64,000 nucleotides of DNA from Spirosoma spitsbergense DSM 19989 (GTDB lineage: Bacteria; Bacteroidota; Bacteroidia; Cytophagales; Spirosomataceae): assembly GCF_000374085.1 (NCBI RefSeq), contig NZ_KB893592.1:1-64000 (forward strand). The letters are read 5' to 3'. Position 1 is the first letter of the stretch. The number at the start of each line of letters is the position of its first letter. Below, piece by piece: positions 1 to 64,000 of the stretch. The translations under genes were made by a program, and so were the position numbers. The notes below the pieces were generated by a model. That model ran no database searches and was not told where the DNA came from. It was given only the letters and a program-made list of their open reading frames with translations.

Positions 1-185
1 TGCTTTCGAACTAATGGCTTAACCGTTTTCCAGAGCGTTTGGCCAAGTTGATGAGGATGGCTTAAAAATCGAGTAACATCATCATGGCTAAGCTGGTCAT
101 CCATCAGGCGGGCCATGTTGGTAGCTGAAGTTTGGCCGAATGAACTGAGCAGATAGTCTGTATATAAATCAAGGTTCGTTTGCAT
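1..185 (-). CDS. Transposase N-terminus, cut by window edge
   Basis: An open frame reads leftward from an ATG at 185-183 and runs off the window after 61 codons. The start of the peptide, MQTNLDLYTDYLLSSFGQ, followed by a segment with SHDDVTRFLSHP, resembles the N-terminus of IS4/IS701-type DDE transposases common in Bacteroidota, where a short helical domain precedes the catalytic core. No catalytic residues lie in the visible part, so activity cannot be judged. I see no terminal inverted repeat or target duplication between this start and the SDR gene at 285. The family call is from remembered resemblance, not a search. Confidence 0.6.
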   Translation of the reverse strand, partial: MQTNLDLYTDYLLSSFGQTSATNMARLMDDQLSHDDVTRFLSHPHQLGQTLWKTVKPLVRK

Positions 186-284
186 TACCAAAGATAATTT
201 GTCCACTTAACCACTTTGCGTAACTTCAGTATAGTAACATGAACCAACTTATGCGGTAAGATTACTTATACCACTTTTTCAGCG

Positions 285-1046
285 ATGTCGGATTTTACTA
301 ACCAGGTTGTTTTTATTACCGGTGCCGGATCAGGCATTGGTAGGGCAACGGCACTTGTTTTCGCCAGAGCGGGCGCGTCTGTCGTTGTGTCAGATGTCAA
401 CCAAAGCAGTGGACCGAACGTCGTTTCACAAATCCACCAACTGGGCGGCCACGCCTTATTTGTTGCCTGTGATGTGGCCGTCCCTACTCAGATTGAGGCA
501 GCCATTCGGCACGCAATTGACGTATATGGAAAGTTGGATATCGGCATCAACAATGCGGGTATAGGTGGTAAGTATGGTCGTTTTACTGAACAGACTCAAT
601 CGGACTTTGACCAGATTATGGCCGTCAATGTTGGGGGCGTATTTTATGGGATGCAGTTCCAAATTCAACAGATGCTGACTCAACCTGAGGGGGGGCGAAT
701 TGTGAATGTGTCGAGCATTGCGGGGGTGCGCGGCATGCCGATGGGCGCACCGTATAGTGCTTCGAAACATGCGGTGATTGGTCTGACCAAAACGGCAGCG
801 CTGGAATATGCCCGGCAACGCATTCGTGTCAACGCAGTTTGTCCCGTTTATACGCATTCTGCCATGGTCGACGAGTTGATTCAGCAGGCACCAGCTATGG
901 AAGAGAAGATGCGCCGGATGATTCCGATGGGTCGGTTTGGACAACCGGAGGAGATTGCTCAGGCCATTCTGTGGCTTTGCTCCGACGAGAACGCGTTCGT
1001 TACCGGGCAGGCTATCCAGCTAGACGGGGGCCTGACGGCGGGTTAG
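285..1046 (+). CDS. SDR family NAD(P)-dependent oxidoreductase
   Basis: A 253-residue classical short-chain dehydrogenase/reductase. The cofactor-binding TGAGSGIG is at residues 12-19, the NNAG motif at 89-92, and the catalytic Ser-Tyr-Lys set is represented by Ser143/144, Tyr157 and Lys161 (YSASK). The C-terminus has the usual FVTGQAIQLDGG segment. Members oxidise or reduce alcohols, ketones or sugars with NAD(P); the substrate cannot be told. An Asp (SDV, about residue 37) after the second strand suggests NAD rather than NADP preference. The gene converges on ybeY and the two stop codons overlap by four bases. Confidence 0.9.
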   Translation: MSDFTNQVVFITGAGSGIGRATALVFARAGASVVVSDVNQSSGPNVVSQIHQLGGHALFVACDVAVPTQIEAAIRHAIDVYGKLDIGINNAGIGGKYGRFTEQTQSDFDQIMAVNVGGVFYGMQFQIQQMLTQPEGGRIVNVSSIAGVRGMPMGAPYSASKHAVIGLTKTAALEYARQRIRVNAVCPVYTHSAMVDELIQQAPAMEEKMRRMIPMGRFGQPEEIAQAILWLCSDENAFVTGQAIQLDGGLTAG

Positions 1047-1474
1047 GCCTGTGGCGGTGTAGAAAAATCAGTCAGCCATTCCTCTTCCTTTGCCCGCATC
1101 TGCGTAGACTCCTCAGCACTTTTGTCTCCGTAGCCGCAAAGGTGCAGTAATCCATGCGCCAGGACCCGACGCATTTCCTGTTCGGGCAATACTCCCAGCT
1201 GACCCGCGTTATCGTTCACTCGGTCTACACTGATAAAAATATCACCGGCCAGTATACCTTCTTCTTCGCTCTGATCGAAGGTAATAATGTCGGTATAGTA
1301 GTCGTGCTCAAGATAGTCCTTATTGACTTGCAGGATATAGTCGTCGGAACAGAAAATATAGTTTAGTTCACCAACTGCATAACCTTCTCCTTCGGCCTGC
1401 CGTTTAAGCCACTGACGCGTTGGCTGCTTCTGAGCAAGCTTATAGGGTACGTCCTCATTGAAAAACCGAATCAT
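1043..1474 (-). CDS. ybeY: Endoribonuclease YbeY, rRNA maturation factor
   Basis: A 143-residue cytoplasmic metalloprotein of the YbeY/UPF0054 family, which acts in 16S rRNA 3'-end maturation and ribosome quality control. The metal-binding motif HGLLHLCGYGDKS gives His107 and His111; the third ligand position is Asp117 instead of the His found in E. coli. This HxxxHxxGxxD form is what I know from other Bacteroidota, so it is probably a lineage trait rather than damage. Length is normal for the family. A TATCTTTG sequence lies 19 bases upstream of the start. The gene overlaps the convergent SDR stop. Confidence 0.93.
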   Translation of the reverse strand: MIRFFNEDVPYKLAQKQPTRQWLKRQAEGEGYAVGELNYIFCSDDYILQVNKDYLEHDYYTDIITFDQSEEEGILAGDIFISVDRVNDNAGQLGVLPEQEMRRVLAHGLLHLCGYGDKSAEESTQMRAKEEEWLTDFSTPPQA

Positions 1475-1492
1475 TAGCTCATTAATTTACTC

Positions 1493-1500
1493 CAAAGATA
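1493..1500 (-). promoter_or_regulatory. Possible -7 promoter element of ybeY
   Basis: TATCTTTG on the minus strand matches the Bacteroidota -7 consensus TAnnTTTG and ends 18 bases before the ybeY ATG. No clear TTTG -33 box sits at the expected distance, so this is a half match. Confidence 0.4.
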
Positions 1501-1504
1501 CGCC

Positions 1505-2551
1505 ATGAAAGCTATTCTGCTCGCCGAAACCCACCAACCCGTTCAGTATGTTGATACAGATGAACCCACTATCGGGCCGGGCGAAGTACTCATAAAACTC
1601 CAGGCAGCCGCCCTGAATCACCGCGACGTCTTCGTTCAGAAAGGCTTGTATCCCGGCATCAAGCTACCGGTAATTCCGGGCTCCGACGGAGCTGGTATGG
1701 TAATAGAAACAGGCGAAGGGGTCGATTCATCCTGGAAAGGACAATCCGTTATTATCAATCCAGCGTTGAACTGGGGACCTAATCCTAAATTTTACGGCGC
1801 TGATTTTCAAATTCTGGGTATGCCTACGAATGGGACATTTGCGGAGTATTTGCGGATTCCTACCGACTCCATTCACCACAAGCCGAACCATCTTTCCGTA
1901 GAGCAGGCAGCCGCACTGCCACTAGCAGGCCTGACGGCGTGGCGAGCCCTGATGACACGGGCCGGGCTGTACAGAAGCAGTGATAGTAGTGCTATTTCTG
2001 AAAAAGTACTCATTACCGGTATTGGCGGGGGGGCCGCTCTGTTTACTTTGCAATTTGCGGTAGCTGCCGGAGCAGAGGTATGGGTAACCTCCGGCTCGGA
2101 TGATAAAATTGAAAAAGCAACAGAAATGGGAGCCGCCGGTGGAGTCAATTATCGACAGGCCGATTGGCACAAGGCACTTCTGGCTCAGACAGGAACGGGA
2201 AACACAACGGGTGGAAACCGGGGTTACTTCGATGTCATTATAGACAGTGCGGGTGGGCCAGGATTTGCCAGACTGATTGATGTGGCTGCTCCCGGTGGAC
2301 GGATTGCTTTCTTTGGCAGTACTACGGGTAACATAACAGATATTATACCGTCCAAGGTATTTTTCAAGCAGCTATCTATTTTTGGGAGTACGATGGGGAC
2401 ACTGGGTGAGTTCACCGCTATGCTCTCGTTTGTATCTGACCATCAACTTGTTCCTGTGATTGACAGGGTTGTGCCCCTTTCCGATACCGAACAAGCCATG
2501 CAGAAGATGGACGCAGGCAGTCAGTTTGGGAAAATTGTTCTATCTATTTAG
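1505..2551 (+). CDS. Zinc-type alcohol dehydrogenase / quinone oxidoreductase family protein
   Basis: A 348-residue medium-chain dehydrogenase/reductase. The N-terminal GroES-like catalytic domain contains NHRDVFVQKGLYPG and PGSDGAGMV; the Rossmann half holds GIGGGAALFTLQFA near residues 172-185 and a DSAGG loop. The four-cysteine structural zinc lobe is absent, which places it with the NADPH:quinone oxidoreductase-like branch rather than zinc alcohol dehydrogenases. Such proteins usually reduce quinones, enones or aldehydes with NADPH. The gene runs divergently from ybeY with only 30 bases between the starts. Confidence 0.88.
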   Translation: MKAILLAETHQPVQYVDTDEPTIGPGEVLIKLQAAALNHRDVFVQKGLYPGIKLPVIPGSDGAGMVIETGEGVDSSWKGQSVIINPALNWGPNPKFYGADFQILGMPTNGTFAEYLRIPTDSIHHKPNHLSVEQAAALPLAGLTAWRALMTRAGLYRSSDSSAISEKVLITGIGGGAALFTLQFAVAAGAEVWVTSGSDDKIEKATEMGAAGGVNYRQADWHKALLAQTGTGNTTGGNRGYFDVIIDSAGGPGFARLIDVAAPGGRIAFFGSTTGNITDIIPSKVFFKQLSIFGSTMGTLGEFTAMLSFVSDHQLVPVIDRVVPLSDTEQAMQKMDAGSQFGKIVLSI

Positions 2552-2628
2552 GTTTGATACCGTTTTCATTAAACCATAAACAAAAAACATACAAAATAAC
2601 CGATAATTTAATAATTTCTACTGCTCCG

Positions 2629-2676
2629 GTATAGTTATCCACAAGTAAAGTGTGGATAACTATACACTTATACACA
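2629..2676. other. Cluster of three DnaA boxes in a 15-bp inverted repeat; candidate oriC
   Basis: A perfect 15-bp inverted repeat has arms 2629-2643 and 2651-2665 with a 7-base spacer. Each arm contains an exact DnaA box: TTATCCACA at 2635-2643 (+) and its complement at 2651-2659 (-). A third box, TTATACACA, lies at 2668-2676 (+). All fit TTATNCACA. The left flank (2571-2620) is strongly AT-rich, like an unwinding element, and the 239-base gap has no gene. This arrangement suits a replication origin or a DnaA-controlled site. No dnaA or parAB lies nearby, but Bacteroidota origins are not always beside dnaA. Confidence 0.55.
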
Positions 2677-2777
2677 TTACACAAATTAAAGACACTGAAA
2701 ATGGGTGTTCATATTCCTGATTTAGAAGTTGTTATGGTTAACGCTTTGCCGCTTAAATTTTAAATCAAGTAGCTTCT

Positions 2778-2785
2778 TACCTTTG
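2778..2785 (+). promoter_or_regulatory. -7 promoter element just before bioF
   Basis: TACCTTTG matches TAnnTTTG and ends only 5 bases before the ATG at 2791. Transcription would begin near 2791, which favours the second in-frame ATG at 2800 as the true start of bioF, or leaderless translation. No TTTG -33 box is at the normal spacing. Confidence 0.4.
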
Positions 2786-2790
2786 TCTCT

Positions 2791-3975
2791 ATGGTTATAA
2801 TGAAGCATCCGGTTGGCCAAATCTTATCAGAACGGTTAGCAGTTCACCAGCAAAATGGTCTTTTACGCCATTTAACATTGGCCAATCAAAAAGTTGATTT
2901 CTGCTCAAATGATTATCTGGGATTTGCCCGTTCATCTGCCCTTAAACTACTTATTCATCAGGCTCACGCCGAACAGGCAGAGCCCCATAACGGAGCGACG
3001 GGTTCACGACTATTGGCGGGTCAGACATTGTTGGCCCAGGAGTTGGAAGAGGAACTAGCCCGATTTTACCAGACCGAATCCGCCCTTATCTTCAATTCGG
3101 GATACGATGCAAATCTTGGTCTGCTGGCTTGCCTGCCGAAGGATGGCGACACATTGCTGACGGACGAATTGATTCACGCCAGCATGATTGACGGGGCACG
3201 CCTTAGTTATGCAACCCGCCACCGTTTTCGGCATAATGACTTAGAAGATGTTGAAGCCAAACTTAAAACGGCCCGTGAATCATTGAAAAAAGGGCAGGTG
3301 TTTGTTGCGGTTGAGTCCGTTTATTCCATGGACGGCGACATGGCCCCGCTGCAGGAACTAGTCGATCTCTGCGAACAGTACGGCGCGGCTCTTTTAGTGG
3401 ATGAAGCCCACGCAACAGGGCTTTATGGGCCAAATGGCGAAGGCCTGGTTGTTGCCATGGGGTTGCAGGATCGGGTGTTAGCCAGAGTGCATACGTTTGG
3501 GAAAGCGTTAGGCATTCACGGGGCGGCTGTTGTTGGGCCTGCTGTGTTACAAAATTATCTTATCAATTTCGCCCGGACTTTTATTTACACGACGGCCTTG
3601 CCAGCCCATAGTCTGCTGGCCATTCAATGCGCTCATCAACACAGGAAGAGCCATGCCGATACGCAGGTTCGACTTCAGAAACAACTTACCTATTTTCAAC
3701 AGCGTATCAACCATTCGTTACCTAACACGACCTGGACAAATAGTCAGTCCCCGATTCAGTGCTTAATACTGCCCGGCAACGATTTCGCCCGGCAGGTGGC
3801 TCATCAGGCCCAACAGGTTGGGCTGGATGTACGGGCCATTTTAAGTCCAACGGTTCCAGCCGGGCAGGAACGATTACGGTTATGCATTCATGCGTTCAAT
3901 ACGATGGAGGAGATAGACCGTCTGGTCGAAATTTTACAGGCAACGCTAGCCGGTGAAACAATCGAACAGGATTAA
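2791..3975 (+). CDS. bioF: 8-amino-7-oxononanoate synthase (BioF/KBL-type PLP enzyme)
   Basis: A 394-residue fold-type I PLP enzyme of the alpha-oxoamine synthase family. Visible motifs are CSNDYLGFAR near the N-terminus, GATGSRLLAG, DEAHATGLYGPNGEG (the Asp that holds the pyridine nitrogen) and HTFGKALG, whose Lys, about residue 238, forms the Schiff base. BioF joins pimeloyl-ACP or -CoA and alanine in biotin synthesis. Relatives KBL (glycine C-acetyltransferase) and serine palmitoyltransferase have the same motifs, so the exact substrate is inferred. No other bio gene is adjacent. The start may be the ATG at 2800 (MKHPVGQ) because a -7 box ends at 2785. A strong terminator follows. Confidence 0.82.
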   Translation: MVIMKHPVGQILSERLAVHQQNGLLRHLTLANQKVDFCSNDYLGFARSSALKLLIHQAHAEQAEPHNGATGSRLLAGQTLLAQELEEELARFYQTESALIFNSGYDANLGLLACLPKDGDTLLTDELIHASMIDGARLSYATRHRFRHNDLEDVEAKLKTARESLKKGQVFVAVESVYSMDGDMAPLQELVDLCEQYGAALLVDEAHATGLYGPNGEGLVVAMGLQDRVLARVHTFGKALGIHGAAVVGPAVLQNYLINFARTFIYTTALPAHSLLAIQCAHQHRKSHADTQVRLQKQLTYFQQRINHSLPNTTWTNSQSPIQCLILPGNDFARQVAHQAQQVGLDVRAILSPTVPAGQERLRLCIHAFNTMEEIDRLVEILQATLAGETIEQD

Positions 3976-4019
3976 TAAGGAAGCAGCAAACAGGCATTCG
4001 CGCTTTTCTTCATCCATCC

Positions 4020-4070
4020 AAAAAGAGTCAGCCAGCTATGTATTGAATACATAGCTGGCTGACTCTTTTT
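4020..4070. terminator. Bidirectional intrinsic terminator between bioF and pdhB
   Basis: Two perfect 23-bp complementary arms (4020-4042 and 4048-4070) enclose a 5-base loop. The stem ends in A5 on one side and T5 on the other, so it can end transcription from both convergent genes. Confidence 0.9.
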
Positions 4071-4091
4071 GCAAAAACCGCTTTTAGGGTA

Positions 4092-5072
4092 TTACTTCTT
4101 GTACATCACGGTTTCTACCGCCTGTAATGTTCGCTTTACGTTAGGCAAAATAACTTCAATTAAGGTTGGAGCATAAGGCAGGGGCAAATCCATGCTGTTG
4201 ACCCGAACTACCGGCGAATCCAGATAATCGAACGCATTACGCTGAATATTATATGTCAGCTCCGACGAAATAGCGGCCAATGGCCAGGCTTCCTCAACAA
4301 TTACGCACCGGTTCGTTTTCTTCACCGAGTTAATAATCGTTGCGTAGTCAATCGGGCGAACGGAGCGCAGGTCGATTACTTCGGCCGATACATTATTTTT
4401 GGCTAACTCATCGGCAGCAGCGAGGGCCACTTTCATGATTTTACCGAACGAAACAATCGTTACGTCATTGCCTTCCCGAACAACGTTTGCCTTGCCAATC
4501 GGAATCAGGTACTCCTCCTCCGGAACCTGGCCTTTATCGCCGTACATCAACTCCGACTCCATGAAAATTACGGGGTCATTGTCGCGGATACACGACTTAA
4601 GTAAGCCTTTAGCATCGTATGGGTTCGAGGGTACAACCACTTTTAGGCCCGATGTATTGGCAAACCAGTTCTCGAAGTTTTGTGAGTGCTGCGAGGACAG
4701 CATCCCGGCATTACCCGTTGGCCCCCGGAATACGATTGGACAAGAGTATTGCCCGCCCGACATCGACATAATTTTAGCCGCCGAATTAATCACCTGGTCG
4801 ATAGCGACAAGGGAAAAGTTAAACGTCATAAACTCAATGATTGGCCGCAGTCCGTTAATGGCCGAACCAACACCAATACCAGCAAAACCCAGTTCGGCAA
4901 TGGGGGTATCAATAACCCGCTCCGGCCCAAATTCGTCCAGCATTCCCTGGCTAACCTTATAAGCACCGTTGTATTCGGCAACTTCTTCGCCCATTAGATA
5001 GACGAGTGGGTCCCGGCGCATTTCTTCCGTCATTGCCTCCCGCAGGGCTTCGCGGAACTGTATTTCTCTCAT
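4092..5072 (-). CDS. pdhB: Pyruvate dehydrogenase E1 component, beta subunit
   Basis: A 326-residue thiamine-diphosphate enzyme subunit. It matches the E1-beta family: the N-terminal pyrimidine-binding domain carries MGEEVAEYNGAYKVSQ, including the conserved Glu that activates the cofactor, then DTPIAELGFAGIGVG, and a C-terminal transketolase domain with DLRSVRPID and VEEAWP. With E1-alpha it decarboxylates pyruvate for the E2 lipoyl domain. No pdhA or E2 gene is adjacent, so subunits are encoded in separate places, as in many Bacteroidota. A branched-chain oxoacid E1-beta is the main alternative, but the motif set fits the pyruvate type better. Confidence 0.9.
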   Translation of the reverse strand: MREIQFREALREAMTEEMRRDPLVYLMGEEVAEYNGAYKVSQGMLDEFGPERVIDTPIAELGFAGIGVGSAINGLRPIIEFMTFNFSLVAIDQVINSAAKIMSMSGGQYSCPIVFRGPTGNAGMLSSQHSQNFENWFANTSGLKVVVPSNPYDAKGLLKSCIRDNDPVIFMESELMYGDKGQVPEEEYLIPIGKANVVREGNDVTIVSFGKIMKVALAAADELAKNNVSAEVIDLRSVRPIDYATIINSVKKTNRCVIVEEAWPLAAISSELTYNIQRNAFDYLDSPVVRVNSMDLPLPYAPTLIEVILPNVKRTLQAVETVMYKK

Positions 5073-5231
5073 GCTGAATGCGTTGTTTGCGTTTTGTTAC
5101 ATATCCGGCCAATTCGCAAGCCGGGATAATAGGGCAGAAAACCGGTCAAAATTAGGCAAAATGCCCTGATTCATCAAATGAGTGTTGCAGGGCTTTCAGT
5201 ATTCGACAGAAGTTACGTTCAGAATGAGCGT

Positions 5232-7508
5232 TCAGCGCACTACGGCCAATTTTCCCTGCAACCCTTCCGTACCATCGGCGGTGATAACAACAACCAGATA
5301 AATGCCGGTTTGGGCCTGTCGTCCTTTATAGTCAATCAGGTTCCAGGTAGCCGTTCCTCCCTGCGACCGGGTTTCGTACACTAATTGCCCACCTGCATCA
5401 AGAATTTTGACCGTCGCGTTTTCCGTCAGTCCCCTGATTCCAACGGTTCCGCTAAAATCAGGCCGAACCGGATTGGGGAAAATTGTGATGTTGGTCAGTG
5501 CTTCGGCGGGTTCGGTGGCAGTTCCCTGATAAGAAATCAATCCATAGGCACGGGTATCCGTTCCGGTTTGAATGAATAGTTTCCCACTGACAGGCTCAAT
5601 CGCCAGTGCCTGAACGGTGTTGACGGGTAAGGGACTGTTCTGCGCTGTAAACGTTTCCAGCAATTGCGACCCGTCCGGCGCAACGAGATAAAGACCGTTT
5701 CGGGTACCAAGCCATTTTCGGTTTCCACCATCTACAGCCATAGCCGTAATGACCTCGTTAGGTAGCAACCTGCGCCCGTTCAACCGGGGCGGCTGGGCAT
5801 CAATCGTACCATCGAACGCACCATATGGATTATCGAATACCGTCGGGCCTGCATCTGTCCCTACCCAGATAGCCCCGTTTCGGTCTTTCGCTAAGGTACG
5901 AACGCTATTTGTGGGTAAACCGCCTTGCCCGGTTTGTGTTGACAGGTAGCGCACCCGATTGGTTGACGGGTCAAACACAATCATGCCATTGCCTAGAGGG
6001 AGCCTTAGCCATAAAAAACCATTATCATCAGGAACAATCTGTAAAATGTCGACCCGCCCAATTGCAGGAAATGATTTGAACTGACCATCAGCCTGCCGAC
6101 GATGCAGCGAAGCCTGCTGAAGGTTCGTTTGACCAGTAATTAGCCACAAATTACCAACGTTATCCGCAGCCAGACCCATAATTAATGGCCTTATGGTGGC
6201 TGGTACAGTAACTATCTCAGGTGCTTGACCTTCATTTTGACTCCACAACCCGCTCTCAAAACTACCCAGATAAAGACGTTGCTCTGTGGGCAGATAAGCT
6301 GCTGAATTGAAGCTTACGGTCGCTAGACTATACCGATTCCACCGCCCGGTGGGTACGGAAAATGACTCAAAAAAGCCCGATGTGTTATCGTATTGACGGA
6401 ATGACAACGGAACAAGCGTTTTCGGGTAAGCATACAAACCGGTGAAGGAATCACGGGAAGGGCCTTCGGGAACAATACGCTGGAATACCCCGGCATTACC
6501 CAACAACAACCCATTTTGACCATCGGCAACACACACCATGCCGCCATCAGCCACCACCTCACGGGGGTTAGCCAGTAAAGGCCCGGAGTACGACCCACTA
6601 CCCGGCAGGGTGATGACTTTATCGGTGGCCAGGATTGATCCATTAGCAGCCGGGAATTGGCGGATCAGCGTGTTTGAGAGTGGTTTCGTTAGTACCCACT
6701 GGCCGTTTTGTTGTTCATAAACTCCGGTACCCGGTACCGTTATCGACAGCCGCCCCTGATTTGTACCGATTGATTCAACCGAAGTAGCCGTACGCGAACC
6801 CGGTTTAGTTATCGGTTTCCAGTTAGCAGGGTCAGCAATGTTCACGTTGGGAGCAAACCGTATTGCCTGAAGTTGTGATACGTAATCGGACGGCTGTAGA
6901 GCCCCCGTAAGTGCATACAGGCTATCCGCCGTTATTGTTGTCTGAAGCACAAATAGTGGCAAACCATCACGCCTTCTACCGAGGTAAGTATCCCGTACTT
7001 CGTTCTTTATAATGTCCAGTACCACTATACCAAATGAAGTACTGAGGTACACATTGGTACCGATTCGGTTCAGGTGATTGATGCCCCGCAAATCGGGCAG
7101 GTTCGACGCCGAAACAATAGTGTTTATGTTGGTCACCCCGTTTGGTTCACCCGTTTCCGTAACCGCCAGAAAATCCAGATTGCCATTCTGGTAAGCAATC
7201 AGTATTTTCTTCTGGTCGGCGAGATACAGGATTCGGTTGATACCCACATCACTCAGCCCATCTGCTTTGCCAAGCGTTGTGGTTTCGCCCGTGTTTTTGT
7301 CGTAGTAGAAAAACCCATTTTGAGTAGCGGCATAAATCTTCGTGCCCACTACAGCTACCGACTGGCCGGACTGGTAGCTGGCGTGCGTTTGCCAGATGCC
7401 AATTTGAGAAAATGCAGTATAATGAATACTGATTAACAGGCCGACAAGCAGGAATAGTGTATTATTCCTGTATTGATTGACGGTGTCGCGTTGATTATGA
7501 TTCATCAT
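5232..7508 (-). CDS. porZ: PorZ-like beta-propeller protein with type IX secretion C-terminal domain
   Basis: A 758-residue exported protein. A hydrophobic signal segment lies at about residues 17-35 and ends in AFSQ. Most of the chain is repeated beta-propeller blades of the two-component-regulator type (for example [21 protein letters not shown] and the [13 protein letters not shown] and [12 protein letters not shown] repeats). The last 85 residues form a T9SS sorting domain beginning ITIFPNPV and ending with GIYLVVV and LQGKLAVVR. This architecture matches PorZ, a surface component of the type IX secretion attachment complex linked to A-LPS delivery. The ATG overlaps the tdk stop as ATGA, suggesting coupled translation. 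Confidence 0.82.
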
Positions 7509-8134
7509 TCATCATCCGTAACATTCTCGTACACCCATTCTTTCCGGCCTGCATTCTCACCGAGGTTAAAACAGCGTCGGCAGCGGGCTTCGTAGCTTTC
7601 CGTTTCACCCAGCAAAACCCGTTCTTTAGACGGTACAAGCCGGTATGAGTACTGAGCCAAATCGCCACAGACGATGCATATGGCATGAACTTTGGTTACA
7701 TATTCGGCAACGCTCATCAGTTGGGGTATGCATCCGAAGGGGTTCCCGGCGAAATCCATATCCAGCCCTGCTACAATAACCCGTTTGCCCTGATTGGCCA
7801 GATTGATACAAACATTGACAATGTCGGTATCAAAAAACTGGGCTTCATCAATACCTACCACATCGCAATCGCCCGCCAGTGGCAGAATCTGGCTCGCTGT
7901 TTGTACAGGTGTCGATGGAATAGTCAGGTCGGAGTGAGAAACAATATTTTCGTGGTGGTAGCGGGTGTCCAGAGCGGGTTTAAAAATCTGGATATTGAGT
8001 TTGGCAATCCGGGCACGGGTGAGTCGGCGAATCAGTTCTTCCGTTTTGCCGGAGAACATTGATCCGCAAATCACTTCGATCCAGCCCGTTCGGAGATGAG
8101 TTGGTTCGCGCCGTCGTGTAGGTTCGATAAACAT
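7505..8134 (-). CDS. tdk: Thymidine kinase (type II)
   Basis: A 209-residue cytosolic salvage enzyme that phosphorylates thymidine with ATP. The P-loop GSMFSGKT is at residues 24-31, the Walker-B-like DEAQFFD follows near 95, and zinc-binding Cys pairs appear as CIVCG and CRRC toward the C-terminus. Length fits the tetrameric bacterial type II family. The gene is first in a two-gene unit with porZ; the functional link is not obvious. It runs divergently from the gene at 8289. Confidence 0.95.
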
Positions 8135-8288
8135 TACGTAGTTGCGTCTTTTTAAAACCCATTTAATAGGTTATCTGTACCGCTTATTGCCCGGTTAGTG
8201 GGCATCCTCACTTTTTTGAACTTTATTTAATACCCAAAATGAGTTTGCGACCGAAAACTTTATCTTTACAAAACAAAGGCTTTTCCTA

Positions 8289-9545
8289 ATGTCGAACAAG
8301 TTTAACGCCAACGCTCTCACCGAATACAGCAAGTCCTACGCCCGTCGGATTGCGGCTGATTTTTATCAGCAGCACACAGCCATAAATGGGCAGCAGCTTA
8401 TGGCGCTTACCCCTATTAGTCAGATTAATTTTCTAATTATCAACCATCTATCAGATAAGTGGCAGGTAGATACGGCTAAATTCCGTAGTCCTTATTTCGA
8501 TTTTACGGCCGCCGAAGTACAGGAATCGTTACAAAGCTTTATGAATGTAGTGTCGCAATACATTTCTGTTCGGCGCGAACATCTGGAACCACTGCTGGCT
8601 GATGCCACCCGCCGTACCATTACCTTAATATTTGACCCACGTGCTTATTTTGACGATGTACTTCGTAGCCAGCCTGATTTTACCGTAACGATCGAAGCAC
8701 TCCGCCAAATAACGCGGTACACAAAAATAAATCAGTTTATCCCGACTCATATTACGCAACGTACCAATGGGAAACCGTTCGTTTACGTGAATCAGGCGCT
8801 TATTTATCTGGATGAAGCACTTACGCAGAAAGGCCATGAATTAGAACACTACGACAAGTACGTTGCGCTGTTTTCGGAGAAATTACCGATGGATGTGTCG
8901 GCTCTGTTGCGAAGTCATGTACCCGACAATATTCCAGCACCTCCGGCACGTTCCTTTTTCGATGCTGCTGTCGAAACCGCTGTTCCACCCGCTCCACTGG
9001 TAGTGGAATCGACAACCGCAGCCGCCACTCATGCTGTAGCCTCTAAAGCTGATTTGACTCCTGCTGCTCCGGTCGAAGAAACCGCCAGCGTTACGGGCGC
9101 GAAATTTTTGGACGGTCACTCCGGGCCGGAGCCAGTCGCTCCTACAAGCCAGCCGTCGCAGTTAAAGACCGGTGCCATCTCGCAGCCGGTTGTAGAGGAA
9201 ACATCACGGCCTGTTGCCGTGGGTGATAACCCCCCCGCGCTGAATGACACGCTACGGGAAACTACTACCGGAGACTCCAATACAGTTGCCGAAAAATTCC
9301 ACCAGGCACCCATTGAGAGTGTTGCCCGGAGCATTTCACTGAATCAAAAATTCCGGTTTATCAATCAGCTTTTCAACGGCAATTCAAGCGCTTATAATCA
9401 AGCTGTTGAAGAAATTGACACCCTGGATAACTATGGGCAGGCACTCGACCTGGTTTCTTATCGCTATGCCTCTCAGTATCTATGGGATATGAGTAGTGAT
9501 GAAGTCAGTGAATTAGTCGAAATCTTGAAACGCCGGTTTTCTTAA
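8289..9545 (+). CDS. Conserved hypothetical protein, two domains joined by a disordered linker
   Basis: A 418-residue protein whose function I do not recognise. Residues 1-210 are a mostly helical domain without signal peptide or membrane segment. Residues about 215-335 are rich in Pro, Ala, Thr, Ser and Val, which predicts a flexible linker. Residues 345-418 form a compact C-terminal module with SLNQKFRFINQLFNG and a terminal ELVEILKRRFS. I recall similar C-terminal modules at the ends of other uncharacterised Bacteroidota proteins, but cannot confirm it here. It appears cytoplasmic. The gene is monocistronic, divergent from tdk, and is followed by a strong hairpin. Confidence 0.75.
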   Translation: MSNKFNANALTEYSKSYARRIAADFYQQHTAINGQQLMALTPISQINFLIINHLSDKWQVDTAKFRSPYFDFTAAEVQESLQSFMNVVSQYISVRREHLEPLLADATRRTITLIFDPRAYFDDVLRSQPDFTVTIEALRQITRYTKINQFIPTHITQRTNGKPFVYVNQALIYLDEALTQKGHELEHYDKYVALFSEKLPMDVSALLRSHVPDNIPAPPARSFFDAAVETAVPPAPLVVESTTAAATHAVASKADLTPAAPVEETASVTGAKFLDGHSGPEPVAPTSQPSQLKTGAISQPVVEETSRPVAVGDNPPALNDTLRETTTGDSNTVAEKFHQAPIESVARSISLNQKFRFINQLFNGNSSAYNQAVEEIDTLDNYGQALDLVSYRYASQYLWDMSSDEVSELVEILKRRFS

Positions 9546-9606
9546 CTCCCACTTTCGACGCTTTTTTTATCGTTGTTGTGGTATCCTTTTGGAAGTGATT
9601 CCGTCC

Positions 9607-9659
9607 AATAGCCGCTTACCAGTAGCAGCATAGTCAACTGCTTCCGGTAAGCGGCTATT
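9607..9659 (+). terminator. Hairpin between the 8289 gene and the HHH gene
   Basis: Arms AATAGCCGCTTACC (9607-9620) and GGTAAGCGGCTATT (9646-9659) pair perfectly, with a further AGCAG/CTGCT stem inside, and are followed by a short T run. It ends only 20 bases before the TTG start of the next gene, so it could terminate the first gene and also limit readthrough into, or translation of, the second. Confidence 0.75.
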
Positions 9660-9679
9660 TTATCTAAACAGAAAAGGTC

Positions 9680-11764
9680 TTGCGAACGGTTTACCTGCTC
9701 ACTGTAGCTGGCTTCTTTATCTCGTTTGCGGCTCAGTCACAAACGAATACGGCGTTGCGTCGGGATGCCGATATTAGCAAGTATTTGCAAGACCTGTTTC
9801 CCGTACAAACGGAGGGCATTGATTATCAGGCCGTTTATGATGCACTGACCCAGCTCTACGCCAGTCCGCTTGACCTGAACACGGCAAGCCGGGAAGAACT
9901 GGAAGCTACCTACCTTCTCACCGAACGTCAGCTAAGCAATTTGGCGAGCTACCGTACAGAATTGGGTGATTTACTATCTGTCTACGAATTACAGGCAGTA
10001 CCTGGTTTTGATTTACCCACTATCCGGCGGTTGCTCCCTTTTGTAACGGTTGCCGGCACGCCGGGTTTGTTTGGTGTTTTACCAACTCCGACGGATAATT
10101 ACCTGATTGTACGCTATGAGCGGGTAGCTGAAATCCAGAAGGGATTTACGGAAGCCACGCCCGACAAAAAGGGTACCCTGCCAACGCGCTACCTCGGCGA
10201 CGCCGGGCAGTGGTACGCCCGCTATCGCTACAGCCGTCCACGCGCTTTCAGCATCGGGCTAACGATGGAAAAAGACCCCGGCGAGCAGCTAAACTGGAAC
10301 CCTTCGTCCAACCGGTACGGAGCGGATTATATTTCCTTTCACGCCCAGGTTCAAAACCGGGGTCGCTGGCGGAACATTCTGGTCGGGGATTATCAACTGC
10401 AAATCGGGCAGGGATTGGTTCTGTCGGCGGGGTTCGTACTGGGCAAAAGTGCCGAAACGGTACAGACCGTTCGTCGCCCTACCCTGGGTGCCCGGCCCTA
10501 CACATCACTGACCGAATACGGTTATTTTAGGGGTGCCACAGCAACGTATGCCCTGCACAAGACGCTGGACATTACGCTCATGGCATCCAGAAACCGTCGC
10601 GATGCGAATATTGTAGCGGACAGTTTGGGTAATGGGACTATCTTCAGTTCACTGCAAACCTCCGGTCTTCACCGAACAAAATCAGAAATTAATGACCAAG
10701 GGAGTTTACTCGAAACAAATCTGGGCGCTCATGTCCTCTATCATAACCGCAATCAGCTTCAGCTTGGCTTCACGGTACTACAAACAACCTTCAGCAACTA
10801 TTTTCAGAAGCGGAATTTAGCCTACAATCAGTACGATTTCACGGGAAAGCAAAATCTTGTTGCGGGTCTACATGGCAGCTACATCTGGCACAACTGGAAT
10901 CTGTTTGGCGAAGTGGCCCGTAGTAGTGGCTCCGTTACTAATTCGGGCGGTATTGGTGCGGTAGTGGGTGCCTTAGCCAGTCTGACCAAAAAAGTAGATG
11001 TAGCTCTTCTTCTTCGCCATTACGACCGAAATTTTCATAGTTTTTACGGGAACGCCTTCAGTGAAGGAACCCGGAACAGCAACGAGTCGGGAGCTTATCT
11101 GGGCGTGAAATACACCGTTTACCGGAAAGTGACGGTCGGCGGGTTTATTGACTTCTACACGTTTCCGTGGTTAAAATACCTGGTTGATAAACCATCCGGC
11201 GGGTTCGATTATTTGTTACAGGGCCGTTACACCCCCAACCGCCAAACGGCCTTTTATGCAGTCTATCACGAAGAACACAAACAGAAAAACCTGACCCTTG
11301 GCAAAGTTAAAGATGTGGTTGGCACCACGCGTCGCAGCTACGCCTTGAACGCCGAGTACAGATTAGCCCCCGGCCTTTCCCTGCGTTCGCGGGTGCAGTG
11401 GGGCAGTTTTACGTATGCCGGCCAATCAGCTTCTCAGGGATTAGCGCTGGTGCAGGATGCCACATTCGATTACCGGCGACTGAGTTTGAGCGGGCGGATT
11501 GCGCTGTTTGGCACGGATGATTATGATAGCAGGCAGTACGTCTACGAGCGGGACGTGCTGTATGCCTTCTCGTTTCCGGCGTATTTCAATCACGGTGTTC
11601 GCCATTATTTACTGGCACAATACAGACTAACCCAGCAGTTGGATATATGGGTACGCTGGGCCAGAACTGATCTGACCAATCAAACCACCGTTGGCTCCAG
11701 TTTGGACCTAATTGATGCCCCGCACAAAACGGAAGTGAAAGTTCAGGCACGCTGGCGTTTTTAG
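9680..11764 (+). CDS. Helix-hairpin-helix protein with outer-membrane beta-barrel-like C-terminus
   Basis: A 694-residue exported protein. The frame opens with TTG (9680-9682); the next residues RTVYLLTVAGFFISFAAQSQ form a good signal peptide, so this rare start is credible. Residues about 45-115 resemble ComEA-type helix-hairpin-helix repeats (PLDLNTASREELEATY, then a second hairpin ending TIRRLLPFV). The remaining 550 residues are rich in aromatic and alternating polar strands and end WRF, typical of outer-membrane barrels. Such HHH-plus-barrel proteins occur in Bacteroidota; a role in DNA uptake is only suggested by the ComEA-like part. Its stop is 4 bases from the convergent mlaF stop. 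Confidence 0.72.
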   Translation: MRTVYLLTVAGFFISFAAQSQTNTALRRDADISKYLQDLFPVQTEGIDYQAVYDALTQLYASPLDLNTASREELEATYLLTERQLSNLASYRTELGDLLSVYELQAVPGFDLPTIRRLLPFVTVAGTPGLFGVLPTPTDNYLIVRYERVAEIQKGFTEATPDKKGTLPTRYLGDAGQWYARYRYSRPRAFSIGLTMEKDPGEQLNWNPSSNRYGADYISFHAQVQNRGRWRNILVGDYQLQIGQGLVLSAGFVLGKSAETVQTVRRPTLGARPYTSLTEYGYFRGATATYALHKTLDITLMASRNRRDANIVADSLGNGTIFSSLQTSGLHRTKSEINDQGSLLETNLGAHVLYHNRNQLQLGFTVLQTTFSNYFQKRNLAYNQYDFTGKQNLVAGLHGSYIWHNWNLFGEVARSSGSVTNSGGIGAVVGALASLTKKVDVALLLRHYDRNFHSFYGNAFSEGTRNSNESGAYLGVKYTVYRKVTVGGFIDFYTFPWLKYLVDKPSGGFDYLLQGRYTPNRQTAFYAVYHEEHKQKNLTLGKVKDVVGTTRRSYALNAEYRLAPGLSLRSRVQWGSFTYAGQSASQGLALVQDATFDYRRLSLSGRIALFGTDDYDSRQYVYERDVLYAFSFPAYFNHGVRHYLLAQYRLTQQLDIWVRWARTDLTNQTTVGSSLDLIDAPHKTEVKVQARWRF

Positions 11765-11768
11765 TCGT

Positions 11769-12515
11769 CTACTTTTCCATTTCCCGGATGAGTTTATTGG
11801 CATTGATAAACTCATTCAACTCATCTACACTGGAATGAGTCAGCGAAGCACTGTCACCCTCCCAGAGTTTTTTACCCTTGTAGAGGAACATGATCTTCTC
11901 GCCAATCTCCATCATCGAGTTCATATCGTGGGTAATTACAACGGTAGTAATCTGAAACTCCTCGGTAATTTCGGCAATCAGCTCATCAATTTTGGCCGAT
12001 GTCAACGGGTCAAGTCCGGAGTTTGGCTCATCGCAGAATAAATATTTAGGATTCAATACGATGGCCCGGGCTATTCCGACGCGCTTTTTCATCCCACCAC
12101 TGATTTCAGAGGGCATGGAATCCCTGGCCTTTTCCAACCCAACGCGTTTCAGACATTCAATTGCCCGGTCCATTTTCTCGTTTTCCGGCTGGTCGGTGAG
12201 CATATCGAGTGGAAATCGAACATTGTCCAGTACCGACTTTGAATCGAATAGAGCCGATCCCTGAAACAGCACCCCCATTTCGCGCCGGATAGCCTTCTGA
12301 TCATTCAGAGAGCTGGTCAGGAAATTTCGACCGTCGTACATTACCTCGCCAGAGTCCGGTTTGACCAGGCCAATCATACACTTCAGCAAAACACTTTTCC
12401 CCGTACCGCTACCACCAATAATCAGGCTCGTTTCGCCGGGTTGAAATTTGCCTTCTATACCCACCAGAATTTGACGGTCATCGAAGGCTTTTGATATGTT
12501 TTTAATCGTAATCAT
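11769..12515 (-). CDS. ABC transporter ATP-binding protein, MlaF type
   Basis: A 248-residue ABC ATPase. Walker A is GGSGTGKS, the signature is ISGGMKKRVGIARA, and Walker B is YLFCDEPNSGLDP. The GMKKR form of the signature region and pairing with an MlaE permease identify the Mla/MCE phospholipid-transport class, which moves lipids between inner and outer membranes. It lies 103 bases downstream of the permease gene on the same strand. No MCE substrate-binding (MlaD) gene follows, because the next gene is convergent. Confidence 0.9.
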   Translation of the reverse strand: MITIKNISKAFDDRQILVGIEGKFQPGETSLIIGGSGTGKSVLLKCMIGLVKPDSGEVMYDGRNFLTSSLNDQKAIRREMGVLFQGSALFDSKSVLDNVRFPLDMLTDQPENEKMDRAIECLKRVGLEKARDSMPSEISGGMKKRVGIARAIVLNPKYLFCDEPNSGLDPLTSAKIDELIAEITEEFQITTVVITHDMNSMMEIGEKIMFLYKGKKLWEGDSASLTHSSVDELNEFINANKLIREMEK

Positions 12516-12520
12516 TTATC

Positions 12521-12605
12521 AATGAGTAGTTGAGTGAATGAGCGACTGAGTAAATAATTGTCAGTACCAACCCGCTTTGACGTATTATTCACTCAACCAC
12601 TCATT
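12521..12605. repeat. Imperfect inverted repeat between mlaE and mlaF genes
   Basis: Segments 12521-12539 (AATGAGTAGTTGAGTGAAT) and 12587-12605 are complementary at 18 of 19 positions with a 47-base loop. It fills most of the gap between the two transporter genes and could be an RNA-processing or stability element. It is AT-rich and has no T tract. Confidence 0.5.
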
Positions 12606-12618
12606 CATTTAGTCACAA

Positions 12619-13350
12619 TTAGGTTAGTAACATTTGCGTCAGAACGAAGTCAGCGGCTACGATAGCAATACAGCTATTGGTTACCGCTGCTGTTGAAGCA
12701 GCACCAACTTCCAGCGCTCCACCCCGAACCCGGTAGCCCTGATAAGCCGAAATCGTTGAGACCAGAAAAGCAAACACAACCGTTTTAATCAGCGCAAACG
12801 CAACGCCAAACGGCTTGTACTCGAATCGCAGGCCCGATACATATTCTTCCGGCGTAATTACCCCTGCCAGCGTACCTGCAATGTACCCGCCCAGAATGGC
12901 CAGAAAGCCAGCCATAATTACCAGTAAGGGAAACATAAGAACAGACGCTATCACTTTAGGTAGGATAAGATAGGAACTGGAATTAATTCCCATCACTTCA
13001 AGCGCATCGACCTGCTCGGTAATGCGCATAGTACCTAGTTCACTGGCAATGTTGGAACCTACTTTTCCCGCCAGAACGATGCATGACAACGTCGGTGCCA
13101 ACTCCAGAATGGAGCTATCCCGTACGATGAGCGCAATGATATTTTTGGGCACGAAGGGATTCGTCAGGTTGTACGCCGTCTGTACGCAGGTAACGGCTCC
13201 GATAAACGTATTGACCAGGGCGACGATGAAAATAGAACCGACACCAATGGAGGTGCATTCGTCCAGGATGAGTTTCAAGTAAACCCCGAACTTCTCCCGA
13301 TTACGGAAGAGTGTACCCAAAAAAATAAAGTAATTGCCTAATCTTGACAT
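12619..13350 (-). CDS. MlaE family ABC transporter permease
   Basis: A 243-residue inner-membrane protein with five or so hydrophobic segments. Its MlaE-family features include the amphipathic N-terminal region, the conserved central ELGTMRITEQVDALEVMG loop that contacts the ATPase, and the C-terminal GYRVRGGALEVGAASTAAV followed by a final membrane helix. With the ATPase encoded immediately downstream it should form the core of a lipid transporter that maintains outer-membrane asymmetry. It is the first gene of this two-gene unit and is divergent from the SDR at 13507. Confidence 0.92.
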   Translation of the reverse strand: MSRLGNYFIFLGTLFRNREKFGVYLKLILDECTSIGVGSIFIVALVNTFIGAVTCVQTAYNLTNPFVPKNIIALIVRDSSILELAPTLSCIVLAGKVGSNIASELGTMRITEQVDALEVMGINSSSYLILPKVIASVLMFPLLVIMAGFLAILGGYIAGTLAGVITPEEYVSGLRFEYKPFGVAFALIKTVVFAFLVSTISAYQGYRVRGGALEVGAASTAAVTNSCIAIVAADFVLTQMLLT

Positions 13351-13506
13351 AAACTGAGTAGCGAAACGATCAGACTATCTCCGACGCACAGCGGATGACA
13401 GTCCTTCGGAAGAACCCCCGGAAAGATAGAATGGTTTCTGATGTAACTTGCGCTTTAGGAAGAAGACAGACCGTTTAAATTAGTACAACTACAGACTATC
13501 AATTTA

Positions 13507-14184
13507 ATGAATCCACTAATTATTGTAACGGGCGGCACTAAAGGTATCGGGCGCGCCATAGTAGATAGGTTCGTTACCGCCGGGTTTGACGCTGTTGTCT
13601 GCGCCCGCTCCGTTGAAGATGTACCCGTGCAGGATACACTATTTCCCGTGGCGGCCGACCTCTCTACCCGTGCGGGTGTTGATGTGCTGCTCAACTATAT
13701 TCATTCCCTAAAACGACCAGTCGATGTACTCGTCAATAATACGGGTGTCTTTTTGCCTGGCCAGATTCAAAATGAAGCGGAAGGCACGTTCGATGTAGTG
13801 ATGAATACCAATTTGGGTAGTGCCTATCATTTGACGCGCGGCCTGCTCAATGGCATGATTACCCGTCGGCAGGGTCATATATTCATGATGTGTTCAACGG
13901 CGAGTATCACTCCTTACACCAATGGCGGCTCTTACTGTATCTCCAAATTTGCTTTGTTAGGCATGAGTCGTGTACTGCGCGAGGAGCTAAAACCCCATGA
14001 TGTGAAAGTGACAGCCGTTTTGCCGGGTGCTACGCTTACAGCCAGCTGGGAAGGGACTGACTTGCCGGAAGAACGGTTTCTGAAACCTGTTGATGTAGCC
14101 GATAGTGTGTGGGGTGCCTATTCGCTTTCCCGCAGTGCCGTAGTGGAAGAAATCCTTATTCGCCCCCAGCTAGGCGACCTTTAA
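13507..14184 (+). CDS. SDR family oxidoreductase
   Basis: A 225-residue short-chain dehydrogenase. TGGTKGIG is at residues 8-15, an NNTG motif (variant of NNAG) at 77-80, and the catalytic set Ser130, Tyr143, Lys147 (YCISK). An Arg after the second strand (CARS) favours NADP. The C-terminus is shorter than in typical 250-residue members and lacks the usual G-x-x-x-x-V-D-G-G end, a pattern seen in sepiapterin-reductase-like SDRs. The substrate is unknown. It is followed by a ROK kinase gene in the same direction after 126 bases. Confidence 0.88.
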   Translation: MNPLIIVTGGTKGIGRAIVDRFVTAGFDAVVCARSVEDVPVQDTLFPVAADLSTRAGVDVLLNYIHSLKRPVDVLVNNTGVFLPGQIQNEAEGTFDVVMNTNLGSAYHLTRGLLNGMITRRQGHIFMMCSTASITPYTNGGSYCISKFALLGMSRVLREELKPHDVKVTAVLPGATLTASWEGTDLPEERFLKPVDVADSVWGAYSLSRSAVVEEILIRPQLGDL

Positions 14185-14310
14185 GTGCATTTACTCATAC
14201 TCAGTTGGCAACTGATAACAATTCACTACGGACTCTTTTGTATCTTGCGCCCGGCTTTATTATTCCTAAGCGCTGGTACAATTTCATTATTAAACTGACT
14301 ATAACTACGA

Positions 14311-15225
14311 ATGGCTTCCGTTGAGTATCTGGGTATTGACGTTGGAGGCACGAACGTCAAAATGGGTATTGTCGATGCCAATACTGGCAAAATATCTAAC
14401 TTTTATAGTCACGACACGATTAGTTGGCGTGAGTCGGGCCACTTTATTGAGCGCTTTGGCGATGCAGTGTCCTTACAGCTATTGAGTCATAAAGATATAA
14501 AGCAGGTTGGCATTGGGCTTCCTGGCATGCTCAATCGCGAACGAACGATTCCGCTAGAGATTACGGCTATTCCAGAAATCAATGATATCCCAATGGTCGA
14601 CTTACTGAGTAAACGTTTCCCGGGTACTCAATTTTTTCTGGCCAACGATGCGAATGCGGCTGCTTTGGGTGAGTATTACTTTGCCGAAGAGAAAATTACG
14701 GAAAACTACATCTTCATTACTCTCGGAACGGGGATAGGTGGAGCTGCCATTATCAATAAAAAGATTTTTACGGGGGGCGATGGCAATGCCATGGAACCCG
14801 GTCATATCCCATCGCGCAACGGCCGGGTGCTGGAGCGTAATATTGGTAAGGTTGAACTACTTCAACTAGCCAACGAACGCCGGGAAAATTTTAAGAATGA
14901 AACAATGTTGCCTGATGATGGGCATATATCAACAACAGGCCTGGTAGCGGCTGCTGCCGAGGGGGATGAGCTAGCTTTGCAAATATGGGGCGAGGTGGGC
15001 GAAATGCTGGGCGAAGGGTTGGCAGCCCTTATTAAAATACTGGATATCAAGCAGGTGTTAATTGGTGGTGGATTATCGGCTTCCTTCGACTACATTATGC
15101 CTTCGGTTCACAAAACCCTCGATTACTGGCTCAATGATTATTACAAAAATGGCCTGAGCATTAAACGGGCTACTCTTGGGAATGATGCTGGTTTGCTTGG
15201 CGCAGCTTCGCTCTGTTTTGAGTAA
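14311..15225 (+). CDS. ROK family sugar kinase or regulator-like protein
   Basis: A 304-residue actin-fold protein of the ROK family. The phosphate-1 motif GIDVGGTNVKMGIVD is at the N-terminus, the catalytic Asp lies in NDANAAALGEYYF, and the phosphate-2 segment GTGIGGAAIINKKIFTGG follows. There is no N-terminal helix-turn-helix, so this is an enzyme rather than a repressor. The usual zinc motif (CxCGxxGCxE) after EPGHI is missing and replaced by a Cys-free stretch. Glucose or another hexose is the likely substrate, but the missing zinc loop makes specificity uncertain. Confidence 0.85.
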   Translation: MASVEYLGIDVGGTNVKMGIVDANTGKISNFYSHDTISWRESGHFIERFGDAVSLQLLSHKDIKQVGIGLPGMLNRERTIPLEITAIPEINDIPMVDLLSKRFPGTQFFLANDANAAALGEYYFAEEKITENYIFITLGTGIGGAAIINKKIFTGGDGNAMEPGHIPSRNGRVLERNIGKVELLQLANERRENFKNETMLPDDGHISTTGLVAAAAEGDELALQIWGEVGEMLGEGLAALIKILDIKQVLIGGGLSASFDYIMPSVHKTLDYWLNDYYKNGLSIKRATLGNDAGLLGAASLCFE

Positions 15226-15240
15226 AGCGGAAAGTGGCAG

Positions 15241-15279
15241 GTAGCGGACACGAATGTATTGCTTTCGCACGTCCGCTAC
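15241..15279. terminator. Weak hairpin between convergent ROK and murB genes
   Basis: GTAGCGGAC (15241-15249) and GTCCGCTAC (15271-15279) pair perfectly around a 21-base loop. There is no good T tract on either side, so terminator function is only suggested by its place between two convergent stops. Confidence 0.4.
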
Positions 15280-15290
15280 TTCCCCTTCAT

Positions 15291-16316
15291 TCAAACAATA
15301 TTTACTTCCGGAGAAATCAGGACGCCGAACATTTCCTGTACGGATTGCTGCACCTGCCTGGCGAGCGTTACAATGTCGTTTCCAGTGGCATTGCCATAGT
15401 TAACCAATACCAGCGCCTGTTTCGCATGAACACCTGTATCGCCGGTTCGGTACCCTTTCCAGCCTGCCTGTTCAATGAGCCATCCCGCCGGTATTTTTAC
15501 TAAATCATTACCAACAGGGTAACCTGGCAACGCTGGATACTGAGCTTTCAGGCGGTCGAACTGCGGTTTCGGAACCTCAGGATTCTTAAAAAAACTTCCT
15601 GCATTACCAATTTCGGCAGGGTCGGGAAGTTTGCTGCGCCGGATGCGGATAACGGCTTCGCTGATTGTCTGAATGGACAACGTATCATCCGATACACCCA
15701 TTTCGGCCAGTGTTTCCCGAATGGCTCCGTAGCGTGTATGAAAAACGGGATGCTTATCGAGCCGGAATGTTACAGCGGTAATAATGTACTGATTTTTCAG
15801 CTCCCGCTTGAAGACACTTTCCCGGTAGCCAAATGCACAGTCAGCATGGGAGAAAGTCCGTTTTTCGCCCGTTTGTATGTGCACTGCCGTCAGTGATTCG
15901 AATACCTGTTCCAATTCGACACCATAAGCACCAATATTCTGCATGGGCGCGGCACCTACCGTTCCCGGAATCAGGGATAGATTCTCCATACCAGCATGGC
16001 CGTGCTCAACGCAAAACAGGACTAGTTTATGCCAGTTCACACCAGCGCCGGCCGTTATATAGGTATGATCATCATCGGCACGAATTACCTCAATTCCCTG
16101 AATATTAACGTTGATGACTAAGCCATCAAAATCCTGGCACAAAAGGACATTACTCCCCCCGCCCAAAATCAGTTTGGGCGTATCCACAAACTCGGTTAGC
16201 TGGAGTAGGGTATAGATATCTTCTTCGCACGTGATCTCAACCCAATACCGTGCATTGGCATCAATGTGAAACGTATTGTAGGGTTTGAGTGATACATGGC
16301 TTTCTATAGTCAACAT
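15291..16316 (-). CDS. murB: UDP-N-acetylenolpyruvoylglucosamine reductase
   Basis: A 341-residue cytoplasmic flavoenzyme that reduces UDP-GlcNAc-enolpyruvate to UDP-MurNAc for peptidoglycan. The FAD-binding PCMH domain starts with SLKPYNTFHID and includes LGGGSNVLL and IPGTVGAAPMQNIGAYG; the catalytic-region motif NAGSFFKNP contains the conserved Ser. Length and the extra region in the middle (ESVFKRELKN) place it in the E. coli-like type I MurB class. It is alone rather than in a mur cluster and is divergent from the lipoprotein gene at 16429. Confidence 0.95.
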   Translation of the reverse strand: MLTIESHVSLKPYNTFHIDANARYWVEITCEEDIYTLLQLTEFVDTPKLILGGGSNVLLCQDFDGLVINVNIQGIEVIRADDDHTYITAGAGVNWHKLVLFCVEHGHAGMENLSLIPGTVGAAPMQNIGAYGVELEQVFESLTAVHIQTGEKRTFSHADCAFGYRESVFKRELKNQYIITAVTFRLDKHPVFHTRYGAIRETLAEMGVSDDTLSIQTISEAVIRIRRSKLPDPAEIGNAGSFFKNPEVPKPQFDRLKAQYPALPGYPVGNDLVKIPAGWLIEQAGWKGYRTGDTGVHAKQALVLVNYGNATGNDIVTLARQVQQSVQEMFGVLISPEVNIV

Positions 16317-16409
16317 ATCTTATGGACGATGAAAGCCAAAATTAACCAAAATATGGAACGGCCTGGTAAGTTGAATCAGTAGATTAACGTATTATAACGC
16401 TAAAACGAC

Positions 16410-16417
16410 TAATTTTG
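16410..16417 (+). promoter_or_regulatory. -7 element before the SPOR lipoprotein gene
   Basis: TAATTTTG fits TAnnTTTG and ends 11 bases before the ATG at 16429. No TTTG is found at the normal -33 distance, so the match is partial. Confidence 0.4.
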
Positions 16418-16428
16418 TACGCTATCGA

Positions 16429-17028
16429 ATGATGCTTATGTCTGGCAGATTATACGGATTTTTACTACTTACGGTACTACTTATTAGTGGTTGTGCGGGC
16501 AGTCGTTCTGTATCGTCGGGTCGTGGTTCAGCTACTGTCGATTATAACAGTTATAATGAAGACCTATCTTCGGTACGGCCTGTTTATAACTCAGTGCCCC
16601 CTACCCCGCCCGCAGGCAATCGCTCAACAGTACCCGTGCCGGCTCCGGCAGCGACACCCCGCAAACCGGATGTCCGTAAACCAACGGCACCCGTGGAAGC
16701 ACTGCACATTAACCGCAGGCTCGACATGGTGCTAGACACGCTGGCCACCGAAAACCGCTCTGTTCGTTATGCGCCGGGTTATCGTATTCAGGTGTATGTA
16801 GGAACGCAGCGTCAACAAGTCGAAGATGCTAAGTTACTAATCACACAAAATTTCCCCGAACTGAGCCCTTATTTAAGTTATAATCAACCAACCTATAAAC
16901 TAAAAGTAGGCGACTTTATGCGTCGTTTAGATGCAGAACGCTACTACTCGGCCATTCGCCGGTTAATCATATCGGCGCAGTTACAGCCCGATAAGGTAGA
17001 TATAAGACGAAGCCTATTAATAAAGTAG
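16429..17028 (+). CDS. SPOR-domain-like lipoprotein
   Basis: A 199-residue lipoprotein. The signal peptide ends in the lipobox LISGC, giving a lipidated Cys at residue 22. Residues about 25-95 are Pro/Ser/Thr-rich and likely disordered. The C-terminal 80 residues (GYRIQVYVGTQRQQVEDAK through YKLKVGDFMRRLDAERYYS) look like a SPOR fold, which binds denuded peptidoglycan at division sites. I infer an envelope role. The start could also be the second or third Met codon (16432 or 16438). gmd follows 78 bases later. Confidence 0.8.
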   Translation: MMLMSGRLYGFLLLTVLLISGCAGSRSVSSGRGSATVDYNSYNEDLSSVRPVYNSVPPTPPAGNRSTVPVPAPAATPRKPDVRKPTAPVEALHINRRLDMVLDTLATENRSVRYAPGYRIQVYVGTQRQQVEDAKLLITQNFPELSPYLSYNQPTYKLKVGDFMRRLDAERYYSAIRRLIISAQLQPDKVDIRRSLLIK

Positions 17029-17106
17029 TTCATGAATTTCATTGGTATACGTTAACTTTGCTTAATTAAGATAATTTTAAGCATTGGTATTGACCTGTTT
17101 AAATAA

Positions 17107-18219
17107 ATGAAAAAAGCACTAATTACCGGAGTCACCGGACAGGATGGGGCCTATCTGGCCGAACTACTGTTGGAAAAAGGATACGAAGTTCATGGGATCA
17201 AACGCCGGAGTTCGCTCTTCAATACGCAGCGTATTGACCACATGTACGAAGACCAGCACGAGAAAAACGTACATTTCATTCTCCACTACGGCGATTTATC
17301 GGACTCGACCAATATTATCCGCATCATTCAGGAAGTTCAGCCCGACGAAATTTATAATCTCGGTGCCATGTCGCACGTGCGGGTGAGTTTCGATGAACCA
17401 GAATATACGGCTCAGGTGGATGGTATCGGAACGCTGCGTATTCTGGAGGCAGTTCGTTTGCTCGGGCTTACTGAAAAAACCCGAATTTATCAGGCGTCGA
17501 CATCGGAACTATATGGCGGTGTGCAGGGCCACGCCCAATCAGAGACAACACCATTTTATCCACGTTCGCCGTATGCGGTAGCCAAGTTGTATGGCTACTG
17601 GATTACCGTTAACTACCGGGAAGCATACAACATGTATGCCTGCAATGGGATTCTGTTCAACCACGAATCGCCACTACGGGGAGAAACCTTCGTAACCCGC
17701 AAAATTACCCGGGCCGTATCCCGTATTGCACTGGGGCTACAGGACAAGGTTTACCTGGGAAACCTTGACTCCCTGCGAGACTGGGGTCATGCGAAAGACT
17801 ATGTAGAGGCCATGTACCTGATTTTGCAACAGGATAAGCCTGAAGATTACGTAATTGCTACCGGCGTTACGACCAGTGTACGTGATTTCGTTCGGATGTC
17901 GTTTGCCGAAATTGGGGTTGAACTTACCTTCAGTGGCGAGGGGGTTTCTGAGGTAGGAACCGTTGCGAGTTCAACGAATCCTGAGTTCCCGGTAGAGGTA
18001 GGGAAAGCAGTCGTTTGCATTGATCCACGTTATTTCCGCCCAACGGAAGTGGACTTGTTACTGGGTGATCCAACCAAAGCAATGACCCAACTGAACTGGA
18101 AGCCGAAGTATGATTTGGCAGCCCTCGTGAAAGACATGATGACTGCCGATATTGCCTTATTCCAGCGCGATCAGCTTCTTTCAAAAAGCGGTCATCAGAT
18201 ATTGAACTACTTCGAATAG
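17107..18219 (+). CDS. gmd: GDP-mannose 4,6-dehydratase
   Basis: A 370-residue extended SDR that converts GDP-mannose to GDP-4-keto-6-deoxymannose, the precursor of GDP-fucose and related deoxysugars of surface polysaccharides. The N-terminal [19 protein letters not shown] and the specific [16 protein letters not shown] are diagnostic of Gmd; the catalytic Tyr-Lys pair is in [12 protein letters not shown], preceded by STSELYG. Length is normal. No fucose synthase gene is adjacent. A TAACTTTG sequence at 17053-17060 may be its -7 box. A strong terminator follows. Confidence 0.95.
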
Positions 18220-18259
18220 ACTTATACAACTATCTGAGTAATCAGCATTAACGTTTCAT

Positions 18260-18302
18260 AAACAAAAAATGTCCGCCATTTACTGGCGGACATTTTTTGT
18301 TT
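18260..18302. terminator. Bidirectional terminator between gmd and htrA
   Basis: Perfect 19-bp arms (18260-18278 and 18284-18302) with a GTCCGCCA/TGGCGGAC core, flanked by A6 and T6 runs, lie between two convergent genes. Confidence 0.92.
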
Positions 18303-18323
18303 GCACCGGACTGATTTTATCCG

Positions 18324-19847
18324 TTATACAGGTACTGCGTAGTAATACATCCGCGAACTGTTGGGATACATACCAATCAGCATCAAGCCTTCACCTTCTT
18401 TTACAGAGGCCATGATAGCCTGAAGGTCTTTCGTTGTTTTAACGCTTTTACCATTCGCTTTCACAATGATAAATCCTTCTTCTACATCCGTTTCAGCCAG
18501 TTTTCCACTTGTAATTTTCTTCACCCGAACACCACCGGCTATTCCGATTTGTTTGGCGTCCTGATCAGATAATTCTTCAAACTGAGCACCCAACGAACTA
18601 AGCGAACTGGTGTTAGCAGCTGCTACGTCTGCTTTTTTGATCACATCACGCCCACCGTTCCGGTTGCGCAGCTCTACTTTAAAGTCACGCTCGCTGCCGT
18701 CCCGGTTAACCGTTACGGTTACGATGTCGCCTGGACGACGACGACCGATGATTTCCCGCATCTGAGCGTCAGAATCCAGTGGCTGTCCGTCCATTTTCAC
18801 AATAACGTCACCCTTTTTCAAACCAGCAGCTTCAGCAGCCCCTTTCTCAACAGCTTCCTGAACGTAGATACCACGACCTACTTTCACATTTTTCTCTTTC
18901 GCTACTGTGCTGTTTAATTCGATGGGGAGAATACCGATGTAGCCACGCTGTACATTTCCGTACTTGAGTAAATCGGCCGATACTTTCTTCACCAGTGATA
19001 CTGGTACAGCAAAACCATAGCCACTGTAATAACCCGTTGCTGAGGCAATAGCCGAGTTAATACCGACCAGTTCGCCACGCAGATTTACCAGCGCACCACC
19101 TGAATTACCCGGATTAATAGCGGCATCCGTCTGGATAAACGCTTCAACCGGCGAATCAGGTTTTGGATCCGTTTTGCTGATGTTCTGATCGAGGATACCG
19201 ATCCGACGACCTTTGGCACTAACGATACCCGCCGTAACCGTCGATTCCAGATCAAGCGGGTAACCAACGGCCAGCACCCATTCACCTAACTTCAGTCCAT
19301 CTGAATCGCCCAGCGTAATGGCAGGCAGATTGTTGGCATCTACTTTAATAACAGCCAGATCAGTTAGGGGGTCCGTACCAATTACCTTTGCTTTGAAGCT
19401 ACGTTTGTCGGTCATAATAACCTCAACCTCATCGGCATCCTGCACAACGTGGTTGTTGGTAACAATGTAGCCGTCTTTACTGATAATTACGCCCGAACCT
19501 GACGCCTGCCCCTGTTGGCGACGGGGCTGCTGCCGCTGTCCGCCAAACTCGTCGCCGAAGAACTCCCGAAAAATATCGGGTACCTGTTGTTGACGAACGG
19601 TACGGGTCATCGTTGTACGAATATGAACGACCATCGGTGTTACGGCTTCGGCTGCGGTAGAGAAATCTCCTGGTGTAGCGGTGGGGCCATTTGGCAGAGA
19701 TGCCAATCGTCCCAAAATCGTCGGGGCTGAGGACGATTCATTAAAAACTACGTCCCGGTTGTTGAAGCCCAGGAAGTTGTAAGCGGCCAGCGTGACCACG
19801 CTCGAAAGAAGAGCCATCAACGCCAATAGTTTCCAGTTGCTTTTCAT
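18324..19847 (-). CDS. degP: Do-family serine protease (HtrA/DegP)
   Basis: A 507-residue periplasmic protease and chaperone. A membrane/signal segment lies at residues 7-26. The trypsin-like domain has the triad His133 (TNNHVV), Asp163 (LTDLAVIKV) and Ser249 (NPGNSGG), with a Gln/Arg-rich loop at 103-114. Two PDZ domains follow: one around residues 300-390 (RGYIGI, KKGDVIVKMDG) and a more divergent one to the C-terminus (GGVRVKKI, GFIIVKANG). It should degrade or refold damaged envelope proteins. The nearby hsp20 remnant also belongs to stress proteostasis, though the two are separated by a terminator. Confidence 0.95.
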   Translation of the reverse strand: MKSNWKLLALMALLSSVVTLAAYNFLGFNNRDVVFNESSSAPTILGRLASLPNGPTATPGDFSTAAEAVTPMVVHIRTTMTRTVRQQQVPDIFREFFGDEFGGQRQQPRRQQGQASGSGVIISKDGYIVTNNHVVQDADEVEVIMTDKRSFKAKVIGTDPLTDLAVIKVDANNLPAITLGDSDGLKLGEWVLAVGYPLDLESTVTAGIVSAKGRRIGILDQNISKTDPKPDSPVEAFIQTDAAINPGNSGGALVNLRGELVGINSAIASATGYYSGYGFAVPVSLVKKVSADLLKYGNVQRGYIGILPIELNSTVAKEKNVKVGRGIYVQEAVEKGAAEAAGLKKGDVIVKMDGQPLDSDAQMREIIGRRRPGDIVTVTVNRDGSERDFKVELRNRNGGRDVIKKADVAAANTSSLSSLGAQFEELSDQDAKQIGIAGGVRVKKITSGKLAETDVEEGFIIVKANGKSVKTTKDLQAIMASVKEGEGLMLIGMYPNSSRMYYYAVPV

Positions 19848-19980
19848 GATTAAATGGGAAAAATATAATTTGCTTTTTGTGTATTTGTACAGGTATAACG
19901 GAAAGTAGCTTCCTAAAAATTCGGCGGGTCTATATCCTTAACAAAATTTAACAGGGCTTTGTTAGGACCAAAAAATACGA

Positions 19981-20016
19981 ACAAAGAGCCCGAGGGGAAA
20001 TCCCTCGCGGGCTTTG
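19981..20016 (-). terminator. Terminator downstream of hsp20
   Basis: An imperfect GC-rich hairpin (ACAAAGAGCCCGAGGG pairing with CCCTCGCGGGCTTTGT around a short AAAT loop) lies just after the hsp20 stop on the minus strand and is followed there by a T-rich stretch. Confidence 0.75.
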
Positions 20017-20044
20017 TATCAAGCTGTAGCGGGTAGTTCTTAAC

Positions 20045-20478
20045 CTAGTTACCAATTTCAATCTGACGAGGTGGTTTCATCTTAGCCTCCTCCCGCCTGG
20101 GAACTTCAATGGTAAGTAAACCATCGGTATAAGAAGCCCGGATGGCATCAACATCTACTGACGTTGGCAGAGTAAACGTCCGTTGAAAAGATGAGTAATT
20201 AAATTCACGGCGCGTATATCGCCCATCCGCTTTACCTGACTCTTCTTTTGTAGTCTCCTGCGAACCTGAAATAGTAAGATTGTTATGGTTCAGGTTACGT
20301 TTAAAGTCTTCTTTCTTCAAACCAGGTACGGCTACTTCAATCTGAAAACCATCTTCTTTTCAACGACGTTCACGGCAGGAACGTTATTGAACGAAAACAC
20401 GCTCGTGTTAAAAAGATCATTCACATCGCGACCGAAAAAGTTCTCGATCAACGATGGTAAATTGTTGCTCGTGCGCAT
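20045..20478 (-). pseudogene. Hsp20/alpha-crystallin small heat-shock protein, frameshifted
   Basis: The gene begins at the ATG 20478-20476 (MRTSNNLPSLIENFFGRDVN) and reads in frame through VPAVNVVEK, then fails near 20357-20360 where the plus strand has TTTT. Adding one T (A on the coding strand) restores EDGFQIEVAVPGLKKEDFK and joins the downstream frame, which ends SYTDGLLTIEVPRREEAK. The restored protein is 144 residues, normal for Bacteroidota Hsp20, with the alpha-crystallin domain intact. As written, only an N-terminal 40-residue stub or an internal 91-residue frame starting inside the domain could be made. Either a real inactivating deletion in a homopolymer or a sequencing error explains it. 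Confidence 0.88.
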
Positions 20479-20736
20479 TAACGGATTCAGGACTATCAAT
20501 TGGTTTTACGTTGAAAAATGGGTTTAGTGTGATGTATATTCATCCATTTTCAAACTGTGTACCAATCAGTCAGGAACGCATCGAATCAGTAGTTTTGTCA
20601 TTTTCATCACCGTATTTACCATTGATTCAGGTCAAAATGACTTATAATGCAGGGACATACTGTCAGGAAAGGAGCATCCGAAGCAAAAAAGACCGTTGCG
20701 TATACGATCAGGTACAAAAGCGAAGAAAGGAGTAAT

Positions 20737-21513
20737 CTATTGGATAGCCAGCATCTCGAAGGCTTTCTCGGCAGCAGCCTGTTCGGCTTTTTTCTTGCTG
20801 TAGCCGCTGCCTGTGGCAAAAGGTTCATCGTTGACCAGAACCTGAGAGATAAACTCCCGGAAATGACTATTTCCTTTTTCAGAAACGATTTCGAATCGTA
20901 TCTCTTTACCGGCCCGCTGCGCCCACTCAATCAAACGGCTCTTATAGTTTCCGTTGTTTTGCACGACAGAATCAATATCGTAGTGGGCAAGTAAGTCTTT
21001 CAGAATAAACCGACGTGAGAATCGGAAGCCTTTATCCAGGTAAACAGCACCTACCAAAGCTTCGAGCGCATCGCCGTACATGGATGTACGGGCGGGCATA
21101 CTGCGTGTGCGGCTACCATCGTATTCAATAAGCTGATCAAGACCTATTTTACGGGCTATGCCATTTAATGTCTCCCTGTTTACAATTCGGGAGCGGATCT
21201 CCGTAAGAAACCCTTCATCTTTATAGGGATATTTTTTGAAAAGATATTCTGCGATAACCATACCCAGAACGGCATCCCCCAAATATTCCAACCGTTCGTT
21301 AGACTCCCGAAATCCTTCAATTGCCGTTGCCTTCGAAGCAGACGTGTGGCGTAATGCGAGATTGTACAAGCCCAGGTTGGATGGCCTGGACCCAATAATA
21401 TGTGCTATAGAACGACGCAATTTTTTGCGTGGATCATTGCTACGAGCCGGATCGCCGGACCGCCGAAACCAGTCTAACGGATTAAACAAATTACGAGGCA
21501 GAGCGATTTGCAC
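20737..21513 (-). CDS. rnc: Ribonuclease III
   Basis: A 258-residue dsRNA endonuclease for rRNA and mRNA processing. The nuclease domain has the signature RLEYLGDAVLG and the downstream acidic GDALEALVGAVYLD; a C-terminal dsRNA-binding domain follows (YKSRLIEWAQRAGKE to SKKKAEQAAAEKAFEML). The frame starts with GTG (21513-21511), three bases after the fabF stop, so translation is probably coupled. This acpP-fabF-rnc order is a well-known Bacteroidota operon. Confidence 0.96.
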   Translation of the reverse strand: MQIALPRNLFNPLDWFRRSGDPARSNDPRKKLRRSIAHIIGSRPSNLGLYNLALRHTSASKATAIEGFRESNERLEYLGDAVLGMVIAEYLFKKYPYKDEGFLTEIRSRIVNRETLNGIARKIGLDQLIEYDGSRTRSMPARTSMYGDALEALVGAVYLDKGFRFSRRFILKDLLAHYDIDSVVQNNGNYKSRLIEWAQRAGKEIRFEIVSEKGNSHFREFISQVLVNDEPFATGSGYSKKKAEQAAAEKAFEMLAIQ

Positions 21514-21516
21514 GGC

Positions 21517-22767
21517 TCAGCTGGGTTTACGGAAAATGACAATAGCATTGTGCCCCCCAAATCCGAAGGCGTTACTCATAACAGTCGTTATTGAACGTTC
21601 CTGGGCCGTATTAAACGTTAGGTTAAAGCGTGAATCGATTTCATCGTCGTCGGTAAAATGATTAATGGTTGGTGGCACCAGTTGGTGTTCCATCGCTTTA
21701 ATACAGGCAATTGCCTCGACGGCGCCAGCGGCTCCGAGCAAATGCCCGGTCATTGACTTGGTTGAACTAATATTCATCTTGAATGAATGCTCACCAAACA
21801 ATTGATAAATAGCCTTGAGTTCCTGCGGGTCACCTATTGGTGTAGACGTACCGTGCGTGTTGATGTAGTCGATTTCTTCGGGGGCAATACCCGCATCATT
21901 GAGTGCATCCTGCATGCCCAGAAAAGCACCCAACCCATCGGGGTGCGGTGCGGTGATATGGTAGGCATCCGACGACATGCCACCCCCAATTAACTCCGCA
22001 TAAATTTTGGCACCACGGGACTGAGCATGTTCATATTCTTCCAGAATAAGTGCCCCTGCCCCTTCGCCCATCACAAACCCATCCCGGTCTTTATCATAAG
22101 GTCGGGAAGCAGTTTCGGGGGAGTCATTGCGCTCCGACAACGCCCGGTTGGCATTAAAGCCACCAATGCCTGCCTTCGTAACAGCGGCTTCAGAACCACC
22201 CACCACACACATATTCAGCCGCCCTAAACGGATGTAGTTCAAGGCATCAATAATGGCGTTGTTTGTAGAGGCACAGGCCGAAACGGTAACGTAGTTTGTT
22301 CCGCGGAATCCGTAACGCATCGAAATTTGCCCCGATGCACTATCGGCAATCATGCGGACAATAAAAAAGGGATTGATTCGGGGCGTACCATCACCTTTGG
22401 CATAATCAATCATTTCATCCTCAAACGACTTGAGTCCGCCGATACCCGACCCCCAGATAACGCCAACCTTATTTTTGTCGATAGCATCGAGATTCAGGCC
22501 AGCATCCTTTACAGCCTCATCCGTAGCAATTAGGGCATAATGGGTAAAAGCGTCCATTTTGCGAGCCTCCTGCCGGGGAATATACTGGGTAACCTCTACA
22601 CCTTTCAATTCGCAGGCGAAATGCGTACGAAATTTACTGGCATCGAATTTTGTAATGAGACCGGCACCGCTTACACCAGCGGCTAAGTTACTCCAGTAAG
22701 TGGGTACATCATTGCCAATGGGTGTCAATGCACCAAGGCCGGTCACTACTACTCTTTTGAACGCCAT
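21517..22767 (-). CDS. fabF: 3-oxoacyl-[acyl-carrier-protein] synthase II
   Basis: A 416-residue housekeeping ketosynthase that condenses malonyl-ACP with acyl-ACP in fatty acid elongation. The Cys-His-His catalytic set is Cys165 (VSACAST), His305 (NTHGTSTP) and His342 (MTGHLLGAAG). Length and motifs are canonical. It lies between acpP and rnc on the same strand. It should be compared with the divergent ketosynthase at 42702, which belongs to the specialised locus. Confidence 0.96.
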   Translation of the reverse strand: MAFKRVVVTGLGALTPIGNDVPTYWSNLAAGVSGAGLITKFDASKFRTHFACELKGVEVTQYIPRQEARKMDAFTHYALIATDEAVKDAGLNLDAIDKNKVGVIWGSGIGGLKSFEDEMIDYAKGDGTPRINPFFIVRMIADSASGQISMRYGFRGTNYVTVSACASTNNAIIDALNYIRLGRLNMCVVGGSEAAVTKAGIGGFNANRALSERNDSPETASRPYDKDRDGFVMGEGAGALILEEYEHAQSRGAKIYAELIGGGMSSDAYHITAPHPDGLGAFLGMQDALNDAGIAPEEIDYINTHGTSTPIGDPQELKAIYQLFGEHSFKMNISSTKSMTGHLLGAAGAVEAIACIKAMEHQLVPPTINHFTDDDEIDSRFNLTFNTAQERSITTVMSNAFGFGGHNAIVIFRKPS

Positions 22768-22853
22768 ACAGCTTTACTGCGTCATGATTAACGAAAAACG
22801 AGCACCTAATTTACACTAGTTGCACTGTTTTTCAGCCATTTACTAATTTTCCC

Positions 22854-22905
22854 CTGAACGATTATTGCGTTTTCAGACTAACTTACTAGCGAAATAATCG
22901 TTCAG
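22854..22905 (-). other. Intercistronic hairpin between acpP and fabF
   Basis: CTGAACGATTATT (22854-22866) and AATAATCGTTCAG (22893-22905) are perfectly complementary 13-bp arms around a 26-base loop. In the transcript it sits just after the acpP stop and before fabF. It could stabilise the acpP message or reduce readthrough, giving more carrier protein than synthase. Confidence 0.55.
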
Positions 22906-22920
22906 AGGTACTACTAACAA

Positions 22921-23160
22921 TTATTTACCGATGTGTTTTTCCAGGTATTCGATAGCCAAACCAACCGTTGAGATTTTTTCAGCTTCGTCATCAGGGATAG
23001 GTAAATTGAACTCTTTTTCAAATTCCATAATCAACTCGACGGTATCGAGCGAATCGGCACCCAGGTCATTCGTGAAACTTGCCTCCGGGGTCACTTCTGA
23101 TTCTTCGACACCCAATTTTTCAACAATGATATTCTTAACTTTTTGTGCAATGTCCGACAT
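22921..23160 (-). CDS. acpP: Acyl carrier protein (housekeeping)
   Basis: A 79-residue acidic four-helix carrier of fatty acid synthesis. The phosphopantetheine attachment Ser37 is in [11 protein letters not shown]. Length and sequence are typical AcpP. It is the first gene of the acpP-fabF-rnc operon. A second, unlike carrier protein is encoded at 43996 in the polyketide locus. Confidence 0.97.
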
Positions 23161-23315
23161 TTTAGTAGTCCGTTGTAGTTAAAAAACTGCGCAAAGAAAC
23201 GTATTTACGTTTGTATTATCAAACAATTTTTTAGGGGCAAAATCGTTGAATAATACCAGTCTATTATAAGTAATAGACTAAAATTCAGCCAATTATCTGC
23301 TTAATAACAACTATA

Positions 23316-24164
23316 TCAACGTATTACAACTGATTTACAAACATAGGTGGGAATGATGCCTGTGCTTCGAATTAGTATTTCAGCATCCTGCGCCTGCGTA
23401 TTACCGGTCAGGACAAGAGCAGTATCCAGACCAAATTTATTGCCCCCCAAAATATCGGTTTGCAGCGTATCTCCTACCATCAGAATATCCCGTTTGCTGA
23501 TATGCGCTGCATTTTCCAACCGTTCGTAAGCAAACATAAAAAGCTGGGCATCCGGCTTTCCAAAACGGATAAATGTCTTCCCCACAATTGTTTCAATCAT
23601 TTTAGCCACGGCACCGATGGCAATGGAAATGCGGGTTTTGGATACCGGATAGGTGGCATCTGTATTGGCTACGATGACCGGTATATTACGTCTCCGGAGT
23701 AAGTTAACGGTTTTGGTCAGGTCCGTATTCCAATCAAAGCCTTCGTCGTCCAGCAAAACCAGCGCATTTATATCCGACACATCTTTCAAATCGACCTGGC
23801 TGATAGGCAAGGTTTTGACGCCAGTTGTTTCGAGGTAATGAGCGGATTTCTCGGTGCCTAAATACGCTACCGTACCGTTGTGCACCTTCAGGTCCAGGTA
23901 CTCCCGCGCCAGCATACCCGACGATATAATCCGATTGGCTGTGATGGCCGATAACCCCTGATTATTGTAAGATGCCGCCAGTTCTTTTGGCCCTCGGGAG
24001 GCATCGTTCGTTAAAATATAAAATTCCTTACCTGTTTCTCGTAACCAGTCGAAGGTAGATTCGAGGCCCGGAAGTATTCCTTCTGAGTTTTTGAGAACCC
24101 CGAACGCATCGAAAAATAGTACTTTGTACTTGGTGGCTACGGTTTTGAAATCGGAAAGCTGCAT
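23316..24164 (-). CDS. HAD-IIA family hydrolase
   Basis: A 282-residue phosphatase-like protein of the NagD/HAD-IIA class. Motif I is FFDAFGVLKN, motif II ILTNDASR, and the C-terminal MVGDTLQTDILGGNKFGLDTAL holds the Asp pair that binds magnesium. In motif I the second Asp of DxD is Phe-Gly (D-A-F-G-V), so hydrolase chemistry may be altered. I place the start at the ATG 24164-24162 (MQLSDFK); the open frame extends to 24230 but would then overlap the upstream apbE-like gene and add a non-family leader. Substrate unknown. Confidence 0.82.
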   Translation of the reverse strand: MQLSDFKTVATKYKVLFFDAFGVLKNSEGILPGLESTFDWLRETGKEFYILTNDASRGPKELAASYNNQGLSAITANRIISSGMLAREYLDLKVHNGTVAYLGTEKSAHYLETTGVKTLPISQVDLKDVSDINALVLLDDEGFDWNTDLTKTVNLLRRRNIPVIVANTDATYPVSKTRISIAIGAVAKMIETIVGKTFIRFGKPDAQLFMFAYERLENAAHISKRDILMVGDTLQTDILGGNKFGLDTALVLTGNTQAQDAEILIRSTGIIPTYVCKSVVIR

Positions 24165-24208
24165 GGGGGAACAAGTTAATGACAAGCGGACGAAAAGCAA
24201 TGAGTGGG

Positions 24209-25201
24209 TCAAAATGGAGCTGATTGCCACTGTCGTAACCGACTCTTTTTATTCTCCAGTATCAACACTGTTACGCCCGGAAACCGCTTTATCAATCGGC
24301 GACTTTTACGCCAGCCAGCCACGCTGAAGACTTTTGTTAATGCATCGGCCCGATAGCCGTCCGGTGCCAGAACCGTTACCCGAACAAAATGCCCGAGCCC
24401 CAATCCAGAGCGTGGGTTCATGATGTGGGAGTACCGATGGCCCTGGTGTTCCAGAAAACGATAGGCATCGCCCGATGTGGTAATGGCAGCTTTGGCAAGT
24501 AAAATAGTCGTCGTGTCGCTACCAGCTCCCTTCCCCGACCCAATGCCAACGCGCCATCCTGGTGTACCCGGTGGAGCCTCATCAGCCAGAATATCTCCAC
24601 CAATATCAATCAACGCAGCCTGAACACCAAACCGATGCAAAACGGCCATAGCCTCGTCAATGGCGAAGCCCTGCCCAATACCACCCAGGTCCAGCCGCAT
24701 GCCAGCCCGGTTTAGCTTCACAGAACGGGTTAGGCTATCCAGGTCCATCAACCGATACCCAACGGCCCGTCTCGCCCGGCGACGCTGTCTGGCCGTTGGA
24801 AAAACCTGCCGCCGAACGGCTCTGCGCCACAGTTGCGATAATGGCCCGATGGTTGGGTCATAGAGGCCTTTGGAGCTTTTTGCAATCGTTTGAGCTTTCT
24901 GCAACACATGGAATAAGTCGCGGGAAACCGGCACATACCCTCCGCTTCCTGCCGTTGCCGACAACCGATTTATCTCGGAATCATCCAGATAATCGCTCAT
25001 GACGTAGTTCAGCGAATCCATCCGTCCCGAAACGGCATCATAGGCTCGTTGAGCAATCAGGCTATCGGGGGCGTAGAAAATGACATTGAACTGTGTTCCC
25101 ATCAGCTCGCGCCGAAACGTAAAACGCAGTAACGGTTCCGATTGGGCGAATACAGCGCCCACAGGCCATAATAGGAATAGAATGACTAATCTGGTGAACA
25201 A
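24209..25201 (-). CDS. apbE: FAD:protein FMN transferase (ApbE)
   Basis: A 330-residue exported flavin transferase that attaches FMN to Thr residues of proteins such as NqrB/NqrC or RnfG. A signal peptide (VILFLLWPVGAVFAQS) ends near residue 20. Family motifs include MGTQFNVIFYAP, DLGGIGQGFAIDEAM, LIDIGGDILAD and TSGDAYRFLEHQGHRYSHIMNPRSG. Length is normal. No Nqr or Rnf genes are in the window, so its target lies elsewhere. The stop is 44 bases before the HAD start, in the same direction. Confidence 0.9.
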   Translation of the reverse strand: MFTRLVILFLLWPVGAVFAQSEPLLRFTFRRELMGTQFNVIFYAPDSLIAQRAYDAVSGRMDSLNYVMSDYLDDSEINRLSATAGSGGYVPVSRDLFHVLQKAQTIAKSSKGLYDPTIGPLSQLWRRAVRRQVFPTARQRRRARRAVGYRLMDLDSLTRSVKLNRAGMRLDLGGIGQGFAIDEAMAVLHRFGVQAALIDIGGDILADEAPPGTPGWRVGIGSGKGAGSDTTTILLAKAAITTSGDAYRFLEHQGHRYSHIMNPRSGLGLGHFVRVTVLAPDGYRADALTKVFSVAGWRKSRRLIKRFPGVTVLILENKKSRLRQWQSAPF

Positions 25202-25251
25202 AGATCCCGTCAGAACGTGTTTGATTTAGCAGGGTTGAACATTAACTTTCA

Positions 25252-25464
25252 TTGCATATGGTTACTATCCGTAACAAATTCGTAGTACTGGCCGCCGTAT
25301 TCTGGCTGGTGGGTGTTGTACTGATTGTACTGGGCGCTTATGGACGCAGTGCAGGGTGGGACGTAACACCAACACTATTTACAATCGGTATTCTGGCGCA
25401 GGCCGCAGGCTTTGGTTTTCTGGGATATGTAATTATGCATGCCGCTTTCTCAAAGAAAAAGTAG
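25252..25464 (+). CDS. Small two-helix membrane protein, unknown
   Basis: A 70-residue protein with two hydrophobic helices (about residues 9-28 and 42-63), a short polar loop and a KKK tail. The start may be the ATG at 25258 (MVTIRNK). No family is recognised with certainty; the gliding-motility GldL type is larger. The stop is 9 bases from the convergent aroC stop. Confidence 0.65.
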   Translation: MHMVTIRNKFVVLAAVFWLVGVVLIVLGAYGRSAGWDVTPTLFTIGILAQAAGFGFLGYVIMHAAFSKKK

Positions 25465-25473
25465 CTTGTGTCT

Positions 25474-26553
25474 TTACACCCGCGCCACCTTGTTGCGTAA
25501 GTGCATGTCAGCCAGTACCAGAGCCGCCATTGCTTCTACAATGGGCACCGCACGAGGCACCACACAGGGGTCATGCCGCCCCTTGCCCGAAACGGTTACG
25601 GGCTTCCCGTGGACATCAACACTATCCTGGTCCTGCATGATGGTAGCCACTGGCTTGAAGGCTGTTCGAAAATAGATGGTCTCACCATTACTGATGCCCC
25701 CCTGAATACCCCCGGAATGGTTGGTTTTCGTTCGTACGCGACCTTCGGCATCCGTATAGAACTCGTCGTTGTGCTCAGAGCCAAATAACTCCGCCCCGGC
25801 AAATCCACTGCCGTATTCAAAGCCTTTTACGGCGTTGATACTTAGCATGGCTTTGCCTAGTTCGGCGTGGAGTTTGTCAAAAACGGGTTCGCCCCAGCCA
25901 GTTGGCACGCCCGTTACGACGCAATCGACCACACCACCGATGGAATCCCCCCGCTTACGGGTTTCATCAATGTACTGAAACATTTGTTCGGCCATAGCGG
26001 GGTCGGGGCAACGAACGGCGTTTTCTTCGGCAAGGGCCAGATTCAGTTCTGCATACGACTTTTCCAGTTTAAGTTTACCCACCTGCGACACGTAGGCATT
26101 TATCTGAACACCCTGTTGCTGAAGCAGCAATTTGGCAATGGCTCCGGCGGCAACACGAGCGGCCGTTTCGCGGGCCGACGAGCGGCCACCACCCCGGTAA
26201 TCGCGTGAACCGTATTTTGTCTGATAGGTATAATCAGCGTGCGAAGGCCGAAACTGTTCGGCAATGTGGCCGTAGTCTTTGCTGCGCTGGTCGGTATTGC
26301 GAATAAGCAGTGCGATGGGCGTTCCCTGCGTTTGGCCTTCAAACAGACCAGATAAAACCTCAAATTCGTCCGCTTCACGCCGTTGCGTTGTAATACGCGA
26401 CTGCCCTGGTTTACGCCGGTCCAGTTCGTGCTGGATGAATTCGGTATCGACCGATAATCCGGCGGGGCATCCATCAATGACAACACCGATACCCGGTCCA
26501 TGGGATTCACCGAAGGTAGAAATTTTAAATAATTTACCGTACGTACTACTCAT
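25474..26553 (-). CDS. aroC: Chorismate synthase
   Basis: A 359-residue cytosolic enzyme that converts EPSP to chorismate using reduced FMN, the last step of the shikimate pathway. The N-terminal signature [18 protein letters not shown] and later [20 protein letters not shown] and [11 protein letters not shown] are diagnostic. Length is typical. It is not clustered with other aro genes here. Confidence 0.96.
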
Positions 26554-26615
26554 GCGTATTTAACTAGTCAATATTGGATGAAAGAACCGGTTTCGACAGT
26601 ACATCGTTCGGTATC

Positions 26616-28055
26616 TCATTTTTTAAAAAATACTACCACCATCCCCAGCAACATAACCAGAATCAGCACATTGGCGATGGAGCGAACCAGCGTCGAAATA
26701 CTAATTGGCTGTTCGGTGCTGTCCATAGTATCAATGCCCGTGTACAACGAGTTAGCGGCCGAAGCCCCGTCTGTTTCCGATTGGCTACCAGGTATCAGTA
26801 CCTGTGCTCCGGCTGCCTTTTTTTTACCGCCGACCAGTAGGTCAACATGTGGCTGAATTGTATCGTACCGGGCAGTTTTCGGGTCGAAGTAAATCCATTG
26901 GAAGTGATTCGCCAACGAAATAAGTCCATTTTGGTGAGGCACAATAAAATAGGTGAATGTTTTATGGCCCGTAACCTGGTTACCATTCTGGACAACGGTA
27001 TGCCGTTCTTCGGGGGGGAAAACATCAAAATCAGCTACCTGGTTTACAAGAGTTGGGGCTGGCAGGGTCGCGATATTGCCCTCACCCGCAATCGTGAAGG
27101 TGTAGCGAACACTCTGCCCAACATTCACTTCCTGTCGCTCCAGCCCTTCCTCCAACTGAAACGATCCCACCGGCACCCGTCCACGCAATGGGTGCGCAGG
27201 TAAAGGCTTTACCACTATTGCCATCGGTCGGCTGGTAAATACGACCGTTTCCGGCTGCGATGTCGGTGGCCCAATTACAGGCTGTGGGCGCACTAACTGA
27301 AGGGATACCGCTGGCAACTTCAGGTTTTGATTTGATAACGGGAAAAATACCGACTGAAAAATACGATACTCCCTGAATTTCTTTCCTTTAATGAGGACCT
27401 GAACCGGCTTTAGCTCCGTTATCGCCATGCTCTCTTCCCATGAATTGGCTGGCCGAATTTTTTTTGTAATAGCCTGTAGCTGGCGGTCCAGTGCCGTAAA
27501 GCTTAGCTCGTACGGGTAATTATCGGCTACAAAAAAGGACAGCGTGAGGGCAACTCCTTCACCCGCGTAAATAGTCGATTGCGAGGCCCGGAGCGATAGA
27601 AAAGCGGCATTACCAGAAGCCGCTTCGGCCAGGGCAAGGGTATTATTTTGAGGAGCAGTCGGTGACTTAGCGGGTTGAACAACCAGCGTTGCCCCTTCTG
27701 AATGGACGCTTTCTCCGTCAATCTCTATGGTAAATGGCAGTAAGCGAAAACGACCGGCTGCCTGCGCCTGATACGTTTGGGTAATAATCTGGCTAGTGAC
27801 CGTTTTTCCGTCTATTTCAGTTGGTGTCACACTGGTCGATATTCCTTTTTTATCGAACCCGTCAATGTCAGGAAATGAAATGGTTACCCGTTTTTCTGCG
27901 TTCGGAATTGTGACTGAAATAGTGAAAGGTCGCTCGAGCGGAAACGTAAGTACACTTAACTCTATAGATAATGTATTATCAGGTGTTTGCCCAAAACCAA
28001 TGAGGGTACTTAAGAAAAATAATGCAAGAATTTTGCGGAATATTGCAACTAACAT
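26616..28055 (-). CDS. batD: BatD family protein
   Basis: A 479-residue membrane-anchored protein of the BatD (DUF4179/oxygen-tolerance-like) family known from Bacteroides aerotolerance loci. The start is placed at the ATG 28055-28053, which gives a clean signal peptide (MLVAIFRKILALFFLSTLIG); the open frame extends to 28226 but that leader is unconvincing. The body consists of Ig-like beta domains with features such as GEGVALTLSFFV and VGQSVRYTFTIAGEGN, and one C-terminal membrane helix (VLILVMLLGMVVVFF). No batA, batB, batC or moxR gene is adjacent, which is unusual because they are normally clustered. Confidence 0.82.
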   Translation of the reverse strand: MLVAIFRKILALFFLSTLIGFGQTPDNTLSIELSVLTFPLERPFTISVTIPNAEKRVTISFPDIDGFDKKGISTSVTPTEIDGKTVTSQIITQTYQAQAAGRFRLLPFTIEIDGESVHSEGATLVVQPAKSPTAPQNNTLALAEAASGNAAFLSLRASQSTIYAGEGVALTLSFFVADNYPYELSFTALDRQLQAITKKIRPANSWEESMAITELKPVQVLIKGKKFREYRIFQSVFFPLSNQNLKLPAVSLQLVRPQPVIGPPTSQPETVVFTSRPMAIVVKPLPAHPLRGRVPVGSFQLEEGLERQEVNVGQSVRYTFTIAGEGNIATLPAPTLVNQVADFDVFPPEERHTVVQNGNQVTGHKTFTYFIVPHQNGLISLANHFQWIYFDPKTARYDTIQPHVDLLVGGKKKAAGAQVLIPGSQSETDGASAANSLYTGIDTMDSTEQPISISTLVRSIANVLILVMLLGMVVVFFKK

Positions 28056-28157
28056 TGTAATTTTGAACAACAAAGTCCCGAATAAATCGTTACCGCTACA
28101 GAGAGAGATTCTGTAAACCTCTTTCCCATCCTTAAGCTTCCTAAACAACAATATCCT

Positions 28158-28364
28158 ATGCTCTCTATGCTCGAATATATCAAAACTATCCTTCAGAAGG
28201 TGAGTTTTGACCGCTCTTTGTTTCAAAAAGAATTGGCGAAGGCCATTAAGCTATTAATTCCCAAAGAAGTTAAGCAACTCAAACGCTGGTGTTACCATCA
28301 ATTCGGCAAAGTGTATCGCGTCGTGTTGAACCGTTGTTTCGCAGGACGGGTACGGTACACCTGA
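28158..28364 (+). CDS. Small basic protein, unknown
   Basis: A 68-residue frame with likely start at 28158 or at the ATG 28167 (MLEYIKTILQKVSFD). It is helical, Lys/Leu-rich and has no membrane segment. Support for being real: protein-like sequence with repeated ELxKAIKxLIP character, position between genes, and a strong terminator 20 bases after its stop on its own strand. I recall similar short proteins in Cytophagales but cannot confirm it. Confidence 0.55.
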   Translation: MLSMLEYIKTILQKVSFDRSLFQKELAKAIKLLIPKEVKQLKRWCYHQFGKVYRVVLNRCFAGRVRYT

Positions 28365-28384
28365 TAACTGGCTCAGGCCAATCG

Positions 28385-28420
28385 AAACGCCCCCGGCTCT
28401 CCAGAACCGGGGGCGTTTTT
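28385..28420. terminator. Strong terminator after the small ORF
   Basis: AAACGCCCCCGG (28385-28396) pairs with CCGGGGGCGTTT (28407-28418), followed by a T run. The last base lies 8 bases from the stop of the convergent gene at 28428, so it may serve both directions. Confidence 0.9.
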
Positions 28421-28427
28421 TATTGGT

Positions 28428-29825
28428 TCATAACGTCACTTTTTGCCGCATTTCCGGTATTTCAACCGTTTGAAAACCGGCTTCCTGCAAGTGCTCTTTC
28501 CAAACGAGTTGTTTGTCATATTCACCATGAACCAGAAAAACGGTTTCTACCTGACCAGCATTCTGGCAACTCAGAAAATGCAGCATTTCTTTGTAATCCC
28601 CGTGCGCCGAAAACGAATCCATAACGGCCACGCGCGCAATAACCGGGTAGCGCTCCCCAAAAATCGTCACTTCTTTATCACCCCGCTTCAGCGCACCTCC
28701 CAGGCTACTGGGCGATGCATAACCTACCAATAGGATAGTTGTATTGGGCTTGGTAATATTATTTTTGATATGGTGCTTAATCCGTCCTGCTTCGGCCATG
28801 CCTGATGCGGAAATAATAATACAGGGCTCGTTACTATCATTGATAGCTTTCGACTCGTTCACATCCGTTACATAATGCAGATTAGGGAAGTCAAATGCAT
28901 CCCCGTCTTTTTTGATATAAGCCAGTATTTCGGGGTTGAAGTCATCTTCGTGATCGCTCATTACTTTCGTGGCCAGCACGGCCATGGGACTATCAATGTA
29001 CACCGGAAACTTGGTCGGTAGCCTCCCCTCACTCGACAACTGGTCGAGCGCGTAAATCAACTCCTGCGTCCGATCCACGGCGAAGGCAGGAATAATAAGT
29101 TTACCCCGTCCTTCTACGCAGGTTTCCTGCACGATACGGAGCAGGTGAGATTTCATATCCGGTTCGGCTTCGTGCAGCCGGTCGCCGTATGTCGATTCAC
29201 AAATGATGTAATCGGCCTGGGGGAAGGGGTCGGGTGAGCGAAGAATTTTATCGTCGGGGCGGCCAATATCGCCACTAAAGAAGAGGTGTTTTTCAGCACC
29301 ATTTTCCTTTATCGTCAGGCTGACAGCGGCACTGCCGAGCAAATGCCCGGTATCGGTCAGGAGTCCCGTCACCTCATCGCAGATAACGAACGGCGTCCGA
29401 TAATCGACTGGTTGCATCTGGTCCAGTGCCTGCTTTACATCCGTCTCATCATACAATGCTTCCAGTTCCGGGTCACCCCGGCGGATACGGCGCTCATTGA
29501 CGCGCTGAAGGTCATTTTCCTGAATCCGGGCGCTATCCATCAGCATCACTTCGCAGAGGTCGATGGTAGCAGCGGTGGTATAAATGGGCCCGCGAAAACC
29601 TTGTCTTACCAGCCGGGGAATCAAGCCCGTGTGGTCGATGTGCGCGTGCGAAAGTACCATGTAATCAACCAGCGAAGGATCGAAGCCAAACTGCTGGTTC
29701 AGCTCATCGGTATTGATGCCCTGGAATAGCCCGCAATCGAGCAGGACTTGTTTGCCGCTGGCCGTAGTGAGCAGGTGTTTACTACCCGTTACGGTCCGGG
29801 CTGCCCCAAAAAATTGAATGGTCAT
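28428..29825 (-). CDS. Metallo-beta-lactamase/beta-CASP RNA nuclease-like protein
   Basis: A 465-residue hydrolase. The metal-binding HAHIDH motif is at residues 60-65 (SHAHIDHTG), followed by the beta-CASP insertion and the RNA-specificity C-terminal motif around FSAHGDYKEML. CPSF73/YSH1-like bacterial members of this family process RNA. The catalytic motifs appear complete. It is divergent from pbpC, and the gap between them holds repeated sequence motifs. Confidence 0.88.
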   Translation of the reverse strand: MTIQFFGAARTVTGSKHLLTTASGKQVLLDCGLFQGINTDELNQQFGFDPSLVDYMVLSHAHIDHTGLIPRLVRQGFRGPIYTTAATIDLCEVMLMDSARIQENDLQRVNERRIRRGDPELEALYDETDVKQALDQMQPVDYRTPFVICDEVTGLLTDTGHLLGSAAVSLTIKENGAEKHLFFSGDIGRPDDKILRSPDPFPQADYIICESTYGDRLHEAEPDMKSHLLRIVQETCVEGRGKLIIPAFAVDRTQELIYALDQLSSEGRLPTKFPVYIDSPMAVLATKVMSDHEDDFNPEILAYIKKDGDAFDFPNLHYVTDVNESKAINDSNEPCIIISASGMAEAGRIKHHIKNNITKPNTTILLVGYASPSSLGGALKRGDKEVTIFGERYPVIARVAVMDSFSAHGDYKEMLHFLSCQNAGQVETVFLVHGEYDKQLVWKEHLQEAGFQTVEIPEMRQKVTL

Positions 29826-29853
29826 GGTTTAGGTATGTTCTCGGTGAATCTAT

Positions 29854-29920
29854 CCGTTTATTTGTGTAACTCTCCGTTTCTTTTGTGACTACTGGGCCGC
29901 ACAAATAAACGGAGAGTTAC
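29854..29920. promoter_or_regulatory. Three copies of a CCGTTTATTTGTG-like motif between divergent genes
   Basis: A first copy, CCGTTTATTTGTG, is at about 29854-29866; a second, in the same direction, is embedded in GTAACTCTCCGTTTCTTTTGTG-like sequence at 29866-29887 (given as position, key part CTCCGTTT); a third lies inverted at 29900-29920. The second and third form a near-perfect 21-bp inverted repeat around a 12-base loop. Its position in the 106-base gap between the MBL gene and pbpC suggests an operator or a structured leader shared by both genes. Confidence 0.5.
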
Positions 29921-29931
29921 CCTGATTTGTC

Positions 29932-32298
29932 ATGTTGTCTGTTGAAAAAAGCAAAATCATCGCAAAGCGTTTCTGGCAATCTCCCGTAGTCAAAACCGGG
30001 TTAGCGGCCCTATTGATTTTTTTTGGCCTGGATTTTTCTTTTCCGGTAAACATCACAGTTCCGTATTCAACCCTGATTACGGCACGCGATGGCTCCATTC
30101 TGCACGCCTTTCTGAGCCGCGACGATAAGTGGCGTATGTACGCTGAACTTAATGAGGTTACGCCTACGCTGCGCGATGCTATTCTATTCAAAGAGGACAA
30201 ATACTTTTACTACCATCCCGGCTTTAATCCGGTCGCGATGCTGCGGGCGGCCACCCGAAACCTGCTGACGGGCCGACGAACATCGGGTGCGTCGACCATT
30301 ACGATGCAGACCGTCCGGCTGTTGGAACCCCGTAATCGAACCTATACGAACAAGCTTATCGAGTTATTCCGGGCGGTGCAGCTGGAAATTCATTACTCAA
30401 AAGACGAAATTCTGCAACTGTATTTGAACCTGCTCCCCTACGGCGGCAACATTGAGGGCCTGAAATCGGCCTCTTTGCTTTATTTCGGAAAACTCCCGAT
30501 ACTACTCAGCCTGGCCGAATTAACAACCCTGACCATTATCCCGAATCGCCCATCGAGCCTGCGGCTGGGCATTCATAATGAACTCGTCAGGCAGGAGCGA
30601 AACCGCTGGCTAACGCGCTTCCGGGAGGCCAGCCTTTTCGATGAGCGAACAATTCAGGATGCCAAAAATGAACCACTAGAGGACTACCGGCGGGAAGCAC
30701 CGCAACGCGCCCCCCATCTGGCGTACCGGCTCCGCGCCGAAAACCCGAATGTTCCCATTGTTAATGCTACCCTAAACCCAACCATTCAGGCCACCGCCGA
30801 ACAGTTGGTAGAGCGATACGCCCATCGAATCCGGGCGTTCAACATTCATAATGCAGCGGTACTCATCGTCGACAATCGATCGCGGGAAGTGATTGCGTAC
30901 GTAGGCTCAGCCGATTTTGCTAACTCATTCGACGGTGGGCAGGTAGATGGCATTCGGGCGGTAAGGTCGCCGGGAAGCGCGCTGAAGCCTGTCTTATATG
31001 GCCTTGCTTTCGACGCGGGTGTCATTACGCCGAAAACGAAACTTACCGATGTGCCGACCAACTTTGGGGGCTACGAACCGGATAATTACGACCGGCGATT
31101 CAATGGTCCGGTTACAGCGGAGTTTGCTCTGGCCAATTCGCTGAATATCCCGGCCGTGGCTTTGCTGAAGGGAATGGGTACCTCCGCGTTGGTAACTACC
31201 CTGCAAAAAGCCCGGTTTTCGGCCATCAAACGACAGGCTAAAGAACTGGGGCTTTCGATGATTCTCGGCGGTTGTGGCGTTACGCTGGAAGAGATGACAC
31301 GCCTGTACGTCGGACTGGCCAACGGGGGCCGATGGTCAATGTTGAATTTCACCCTTCCGTCGATCCTGCAGAAAACTGCATTGAATCAACCCGACGGAGT
31401 CAGTCTGCTCTCGCCCGAAGCAGCTTATTTAGTTACGCACACACTGACGCAAATTACACGCCCGGACCTGCCCAATAACTTCGATAACAGCTACCACCTG
31501 CCCCGCATTGCCTGGAAAACCGGTACGTCCTACGGTCGGCGGGATGCGTGGAGTATCGGGTATAATCAACGCTATACCATTGGGGTTTGGGTTGGCAATT
31601 TTTCGGGCATTGGCGTACCCGAACTAAGCGGGGCCAACACCGCTACCCCGCTCCTGTTCCAACTCTTCAACGTACTCGATTACAACTCACCAACGGGCTG
31701 GTTCCGGATACCCAAAGAAGCCAGCAACCTGTCGATGCGGATTATTTGCCCCGAAACGGGCGATATCCCGGGTGAGTTTTGCCAGAACCCAACGACAGAT
31801 TATTACATCACAGGTGTTTCTCGGTACCGAATCTGTCAGCACCGGAAAGCCGTTTTGACCAACCCATCGGCTACGGTTTCGTACTGTGTGCAGTGCCGTC
31901 CTGATTCGGGCTTCGTCCGCCGTTCCTACCCGAATTTATCGCCGGAGCTGGCAGCCTTTTATCAAAGTCGCCATGTTCCAATTGAGCCAATTCCCCCGCA
32001 CAATCCGACTTGCGAACGGGTATTCGGAAACGAGAGCCAAACAGGGCCGCACATCACAAGCCTGAACGATGGTAGTGAGTACTTCATCAACCCAAATCAA
32101 CCGGTAGAGATGGAATTGAGTTGTCAGACACCTAATGATGTACAAATGGTATTCTGGTATCTGAACGATAAATTGTTCTACCGGGCGAAACCAACCGAAG
32201 CCATATTTTTCAAACCAACGCCAGGTATATTAAAAATTTCCTGCGCCGATGACAAAGGCAGAAGCAGTGACATCCGGGTGCTGGTAAAAAATGAGTAA
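29932..32298 (+). CDS. pbpC: Penicillin-binding protein 1C
   Basis: A 788-residue bifunctional peptidoglycan synthase. One membrane helix near residues 20-37 anchors it. The glycosyltransferase domain has FKEDKYFYYHPGFNP (the catalytic Glu region) and GASTITMQTVRLLE; the transpeptidase domain has SPGSALKP (active-site Ser, SxxK) and KTGTS. The C-terminal 100 residues match the BiPBP_C domain of PBP1C. In E. coli pbpC neighbours the alpha-2-macroglobulin gene yfhM; here the same pair is present with one small gene between. Confidence 0.93.
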   Translation: MLSVEKSKIIAKRFWQSPVVKTGLAALLIFFGLDFSFPVNITVPYSTLITARDGSILHAFLSRDDKWRMYAELNEVTPTLRDAILFKEDKYFYYHPGFNPVAMLRAATRNLLTGRRTSGASTITMQTVRLLEPRNRTYTNKLIELFRAVQLEIHYSKDEILQLYLNLLPYGGNIEGLKSASLLYFGKLPILLSLAELTTLTIIPNRPSSLRLGIHNELVRQERNRWLTRFREASLFDERTIQDAKNEPLEDYRREAPQRAPHLAYRLRAENPNVPIVNATLNPTIQATAEQLVERYAHRIRAFNIHNAAVLIVDNRSREVIAYVGSADFANSFDGGQVDGIRAVRSPGSALKPVLYGLAFDAGVITPKTKLTDVPTNFGGYEPDNYDRRFNGPVTAEFALANSLNIPAVALLKGMGTSALVTTLQKARFSAIKRQAKELGLSMILGGCGVTLEEMTRLYVGLANGGRWSMLNFTLPSILQKTALNQPDGVSLLSPEAAYLVTHTLTQITRPDLPNNFDNSYHLPRIAWKTGTSYGRRDAWSIGYNQRYTIGVWVGNFSGIGVPELSGANTATPLLFQLFNVLDYNSPTGWFRIPKEASNLSMRIICPETGDIPGEFCQNPTTDYYITGVSRYRICQHRKAVLTNPSATVSYCVQCRPDSGFVRRSYPNLSPELAAFYQSRHVPIEPIPPHNPTCERVFGNESQTGPHITSLNDGSEYFINPNQPVEMELSCQTPNDVQMVFWYLNDKLFYRAKPTEAIFFKPTPGILKISCADDKGRSSDIRVLVKNE

Positions 32299-32366
32299 CC
32301 ATTTGTTTATTTTGCTTTTCTTCCTGTTGTTAGTTCATTTACATATCTAAAGCCATTCGCCGATTC

Positions 32367-32807
32367 GTGAAAACATTACTTGCACTCGCTATCTCGTACC
32401 TATGCGCAACAGCGACCTTCGCTCAGTCGGCCACCGACCCCAGTCAGGACCCGCTCATATTGACCAACGCGTTCTTCAAAGCCTTACTCGATGAAGATAG
32501 CAATGCGATTGGTAAAACAATGTCCAGCGATTTCAGTCTGACTAGTTTCGACGGTAACCAGGTTGATGGCGATTTGATGGTGCAGGGCGTTGGGGGTGGT
32601 TTTGTCGTCATCGAAACCGCTGCCATTTCAGACACGCGCACCCGCCAGTATAACAGTGATGCCGCCGTAGTTACCGGCAAATGGAAAGCCAAAGGAAACG
32701 TACAGGGCCAGCCCTTTGATAACACCGTTACCTTCTCGGTTGTGTGTGTAAAGCAGCGTGATTCCTGGAAAATTGTTAACGTTCAGTTTACGCCCACCCC
32801 GAACTAA
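32367..32807 (+). CDS. Exported NTF2-like (DUF4440-type) protein
   Basis: A 146-residue exported protein that starts with GTG (32367). The signal peptide is KTLLALAISYLCATATFAQS. The mature part has the SnoaL/NTF2-like pattern: an N-terminal helix (PLILTNAFFKALLDED), then strands including VVTGKWKAKGN and a final SWKIVNVQF. Such domains are small binding or enzyme scaffolds; the ligand is unknown. It sits between pbpC and the alpha-2-macroglobulin gene and is followed by a terminator. Confidence 0.75.
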   Translation: MKTLLALAISYLCATATFAQSATDPSQDPLILTNAFFKALLDEDSNAIGKTMSSDFSLTSFDGNQVDGDLMVQGVGGGFVVIETAAISDTRTRQYNSDAAVVTGKWKAKGNVQGQPFDNTVTFSVVCVKQRDSWKIVNVQFTPTPN

Positions 32808-32835
32808 CCATCTGGTAAGCCGGTCATCGAAACTT

Positions 32836-32868
32836 AACCCACTCTATCGTTTCTGAGTGGGTTTTTTC
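32836..32868 (+). terminator. Terminator after the NTF2-like gene
   Basis: AACCCACTC (32836-32844) pairs with GAGTGGGTT (32855-32863), followed by TTTT. It covers the first open codon of the next frame (32857), which supports the later start at 32902 for that gene. Confidence 0.85.
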
Positions 32869-32901
32869 GTTTATATTCGGCCGCCCTTTACCCTTGCCAC
32901 C

Positions 32902-35900
32902 ATGCAAATGCACCTACCGTATTACACTCGATTCGGACTACTTTCCAGTCTGTTGTCCCTATTACTTCTCCAATGCTCCCGACTGCCCTTTAACGAGGTA
33001 GCGGTAGTGGGGAGCAATTTTGGGGATGTAGTCCAACAAACCCAGAACCTGACGTTTACCTTCAATAAAAACATTGGCCCTACCAATCAATTTGGCGATT
33101 GGGACTCTACGCAGTACGTGCGCTTTATACCTGCTATTCAGGGAAAATTCAAGTGGACAGCCCCCAACGAGCTAGTCTTCTCGCCCACCAAAGCCCTGGA
33201 CCCGGCCACCGATTACCGCGCCGAACTGACCGACAATTTGCTGAAGCGATCCGATAAAAAAGACCTGAAAATATCGGGCGATGCTATTGCGTTTCACACG
33301 CCTTACCTGCAATTGGCCAGCGTCGAGAACTGGTGGTCGCGGTCGCGCGAAACGGGGCAGCCTGTAGCCAAAACCCGCCTGAACTTTAACTACCCCATTT
33401 CATCGGCAGAGGTGGCCGGCAAGGTAACGGTCACCACCGACGACAAAGCCCTCACGTTGCAAATGGCCCCTGGCGATGCACCAAATACGGTGGCCCTGAC
33501 CCTCACCAATGCCCCGGCGCAGAAGAATGGACAGCCCCTGCTTGTCAGGGTCGACAAGGGGGTGAAAGTACCGAATACGGCTTATGTGAGCAAAGAGGTG
33601 GTTGAGGCAACCAGTACCCTCCCCTCGCGCTTCAAAATTGATATTGCCGATGTGCAAACGAGCTATGAAAACGCGCAGGGCATTATTCGGGTCATTACGA
33701 CGCAAACGTTGCAGGCCGATGGCCGGTTGAGCGCGTTATATACCATCCAGCCAGCCGTTGAAACAACGGCCGAACTGACCGAAAACGGATTTATTATCCG
33801 GGGTAATTTCAACGAGGCTGACACCTACGTGCTGACGCTGACCGACCAGATTCGGGGTGAATTGAGCACCCAACTCGAAGAGCCGGTAACGCGTGACCTG
33901 TTCTTCGGGAAAATGCCCGCCAGCATTCAGTTTACCAACAAAAAGGCGTTGTACCTGTCCTCAAAGGGGGCACATAATGTGGGGCTGAACATTGTTAACG
34001 TACCCAACGTGCAGGTAAAAATTGCGAAGGTCTACGAAAACAATCTCCTGAGTTATTTCCGCAACAACCGCTACGAAGATTACCGGGAAAACGCCAGTGG
34101 CGATTGGGGCCCATCGGGTACGTTCAACTACAGCGACGATGACCAAGGCGACTTAAGTACGGTGCTGGTCAACAAAACCGTTGAAACGGCCGACCTCCCC
34201 AAAGTTCGGGGCGTTTCGGCACTGAACCTGGCCCTGCCCGATGCCAATAATGAGTTCAGGGGTGTCTATCTGGTTTCTGTCGACTCAAAAGATGAAGCCT
34301 ATTTGCAGGCAAATCAATTGGTATCCCTGTCGGATATTGGCTTGGTGGCGCACCAGACCAAAAATGAGGTGTTCGTCTGGGCCAATTCTATTCACACGGC
34401 AGAACCCCTACAGGGAGTTGAGGTAACGCTGGTAAGCAATAACAATCAGTCGGTGTACACGCTCAAAACCGATGGCAGCGGCTTTGTCAAGTTCGACAAA
34501 GTGACCGAGAAAGCCCCCGGTTTCAAGATAGCCCTACTCACCGCCCGAACCAGCGATGACTTCAACTTTCTGTTTTTGCCCGACACGCAGGTCGAAACGT
34601 CCCGATTCGATGTGGCCGGAAAATACGATAATGAATCGGGTTTCGACGCGTTCGTGTATGGCGACCGCGACATTTACCGCCCCGGCGAAACGATTCATTT
34701 TAACACCGTTATCCGGTCGCAAAGCTGGCAGAGCGTGGGCGAAATCCCCGTTCTGATTCGCATCTTAACGCCCAACGGGCGCGAATTACAGGTGTTTCGC
34801 AAAACGACGAACGCACAGGGAGCCGTTACGACAGATGTGCCACTCAGTCCGGCGACTGTAACCGGCAGTTACTCCATCGAAGTATTGAACGCCAACAACG
34901 TGCTACTGGCTTCGCAGTCGGTTAGTGTGGAGGAGTTCGTGCCAGACCGGATCAAGGTGGATGTACTGACTGATAAAAGCACATACAAATCAGGGCAGAC
35001 GATTACACTCTCCGCTACAGCAACGAACCTGTTTGGGCCCCCGGCCGCCGACCGTTCGTACGAGATGGAACTGCAATTGAAGCGGAAAGCCTTCGCGCCC
35101 AAAGGTTTTGAGGAGTACGATTTTGATATATCCAACAGCCAATCGGGGGCCAATGCCGGGAAGGATGATGTTTTCCCGAAAGAAGTCCGGCAGGGGCGCA
35201 CCAACGCCAATGGGCAGGCGACCGAAAAATTCCCAATCCCGGCTCTGTATCAGGATATCGGTTTACTCGAAGCCAAACTGTTCATCACGGTCTTTGACGA
35301 GAACGGCCGACCCGTCAATCGCCTTCGCCGGTTGGATGTCCTCACGCAGGACACGTTCTTCGGAACCCGCCTGCCCGACCGCTACGTAGCCACCAATACT
35401 CCTGTTAGCCCGGAACTCGTAGCCCTCGACCCAGCCGGTACAGTACGGGCTTCAGCCTCGGCGGCTGTTGACGTCGTGCGCTACGATTACCAGACGGTTA
35501 TTGAAAAGGAAAGCAACGGCGGGCAGATAAAATACACCACCAAACGGCGCGAAAAATCGGTTTACAGCAACGTGCTGATGTTCAAAGGCGGCAAAGCCAG
35601 TTTCCGATATGTACCCACCGTTTCGGGTGAATACGAGATACGCGTTCGCCGACCTAACGCTGTTAACTACGCAGCCACCGGCTTTTATGCGTATGGTTAC
35701 GGCAGTACTTCGGCGTCATCGTTTGAAGTAAGTCAGGAAGGACAGGTGCTCATGACCCTCGATAAACCGGTTTATCAAACCGGTGACAAAGCAAAGGTCC
35801 TTTTCAAGGCTCCCTTCGATGGCAAACTGCTGGTAACTGTCGAGCGCAATAGTGTGCTGGAGCAGGTCTGGCTGAAAACCACCAACAAATCCGCCGAATG

Positions 35901-38409
35901 GAGCTTTTCAGTAGGTAGTACCCATCTGCCCAACGTGTACGTAACGGCGACCCTGATTCGGGCCATTGATAACACGAATCTGCCGCTGACGGTAGCCCAC
36001 GGGTTTGCCCCCGTACCGGTGCAGGACGCTGATACAAAACTACCTGTAACTATCACGGCCGCTACGCAATCCCGCTCGAAAACGAAACAGACAATTACCG
36101 TCAAAACGGCTAAGAACGCTCAGGTAACGTTGGCAGTGGTCGACGAGGGGATTCTGCAACTCAAGAACTTTAAAACGCCCGATCCGCACGGATTTTTTTA
36201 CCAGAAACGGGCACTGGAAGTCGGTAGTCACGATCTATACGCCCTGCTTTACCCGGAACTATCGCTGAAGTCCACCTCGAGCGTGGGGGGGGATGGGTAC
36301 GATTTGGAGAAGCGGGTCAATCCGCTCAGCAATGGCCGCGTTCAGTTGGTTGCCCTTTGGAGCGGGATATTGGAGACCGGTTCGGATGGGGAAGCAACAT
36401 TCTCGGTCAATATCCCGCAGTTCTCGGGCGACTTACGTGTGATGGCCGTTGCCTACAAAGACAACGCCTTTGGGTCGGCAAACACAAACATGAAAGTAGC
36501 CGATCCCATTGTCATCAGTTCGGGAGTTCCCCGCTTTCTGACTCCCGGCGACCAACTCGAATTACCCGTCAACCTGAGCAATACGACAAAGCAGGTAGCG
36601 ACCGTTACGACCAAACTGAGCCTGACCGGGCCACTAGTAGCCGACAGCCTCAGTACGCAGAAATTGACCATTCAGCCCGGTCGCGAGAGCCGGGCTATCT
36701 TCCGGATATCGGCAAAGCAGGCAATTGGTGCCGGAACGATTACCATAACGGCCAACGGCCTAAACGAAACGTTTACCGAAAAGACGGAGATTACTGTTCG
36801 CCCGGCGGCTTCCCTGCAAAAAACGACCGTATCGGGTGCTGTAGCCGGTGGAAAATCGCAGACCCTTCAACTGGCCGGAAACCGTGCGACGGACCGTTTC
36901 TTGCCCGGTACGTCAAAAGCCAGCCTTACCCTAAGCCGGTCGCCAGTGGTGCAGTACGGACGGGAATTATCGTACCTGCTGGGGTATCCACATGGCTGTA
37001 TCGAGCAAACAATTTCGAAAGCATTCCCGCAATTATACTTCGCCGATTTGGCCAAACAACTGAATACCAACACGTATTTCGTACGGGCGGGCGACAGCGA
37101 CTTAAACCCGGCCACCAATGTCCGGCAGGCGATCCAGACGGTCGAAAGTTTGCAAACACCCGGTGGCGGATTCAGCATGTGGCCGGGCATGGCCGTGGTA
37201 TCGGGTAGGGCCAATGTAGATAACTGGGCTACAGCTTATGCGCTGCATTTTCTGGCCGAAGCACAGGAAGCGGGTTATGAAGTACGTCCCTCGGTTACAA
37301 CCCAGGCCATCGACTTTTTAACCACGCTCACCAACCGGCCAGCCACCGAAAACGACATTACATTCGACGAAGCCGGTGGTCGCACCTTTCGCAAAGTGGC
37401 CAGCCGGACCAATATCTATGCGCTTTATGCGCTGGCCATTGCGGGTAAACCCAACCGGTCGGCTATGAACTATTACAAACAGAACAGCGGGTTGCTTACG
37501 CCCGATAGTCGGTATCTGCTGGCTTCTACCTTCTTCCGTGTGGGAGACACCCGCAGTTTTTCGGCCCTGCTGCCCAAAAAATTCACTGATAATACAACGG
37601 GCAGACAAACGGCGGGTAGCTACGCGTCGCCCATTCGGAATCTGGCGCTGGTGCTGGATGTATTGGTGGAAACCGATGGCAACAACATTCAAATTCCAAC
37701 CCTGGCCCGGCAACTGGCCGGAGCGCTGAAACAGGCGACTTACCTCAACACGCAGGAGGCTTCCTTTGCGTTTCTGGCGCTGGGGAAGCTGTCCCGTCAA
37801 TCGGCAAACAGCACAGCTACCGCGACCGTTTCGGTAGGGAAAACTGTAGTTGGTGCCTTGAACGGCCCATTGCTAACCATCAAGAGAGTTCCCACAAACA
37901 CCCCGCTCAACCTGGCAGCTCAGGGTACTGGCAACGTGTATTACTTTGCCCAGAGCGAAGGCATCCCGGCAAACGGAAAAATCACCGAAGAATATAACGG
38001 TTTGCGGGTTCGCCGGTCTTACCTCAGCCGGGCTGGAGAACCGCTCGACAACATCCGGCAGAATGATCTGGTCGTGGTAAAGATCACCCTGGCTAGTACC
38101 AACGGACTGACTATTGAGAACGTGGTCGTCACGGATTTACTCCCGGCGGGGCTGGAAGTTGAAAACCCACGCCTGAGTGAGCCGCGTGATATGCCCTGGA
38201 TCCAAAAACCTGCCACGCCCGATTATTTCGACCTGCGCGACGACCGGATTAACTTCTACACGACGGCTACCGGCACCGAAAAATCGTTCTATTACCTGGC
38301 GCGGGCGGTTTCGCGGGGGCAGTTTGTTGTGGGGCCGGTTTCGGCCGATGCCATGTATAACGGGGAATATCGGAGTTATAATGGAGCGCGTATACTAACG
38401 GTGAAATAA
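32902..38409 (+). CDS. Alpha-2-macroglobulin family lipoprotein with thioester motif
   Basis: An 1835-residue envelope protein. The start is placed at ATG 32902; the signal peptide ends in lipobox LLLLQC. MG1-MG2 and later macroglobulin domains fill the N-terminal two thirds (for example the MG2-like DRDIYRPGETIHFN); the alpha-2-macroglobulin core region is VNIPQFSGDLRVMAVAYKD. The thioester motif GCIEQ has its Cys at residue 1366 and the Gln three residues later, so covalent trapping of proteases is possible. A terpenoid-cyclase-like helical thioester domain and a C-terminal receptor-like domain follow. Together with PBP1C it is thought to guard and repair the envelope when proteases or cell-wall attack breach it. 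Confidence 0.92.
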   Translation: MQMHLPYYTRFGLLSSLLSLLLLQCSRLPFNEVAVVGSNFGDVVQQTQNLTFTFNKNIGPTNQFGDWDSTQYVRFIPAIQGKFKWTAPNELVFSPTKALDPATDYRAELTDNLLKRSDKKDLKISGDAIAFHTPYLQLASVENWWSRSRETGQPVAKTRLNFNYPISSAEVAGKVTVTTDDKALTLQMAPGDAPNTVALTLTNAPAQKNGQPLLVRVDKGVKVPNTAYVSKEVVEATSTLPSRFKIDIADVQTSYENAQGIIRVITTQTLQADGRLSALYTIQPAVETTAELTENGFIIRGNFNEADTYVLTLTDQIRGELSTQLEEPVTRDLFFGKMPASIQFTNKKALYLSSKGAHNVGLNIVNVPNVQVKIAKVYENNLLSYFRNNRYEDYRENASGDWGPSGTFNYSDDDQGDLSTVLVNKTVETADLPKVRGVSALNLALPDANNEFRGVYLVSVDSKDEAYLQANQLVSLSDIGLVAHQTKNEVFVWANSIHTAEPLQGVEVTLVSNNNQSVYTLKTDGSGFVKFDKVTEKAPGFKIALLTARTSDDFNFLFLPDTQVETSRFDVAGKYDNESGFDAFVYGDRDIYRPGETIHFNTVIRSQSWQSVGEIPVLIRILTPNGRELQVFRKTTNAQGAVTTDVPLSPATVTGSYSIEVLNANNVLLASQSVSVEEFVPDRIKVDVLTDKSTYKSGQTITLSATATNLFGPPAADRSYEMELQLKRKAFAPKGFEEYDFDISNSQSGANAGKDDVFPKEVRQGRTNANGQATEKFPIPALYQDIGLLEAKLFITVFDENGRPVNRLRRLDVLTQDTFFGTRLPDRYVATNTPVSPELVALDPAGTVRASASAAVDVVRYDYQTVIEKESNGGQIKYTTKRREKSVYSNVLMFKGGKASFRYVPTVSGEYEIRVRRPNAVNYAATGFYAYGYGSTSASSFEVSQEGQVLMTLDKPVYQTGDKAKVLFKAPFDGKLLVTVERNSVLEQVWLKTTNKSAEWSFSVGSTHLPNVYVTATLIRAIDNTNLPLTVAHGFAPVPVQDADTKLPVTITAATQSRSKTKQTITVKTAKNAQVTLAVVDEGILQLKNFKTPDPHGFFYQKRALEVGSHDLYALLYPELSLKSTSSVGGDGYDLEKRVNPLSNGRVQLVALWSGILETGSDGEATFSVNIPQFSGDLRVMAVAYKDNAFGSANTNMKVADPIVISSGVPRFLTPGDQLELPVNLSNTTKQVATVTTKLSLTGPLVADSLSTQKLTIQPGRESRAIFRISAKQAIGAGTITITANGLNETFTEKTEITVRPAASLQKTTVSGAVAGGKSQTLQLAGNRATDRFLPGTSKASLTLSRSPVVQYGRELSYLLGYPHGCIEQTISKAFPQLYFADLAKQLNTNTYFVRAGDSDLNPATNVRQAIQTVESLQTPGGGFSMWPGMAVVSGRANVDNWATAYALHFLAEAQEAGYEVRPSVTTQAIDFLTTLTNRPATENDITFDEAGGRTFRKVASRTNIYALYALAIAGKPNRSAMNYYKQNSGLLTPDSRYLLASTFFRVGDTRSFSALLPKKFTDNTTGRQTAGSYASPIRNLALVLDVLVETDGNNIQIPTLARQLAGALKQATYLNTQEASFAFLALGKLSRQSANSTATATVSVGKTVVGALNGPLLTIKRVPTNTPLNLAAQGTGNVYYFAQSEGIPANGKITEEYNGLRVRRSYLSRAGEPLDNIRQNDLVVVKITLASTNGLTIENVVVTDLLPAGLEVENPRLSEPRDMPWIQKPATPDYFDLRDDRINFYTTATGTEKSFYYLARAVSRGQFVVGPVSADAMYNGEYRSYNGARILTVK

Positions 38410-38529
38410 GAAATTGGCAGCCCTGTTCATACAGGGTTGCTAAAAGAATCACCTGAACATGTTACCTTGTCAAGTTGTTAGTCAGCCAGAACTTAATCCT
38501 GCTAACCATCGCTGTAAAACTACTTTCTC

Positions 38530-39660
38530 ATGCCGTGTGATGCCGACGTTATTATTATTGGTGGTGGGCTGGCAGGGCTGGTAGCGGGCATTCATCTCTC
38601 ACAGAAGAATTTCCGGGTAATTCTGATTGAGAAGCAGTCCTATCCACATCACAAGGTTTGTGGTGAATACGTATCAAACGAGGTGCTTCCCTATCTCGAC
38701 CAGTTAAGGGTATCGGTCGATACACTCAACCCTTCCCGAATCAACCGGTTTCAATTGAGCACGGCTTCCGGAAAATCTGTAGAAAGTAAACTACCGCTGG
38801 GCGGGTTTGGTGTGAGCCGGTATCGGCTCGATGATTTGCTGTACCAAAAGGCTGTTCTTTCAGGCGTACAGACGATACAAAACCAGGCAGAGGCCGTTCA
38901 GTTTCATGACAATCAGTTTACTGTGGCCACTACCGGCGGGCAAACATATACCGCAAAACTGGTCATTGGTGCCTACGGAAAACGGTCCATATTGGATAAG
39001 CAGTTAAACCGGCCATTCATTCAGCAGGCATCGCCCTGGCTGGGCGTCAAAGCCCATTACCGGGCAGATATTCCTAATGACCAGGTTTCGCTCCATAATT
39101 TCGAGGGGGGTTACTGCGGCCTAAGTCAGGTGGAAGATGGCATCGTCAATGCCTGCTATCTGGCCCATTACAATAGTTTCAAACAGTATAAAAATGTAGC
39201 CGAATTTCAGGAGCGTGTACTGCGGAAAAACCCTTTTCTGAATCGCTTTTTCGCCAGTGCTACCCCTTTATTTGATAAGCCGCTGGTCATTAGCCAGATT
39301 TCTTTCTCAAAAAAACAGCCTGTAGAAAACCATGTGCTGATGAGTGGTGACACCGCCGGGCTTATCCATCCCCTTTGTGGCAATGGCATGGCCATGGCCA
39401 TTCACAGCGCCAAAATCCTGTCTGAACTGATTGAAACGCATTACCAGCCTCATGCCTTCGACAGAGCCACTTTAGAGAAACAATACACCCTTGCCTGGAC
39501 GAATGAATTTAACAAACGACTAACTGCCGGGCGTGCCCTACAGTACGTACTGCAATCGCCTTTGGCCACATCACTCGTGATGCAGGGAGTGCAGCTAACG
39601 CCGGGAATATTACCGCTTATTATCAAACAAACGCACGGAAATCCCTTAGTTGCGGCTTAG
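38530..39660 (+). CDS. FAD-dependent oxidoreductase of the type III PKS locus
   Basis: A 376-residue flavoprotein of the geranylgeranyl-reductase/aromatic-hydroxylase superfamily. The dinucleotide motif IIGGGLAGLVAG is at residues 8-19, CGEYVSNE follows the first loop, and the second FAD motif SGDTAGLIHPLCGNGMA lies near 273-289. No membrane anchor is present. It is the first gene of the locus. By analogy with the Streptomyces srs operon (type III PKS, methyltransferase, flavoprotein) I infer that it hydroxylates or reduces the lipid product. A plain enoyl or isoprenoid reductase role remains possible. Confidence 0.85.
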   Translation: MPCDADVIIIGGGLAGLVAGIHLSQKNFRVILIEKQSYPHHKVCGEYVSNEVLPYLDQLRVSVDTLNPSRINRFQLSTASGKSVESKLPLGGFGVSRYRLDDLLYQKAVLSGVQTIQNQAEAVQFHDNQFTVATTGGQTYTAKLVIGAYGKRSILDKQLNRPFIQQASPWLGVKAHYRADIPNDQVSLHNFEGGYCGLSQVEDGIVNACYLAHYNSFKQYKNVAEFQERVLRKNPFLNRFFASATPLFDKPLVISQISFSKKQPVENHVLMSGDTAGLIHPLCGNGMAMAIHSAKILSELIETHYQPHAFDRATLEKQYTLAWTNEFNKRLTAGRALQYVLQSPLATSLVMQGVQLTPGILPLIIKQTHGNPLVAA

Positions 39661-39701
39661 TAAGTTACCAGGGATACTGCCTCATTAGTTAGACGAATCG
39701 A

Positions 39702-40415
39702 ATGTCATTGAATACCACACAACGCACGTCCAGAGAAGAGATAATGGATGATTTCTCGATGGAAGGCACTGAACTGAAGGAAGCTCTGGATAAAATTGCC
39801 GAGATTAACCAGTGGCTGGGTGGCAATAAAATCACACTTGATGGCATAAAGGCCCTGCTAAAAAATCAGCCGAAGGATAAACCCATTTCCATTCTGGATA
39901 TCGGCTGTGGCAATGGGGATATGTGCCGCGCCATTGCCGACTTCGCCCGGCAGGAAAACCGAACCATCTCGGTTCTGGGCATCGATGCCAACCAATATAC
40001 GATTAGCTACGCCGAAGCCTGTTCTAAAGAGTATCCCTCGATAACCTACCGGGTGCAGGATGTTTTCAGCGAAGCGTTTAAAGCGGTACAGTACGACATT
40101 GCCGTATGTACGCTAACCCTTCACCACTTTTCGGACGAAGCCATTTTGGCTCTGATGAAGTTACTATCGGAACAAGCCAAGCTGGGCGTAGTTATCAATG
40201 ACCTGCAACGGAGTGCAATTCCCTACCGGTTATTTCAACTCATCTGCTTCGTTTTTGGGCTGAACAGAATGTCCAGAGAAGACGGACTGACATCCATTCT
40301 TCGGGGTTTTAAGCGGGCTGACCTGGAGAACTATTCCAGACAGCTGCATCTGAAAGAGTACAGTATCAACTGGCGATGGGCGTTTCGCTATCAATGGATT
40401 ATAAAAAACCTATGA
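39702..40415 (+). CDS. SAM-dependent class I methyltransferase of the PKS locus
   Basis: A 237-residue methyltransferase. Motif I (ISILDIGCGNGDM) is at residues 62-74 and an acidic residue at the end of the second strand (LGIDANQ) binds the SAM ribose; LTLHHFSDEAIL forms the later motif. It belongs to the Methyltransf_11/25-like group that often acts on phenolic or quinone rings. Its stop overlaps the start of the type III synthase as ATGA, so the two are translated in step. It probably methylates the synthase product. Confidence 0.88.
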   Translation: MSLNTTQRTSREEIMDDFSMEGTELKEALDKIAEINQWLGGNKITLDGIKALLKNQPKDKPISILDIGCGNGDMCRAIADFARQENRTISVLGIDANQYTISYAEACSKEYPSITYRVQDVFSEAFKAVQYDIAVCTLTLHHFSDEAILALMKLLSEQAKLGVVINDLQRSAIPYRLFQLICFVFGLNRMSREDGLTSILRGFKRADLENYSRQLHLKEYSINWRWAFRYQWIIKNL

Positions 40416-41464
40416 GTGTACGAATTACAGCAGTAGCGAAAGCATTACCTCAACATTGGCGCGATACGAGTGATATTTTACCTTTTCTGGATGTTTGGCT
40501 GGCCGGGCAGGACAGTCGGTTTCAACGGAAAGTAAAGAAGATATTTGAAAACGCGGCTGTCGACCGGCGGTACTCGGTTATGAGTCCGGAAGAGGTTTTT
40601 GCACAAACTACGTTCGCCGAGAAAAATGCCATCTACGCTCGTGAAGCCATTAAACTGGGCGAGGAAGCCCTGAAAAGCGCGCTGGCAAAAACGACGTGGC
40701 AACTGACGGATATTGACTACCTGATTACCGTGAGCTGCACCGGCATTATGATTCCATCGCTGGATGCGTACCTGATTAACAACTTGCAAATGCGGCAGGA
40801 CGTGGTTCGGCTTCCCGTTACCGAAATGGGTTGCGCGGCTGGCGTGTCGGGTATTATTTACGCCAAGAACTTTCTGAAAGCCAATCCCGGCAAGCGGGCC
40901 GCGTTGATAGCGGTAGAGTCACCAACAGCTACATTCCAGCTGGACGATTACTCGATGGCCAACATCGTGAGCGCAGCTATCTTTGGCGATGGTGCCGCCT
41001 GCGTACTCCTTTCGTCGCATGAAGAAGATACCGGACCGGAAGTGGTAGCCGAAGATATGTACCACTTTTATGATGCTACGAACATGATGGGGTTCGGCCT
41101 GACCAACACCGGTTTGCAGATGATTCTGGACAAAGCCGTGACAGATACCATTGCGGAACATTTCCCGGCTATTATATACCCGTTCCTGGCCAAAAATCAA
41201 CTCAATATCGAGGATATTGAGCACCTTATTTTCCACCCCGGCGGGCGGAAAATCGTGGAAGTCGTGCAGGACATTTTCGGTAAAATGGGGAAGAACATCG
41301 ACGAGACGAAGGAAGTTTTACGAAAATACGGCAACATGTCCAGTGCTACGGTCCTGTATGTACTAGAACAATTTATGGACAAAGGATGTCCTACCGATAC
41401 GTACGGGCTTATGCTCAGTTTTGGGCCGGGTTTTTCGGCACAGCGCGTTTTGCTACGATGGTAA
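40412..41464 (+). CDS. Type III polyketide synthase (alkylresorcinol/alkylpyrone-type)
   Basis: A 350-residue chalcone-synthase-fold enzyme. The start is set at ATG 40412, overlapping the methyltransferase stop; a longer frame opens at 40376 but lies inside that gene. The catalytic triad is Cys141 (EMGCAAGVSG), His275 (FHPGGRK) and Asn308 (YGNMSSATV). The C-terminal GFGPGF-like loop is SFGPGFSAQ. Bacterial enzymes of this class take a long acyl starter, add malonyl units and cyclise to resorcinols or pyrones. The neighbouring carrier-protein genes suggest that the starter arrives on a private ACP. The exact ring type is not predictable. Confidence 0.93.
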   Translation: MSVRITAVAKALPQHWRDTSDILPFLDVWLAGQDSRFQRKVKKIFENAAVDRRYSVMSPEEVFAQTTFAEKNAIYAREAIKLGEEALKSALAKTTWQLTDIDYLITVSCTGIMIPSLDAYLINNLQMRQDVVRLPVTEMGCAAGVSGIIYAKNFLKANPGKRAALIAVESPTATFQLDDYSMANIVSAAIFGDGAACVLLSSHEEDTGPEVVAEDMYHFYDATNMMGFGLTNTGLQMILDKAVTDTIAEHFPAIIYPFLAKNQLNIEDIEHLIFHPGGRKIVEVVQDIFGKMGKNIDETKEVLRKYGNMSSATVLYVLEQFMDKGCPTDTYGLMLSFGPGFSAQRVLLRW

Positions 41465-42255
41465 CCGAATTTGGTCAACATAATTATTGGGCCGTTATCC
41501 TGGGCGGTAGCAAAGGACTGGGACTGGCAACGGCGCAGAAACTGGCGCAGCACGGCATGAACCTTTGCATCGTGCATCGAACCCGAAAAGCAGACCTCCC
41601 CGACGCAGCCAGGGAATTCAGCCGGATGGAAGCGGAAGGAGTCAAGTGTATTGATTTCAATGTGGATGCGACCAGTGCCGAAAAGCGAACGTCCGTTATT
41701 GAAAATTTGCGTGAGCAGATGGGCGGGCAGGGAAAAATCAGGGCGTTGGTTCACAGCATAGCGAAGGGCAACCTGAAACCAATGCTGGCTCAGGAACAAC
41801 CCAGCCTTCAGCACGACGATTTTCAGCTAACCATCGACGCAATGGCCATCAGTTTGTATGACTGGGCAAAAGCACTGGTGATGGAAACTATGTTTGCCCC
41901 CGATGCCCGAATTATTAGCTTTACCAGTGAGGGAAGCACAAAAGCCTGGAAAAATTACGCAGCCGTTTCGGCGGCAAAAGCAGCACTGGAAGCCATTTCA
42001 AGGAGTATTGCGCTGGAGATGGCTCCTTTAGGTATCCGGGCAAACTGCCTTATGGCAGGGGTTACCGATACAGCATCACTACGAATGATTCCTGATTCTG
42101 CTACCTTGCTGGCTCACAGTCAGCAACGAAATCCGATGGCCCGGTTAACTACGCCCGGTGATGTGGCGAACGTAGTTTATTTACTTTGTAAAGACGAAGC
42201 CGCCTGGATTAACGGTACGGTTATTCCGGTTAACGGTGGTGAACATCTTCAATAA
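41458..42255 (+). CDS. Enoyl-ACP-reductase-like SDR of the PKS locus
   Basis: A 265-residue SDR with start at ATG 41458, overlapping the synthase stop by 7 bases; the frame opens earlier (41386) inside the synthase. ILGGSKGLGLA binds the cofactor. The active site is Tyr167 and Lys174 (YAAVSAAK), spaced Y-x6-K as in enoyl-ACP reductases FabI/FabL rather than the Y-x3-K of ketoreductases; HSIAKGNLKPM also fits the enoyl-reductase family. I therefore predict reduction of trans-2-enoyl-ACP. A carbonyl reductase role cannot be excluded. Confidence 0.82.
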   Translation: MVTEFGQHNYWAVILGGSKGLGLATAQKLAQHGMNLCIVHRTRKADLPDAAREFSRMEAEGVKCIDFNVDATSAEKRTSVIENLREQMGGQGKIRALVHSIAKGNLKPMLAQEQPSLQHDDFQLTIDAMAISLYDWAKALVMETMFAPDARIISFTSEGSTKAWKNYAAVSAAKAALEAISRSIALEMAPLGIRANCLMAGVTDTASLRMIPDSATLLAHSQQRNPMARLTTPGDVANVVYLLCKDEAAWINGTVIPVNGGEHLQ

Positions 42256-42709
42256 ATTTTACGTGCAGCCATTCGACTATATCCTCTTAAAACTACCCTA
42301 CAGCAAACCGTTCCTGTTTGTCGATACCCTCCAGGTTGTTACGGAGAATGGCGTGGAAGGGCAGTACACCTTTCCAGCCGATTCGTCTTTTTATGCCGGA
42401 CATTTTAATAAAATGCCCGTTACACCCGGTGTTATCCTGACGGAGGTAATGGCGCAAATTGGGGTCGTTTGTCTGGGTATTTTTCTGCTGAATGACTCCC
42501 CAACCGACGAACTGGAAGTCGCCCTGACTGCCACACAGATTGATTTTTATAAGCCCGTTTTTCCCGGAGAAACCGTTACGGTTCGGTCAAGTAAAGACTT
42601 TTTCCGGTTTCATAAGTTAAAATGCAAGGTAGAGATGCTAAATGGTAAGGACGAACTGGTATGCAGGGGCACCATTGCCGGTATAATGAAGTCGAAATCA
42701 CATGCGTAA
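42236..42709 (+). CDS. FabZ-like 3-hydroxyacyl-ACP dehydratase of the PKS locus
   Basis: A 157-residue hot-dog-fold protein. With the first GTG (42236) as residue 1, the catalytic His56 is in YAGHFNKMPVTPG and the Glu70 in LTEVMAQIG, the FabA/FabZ pair. GTG codons at 42236, 42239 and 42263 are all possible starts; the first two overlap the preceding SDR stop. It should dehydrate 3-hydroxyacyl-ACP made on the locus-specific carrier protein. The 3' end overlaps the ketosynthase start by 8 bases. Confidence 0.85.
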   Translation: MVNIFNKFYVQPFDYILLKLPYSKPFLFVDTLQVVTENGVEGQYTFPADSSFYAGHFNKMPVTPGVILTEVMAQIGVVCLGIFLLNDSPTDELEVALTATQIDFYKPVFPGETVTVRSSKDFFRFHKLKCKVEMLNGKDELVCRGTIAGIMKSKSHA

Positions 42710-43988
42710 TCGGGTTGTTATTACAGGTTTGGGAGTCGTATCGCCTAATGGGGTAGGCGTTCCCGCCTTTCTGGAGGCCATCAAAGCGGGGCAGAGCGGT
42801 ATTACATTCCGTCAGGAACTGGCCAATTTGAAATTCTCCTGTCAGATTGGCGGCATTCCGCCCGTTACGGAAGCGCACAAGCAGCAATACTTCACTGAGT
42901 TACAGCGTAGAGGACTGAACAGCAGTGGCATCATATACGGGGTTATGGCGGGCATGGAAGCCTGGCAACACGCTGGCCTTCCAGCGGCTGGCGATCCAGC
43001 GGCCACCAATGAGCCAGACTGGGACTCGGGCATCATTTTTGGAACTGGCATTTTGAGCGTCGATAAGTTTCGGGAATCAATCTACAAAGTCGATGAGGGG
43101 CAGGTAAGGCGGCTGGGCAGCACAGTTGTACTGCAAATTATGACCAGTGGCGTGAGTGCTTACTTAACCGGCATGACCGGCTGTGGCAACCAGATTAGTG
43201 CCAACTCGTCGGCCTGCGCTACGGGTACTGAAGCCCTCCTGCTTGCGTATGAACGCATAGCCAGCGGCTCGGCCAAACGGATGCTGGCGGGTAGTTGCAG
43301 CGACCACGGCCCTTATATCTGGGGTGGATTCGATGCCATGCGCGTACTGCCCTACCAGTACAACGACGCGCCCGAACGGGCATCGAGGCCGCTTAGTGCT
43401 ACCGCCAGCGGCTTTGTACCCGGCAGTGGCGCGGGGGCACTGGTGCTCGAATCACTGGAAAGTGCGCTGGAACGGAAGGCAACTATCTACGCCGAGGTAC
43501 TGGGCGGACATATGAACTCCGGTGGTCAGCGGGCAGGGGGTACCATGACAGCGCCCAACCCGGTGGCGGTGAAAAAATGCATCGAAACGGCATTGAAGCA
43601 GACGGGTGTTCGGGCCGAAGAGGTTGATGTCATTGACGGTCACTTAACAGCTACCGTAAAAGACCCGGCCGAAGTGACTGCCTGGTGTGAGGCCCTACAG
43701 CGACAGGGGCCAGACTTTCCGTACATTAACTCGCTCAAAGCTATGGTGGGCCATTGCCTGAGTGCTGCCGGAAGTATCGAATGCGTGGCTTCGGTGCTGG
43801 AATTATACAACGGGTTCATTTATCCGTCCGTCAACTCGGAGGATATCCACCCGGATATTATCGCCCGGATTGATGCTGGCCGAATTCCCCGGCAATCCAT
43901 TCAAAAAGAGATTACAATTGTAGCAAAAGCCAATTTTGGTTTTGGCGACGTAAATGCGTGTGTACTTTTAAAGAAGTTTCAATCCTAA
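42702..43988 (+). CDS. FabF-like beta-ketoacyl synthase of the PKS locus
   Basis: A 428-residue ketosynthase distinct from the housekeeping FabF at 21517. The catalytic set is Cys172 (SSACATGTEA), His314 and His351 (MVGHCLSAAGS). The usual THGTGT context of the first His is changed to DGHLTATVKD, which marks a separate subfamily. It should elongate acyl chains on the ACP encoded 7 bases downstream. A chain-length-factor role is unlikely because the Cys is kept. Confidence 0.9.
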   Translation: MRNRVVITGLGVVSPNGVGVPAFLEAIKAGQSGITFRQELANLKFSCQIGGIPPVTEAHKQQYFTELQRRGLNSSGIIYGVMAGMEAWQHAGLPAAGDPAATNEPDWDSGIIFGTGILSVDKFRESIYKVDEGQVRRLGSTVVLQIMTSGVSAYLTGMTGCGNQISANSSACATGTEALLLAYERIASGSAKRMLAGSCSDHGPYIWGGFDAMRVLPYQYNDAPERASRPLSATASGFVPGSGAGALVLESLESALERKATIYAEVLGGHMNSGGQRAGGTMTAPNPVAVKKCIETALKQTGVRAEEVDVIDGHLTATVKDPAEVTAWCEALQRQGPDFPYINSLKAMVGHCLSAAGSIECVASVLELYNGFIYPSVNSEDIHPDIIARIDAGRIPRQSIQKEITIVAKANFGFGDVNACVLLKKFQS

Positions 43989-43995
43989 ACAGACA

Positions 43996-44253
43996 ATGCA
44001 GACAAAAGAAGAATTGATTACTACGCTCAAAACAATTGTGAAACCCTACGTTCAGGATGAGCAGGCATTTGAGCATGTTACCGAGGAAACCGACTTTATC
44101 CGTGATTTAAAGATTAACTCGGCCAATCTGGTCGACATTGCCCTGGATGTGGAGGAAGCCTACGACATCGAAATTGATAATGAGTCAATGGAAAAGATGC
44201 TCACGGTTGGAGCCGCCATTGAGATCATTCAGGAAAAGTTAGCGGCAAAATGA
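43996..44253 (+). CDS. Dedicated acyl carrier protein of the PKS locus
   Basis: An 85-residue acidic carrier protein. The phosphopantetheine Ser42 lies in LKINSANLVDIAL, where the usual DSL is replaced by NSA, so it is clearly unlike AcpP at 22921. It is flanked by a ketosynthase and a phosphopantetheinyl transferase, and its stop overlaps the transferase start as ATGA. It most likely carries the chain that primes the type III synthase. Confidence 0.9.
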   Translation: MQTKEELITTLKTIVKPYVQDEQAFEHVTEETDFIRDLKINSANLVDIALDVEEAYDIEIDNESMEKMLTVGAAIEIIQEKLAAK

Positions 44254-44870
44254 TCGGCAACGACATTGTTGACCGGGCGCAGGCAAAACGGGAAAGTAAC
44301 TGGCAGCGAAAAGGGTTCCTGGATAAGTTGTTTACCCCATCCGAACAGCAGCTTATCCAGCGAGCCAGGGATCCTGAGTGCCTGGTCTGGACGTTGTGGA
44401 GCATGAAGGAAAGTGCCTATAAAGCAACCACCCGAAAAACGGAAAAGCGCGTCTTCAACCCAACAAAAATAAGCTGTACCCTCGAAATGTGGTCTGATGA
44501 AGCCGTCGATGGATTCGTGGTTTATGAAGAAGAGTACCGGACAAGATCGTTAATTACGCCGGATTACATTGCCAGTGTAGCCTTTTCAGTACATACGCTC
44601 CCCATTCCCAACCAGGTAATCATCCCCTTTGAACGCATCGATTACCACCACCAGTCGACTCAACTTCGTACCAGCGTTCTGGAACACTACGCTACTGTTT
44701 CGCCCGTTTCGGAAAAGAAGCTACAGGTTTGCAGCGATAAAAATGGCAGCCCTATTCTGGTCATTAAAGACCCGTTGCAGGAAACCGTTTGCATACCCAT
44801 CAGTATTAGTCATCATGGTCATTATGGCGCTTTCAGTATCGCCCATTCTGTTTTTATGCTCCCTGATTGA
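44250..44870 (+). CDS. 4'-phosphopantetheinyl transferase superfamily protein
   Basis: A 206-residue enzyme that loads the pantetheine arm from CoA on carrier proteins. The motifs GNDIVD (residues 3-8) and WSMKESAYK (about 50-58) supply the magnesium-binding Asp and Glu and the catalytic Lys. Length lies between AcpS and Sfp types. Translational overlap with the ACP gene argues that it serves that carrier protein, whose unusual NSA site may need it. Last gene of the locus. Confidence 0.88.
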   Translation: MIGNDIVDRAQAKRESNWQRKGFLDKLFTPSEQQLIQRARDPECLVWTLWSMKESAYKATTRKTEKRVFNPTKISCTLEMWSDEAVDGFVVYEEEYRTRSLITPDYIASVAFSVHTLPIPNQVIIPFERIDYHHQSTQLRTSVLEHYATVSPVSEKKLQVCSDKNGSPILVIKDPLQETVCIPISISHHGHYGAFSIAHSVFMLPD

Positions 44871-44999
44871 CCTGAAAGATCATCCTTAAAACCACCTTCC
44901 TTTACGGGTACTGGACTAACATTTACCCTACTTCATTAGTTGTATAAGTTAAAGCAGCCTTGGCAAAGAAGTCAGTTTATCATTAAATTATACAACGTT

Positions 45000-46433
45000 A
45001 TGAAAAGGAAAATATGGGTAGTAGGAGCTTTACTGGCAGTGATGGTCGGTTTTTCGTCGTGTGCATCCACAGAACGCTGGTTGTATGGAAACTCGGAAAA
45101 CAGCAGGGAAGACATCGTACAGCGGGATCGCGACAGCGAATCACGCAATTCGGCCAGTAATGAAGCGGATAAGATATTCAACCGCAAAAGTAGTAATAAC
45201 GATAACGAGCGGGTGAGCAGCAGTAACTCGCGAAACAACAATAGTTCGTATCGAAATCCATACCGGTATTCGGACGATCAGGATAGCCGGATGAGTTATC
45301 GGAGCGATACCTATAACAACCCCTATCGGTCGGGTGATCGTCAGAGTTCTTACTCCAGCAACGACCGGTACAGCAATAGCAACCGATCAAATGACAGCCG
45401 GTACTACGATGACCGCAACGCTAACAATGACCGCTATGATAACCAGTCATACGATCAGCGAAATTCATACAATGACGGGTACAACGACAGCCGCAATTCG
45501 TCTAACAGCAGCAACCGTTCCTACGGTGACCGTAGCCGGTATGACGACCGCCAATCCAATGATCGGTATTCGAACAACAATCAGAACGATCAATATTCCC
45601 GGAATTCGTACAACAACAACCGCTCGTCCGATGACCGGAACATGAATAACGACCGGAATTCGTACAGTACCAATGACCGTTCGTATAACGACCGCTACGA
45701 TAACCAATCTTATAACAACAACCGGGACTCATACCGCAATGATGGTTATTCCAACCGTAACAGTGGGAGCATGAACGATTACCGGCAAAGGGACAGTCGT
45801 GATAATCGCAGCTACGATTCAAGCCAGAGCAATAGTCGTGATAACCAAAGCATGAATAATGACCGGAACTATAATCGCGACAACCGGAACATGAATGACG
45901 ACCGGAATACTCGTCAAATGGATAACCGGAATCAGAACGATTCATCCAGCCGGTACAATAGCCAGAACAATTACTCTTCCGACAGCCGCGATAACAGCCG
46001 TCAGGGTGATTATAGTAACCTGTCGGGTAGCCGTCGGGAAAACAACGACAGAAGCAACAATCGGGATAACAACTCGAACCAAACCTACACCTATCGTCAG
46101 AATGACGGCAACAATGGCAACCAGTCCAATAACCAGTCATCTGATCGGGACCGTCGTGATCTAAGCGATAAAATATCGGCTCAGATGGACAAGATTGACC
46201 AAAAACTGACCGAAGTAAAGCAGGACGTAAAAGACGAAAGCCGCCGGGATAAGAAGAAGCGCGAAGATATGGTTAAAGAACTGCAGGATAAGCGCAGCCA
46301 GTTATCCGATGCCTACTATAAGGTGCAGCGCGCTACCGTTAATACCTTCGATGATGTGAAAAGAGAGACCAGCAAAGTCGTCGACGATATTGGTGACTGG
46401 TTCAGCAAGACTGCTGACAAGGTGAGTAAGTGA
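45000..46433 (+). CDS. Asn/Ser/Asp/Arg/Tyr-rich disordered lipoprotein
   Basis: A 477-residue lipoprotein with start at ATG 45000; the frame opens at 44940 but the later Met gives a clean signal peptide with lipobox GFSSC. Residues about 40-375 are built almost only from Asn, Ser, Asp, Arg, Tyr and Gln, with recurring units such as DRYDNQSYNNN and SRDNRS, and are surely disordered. The last 90 residues differ: a charged coiled-coil-like helix (QKLTEVKQDVKDESRRDKK) and an end with a DDIGDWFSKTADK pattern. No known domain is seen. A surface, matrix or stress role is possible but unproven. A strong terminator follows. Confidence 0.82.
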   Translation: MKRKIWVVGALLAVMVGFSSCASTERWLYGNSENSREDIVQRDRDSESRNSASNEADKIFNRKSSNNDNERVSSSNSRNNNSSYRNPYRYSDDQDSRMSYRSDTYNNPYRSGDRQSSYSSNDRYSNSNRSNDSRYYDDRNANNDRYDNQSYDQRNSYNDGYNDSRNSSNSSNRSYGDRSRYDDRQSNDRYSNNNQNDQYSRNSYNNNRSSDDRNMNNDRNSYSTNDRSYNDRYDNQSYNNNRDSYRNDGYSNRNSGSMNDYRQRDSRDNRSYDSSQSNSRDNQSMNNDRNYNRDNRNMNDDRNTRQMDNRNQNDSSSRYNSQNNYSSDSRDNSRQGDYSNLSGSRRENNDRSNNRDNNSNQTYTYRQNDGNNGNQSNNQSSDRDRRDLSDKISAQMDKIDQKLTEVKQDVKDESRRDKKKREDMVKELQDKRSQLSDAYYKVQRATVNTFDDVKRETSKVVDDIGDWFSKTADKVSK

Positions 46434-46451
46434 GTAGCATTTCTGATACTG

Positions 46452-46486
46452 AAAGGGGTTGATTCGGACGAATCAACCCCTTTTTT
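46452..46486 (+). terminator. Terminator after the disordered lipoprotein gene
   Basis: AAAGGGGTTGATTCG (46452-46466) pairs with CGAATCAACCCCTTT (46469-46483) with T6 after it, a strong intrinsic terminator 18 bases past the stop. Confidence 0.92.
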
Positions 46487-46517
46487 GTTGAACCAGTCGA
46501 AAAAACCACCCGCTATC

Positions 46518-46525
46518 TATCTTTG
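46518..46525 (+). promoter_or_regulatory. -7 element before the gamma carbonic anhydrase gene
   Basis: TATCTTTG matches TAnnTTTG exactly and ends 4 bases before ATG 46530. Transcription would start close to the ATG, giving a very short or absent leader. No TTTG at the normal -33 distance. Confidence 0.4.
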
Positions 46526-46529
46526 CGGT

Positions 46530-47039
46530 ATGGCACTAATCAAATCTGTTCGGGGAAACCAGCCTCAGTTTGGCGAAAACTGCTGGTTTGCCGAGAACGC
46601 TACCATCGTGGGTGAGGTAATCATGGGGCGCGACTGCACGGTATGGTTCAACGCCGTTATCCGGGGCGACGTTAACACAATCACTATCGGCGACCGGACC
46701 AACATTCAGGACGGAGCTGTTATTCACTGCACCTACCAGCGGTTTAAAACCACCATCGGCAATTCTGTTTCCATTGCGCATAACGCCGTCGTTCACGGAT
46801 GTACCGTGGAAGATAACGTGATGATCGGCATGGGAGCTATTGTCATGGATGGGGCCATTATCGGGACGGGCAGTATTGTGGCAGCAGGAGCCATCGTTAC
46901 GCAAAACACGATAGTGCCACCCGGCAGCATCTACGCGGGCAATCCGGCCCGTTTTTTAAAAGCGGTTTCGCCCGAACAGGCCGACATCTTCGCCCGGACT
47001 GCCAATAATTATGTGATGTACGCCGAGTGGTTCAAATGA
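46530..47039 (+). CDS. Gamma carbonic anhydrase family protein
   Basis: A 169-residue left-handed beta-helix protein; start set at ATG 46530 (MALIKSVRG) rather than 46485, which lies in the terminator region. Hexapeptide repeats run through the chain, with the zinc-ligand pattern His in GAVIHC, then SIAHNAVVHG (two His). These correspond to the three His of gamma carbonic anhydrases (Cam/CaiE/PaaY group). Many bacterial members bind metal but have weak or unknown activity, so carbonic anhydrase function is inferred only. Confidence 0.88.
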   Translation: MALIKSVRGNQPQFGENCWFAENATIVGEVIMGRDCTVWFNAVIRGDVNTITIGDRTNIQDGAVIHCTYQRFKTTIGNSVSIAHNAVVHGCTVEDNVMIGMGAIVMDGAIIGTGSIVAAGAIVTQNTIVPPGSIYAGNPARFLKAVSPEQADIFARTANNYVMYAEWFK

Positions 47040-47155
47040 GTGTATGGTATACGGTTTATCGTTGATTAAACTAACCATACCATACCCCAGGCATTTAATC
47101 AGCTACGGTCTATGCGAAGCCCCATAAACCTAAAACCGTAAACCCCTTTTCGCTT

Positions 47156-47773
47156 ATGGATGACTTTCTGATTTACCTACGCCTGGGGTTTGACCACATC
47201 ACAGATCCCAGGGGGTACGACCATATTCTGTTCGTTATTGCGCTATGTGCGGTATACACTCTTCAGGAGTGGCGGCAGGTACTGATTCTGGTTACGGCCT
47301 TCACCATTGGGCACTCCATTACGCTGGCTCTGGCTACGCTGCAACTCATTCATTACGAAACCGCCCTCGTTGAACTCCTCATTCCAATTACTATTTTAGT
47401 TACCGCTATTTCCAATTTCTTCTTTCGGGACAAGAAAAAAAGGGGATTTCCATCCGGCAAACTTCCCGGTCGTTCCTGGCGCTATGGCCTAGCCCTATCC
47501 TTCGGCCTGATTCATGGCATGGGTTTTTCTAACTACCTACGGAGCTTGCTGGGCCGGGAAGCCGATATTATCGAGCCACTGCTGGCGTTTAATATTGGCC
47601 TGGAAATAGGCCAGCTGGTTATCGTAACGCTGATTCTTTTAATCGCTTACGGGCTGCTCGATATCCTCAAAACCAGCCGTCTGCGCTGGACGCTTATCGT
47701 ATCGGGTATCGTTGCAGGAATGGCTTTATCCCTGATTATAAACAACGCGTATCTGAGTGATTTAATAAAGTAA
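47156..47773 (+). CDS. HupE/UreJ-family membrane protein
   Basis: A 205-residue inner-membrane protein with about six hydrophobic helices. The pattern RLGFDHITDPRGYDHILFV near the start, TIGHSITLALA and GLIHGMGFS match the HupE/UreJ_2 family, whose His and Asp residues in the helices suggest nickel or other metal transport. No hydrogenase or urease gene is present here, so a metal cargo is only a guess. It stands alone between the gamma carbonic anhydrase gene and the M1 peptidases. Confidence 0.82.
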   Translation: MDDFLIYLRLGFDHITDPRGYDHILFVIALCAVYTLQEWRQVLILVTAFTIGHSITLALATLQLIHYETALVELLIPITILVTAISNFFFRDKKKRGFPSGKLPGRSWRYGLALSFGLIHGMGFSNYLRSLLGREADIIEPLLAFNIGLEIGQLVIVTLILLIAYGLLDILKTSRLRWTLIVSGIVAGMALSLIINNAYLSDLIK

Positions 47774-47879
47774 GGCTTACCGCTCCTCCGGTCATTCTGC
47801 GTTTTCATCAAAATCGAAAGCCAGCAAAACTCTTTTTTTTGTATTTTTAGCCTTTTCATTAACAACTACAATCCATTTT

Positions 47880-50258
47880 ATGCAAAAGATAATTTTGCTG
47901 GTGACGAGTTTGGCCGTTCAAATGGGGACTATGCTTGCCCAGGCACCCACTCAGCAGGCCAATACGCGTTTTGAGCAACTTGGCCCCAAACTGCCCACAC
48001 CCAACACATTTCGCACGGCATCGGGTGCCCCCGGAAAAGACTATTTTCAGAACCGGGCCGATTACGATATCAAAGCAACGCTCGACGATACCAAACAGCG
48101 ACTCACCGGCTCCGAAATGATCACGTATCATAACACGTCGTCGGATGCCCTGCCTTACCTCTGGATTCAGCTCGACCAGAATGTTTTCCGCCCTGATGCA
48201 ACGGGTAACACCGCCACCACAAACAGCCTAAACCCGGAGCGAGCCAGTCTCGCCCAGCTTAATCCTGACGCGGCTTTGATTGGAAAAGATTACGGATACA
48301 AAATCACCGCCGTGCGCGACCAGGCCGGTAAGGCTATAAAACACACTATCAATGAAACAATGATGCGGATTGACCTGCCCCAACCCGTACAGCCCGGCAA
48401 ATCAGTCACCTTCTCGATTGACTGGAATTTTCACATTGTCGATGCCACCTCTACGCATGCCCGTTCGGGCTACGAGTTTTTCCCGAAGGATGGCAACTAC
48501 GTGTACGAGATGGCCCAGTGGTTTCCCCGCCTGTGTGCCTACAATGACGTAAACGGCTGGCAAAACAAGCAGTTTCTGGGTCAGGGCGAGTTCACCTTGA
48601 TTTTCGGCAACTATAAAGTAGCCATCACCGCCCCGAATGACCACATTGTAGGGGCAACCGGTGAGTTACAAAACCCGGCCCAGGTGCTTACCGCCACGCA
48701 GCAGAAACGCTGGAATGAAGCCAAAGGAAAGGGCGACAAGCCCGGCGAAAACCCCGTAGTTATTGTTACACAGGCCGAAGCCGAAGCCGCCGAAAAAGGC
48801 AAACCAACCGGCACCAAAACCTGGGTGTACAAAGCCGATAACGTACGCGACTTTGCATTCTCCAGCAGCCGTAAATTCATCTGGGATGCGTTGCAGCCCA
48901 GTGTGGAAGGCAAGCGGGTGTGGGCCATGTCCCTCTATCCCAAAGAAGCCAATCCGCTCTGGGGTCAGTATTCAACCCGATTGGTAGCCCATACGCTCCG
49001 TTCCTATTCGAAACGTACGTTCGGGTATCCCTACCCGGTAGCCTACTCCGTACACGGGCCGGTTGGCGGCATGGAGTACCCCATGATGTGTTTCAACGGT
49101 GCCCGCCCGGAGGCCGATGGCACCTATTCGCAGGGTACCAAGAATTTCCTGATTCTGGTCGTTATCCACGAAGTTGGCCACAACTTCTTCCCCATGATTG
49201 TCAACTCCGACGAGCGGCAGTGGTCGTGGATGGACGAAGGGCTGAACAGTTTTCTGGAAGGACTGGCCTGTCTGGAATGGGATGCCAATTTCCCGGCGCG
49301 GGGAATCGAGCCACAATCCATCGTGCCGTATATGCAGATGGATTCGAGCAAGCAGGTGCCCATCATGAGCAGTTCGGATAATATTCCGCGCAACACCTTC
49401 GGCCCCAACGCATACAGCAAACCCGCTACGGCACTGAATATTCTGCGCGAAACAGTGATGGGTCGGGAGTTGTTCGATTACGCCTTCAAGGAATACGCCC
49501 GTCGCTGGGCCTTCAAATCGCCCGAACCCGCCGACTTTTTCCGGACGATGGAAGATGCTTCGGGTGTTGATCTGGACTGGTTCTGGAAAGGCTGGTTCTA
49601 TGGCGTACAGCCCGTTGACCAGTCGCTGGTGAAAGTAAACTGGTTTCAGGCGGGTTCCCAAAACCCCGATATTTCGAAAACTGAAGCCCGTACCGCTGCC
49701 CAGAAAAAGATGAATACCATCAGCAAACAGCGGGATGCGCTCAGCAAAGATGAAACCGTCGTAGCGCAGGATTCTACGATGAAAGACTTCTACAACAGCT
49801 ACGACCCGTATGCCGTGACGCAAGACGACCGTCAGAAGTATCAGGCCTATTTAAGTTCTCTATCTGCCGAAGAAAAGTTACTGGCCGAAGCTGGTACCAA
49901 CTTTTACACGTTATCGCTCAAGAATAAAGGCGGCATCCCGATGCCGGTCATTGTACGGATGGAGTTTGAGGACGGCACGGATTCAGTTGCCCGCTTTCCG
50001 GCCGAAATCTGGCGCTTCAACGACGTGAGTATTAATAAGGTGATTGCCACTAACAAGAAGGTAAAGCAGTGGACGCTCGATCCATTCTACGAAATTGCCG
50101 ACATTAATACAGAGGATAACTCTTTCCCACCGGTAGCCCAACCCACCCGTTTTCAGCTATTTAAGCAACAGCAACGGGGTGGACAGGGCCAAAATCCAAT
50201 GCAACAACAGAAACAAACCACACCGCCCCCGGCCACCCAGGGAAGCGGAAAAAATTAG
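47880..50258 (+). CDS. M1 family metallopeptidase, copy 1
   Basis: A 792-residue secreted zinc peptidase. Signal peptide: QKIILLVTSLAVQMGTMLAQA. The M1 active site is HEVGH at residues 430-434 with the third zinc ligand Glu453 in WMDEGLNSF. The N-terminal beta domain has the M1 pattern (AQWFPRLCAYNDVNGWQNK), but the aminopeptidase GxMEN motif is replaced by GGMEYP, so substrate use may differ. The C-terminus ends in a Gln/Gly/Pro-rich tail shared nearly identically with copy 2. The next gene starts 26 bases later. Confidence 0.92.
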   Translation: MQKIILLVTSLAVQMGTMLAQAPTQQANTRFEQLGPKLPTPNTFRTASGAPGKDYFQNRADYDIKATLDDTKQRLTGSEMITYHNTSSDALPYLWIQLDQNVFRPDATGNTATTNSLNPERASLAQLNPDAALIGKDYGYKITAVRDQAGKAIKHTINETMMRIDLPQPVQPGKSVTFSIDWNFHIVDATSTHARSGYEFFPKDGNYVYEMAQWFPRLCAYNDVNGWQNKQFLGQGEFTLIFGNYKVAITAPNDHIVGATGELQNPAQVLTATQQKRWNEAKGKGDKPGENPVVIVTQAEAEAAEKGKPTGTKTWVYKADNVRDFAFSSSRKFIWDALQPSVEGKRVWAMSLYPKEANPLWGQYSTRLVAHTLRSYSKRTFGYPYPVAYSVHGPVGGMEYPMMCFNGARPEADGTYSQGTKNFLILVVIHEVGHNFFPMIVNSDERQWSWMDEGLNSFLEGLACLEWDANFPARGIEPQSIVPYMQMDSSKQVPIMSSSDNIPRNTFGPNAYSKPATALNILRETVMGRELFDYAFKEYARRWAFKSPEPADFFRTMEDASGVDLDWFWKGWFYGVQPVDQSLVKVNWFQAGSQNPDISKTEARTAAQKKMNTISKQRDALSKDETVVAQDSTMKDFYNSYDPYAVTQDDRQKYQAYLSSLSAEEKLLAEAGTNFYTLSLKNKGGIPMPVIVRMEFEDGTDSVARFPAEIWRFNDVSINKVIATNKKVKQWTLDPFYEIADINTEDNSFPPVAQPTRFQLFKQQQRGGQGQNPMQQQKQTTPPPATQGSGKN

Positions 50259-50284
50259 TTACAACCTAAAACAAAAAGCAAACG

Positions 50285-52681
50285 ATGAGAAAAAGTATGT
50301 TGATGGCTGGCCTTGCACTATGGTCAGCAGCCGTATTGGCTCAACAAGCCCCGACGCAAAATGCGAATACGCGTTTTGAGCAGCTCGGCCCTAACCTGCC
50401 AACACCCAACACCTTCCGGACGGCGGCCGGTGCGCCCGGTAAGGACTATTTCCAGAACCAGGCCGACTACGACATAAAAGTCGAACTGGACGATGCGAAT
50501 CAGAAAATCATTGGTTCGGAAACGGTTACGTACCACAACAACTCGACGGACGCACTACCTTATATCTGGCTCCAGCTCGACCAGAATTTATTTGCGAAAG
50601 GGTCCATTGGCAGCGTTACCCGTACGGGGAGCGTCAACGAAAATGGCATGAGCTTCGGCCAACTTCAGAACCTTACTTCCGTTCGGGAGCGGAGCAGCCA
50701 GCAGGCAACCGACAAATACGGGTACAACATTTTGTCGGTTAAAGATACCAAATCCGGCACCGCGCTGAAGTATACGATTAATCAGACCATGATGCGAATT
50801 GACCTGCCAGCCCCGTTGAAACCGGGTGGCAGCTACTCTTTCAATGTGGACTGGAACTACTTCGTCACGGAATATTACGGCCGGAGCGGCATGGAGTTTT
50901 TCCCCAAAGACGGCAACTACAACTACTTCATTGCCCACTGGTTTCCGCGCTTATGCGCCTACAACGATGTGAATGGCTGGCAGAACAAACAGTTTCTGGG
51001 TCAGGGCGAGTTCACGCTCATTTTTGGCAATTACAAAGTAGCCATTACCGTACCCAGCGACCACGTTGTGGGTGCTACGGGTGAATGCCAGAACTACAAA
51101 CAGGTGTTGTCGGCTACGCAGCAGAAGCGTCTGGCGCAGGCCAGCACCTCCAAAAAGCCCGTTATTATTGTAACGCAGGCCGAGGCCGAAGAAGCGCTGA
51201 AAGCCAAACCCGGTGCCACAAACGGCAAGAAAACATGGGTCTATACGGCACAGAACGTGCGTGATTTTGCCTTTGCCAGCAGCCGCCGGTTTATCTGGGA
51301 TGCCATGCAAACCGATGTGTACGGCGATGGCCACAAAATCTGGAGCATGTCGTTTTACGCCAAAGAAGGCAATCCCCTTTGGGAGCAGTATTCAACCCGT
51401 GTGGTAGAGCATACGTTGAAATCGTACGGCAACCGCACGATTAAGTACCCGTATCCAGTTGCTATCTCCTGCCATGCTACTGCCGGTGGCGGTATGGAAT
51501 ACCCCATGATTTCGTTTAACGGTGGTCGTCCGGAAGCCGATGGCACGTATTCCCCGCAGGTGAAAGCAGGGATGATTGGGGTTATCATTCACGAGGTCGG
51601 ACACAACTTCTTCCCCATGATTGTCAACTCCGACGAGCGGCAGTGGACCTGGATGGACGAGGGTTTGAACACGTTCTGCCAGTATCTGGCCGAAAAGGAA
51701 TGGGACTACAACTTCCCCAGCCGTCGGGGCGAACCGCAGTACATTGTCGACTACATGAAGTCAGACAAAGCGGTGTTATCGCCTATCATGACCTCTTCCG
51801 ACAACGTAATTGGCCTTGGCCCCAATGCTTACGCCAAACCGGCAACGGCGTTGAACATCCTGCGCGAAACGGTGATGGGCCGGGAGTTATTCGATTATGC
51901 CTTCAAAGAATACGCCCGTCGCTGGGCCTTCAAATCACCCGAACCCGCCGACTTCTTCCGGACGCTGGAAGATGCCTCGGGTGTTGACCTGGACTGGTTC
52001 TGGAAGGGCTGGTTCTACGGTGTCGAGCCGGTCGACCAGGACCTGGCAGAAGTCGATTGGTTCCAGGTTGATTCGGGTAATCCGGAAATAACGAAAGCAG
52101 CCGCCCGTGCGGAAGCCAAACGTAAAGCCGGTACCATCAGCAAGCAGCGCGATGCCGCCACCCAGGCCGAAACCGTTGTGGCCCAGGATTCGACCATGAA
52201 GGATTTTTACAACAGCTACGATCCCTACGCAGTAACCGACGTCGATAAGAAAAAGTATCAGGATTATCTGGCTTCCTTAGGCGACGATGAACGAAAGGCA
52301 ATCGAAGCGGCTGACAAGCAGAACTTCTATACGCTGGCCCTGAAAAACAAGGGGGGTCTGCCAATGCCAGTAATCATACGGATGGAGTTTGAAGATGGTA
52401 CTGATTCAGTAGCCCGCTTTCCGGCCGAAATCTGGCGATTCAACGATGTGGCGATCAAGAAAGTGATTGCCACTAACAAAAAAGTGAAGCAATGGACGCT
52501 TGACCCATTTCAGGAAATAGCGGATATTGACACGGAGAATAACTCATTCCCACGCGTTGCCGAACCAACCCGCTTCCAGTTGTTCAAACAGCAGCAGCGG
52601 GGCGGGCAGGGTCAAAACCCAATGCAGCAACAGAAACGAACCACACCACCCCCGGCCACGCAGGGTAGTGGAAAAAACTGA
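50285..52681 (+). CDS. M1 family metallopeptidase, copy 2
   Basis: A 798-residue paralogue of the preceding gene, clearly from tandem duplication. Signal peptide RKSMLMAGLALWSAAVLAQQA. Active site HEVGH at residues 436-440 with WMDEGLNTF 18 residues on. Most of the chain matches copy 1, including the segment around ELFDYAFKEYARRWAFKSP and the Gln/Gly-rich tail (QQQRGGQGQNPMQQQK). Differences cluster in the N-terminal domain and in the region after the zinc site, so the two may have diverged in substrate. A terminator follows, so the pair is probably one transcript. Confidence 0.92.
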   Translation: MRKSMLMAGLALWSAAVLAQQAPTQNANTRFEQLGPNLPTPNTFRTAAGAPGKDYFQNQADYDIKVELDDANQKIIGSETVTYHNNSTDALPYIWLQLDQNLFAKGSIGSVTRTGSVNENGMSFGQLQNLTSVRERSSQQATDKYGYNILSVKDTKSGTALKYTINQTMMRIDLPAPLKPGGSYSFNVDWNYFVTEYYGRSGMEFFPKDGNYNYFIAHWFPRLCAYNDVNGWQNKQFLGQGEFTLIFGNYKVAITVPSDHVVGATGECQNYKQVLSATQQKRLAQASTSKKPVIIVTQAEAEEALKAKPGATNGKKTWVYTAQNVRDFAFASSRRFIWDAMQTDVYGDGHKIWSMSFYAKEGNPLWEQYSTRVVEHTLKSYGNRTIKYPYPVAISCHATAGGGMEYPMISFNGGRPEADGTYSPQVKAGMIGVIIHEVGHNFFPMIVNSDERQWTWMDEGLNTFCQYLAEKEWDYNFPSRRGEPQYIVDYMKSDKAVLSPIMTSSDNVIGLGPNAYAKPATALNILRETVMGRELFDYAFKEYARRWAFKSPEPADFFRTLEDASGVDLDWFWKGWFYGVEPVDQDLAEVDWFQVDSGNPEITKAAARAEAKRKAGTISKQRDAATQAETVVAQDSTMKDFYNSYDPYAVTDVDKKKYQDYLASLGDDERKAIEAADKQNFYTLALKNKGGLPMPVIIRMEFEDGTDSVARFPAEIWRFNDVAIKKVIATNKKVKQWTLDPFQEIADIDTENNSFPRVAEPTRFQLFKQQQRGGQGQNPMQQQKRTTPPPATQGSGKN

Positions 52682-52715
52682 GTAAGCTTTTCCAAATACA
52701 AATACCGTAGAGTCT

Positions 52716-52755
52716 AAAAAACGGTCTTTAACCCACTCGTTAAAGACCGTTTTTT
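52716..52755 (+). terminator. Terminator after the M1 pair
   Basis: Perfect 17-bp arms (52716-52732 and 52739-52755) with core ACGGTCTTTAAC, an A6 start and T6 end, lie 35 bases after the stop of copy 2. Confidence 0.92.
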
Positions 52756-52791
52756 ATTGCCTCATCAATTCACTCAAACACAATCCATCTG

Positions 52792-55386
52792 ATGAAAATT
52801 TGTACGCTATTTTTTACCCTGTTGACGCTGGTGGTGCTTGGATGCTCCTCGGTCGTACAGGCCCAAACGCCACGACCAACTTCGCCTTCGTCGCCGACGA
52901 TGACGCTCCCAGTAACGGCAACAACAACACCCGCGTCAATTACTGTCGCTACCGCCCCGAAAGTAGCCATAAAGCCCTACCGGGAGGTAATTACGGCAGC
53001 GGCACAGACTAGTCGGGGGTTATTTACGGCTCACCGAATTGACGAGAAATATTACCTCGAAATTCCCGACTCATTATTAGGCCGGGAGTTCATGGCCATC
53101 ACCCGGATTGCCAAAGCACCCACTGGCGCAGGGTACGGTGGAGAGCTGGCCAACCGGCAGGTGCTGCGCTGGGAGCGCGGCCCCGACAAAAAGCTTTTAC
53201 TGCGAGTGGTGAGCTACATCAACGTAGGGAGCGATACACTGCCTATTTCGCAAGCCGTCCGGAACTCCAATGTTGAGCCCATTGCTGCCGTTTTTGACCT
53301 GAGGGCTGTTCGTAAAGACAGCGTATCCGCATCGGTCATTGAAGTAACGGACTTTTTCAAAGGCGACAATCAGGTGGTGTCGATCAATCCAGTCACTAAA
53401 TTTCGCTATCGACTAACAGCGCTGTCCCCGGAACGCTCTTTTGTACAGCGGATTAAATCGTACCCGATCAATACGGAAGTGATGGTGACCAAAACCTTCA
53501 CGGTCAATACAACACCGGTTGTACCGTCGCCAGTGCCCTCGCCATTGCCTACGGTAGCGCTGCCCGTTGGTAATGAAGCAGGCGCCGTGACAATGGAAAT
53601 CAACACATCCATGATTCTGTTGCCGCGCACACCCATGCGAAAGCGTCTGTTCGACAGCCGGGTTGGCTATTTCGCAAATGGCTACACTGTTTATAACGAT
53701 GCCTCACAGCGAACAGAGGATGAAACCTTTGCCGTACACTGGAAACTGGAACCAAAAAATGCAGCCGATGCACAACGTCAGAAAGCGGGCGAACTCATTG
53801 AACCCCGCAAACCTATCGTTTACTATATTGATCCGGCAACACCCCTTAAATGGCGTAAATCCTTAAAGTTAGGCGTTGCTGACTGGCAGGTGGCGTTTGA
53901 AAAAGCGGGCTGGAAAAATGCCATTATGGCGAAAGACTGGGATAGTAAAGACAGTACATTGAGTCTTGAAGATGCCCGCTATTCGGTGATTCGCTATTTC
54001 GCATCGGATATCGAAAACGCGTATGGCCCCAACGTCCATGATCCCCGCTCGGGCGAAATTATCGAAAGCCACATCGGCTGGTACCATAACGTGATGAACC
54101 TGCTGCGCAAATGGTACATGGTGCAGGGAGCAGCAGTAGATATTCGGGCCCGTAAACCAACATTTGACGATGAATTAATGGGTCAGCTGGTTCGTTTTGT
54201 CTCATCGCACGAGGTAGGGCACACCCTCGGACTACGGCACAACTACGGATCGAGCCACGCTACGCCCGTTGAGAAGCTGCGGGATAAAGAATTTATCAAG
54301 CAGTATGGCCATACCGCTTCCATTATGGACTACGCCCGCTTCAACTACGTGGCCCAGCCGGAAGACAGCATCAGAGACCTCTTTCCACGCATTGGCACCT
54401 ACGACATATGGGCGATTGAGTGGGGTTACAAACCAATCTACGATACCCCGACGCCAGAAGCGGACAAGATGGTTTTGAATGAGTGGGTGAAAAAACATGC
54501 CGGCGATCCGCGTTACTGGTTTGGCACTGAAACGAACCCCCTCGATCCCCGCTCACAAAGCGAAGACCTGGGCGATAATGCCATGATTGCCAGTACGTAT
54601 GGCATTAAAAATCTGAAACGAATTTTACCCAATCTCACCAAATGGACGGGCGAAGAAGCCGAAGACTACGATAAGCTACGGGAAATGTATGGAGAGATTG
54701 CCGGTCAGTACCGACGGTACATGGGCCACGTAACGAAGTATGTGGGCGGTATTTATGAAACTCCTCACACTTACGACCAGTTGGGCATCGTGTATGAACC
54801 AACACCCCGCGCATTACAAAAAAGTGCCGTAACGTTCCTGAATCAACAGTTATTTCAAACGCCAACCTGGTTGCTGGACGCTAAAATCATGCAGCTTGTC
54901 CGGCCTGACCAGGGCGTTGATTACCTGCGAACCTTACAGGAAACCACGCTGAATAGCCTGATGGATGTTGGCCGCCTGTCGCGTTTGATTGAAAACAGTA
55001 GCCGTCCTGCTAAGTCATATAGCCTGGATGAATTCATGACCGACCTTCAATCGTCGATCTGGCGTGAGTTAAAAGCCGGTCGTTCCATTGATGTGTACCG
55101 CCGGAATCTACAGAAAGTATACGCGGAGAAGCTAATTTCGATGTTAACGCCAACTCCGCCCGTTGCCCCGGCGGCCGGTTTTTCGGGCAATGGTTTCCGG
55201 TACAATGCCGGTCCCGTTGCCGATGTCAGGAAATCCGATATCATGTCGGAGGTACGGGCCCAGTTGGTTAGCCTGCAAGCCAGCATCAAGACGGCCCTTC
55301 CCCGGCAAACCGACAAAATGAGCCGGTACCATTTAAGTGACGTATTAGCACGCATTGACAACGCTTTACACCCCAGACGGGGTTAA
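52792..55386 (+). CDS. Zinc-dependent metalloprotease (DUF5117/DUF4953 type)
   Basis: An 864-residue exported metalloprotease. The signal peptide (about residues 1-25, ending VVQAQ) may be a lipoprotein type (LGCSS). After a Pro/Thr-rich stretch comes the DUF5117-like domain (YYLEIPDSLLGREFMAITRI), then the catalytic part with HEVGHTLGLRHNYGSS: His473, His477 and His483 as zinc ligands in the metzincin HExxHxxGxxH form. The C-terminal part is mostly helical. These proteins are common and poorly characterised in Bacteroidota. It follows the M1 pair after a terminator, so a shared peptide-use role is only suggestive. Confidence 0.9.
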   Translation: MKICTLFFTLLTLVVLGCSSVVQAQTPRPTSPSSPTMTLPVTATTTPASITVATAPKVAIKPYREVITAAAQTSRGLFTAHRIDEKYYLEIPDSLLGREFMAITRIAKAPTGAGYGGELANRQVLRWERGPDKKLLLRVVSYINVGSDTLPISQAVRNSNVEPIAAVFDLRAVRKDSVSASVIEVTDFFKGDNQVVSINPVTKFRYRLTALSPERSFVQRIKSYPINTEVMVTKTFTVNTTPVVPSPVPSPLPTVALPVGNEAGAVTMEINTSMILLPRTPMRKRLFDSRVGYFANGYTVYNDASQRTEDETFAVHWKLEPKNAADAQRQKAGELIEPRKPIVYYIDPATPLKWRKSLKLGVADWQVAFEKAGWKNAIMAKDWDSKDSTLSLEDARYSVIRYFASDIENAYGPNVHDPRSGEIIESHIGWYHNVMNLLRKWYMVQGAAVDIRARKPTFDDELMGQLVRFVSSHEVGHTLGLRHNYGSSHATPVEKLRDKEFIKQYGHTASIMDYARFNYVAQPEDSIRDLFPRIGTYDIWAIEWGYKPIYDTPTPEADKMVLNEWVKKHAGDPRYWFGTETNPLDPRSQSEDLGDNAMIASTYGIKNLKRILPNLTKWTGEEAEDYDKLREMYGEIAGQYRRYMGHVTKYVGGIYETPHTYDQLGIVYEPTPRALQKSAVTFLNQQLFQTPTWLLDAKIMQLVRPDQGVDYLRTLQETTLNSLMDVGRLSRLIENSSRPAKSYSLDEFMTDLQSSIWRELKAGRSIDVYRRNLQKVYAEKLISMLTPTPPVAPAAGFSGNGFRYNAGPVADVRKSDIMSEVRAQLVSLQASIKTALPRQTDKMSRYHLSDVLARIDNALHPRRG

Positions 55387-55410
55387 TCCTCATTTTATCA
55401 CGCGAAATCT

Positions 55411-55441
55411 TTTGACAATTACCCACACTTCGCTACATTTG
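55411..55441 (+). promoter_or_regulatory. Bacteroidota-type promoter of tRNA-Pro
   Basis: TTTG at 55411-55414 and TACATTTG at 55434-55441 are separated by 19 bases, matching the -33/-7 consensus of Bacteroidota sigma factor promoters. The -7 box ends 10 bases before the mature tRNA 5' end. Confidence 0.85.
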
Positions 55442-55451
55442 CAATCCCATT

Positions 55452-55525
55452 CGGGATGTAGCGCAGTCCGGTAGCGTGCTTGCATGGGGTGCAAGAGGTC
55501 GTGGGTTCGAATCCCGCCTTCCCGA
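55452..55525 (+). tRNA. tRNA-Pro (anticodon GGG)
   Basis: A 74-nt cloverleaf (CCA not encoded). Anticodon stem CTTGC/GCAAG encloses loop ATGGGGT, giving GGG, which reads CCC and CCU proline codons. The T arm GTGGG-TTCGAAT-CCCGC is perfect, and the discriminator base is A with the C1-G72 pair typical of bacterial tRNA-Pro. The acceptor stem has one U6-U67 mismatch. It has its own promoter and terminator. Confidence 0.95.
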
Positions 55526-55537
55526 CTTTGATTAGCA

Positions 55538-55569
55538 GAGAGTTACAGCAATGTAGCTCTCTTTTTTTT
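55538..55569 (+). terminator. Terminator of tRNA-Pro
   Basis: GAGAGTTACA (55538-55547) pairs with TGTAGCTCTC (55552-55561) using one G-U pair, with a GCAA tetraloop and eight T residues (55562-55569). Confidence 0.92.
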
Positions 55570-55674
55570 GGCCGGTATGTGCAGGGTTTACACATCCACC
55601 TGAATCTAATCGTTGTATAATCAATTAATCAGGGTAACGTATTACTCATTAACCGAGACCCGACTTCCCTTCTT

Positions 55675-55892
55675 TCACCCAATCTCTCCTAATAAGCCCT
55701 CCAGGTCGAGTTGATGCGTGTACATTTCGATGGAACCATCCGCTTTGCGGGGCCATCGCTCCCGTGGTCGATTCTGGTATAAACTGACGCCATTTTGGTG
55801 GCGGTCATTCAGGCAAATGGCTTCGACACGAAAACAGCACGCCCATCCCGAAAAAATGGAAAGCCTTCATCGTTTACAAAATACGTAAAGGC
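55675..55892 (-). pseudogene. Possible gene debris downstream of the GH2 gene
   Basis: Directly after the GH2 TAG stop, the same frame reads 27 more codons (AFTYFVNDEGFPFFRDGRAV and so on) to a TGA at 55811-55809. One extra T in the TTTT run of the coding strand would connect it to a second frame (FRVEAICLNDRHQNG, then a stretch with PRERWPRKADGSIEM) that ends at TGA 55677-55675. The joined sequence reads like protein. It may be a decayed gene or a broken C-terminal extension; open frames by chance are also possible. The rest of the gap back to the tRNA terminator shows nothing. Confidence 0.3.
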
Positions 55893-57773
55893 CTACGTTA
55901 CGCTGTCAATATCGCTGGAGTTAAGTAAACCCGCCGGTACGGTAAGTTCACCCGTTTGCGGATCGATAAGCCCGTTACGTTCCTCTTCAATGTTGGTTGC
56001 CTGCGTGTAGATATCTCCGGCAATGGAATCCCGTCGCAGTTCACGTTTGAAGAGTCGGATACGCTCAGCCCGCCCTTCAGCTTCAGCCGGCCCACCGTAG
56101 TTAGCGAAGCCGAAACCACCCCATTCACTAACAATCAATGGTACCTGTCCCCGGTAAAAAAATGGATCGCCAACAACCAAGGGATAAGCGGCTACGTTGG
56201 CCAGCTCGCCTGCTTCCAGCCGTTGGAGGAGGTCACGCCAGTGGTTCAGGTCGGGGGTGTAAAGGTGGGCGGTGAGCAGATCCGACTTCAGGCGACCTTC
56301 CCACGAAATATGTTGCCAGCCATCGTTATCAACAACCAGGTACTGCGGATAGGCAATCTGCATATAGTGGTACATGTCCATGATGTACTGCCTTGTTTCC
56401 GGATTGGTGGCAATGTCCTGTGCGCCCCAGTCTTCATTGTAGAGGCTCCAGATGACAACGGATGGGTGGGAACTGATTAGGGCCACCATGCGCAGGAGTT
56501 CGGCCCGGTGGTTTTCCCGACTCAGGCCCGTTGAGCTGTGCGGACTCGGGACCTCTACCCAGAGCATGAGTCCCAGTTTATCAGCCAGATTGTAGATGCG
56601 TGGATCAACACCGGCAATGTGAACCCGTACCAGATTGCAACCCAGCTCTTTCATGGCCTGCATGTGGCGCTGCATTTCCTCGTACGTAGCCGCTCCCGGC
56701 TGATACAGAATACCGTCCAGGTAAACAGGCTTGTTGTTCAGATAGATGTACCGTCCCCTGGCTTCAATTTTTCGCAGACCAAATTGCGTTTCAATCTCGG
56801 CTACGTAGCCTTCGGAGTCGATGAGCTGAGCAATGAGCTTGTAGCGCGTTGGCGTTTCGGGCGACCACAGATCCGCCCGGTCTATATTGAGTACAACGCG
56901 CTGCTGCTTTTGCCCGGCTTCCAGACGGAGTGGATAATCGGATGTGGCCAGCAGTTCCTTTCCATAATGATCAAAGGCCTGTAGCCGCAGTATATAGTCG
57001 CCGGGGTCATGAATGCGGGTGGTTACACTAAAGCGCACAAGCCGGTCTTCCACCACACTGACGACACCAACCCGCGAACGCAGTCGATTCCGCTCCACAG
57101 ATTCGAGCCACACGCTACGCACCGCTCCCGAGTAGGTCTGATACCAGATTCCACCGCGTTTATAGACGTGGGACTCCTGTTTTCCCCGCGGAATTTCGGC
57201 ATCCATTGTGTCAACAATCCGGACCGTAAGCCGGTTCTGAGCGTGCAGATAATCTTCGGGTAGTTCGTAGGAAAAGGAGGTGTACTCACCCAGATGTACT
57301 TCTTCATCTTCAATGGTGCGTAGCGGATGACCATTGAGCCATACGCGGGTTTCGTAACCACAGGCACCAAACGTGAGTTGAATGATGGAGCGGGAACTCG
57401 GTTCACTGCGCTGAGGCAAGGGGAATTCCCGTTCGTACCAGGCCACTATTTTGTCCTGCCACCCCATGGGCACTACCTGTCCTTTAGCCTGAGCCATATG
57501 CGCTTCAATAGAGCCGGGCCAATGAGCCGTTTCGGTAAATGAATGGCCTACGTACCATCGTTCGTGTAACCCCTTATCATCTGGATCAATCATAAACCGC
57601 CATTCTCCGTCGAGCAGCATATAAGTGTTTGGCCGGAGAACCGCTCTGGGAAGTTCATTTATCGACTCGGCAATGGGAGCGGTTTCCGGGCGGCTGGCCG
57701 AAAAACTGTTGTTGATATACCTGGTTTCCATACACGTCAGGAGCGAAACAAAAACAACGGAACTGCACTCCAT
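55893..57773 (-). CDS. Glycoside hydrolase family 2 protein
   Basis: A 626-residue enzyme of the beta-galactosidase/beta-glucuronidase superfamily. An N-terminal sugar-binding domain (about residues 45-220) has WYEREFPLP and LTFGACGYETRVWLNGHPL; an Ig-like domain follows (230-330), then a TIM barrel. The acid/base Glu447 is in YNEDWG and the nucleophile Glu550 in VSEWGGFG. The start is uncertain: 57773 gives a short possible lipobox leader (VSLLTC), while Met15 at 57731 also works. Substrate is unknown; no polysaccharide-utilisation susC/susD pair is nearby. The stop is followed by an odd in-frame extension. Confidence 0.9.
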   Translation of the reverse strand: MECSSVVFVSLLTCMETRYINNSFSASRPETAPIAESINELPRAVLRPNTYMLLDGEWRFMIDPDDKGLHERWYVGHSFTETAHWPGSIEAHMAQAKGQVVPMGWQDKIVAWYEREFPLPQRSEPSSRSIIQLTFGACGYETRVWLNGHPLRTIEDEEVHLGEYTSFSYELPEDYLHAQNRLTVRIVDTMDAEIPRGKQESHVYKRGGIWYQTYSGAVRSVWLESVERNRLRSRVGVVSVVEDRLVRFSVTTRIHDPGDYILRLQAFDHYGKELLATSDYPLRLEAGQKQQRVVLNIDRADLWSPETPTRYKLIAQLIDSEGYVAEIETQFGLRKIEARGRYIYLNNKPVYLDGILYQPGAATYEEMQRHMQAMKELGCNLVRVHIAGVDPRIYNLADKLGLMLWVEVPSPHSSTGLSRENHRAELLRMVALISSHPSVVIWSLYNEDWGAQDIATNPETRQYIMDMYHYMQIAYPQYLVVDNDGWQHISWEGRLKSDLLTAHLYTPDLNHWRDLLQRLEAGELANVAAYPLVVGDPFFYRGQVPLIVSEWGGFGFANYGGPAEAEGRAERIRLFKRELRRDSIAGDIYTQATNIEEERNGLIDPQTGELTVPAGLLNSSDIDSVT

Positions 57774-57909
57774 AGTGTTTAAATCCTGACAATTTTCGGC
57801 ATGGCCCCCGCCGGGTTAATGGACGGGGTGTCGGGTAAAAACGGCGGTTACCCGGCGAACCGGAAACGCCTTCCGGTAGATGTAGTGGGCTGGCGGAGTG
57901 CCCTATAGT

Positions 57910-58003
57910 TACTTTTGCGGGTGATACCTGGACTCACCCAACTCAAAACAAGCCGGAGCAGGTACCCATACCTGTCGGCTACAGGAGTGTTTTCTCCGGC
58001 CAA
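57910..58003 (+). other. Possible structured leader before the HAD dehalogenase gene
   Basis: TACTTTTG at 57910-57917 is a -7-like box without a clear -33 partner. If used, the 58066 gene has a leader of about 140 bases, in which GCCGGAG (57952-57958) pairs with CTCCGGC (57994-58000) around an inner CAGGTA/TACCTG hairpin. No known riboswitch class is recognised. Confidence 0.3.
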
Positions 58004-58065
58004 AACCGTCCTTCTAATCAACTTGGGGGGATTCCCAGTTACTTACCCAAACACTTCGCTCGTAT

Positions 58066-58752
58066 ATGAAACAGATAACCCGCCCCCAGGCCCTGGTTTT
58101 CGATGTTAACGAAACCCTGCTGGATTTAAGCAAGGTACAGGACGCCTTCAACCAGGCCTTCCAAAACGACTATGCCTTTAAGTACTGGTTTCAGCTGCTG
58201 TTGCACTACTCGCTGGTAGATACCCTGACCGGACAGTTTCATGATTTCAAGCAGATTGGCGAGGCTGTTTTATCCATGACAGCGGAATTTTTCGATCATC
58301 CGCTGCCGATAGCGGAGAAGCAGACACTTTTACAGACGATGGTGCAGGTTGACCCTCATCCGGATGTTGAACAGGGTCTGTCCCTGTTGAAAGAGGCTGG
58401 GTTTCGGCTGTTCACCCTTACCAACTCTCCCGACGAAACCCTGAAAAAGCAACTGGAATCAACCGGGCTGGGCCATTTCTTCGAAGCAACCTGGACTGTA
58501 AATGCCGTAAAACGCTACAAACCACACCCTGACACCTACGGTCGGGTGCTGCATAAACTGAACCTCCCCCCTGACCACACGATGCTTATTGCAGCCCACG
58601 GCTGGGATATTGCCGGAGCAGCCCACGCAGGCATGAAAACGGCTTTTATACAGCGCAAAGGGCAGTCACTTTACCCACTCTCGTCCCCGCCCGACCTGCA
58701 AGGCAAAACCCTGACTGACCTTGCCCATCAATTAATAAGCTTACCCGCCTGA
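58066..58752 (+). CDS. Haloacid dehalogenase type II family protein
   Basis: A 228-residue cytoplasmic HAD hydrolase. Motif I is LVFDVNETLLDL (nucleophile Asp in FDVNET, the form typical of 2-haloacid dehalogenases), motif II LTNSPDET, motif III Lys in AVKRYKPHPDTYG, and motif IV IAAHGWDIAGAAHAGM. The Asn in DVNET and the HGWD motif match type II (S)-2-haloacid dehalogenases. The natural substrate may be another small acid or phosphate ester. Confidence 0.88.
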   Translation: MKQITRPQALVFDVNETLLDLSKVQDAFNQAFQNDYAFKYWFQLLLHYSLVDTLTGQFHDFKQIGEAVLSMTAEFFDHPLPIAEKQTLLQTMVQVDPHPDVEQGLSLLKEAGFRLFTLTNSPDETLKKQLESTGLGHFFEATWTVNAVKRYKPHPDTYGRVLHKLNLPPDHTMLIAAHGWDIAGAAHAGMKTAFIQRKGQSLYPLSSPPDLQGKTLTDLAHQLISLPA

Positions 58753-59358
58753 GTACGATTACTTCACAACATGCCATAAACGCTTATGCAACAGAAACCC
58801 ACTTCGTCAACCCTATATTTTTACGCCCGTAAAACCACTCCCAACTAACTGACCTGACTCAGTAGTCCCTATTGACTGGTAGTGTAATTCCGTTCTGGAT
58901 AATTTTTCAGAGTCGGCGCGTATTTTTTTCCAATCGGAACAGAACCGGATTTTTTCGTGCCTGCTGACCGTCAGAACCGCCTGTACTTCGGCATTGAATC
59001 ACCCCAAGATAGTGGCCACAACAGCAATAGTAAGCGTGTACAAATCAGTCCACTAGCGGTAATACCAGTACAGAAAACACCTAAAAGCCTACGAGCCTAC
59101 TCATCAGCACAACAGCAATTTCAGGCAGAAAACGGCCCGTTAAGTACTGGGTTTACCGGGGAACGGCAGTGCATTTTCGCCAAAACCCGGATTCTGCCCA
59201 TATGTTACGAAAAACAATCAACTGGTATTTACGCTCAGCCTAACAGGTGTATTCTCGATACCACTCCCTCATATTGCTCGAACAAAGTTTACTATCATCT
59301 GTTGAACAAACCGACCCACCTTTGTGGTCGATTTATTCAACAAAACCATATAATTCTC
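58753..59358. other. Long intergenic stretch without recognised gene
   Basis: About 600 bases separate the HAD gene from the glycine-zipper gene. The frame of the downstream gene is open for 134 codons upstream of its likely ATG, but the translation is rich in unlikely residue patterns and has no domain. I see no RNA gene, repeat or clear promoter. It may be a long untranslated leader or decayed DNA. Confidence 0.5.
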
Positions 59359-59889
59359 ATGACTAGTCAACCAAACAACACCGGTATTAACGCCGGATCA
59401 CTTCCCCTGATGACCGCTATCTTTACCGATCGTGATGCCGCCGAGTCGGCTTACGATTCCCTGTTATCGCATGGCTTTTCGAAAGACGACGTGAACATTG
59501 TGATGACGGATGAAACCCGTAAACAGCATTTTGATACCAGTGATTCGGATGATTCGGCCTTGGCGGATAAAACGATGGAAGGCGCAGGTAAGGGATCTGC
59601 CATTGGGGGTACGGTAGGCGCAGTAGCAGCCGCTATTGCCGCCATCGGTACAACGCTGGCGCTGCCCGGCCTAGGCTTACTGATTGCCGGTCCGCTGGCA
59701 GCTGGCTTAGCCGGAGCCGGAGCTGGTGCTTTAGCCGGTGGCCTGATCGGTGCTTTAGTAAATTCGGGTATTCCGGAAGAAACCGCGAGAGCGTATGAGT
59801 CCGGTCTGAAGGACGGTGGTATCGTTGTGGGCGTACATCCCCGGAATGAAGCTGATCAGGCGTATTTGACCCAGCAGGGCTTTCATTAA
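59359..59889 (+). CDS. General-stress-type protein with glycine-zipper helices
   Basis: A 176-residue protein with start at ATG 59359 (MTSQPNNTG); an in-frame open region extends to 58957 but does not look coding. Residues 17-60 resemble the general stress protein 17M/YflT fold (TAIFTDRDAAESAYDSLLSHGF, given here as its first part). The centre (about 75-135) is a glycine-zipper hydrophobic hairpin (GAGKGSAIGGTVGAVAAA and a second Gly/Ala run), and the end (GGIVVGVHPRNEADQA) again matches the stress-protein fold. Probably membrane-associated; related proteins are linked to stress or ACT-like ligand sensing. A terminator lies 69 bases after the stop. Confidence 0.72.
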   Translation: MTSQPNNTGINAGSLPLMTAIFTDRDAAESAYDSLLSHGFSKDDVNIVMTDETRKQHFDTSDSDDSALADKTMEGAGKGSAIGGTVGAVAAAIAAIGTTLALPGLGLLIAGPLAAGLAGAGAGALAGGLIGALVNSGIPEETARAYESGLKDGGIVVGVHPRNEADQAYLTQQGFH

Positions 59890-59957
59890 TACTAGTCCCG
59901 TGAAAGGTTAGCCAGTTGGCCTCCAACTAGAGAAACCCAACGGATAAATTTTTCGTC

Positions 59958-59998
59958 GAGCCAAAGCAGTCCTAATTTGGATCGCTTTGGCTCTTTTT
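59958..59998 (+). terminator. Terminator after the glycine-zipper gene
   Basis: GAGCCAAAGC (59958-59967) pairs with GCTTTGGCTC (59984-59993), followed by T5. Confidence 0.88.
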
Positions 59999-60172
59999 GA
60001 TGCGCTCAGCATACCTTTTATCAAACTACTGTTGCCGACGACATCATCGTCTTTGTTGACCGGTTACAAAACGCCATCGACAGCTGCGGTCAGCGGGCGT
60101 TTTACCGGTCTATGGACCACCCGCCTTTTATGGAACGGTGCCCGCGCAAGAAGCCGGGTCAGGCAACAAAAA

Positions 60173-60209
60173 GGCGTTCGCACTGGTTTTGATCACCCGT
60201 GCGAACGCC
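60173..60209 (-). terminator. Terminator of the AAA ATPase gene
   Basis: GGCGTTCGCAC (60173-60183) pairs with GTGCGAACGCC (60199-60209). On the minus strand it follows the AAA gene stop by 27 bases and ends in a T5 run. Confidence 0.85.
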
Positions 60210-60235
60210 AAAAGATATGGGCTAGACAGACCTAC

Positions 60236-61765
60236 TTAAAATCGATCGTCGTCATCCTCCTCTTCTTCTCCGAAATCAGAACCCGGATTGAACATGGACC
60301 CAAGCAGGTCTTTGAACGATAGACCGGTATCCATTGCCTTTTTGCCCACCAGCGAGTGCTCCGCTAATCCATGCAGGGCAAACTCCATCATAAACAGCTT
60401 TTCGGATTTGCTCAGTTTCGGGTGAAACTGATCCACAATATCGTCCAGCCCATCAATCGTTTGCAGCCGGGCTTCGTAATCCCGGTTGGTCAGATCATTT
60501 AGAATGTCCATCGTATTCCCGTCGCCAAACCAGTCGGTCACTTTCCGGTACGCGTTTCCACGCTTGTCTTTCTTGGCTTTTTCCGGATTCGGAAAGTATT
60601 GCAGAAACTGATTCCGGATGGCTTTCCCGATCAGGTTCTGCGCCACAATAACCGGCCCTTCTACTTCGCCTTCGTACACCAGTTCGACTTTACCACAAAT
60701 GGCAGGAACCACCCCGTATAGATCGGCAATGCGGACGTGCGTTTCTTTTTCGCCGTTGAGCAGCGTCCGTCGTTCGGCGGAGGAGAGTAAGTTTTCGTAA
60801 GCCGAAATGGTCATCCGGGCCGAAACGCCACTTTTAGAATCGACGTACTCACTTTCTCGGGCTTCGATGGCAACCTGCTCAATCAGATCGGCAATTAGCT
60901 CGTTGGCCTTCACCATGCTTTTCTGCTCCTTCTTGATGACGGCCTCCTGCATCGTAATCTTTCTCCCAATCTCGATTGATTTCGGGTAGTGCGTCACGAT
61001 CTGGGAGTCGATCCGGTCTTTTAACGGCGTTACAATACTACCCCGGTTGGTATAATCTTCCGGGTTTGCCGTGAACACAAACTGAATATCGAGCGGCAGG
61101 CGAAGTTTGAAACCCCGAATCTGGATGTCGCCCTCCTGCAAAATATTGAACAGCGAAACCTGAATACGGGCCTGTAAATCGGGCAGTTCATTGATTACAA
61201 AAATACAGCGATGCGAGCGGGGAATCAGACCAAAGTGAATGGTACGTTCATCGGAATAGGGTAGTTTGAGGGTAGCCGCTTTAATCGGATCGACATCCCC
61301 GATCAGATCAGCTACCGATACATCGGGGGTAGCGAGTTTCTCGGTATAGCGGTCACTGCGATGCATCCAGTCGATGGGCGTTTGATCACCTTTTTCAGCA
61401 ATCAGATCAAGGGCAAAACGCGAAAGCGGCTCCAGCGGATCATCGTTCAGTTCCGCCCCTGCCACCACGGGGATATATTCATCCAGCAAATTGACCATCA
61501 AGCGGGCAATACGCGTTTTGGCCTGTCCCCGCAAACCCAGCAAGTTGATGTGATGCATCGACAGAATAGCCCGTTCCACATCGGGGATAACCGTATCTTC
61601 GTAGCCCCAGATACCCGGAAAAACGTCTTCCTTGTCTTTGAGCCGCTCAATCAGATTGTCACGCAATTCCTGTTTGATGGATCGGGGCTGGTAGCCAGCG
61701 GCTTTCAGTTCGCCCAGGGTATTGATAAGTACTAATTTTGATGCTTTCAGGCTGCGGTAGTTCAT
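60236..61765 (-). CDS. MoxR/magnesium-chelatase-like AAA ATPase with unusual Walker motifs
   Basis: A 509-residue AAA protein of the ChlI/MoxR-like group. The Walker A position reads GLRGQAKT, with Ala where the Gly before Lys is expected; Walker B reads CIFVINELPDL, with Asn in place of Asp but the Glu kept. The ATPase sensor region FVFTANPEDYTNRG and a later arginine-rich part follow. The C-terminal 150 residues are helical and end in an acidic tail (EEEDDDDRF). I recall that these Walker forms recur in the family, so it may bind ATP with altered turnover. The VWA-domain partner gene common beside it is not in the window. Confidence 0.8.
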   Translation of the reverse strand: MNYRSLKASKLVLINTLGELKAAGYQPRSIKQELRDNLIERLKDKEDVFPGIWGYEDTVIPDVERAILSMHHINLLGLRGQAKTRIARLMVNLLDEYIPVVAGAELNDDPLEPLSRFALDLIAEKGDQTPIDWMHRSDRYTEKLATPDVSVADLIGDVDPIKAATLKLPYSDERTIHFGLIPRSHRCIFVINELPDLQARIQVSLFNILQEGDIQIRGFKLRLPLDIQFVFTANPEDYTNRGSIVTPLKDRIDSQIVTHYPKSIEIGRKITMQEAVIKKEQKSMVKANELIADLIEQVAIEARESEYVDSKSGVSARMTISAYENLLSSAERRTLLNGEKETHVRIADLYGVVPAICGKVELVYEGEVEGPVIVAQNLIGKAIRNQFLQYFPNPEKAKKDKRGNAYRKVTDWFGDGNTMDILNDLTNRDYEARLQTIDGLDDIVDQFHPKLSKSEKLFMMEFALHGLAEHSLVGKKAMDTGLSFKDLLGSMFNPGSDFGEEEEDDDDRF

Positions 61766-61942
61766 TCGTATAAGAGTAATGAGAAATGGATAATGGGCGT
61801 TATAAATGGGTGTCGAACCCGGTTACGGCTACGTATACATTACCCAATTCTTCTAACAGGCTTTAGTAGAAAATGGTTTTTCGTTCGGCAAATTGACTAA
61901 TTTTACCAATTATGCGCCGGGCCGGAATACCCGATGCTCCTT

Positions 61943-63736
61943 ATGAAGGCTACTATATCATTTTTCTTTTTGTTTGTTGTATTACTGGGCGTAACGAGTT
62001 GTCGCGTTCAGCGTAATCCTCCTGAATTAACGGGTTTATCGGCCTCCGAAGCGTTTGTAGGAGATCCATTACTCCTGACCGGATACCAGTTTGGCTCCAG
62101 TCCGACGGTAACATTTGGCCTGGCCACATCGGTTACAACAGCAGCCATTACCAGTCAGGACGAGAATACAATTCGGGTAACGGTACCGGGTATCAAACCC
62201 GGCCCGACTCAGATTCGGGTTCAGACGGACGAAGGAGTTTCGGACCCACTCCCTTTTACGGTCAAACAACCCACTCCCATTGTGGCCGCTATTAGCCCCA
62301 CGAATGGGCTTCAAGGCACACTCGTTGTTATTACCGGCTCTTTCCTGAATCAGATAAGACGGGTTCGGTTCAACGATGTCAACGCGGAGATCAAAGACAG
62401 TACGGATCAAAAACTGACGATTGTTGTTCCTGCCGTGCTACCCCGTGGACCAGTTCCTCTGGTGGTTGAAACGGTAGGGGGCGCTATTTCCAGCAGGTTT
62501 ATCGTAGCCGGAACGCCCCAGATTACCAGCATCAGCCCTTTACAGGCCAAACCTGGTGCAGAACTGGTTATCAAAGGGGTAAATCTGACGGATGGCCTTA
62601 TCAGTATCAATGGGCTGGTTACCGACAAAGCAACGACAACCGTAAAGGACACCGAAATTCGCACCATTATCCCGGCAACGGCAACATCGGGTCTTGTACG
62701 GGTAAGCGTTTTTGAAGCGCTGCTGGCCAGTAGCACAGATACACTCAAAATTGTTCAGTCGCCCATCATTGCTAACCTGCTCGCTCAGGACGGTATAACG
62801 GGTGATAAGCTGACCATAACCGGGCGTAACTTCAAGGATATAACGGCCGTATCGTTCGGCAGTACGCCCGCCACCTTTCGCGTCATAAGCGACACGCAAC
62901 TTGAAGCGACGGTACCCGCCTTACCAGTCTCCGGCCCCGTAACGGTGTCGGCCAGTAGTGTGGGGGGCAATACGACCGCTACTGATCCTTTCTTCTTCTA
63001 CCTCCCGCCATCCAATCTGGTCGTTACGCCGGCCCAGCAACTGCGCGGCAGAACACTTACCATATCCGGCAAAAACCTGTATCGAATTACTACCGTTACG
63101 GTCAGTGGCATTCAGGTACCTGTCACCAGTCGAAATGAAGGGGTTGACCTGCTGATTGGGGTACCCCTCAATGCTATAAGCGGTCAGGTGGTTGTTTCGA
63201 GTCGGGCGGGTAGTGCTTCTGCCCCCCTATACGTGTTGCAGCCTCCCGTTATCACCGCTGTTTTACCCGCAAAAGCGCGACCGGGGGACCAGGTAGTGAT
63301 ACAGGGTAACTTCCTGCTGAATGCCCAGATTTTCTTTACCGGTGCCGCAGCCGCAGCCGCAGATGGCGGTAAAAATGAGGATACGGAGCGATGGGTTTTA
63401 GTGCCGACGGATACCCAGGCAGGGCCGATACGGATAGTCAATGGGGCCGGAGAAACCACCAGCACAACCTCTTTTACGGCGATTCGGTTGGTAACGATCA
63501 CCGATTTTACGCCTAAATCGGCTAAAGTCGGGATAGAGGTTTTCTTTACCGGTCAGAATCTGGCCACCGTAACGTCCGTTAAATTCAACGGTGGCACATC
63601 TGCCCCGGCAACGTTCAGGGTATCGGGTGGCACGCTGGCCGTAACAATCCCGGCCGATGCCGTTACGGGTCAACTATGCCTGACCAATGACGCGGGTACC
63701 GTATGTACCAGTAGTAACTTCACCATTACCAAGTAG
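61943..63736 (+). CDS. IPT/TIG-repeat surface lipoprotein
   Basis: A 597-residue lipoprotein with start at Met 61943 (an upstream Met at 61934 is also possible). The signal peptide ends in lipobox GVTSC. The rest is a chain of about seven Ig-like IPT/TIG domains of roughly 80 residues, each opening with the pattern P-x-I-x-x-I-x-P-x-x-G (for example ISPTNGLQGTLVVITGSFL, ITGRNFKDITAVSFG and ISGKNLYRITTVTVSG). Bacteroidota TIG lipoproteins often bind glycans at the cell surface. No catalytic domain is present, so binding or adhesion is the likely role. Confidence 0.88.
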   Translation: MKATISFFFLFVVLLGVTSCRVQRNPPELTGLSASEAFVGDPLLLTGYQFGSSPTVTFGLATSVTTAAITSQDENTIRVTVPGIKPGPTQIRVQTDEGVSDPLPFTVKQPTPIVAAISPTNGLQGTLVVITGSFLNQIRRVRFNDVNAEIKDSTDQKLTIVVPAVLPRGPVPLVVETVGGAISSRFIVAGTPQITSISPLQAKPGAELVIKGVNLTDGLISINGLVTDKATTTVKDTEIRTIIPATATSGLVRVSVFEALLASSTDTLKIVQSPIIANLLAQDGITGDKLTITGRNFKDITAVSFGSTPATFRVISDTQLEATVPALPVSGPVTVSASSVGGNTTATDPFFFYLPPSNLVVTPAQQLRGRTLTISGKNLYRITTVTVSGIQVPVTSRNEGVDLLIGVPLNAISGQVVVSSRAGSASAPLYVLQPPVITAVLPAKARPGDQVVIQGNFLLNAQIFFTGAAAAAADGGKNEDTERWVLVPTDTQAGPIRIVNGAGETTSTTSFTAIRLVTITDFTPKSAKVGIEVFFTGQNLATVTSVKFNGGTSAPATFRVSGGTLAVTIPADAVTGQLCLTNDAGTVCTSSNFTITK

Positions 63737-63770
63737 ACCGCAAAAGATTGTTGCCCCGACGGAGCAGGTT

Positions 63771-64000
63771 CTACCCAGATTGAATTTGTCGAACCAGTAC
63801 CTCGTTGATGCGCACGTAACTTTCGTGCGTCCAGCCAGCTACGTGCGGGGTCAGAACAACGCGGTCTGACTGACGCAGGTAATCAAAGCCTACCTGCTGA
63901 CCCGGCGTTAGTTTGGCTAACTTTTCATTTTCCAGTACATCCAGACAGGCTCCCCGGATTTTGCCCTGCTGTAGTCCCCGTACGACGGCCTCCAGCGACA
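63771..64000 (-). CDS. D-isomer-specific 2-hydroxyacid dehydrogenase C-terminus, cut by window edge
   Basis: The last 230 bases hold the end of a minus-strand frame with stop TAG at 63773-63771. The visible 76 residues include GKIRGACLDVLENEK and VVLTPHVAGWTHESY, the C-terminal NAD-domain motifs of D-2-hydroxyacid dehydrogenases such as SerA or hydroxypyruvate reductase, with the catalytic His in PHVAGWT. The start and substrate are outside the window. Confidence 0.85.
   Translation of the reverse strand, partial: SLEAVVRGLQQGKIRGACLDVLENEKLAKLTPGQQVGFDYLRQSDRVVLTPHVAGWTHESYVRINEVLVRQIQSG

Follow-up and report, generated by a model that had tools for sequence, protein, structure and literature searches.

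A type III polyketide synthase operon of Bacteroidota with a predicted acyl supply from its own type II fatty acid synthase-like module

Our results support a model in which a conserved eight-gene operon directs, on balance probably, the synthesis of a phenolic lipid of the alkylresorcinol type, or of a quinone derived from it, by a type III polyketide synthase (PKS) that would receive its starter from a dedicated module of separate type II fatty acid synthase (FAS)-like proteins. The operon occupies positions 38530–44870 of the window, by which we mean the whole 64,000-nucleotide stretch of Spirosoma spitsbergense DSM 19989 contig NZ_KB893592.1 that was analyzed. The reading frames of all eight genes are intact; as the original prediction had it, the genes lie on one strand (plus), and five of the seven junctions overlap: methyltransferase (MT)/synthase, synthase/short-chain dehydrogenase-reductase (SDR), SDR/dehydratase (DH), DH/ketosynthase (KS) and acyl carrier protein (ACP)/phosphopantetheinyl transferase (PPT).

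The first two genes encode an FAD-dependent flavoprotein (FMO; 38530–39660, 376 residues) of the geranylgeranyl reductase/UbiH-like type, a predicted ring hydroxylase or oxidase (PF01494, 55.8 bits, over the cut-off), and a class I SAM-dependent MT (39702–40415, 237 residues; PF13649, 50.1 bits, over the cut-off). They are followed by the type III PKS (40412–41464, 350 residues), whose N- and C-terminal Chal_sti_synt domains both exceed the curated cut-off of 27 bits (PF00195, 82.3 bits; PF02797, 65.4 bits), and by a FabL-like SDR (41458–42255, 265 residues) that is predicted to be an enoyl-ACP reductase, the nearest solved structure being the enoyl-ACP reductase 3oic. Next come a FabZ-like hot-dog DH with a GTG start (42236–42709, 157 residues; PF07977, 42.6 bits, over the cut-off), a FabF-like beta-ketoacyl-ACP synthase (KS; 42702–43988, 428 residues; PF00109, 86.8 bits; PF02801, 85.9 bits), a dedicated ACP (43996–44253, 85 residues) and a PPT (44250–44870, 206 residues; PF01648, 51 bits against a cut-off of 25). 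These Pfam and NCBIfam assignments agree with the family calls made earlier for all eight products. Two starts in the open reading frame list are too early: for the synthase, 40412 is the most likely start rather than 40376, given the ATGA overlap with the MT gene and several relatives that align from there, and for the SDR, relatives and overlapping stops favor 41458 over 41386.

The eight genes form a natural unit that goes beyond chance, because their order, FMO-MT-T3PKS-(SDR)-DH-KS-ACP-(PPT), is shared by another 57 unique loci, of which four are truncated where a contig ends; a synteny search across Bacteroidota had been proposed as a check on the original prediction. Flanking genes differ among these loci, with several distinct contexts in the locus comparison. 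Two members are dispensable to the arrangement: the SDR gene is missing from 25 of the 57 other loci (L009, one of the cut loci, plus 24 operons that are complete) and the PPT gene from 5 of the 53 that are not cut. In a phylum sample of 395 Bacteroidota genomes, the synthase clade is present in 33, or about one in twelve. The original prediction had named Cytophagales, to which the system is not confined, since 29 of these 33 matches fall in a single other family of the same class; named relatives include Flavobacterium, Gramella, a member of the Chitinophagaceae and a Saprospiraceae metagenome-assembled genome.

Comparative genomics gives good support to the idea, already part of the original prediction, that the acyl-carrier system is private to the synthase. 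Every one of the 33 phylum-sample genomes with the synthase clade also encodes the operon KS, and relatives of KS, DH, SDR, ACP and PPT were absent from all 21 hand-picked loci of other Bacteroidota type III PKSs, 6 of which do carry relatives of the FMO and MT. Mantel tests against the synthase gave correlations from 0.66 (SDR) to 0.89 (FMO and DH), with p = 0.005, the floor for 199 permutations; such tests cannot tell co-inheritance from host relatedness, and a comparison with the primary FabF was therefore added. Across 30 genomes, identities correlated at r = 0.65–0.86 among operon genes versus 0.24–0.58 with the primary FabF, the single housekeeping gene that serves as baseline. Could the block instead be a spare FAS set for general membrane lipids, with the neighboring synthase incidental? 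Every component does resemble a FAS II protein, and in 5 of the 38 genomes that have the KS a related module stands without the synthase. Nonetheless, the fixed gene order in 57 other loci despite differing flanks, the absence of the block from the control loci, the co-variation of the operon genes and the fact that the genome carries a primary fabF/acpP pair apart from the operon make this reading very unlikely.

Catalytic residues of the module are conserved (the alignment rows counted for these residues and for the synthase triad include the window and the duplicate locus L043, and for module genes also loci without the synthase). The DH retains its catalytic His and Glu in 62/62 rows, the ACP its phosphopantetheine-accepting Ser in 58/58 and the PPT its motif Glu and Lys in 53/53. 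The KS Cys is found in 63 of 64 rows and both His residues in 60 of 64; three truncated copies and one split copy account for the missing positions. The KS of the window has the full Cys-His-His set and is 33% identical to the primary FabF of the genome. The SDR motif Y-x6-K is present in 37 of 39 rows, and the two exceptions (L131 and L141) are SDRs of other kinds, encoded elsewhere than in the operon. Against the model for the flexirubin polyene SDR FlxB, the score stays well below cut-off (NF053542, 84.1 bits versus 340). For the ACP, NCBIfam matches were all below cut-off (TIGR00517, 43 bits against 70.45) and Pfam gave none; an ACP that does exceed the TIGR00517 cut-off is encoded elsewhere in the window, at 22933–23160. 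Genome-wide, PF01648 gives three matches, the operon PPT among them.

These features suggest a pathway in which PPT would activate the private ACP, and KS, DH and SDR (as enoyl reductase) would use it as the carrier on which an acyl chain is assembled or extended. The eight genes include neither a ketoreductase nor a malonyl transferase, so acyl supply would need these enzymes from the primary FAS. The catalytic Cys of the type III PKS would then receive the chain from the ACP, malonyl units would be added and the ring closed, after which the MT would methylate the ring and the flavoprotein would hydroxylate or oxidize it. In clusters that lack the SDR, either a different enoyl reductase should act or the chain should stay unsaturated. 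All of these reactions are inferred, as are the transfer from ACP to synthase, the kind of ring and the product; it is gene linkage that points to a synthase of the ACP-fed class.

The Cys-His-Asn triad of the synthase is intact in 59/59 rows. In line with such a role, the best structural matches of its model (pLDDT 92.2) are PKS11 and, second, CylI, whose PDB entries hold an acyl-SNAC, a beta-ketoacyl-SNAC and a resorcinol product. A pair of Lys residues at A1 positions 40 and 43 is invariant in 38/38 clade rows, whereas Lys occurs at position 40 in 4 of 8 controls and at position 43 in none of the 8. The best NCBIfam match is DpgA (NF042429, 186.3 bits), which raises the alternative that the ring is made first: the synthase would form a small aromatic acyl starter from malonyl-CoA, and KS, DH, SDR and ACP would extend it to an aryl fatty acid or polyene. 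We consider this unlikely, as the DpgA score is far under the cut-off of 425, the eight genes contain no hydratase of the DpgB/DpgD kind and none of the ketoreductase that a polyene requires, and the nearest folds are those of the acyl-using PKS11 and CylI. There is a precedent in flexirubin, for which the available portion of one report proposes an aryl polyene from a FAS-like KS/DH/ACP system (PMC3992019). The position of ArsB Trp281 is Phe in 59/59 clade rows versus Trp in 8/8 controls, but it was dropped as a predictor of resorcinol or pyrone formation, since in the alignments PKS11, which makes alpha-pyrones, has Trp and CylI, which makes a resorcinol, has Leu.

Returning to the acyl-fed reading, the ancestry of the synthase differs from that of its neighbors. 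In a tree that carries a long-branch warning, it stands apart from other Bacteroidota type III PKSs and groups with THNS, PKS11 and CylI, and an AU test rejects a single Bacteroidota synthase clade (p = 0.007). The ratio of between-group to within-group path lengths, operon versus Bacteroidota FMO-MT-type III PKS trios, is 7.1 for the synthase compared with 1.5 for the FMO and 1.9 for the MT, so its lineage is not that of the trio synthases. Because the synthase lineage is separate while its tailoring partners are ordinary, the synthase and acyl module may be later additions, fitted onto an older tailoring pair.

For that pair, two further family scores stay below cut-off: the flavoprotein reaches 112.9 bits against GG-red-SF (cut-off 158.8) and the MT, whose SAM motif D-G-G is kept in 57/57 rows, 133.9 bits against NF004851 (cut-off 243). 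The top Foldseek matches of the flavoprotein model (pLDDT 88.5) are the flavin-dependent halogenases ChlB4, Mpy16 and PltA (TMq 0.72–0.82), which would fit a halogenase and a halogenated phenolic lipid as product. However, 3-hydroxybenzoate 6-hydroxylase matches almost equally well (TMq 0.74–0.79), and the halogenase motif WxWxIP was not seen in the stretch taken by eye to correspond: the operon rows inspected, 31 of 33, read GGYCG or GGYGG plus another residue there, and 6/6 trio flavoproteins have a related, Trp-free sequence. We regard halogenation as highly improbable. Assigning the flavoprotein an oxidation step is itself a guess, because the role of the trio oxidoreductase was not established in the planctomycete work (PMC10896814).

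An oxidoreductase or flavoprotein, an MT and a type III PKS are also adjacent in the hierridin operon hidABC, in planctomycete operons and in the pkqABC and srs operons of Actinobacteria, the order there being MT-oxidoreductase-PKS as opposed to flavoprotein-MT-PKS here. Such operons lead to methylated alkylresorcinols or to alkylquinones: an alkylresorcinol with a single methyl group was obtained by co-expressing the Gimesia genes (PMC10896814), and the actinobacterial operons yield polyketide quinones (PMC9927152). The available parts of these two reports describe no KS/DH/ACP/PPT module, which is present here (PMC10896814, PMC9927152). The earlier analogy to srs thus holds for the kinds of genes; it does not extend to the synthase, which, in a comparison with Bacteroidota synthases encoded beside the same flavoprotein and MT, falls on a different branch.

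The proposed hand-off has parallels elsewhere. In Dictyostelium Steely, a dedicated FAS/PKS delivers its chain, still bound to an ACP, to a type III PKS, and in both Steely and the Azotobacter ars system, where ArsA is the chain builder, this is a large type I enzyme; the operon contains no such partner gene and instead encodes separate type II proteins together with a dedicated ACP and PPT. For ars, the transfer runs from ArsA to ArsB and ArsC, and acyl-ACP use is reported for the type III PKSs Gcs, SCO7671, ArsB and ArsC, in the text available from PMC6274091. In the cylindrocyclophane-type cyl/cab/mer systems, a carrier-borne chain likewise reaches a type III PKS, the near structural match CylI, and becomes a resorcinol; as far as the available text describes it, that chain comes from type I PKS modules together with an AMP-binding enzyme and an ACP that stands alone (PMC8086630), whereas the operon has neither a type I PKS nor an AMP-binding gene.

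A related SDR-DH-KS-ACP-PPT module also adjoins two dialkylresorcinol/flexirubin dar loci, L124 and L125 (SDR 43–47% and KS 52–53% identity), an association seen at these two loci in the 38 genomes with the KS. There the ring is formed by DarB/DarA, while here a type III PKS stands in the operon; against the DarB model, the synthase of the window scores far below cut-off (NF053539, 25.6 bits versus 550). At L124 the module adjoins genes for DarB, DarG and the acyltransferase DarH, and flexirubin, a polyene acid joined to a dialkylresorcinol, provides a precedent within the phylum, at least in the available part of PMC3992019, for two separate products: the synthase would use ordinary acyl-CoA, and an acid made by KS and ACP would be esterified to the phenol. 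This is unlikely, in that the conserved operon genes include no acyltransferase or ligase (flanks were compared between loci, mostly without family scans). Under the favored ACP-fed model, we tentatively propose that the KS-DH-ER-ACP-PPT cassette may be an obligate starter supplier of the type III PKS, brought in along with a foreign synthase to join an older flavoprotein-MT pair, shuffled during evolution between the unrelated ring chemistries of type III PKS and DarA/DarB, and responsible for the chain of the phenolic or quinone lipid.

In the textbook view, type III PKSs are independent of ACPs, and to our knowledge the ACP-fed examples so far depend either on a partner enzyme of type I or on an ACP that is not dedicated to them. 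ACP-fed type III PKSs are thus known as a kind, and it is the discrete type II FAS-like variant that appears new: in the available main text of the open-licence papers searched, this gene set is not described, and one candidate, the koreenceine paper, concerns a Pseudomonas type II PKS and is not relevant (PMC6498172). Small, separate ACP, KS, DH, enoyl reductase and PPT proteins would provide a simple system for studying ACP recognition by a type III PKS and the setting of chain length, and natural operons with and without the enoyl reductase offer a built-in test of the role of the module. Given the frequency of the synthase clade in the phylum sample, the operon lipid is perhaps a common yet unseen component of Bacteroidota; a role for it in carrying electrons, as with the polyketide quinones of Actinobacteria, is a guess. 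In the available portions of antiSMASH surveys, type III PKSs account for 9% and 10.74% of Flavobacteriaceae clusters, and one type III PKS cluster is reported in Spirosoma foliorum; these clusters, which the same portions list without closer analysis, may include the operon described here.

The eight genes form a linked and conserved operon (window 38530–44870, + strand) of flavoprotein, methyltransferase, type III polyketide synthase (PKS), SDR, dehydratase, ketosynthase, ACP and phosphopantetheinyl transferase (PPTase). In agreement with the original prediction of eight same-strand genes with five overlapping junctions, five of the seven junctions overlap and all eight reading frames are intact. 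Because the G+C content of the operon (0.4996) matches that of the window (0.5007), there is no compositional sign of recent import. Pfam and NCBIfam assign the products to a FAD-binding flavoprotein, a class I methyltransferase, a type III PKS, an SDR nearest FabL, a FabZ-like dehydratase, a FabF-like ketosynthase, an ACP and a PPTase; among the matches listed, every NCBIfam score lies below the curated cut-off, which marks the products as divergent members rather than housekeeping enzymes. The operon ketosynthase is 33% identical to a housekeeping-like FabF of the window, whose gene (21520–22767, − strand) is paired with a housekeeping-like acpP (22933–23160, − strand). The 7.5-Mb genome contains three PPTase-superfamily matches and two type III PKS matches, namely the operon synthase and one on contig C58. 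The latter (about 2472–3599, − strand; locus L063) belongs to the usual Bacteroidota type, and no other operon gene occurs in the 12 kb examined there.

In a sample of 198 genomes of relatives, synthases of the operon type (hereafter the clade) are at least 71% identical to that of the window, versus at most 35% for all remaining synthase matches among those listed. The clade occurs in 18 of the 36 genomes of the genus, our own included, in 3 of 85 other genomes of the family and in none of 77 other genomes of the order; the Spirosoma luteum DSM 19990 synthase (L008) is 97% identical to ours. A phylum-wide sample yielded it in 33 of 395 genomes, two of them shared with the first sample. We examined 63 loci, among which L008 and L043 are one and the same stretch, and counted gene content over 57 unique clade loci, excluding the window. 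Gene order is identical across all 57. All eight genes are present at 23 (the flavoprotein gene of L011 is cut), the SDR alone is missing at 24 and the PPTase alone at 5, while four are cut by contig ends (L007, which has a second methyltransferase, L009, L012 and L052) and one has a split ketosynthase (L046). On an operon tree of 54 rows, built without L043 (the duplicate) and without four loci that are incomplete or split, SDR presence requires four changes. Operons L142, L143, L145, L147 and L148 have no PPTase relative in the stretch examined, and their ACP must therefore be served by another cellular PPTase. In L046 (genome G016), the reading frames of the ketosynthase and of the large upstream gene are both fragmented, a pattern that suggests indels in the assembly more than gene decay. 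The contig with the SDR-less operon L009 is assigned to a MAG of Candidatus Nitrotoga, a proteobacterium, but probably comes from a member of the Bacteroidota and was mis-binned. Additional reading frames were seen in L138 (174 aa, between synthase and dehydratase, at the usual SDR place) and in L133 (125 aa, between dehydratase and ketosynthase).

Across 30 genomes, pairwise identities of the operon genes, SDR excluded, correlate at 0.65–0.86 among themselves, versus 0.24–0.58 with the primary FabF. Synthase identity is 73% among genomes outside the family versus 71% between those and Spirosoma, whereas the corresponding values for FabF are 79% and 65%, a discrepancy that points to movement of the operon between families. 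Within the family, inheritance looks vertical: on the operon tree, the Spirosoma rows form a single group beside the g20 rows with full support.

The synthase itself appears to represent a distinct lineage, a conclusion that we draw with caution. In sequence, the flavoprotein and methyltransferase are close to the versions found in flavoprotein–methyltransferase–type III PKS loci of other Bacteroidota (trio loci), but the synthase is not; between/within path ratios are 1.5, 1.9 and 7.1, respectively (21 clade and 6 trio rows). In a tree that combined six synthases of solved structure with 21 of 59 clade, 6 of 6 trio and 10 of 15 other control rows, the clade fell on the THNS/PKS11/CylI side with support of 100/99, apart from the trio and solo synthases of Bacteroidota. 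A constraint keeping all Bacteroidota synthases together was rejected (p-AU 0.007). Because that group was defined after the tree had been inspected, and because the tree program warns of long branches meeting at the clade's placement, we regard synthase replacement in the operon as likely rather than proven. At 21 hand-picked type III PKS loci that do not belong to the clade and served as controls (the one on C58 and 20 from relatives), we found no relatives of the ketosynthase, dehydratase, SDR, ACP or PPTase (E 1e-8, stretches of 12–18 kb); flavoprotein and methyltransferase genes accompany the synthase at 6 of the 21 and a methyltransferase alone at 1. In fold, the synthase model (pLDDT 92.2) comes nearest to PKS11 and CylI. 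Active-site positions set the clade sharply apart from the controls: at the one that we equate with ArsB Trp281, from the alignments and excerpts of PMC6274091, all 38 clade rows have Phe versus Trp in all 8 controls, and nearby positions have Pro/Ala/Thr (38 of 38) versus Cys/Leu (or Ile)/His (8 of 8).

We favor an ACP-fed type III pathway that would lead to a methylated phenolic or quinone lipid. Its chemistry is entirely inferred, whereas the gene layout, its conservation, the linkage and, subject to the caution above, the synthase lineage are results. Precedent exists for either half: according to excerpts of PMC6274091, Gcs, SCO7671, ArsB and ArsC accept acyl-ACP, and in the available portions of PMC10896814 and PMC9927152, trio tailoring gives methylated alkylresorcinols or polyketide quinones, with the role of the trio oxidoreductase left open in the former. 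The parts of the open-licence literature that we consulted contained no description of a discrete type II module dedicated to a type III PKS. The predicted fold of the flavoprotein (pLDDT 88.5) is about as similar to flavin halogenases as to hydroxylases. WxWxIP, the motif of flavin halogenases, was not seen in the flavoprotein stretch matched by eye (31 of 33 operon and 6 of 6 trio rows).

The ketosynthase clade (E up to 1e-100) is present in 38 of 395 genomes, comprising all 33 that bear the synthase and 5 that do not. Two of the latter five, L124 (about 9200–18066) and L125, have a related SDR–dehydratase–ketosynthase–ACP–PPTase module divergent from an adjoining gene set of dialkylresorcinol (dar) type. 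In the family scan of L124, DarB scored 634.8 bits (cut-off 550), DarG and DarH were likewise above their cut-offs and an ABC-2 permease was among the genes by the module; the neighboring gene that we take for DarA had no family match. Here, the module could possibly supply chains for dialkylresorcinol synthesis. The remaining three, L126–L128, have a related dehydratase–ketosynthase–ACP set lacking a PPTase, with an SDR in L127 only; next to it are genes for a family 2 glycosyltransferase and for a protein resembling GNAT enzymes (families from the scan of L127). No ring-forming gene was recognized beside the module in these three loci, and their setting is perhaps a third use of it.

The predicted limits of the operon were borne out, since the flanking genes vary from one group of loci to another. 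Those at window 32857–38409 and 44940–47773 adjoin the operon in some Spirosoma genomes and not in others. One encodes an 1850-aa product that we take to resemble alpha-2-macroglobulin, and others presumably encode a gamma-carbonic-anhydrase-like and a HupE-like protein. The flanks also include a low-complexity reading frame rich in Asn, Ser, Asp and Arg.
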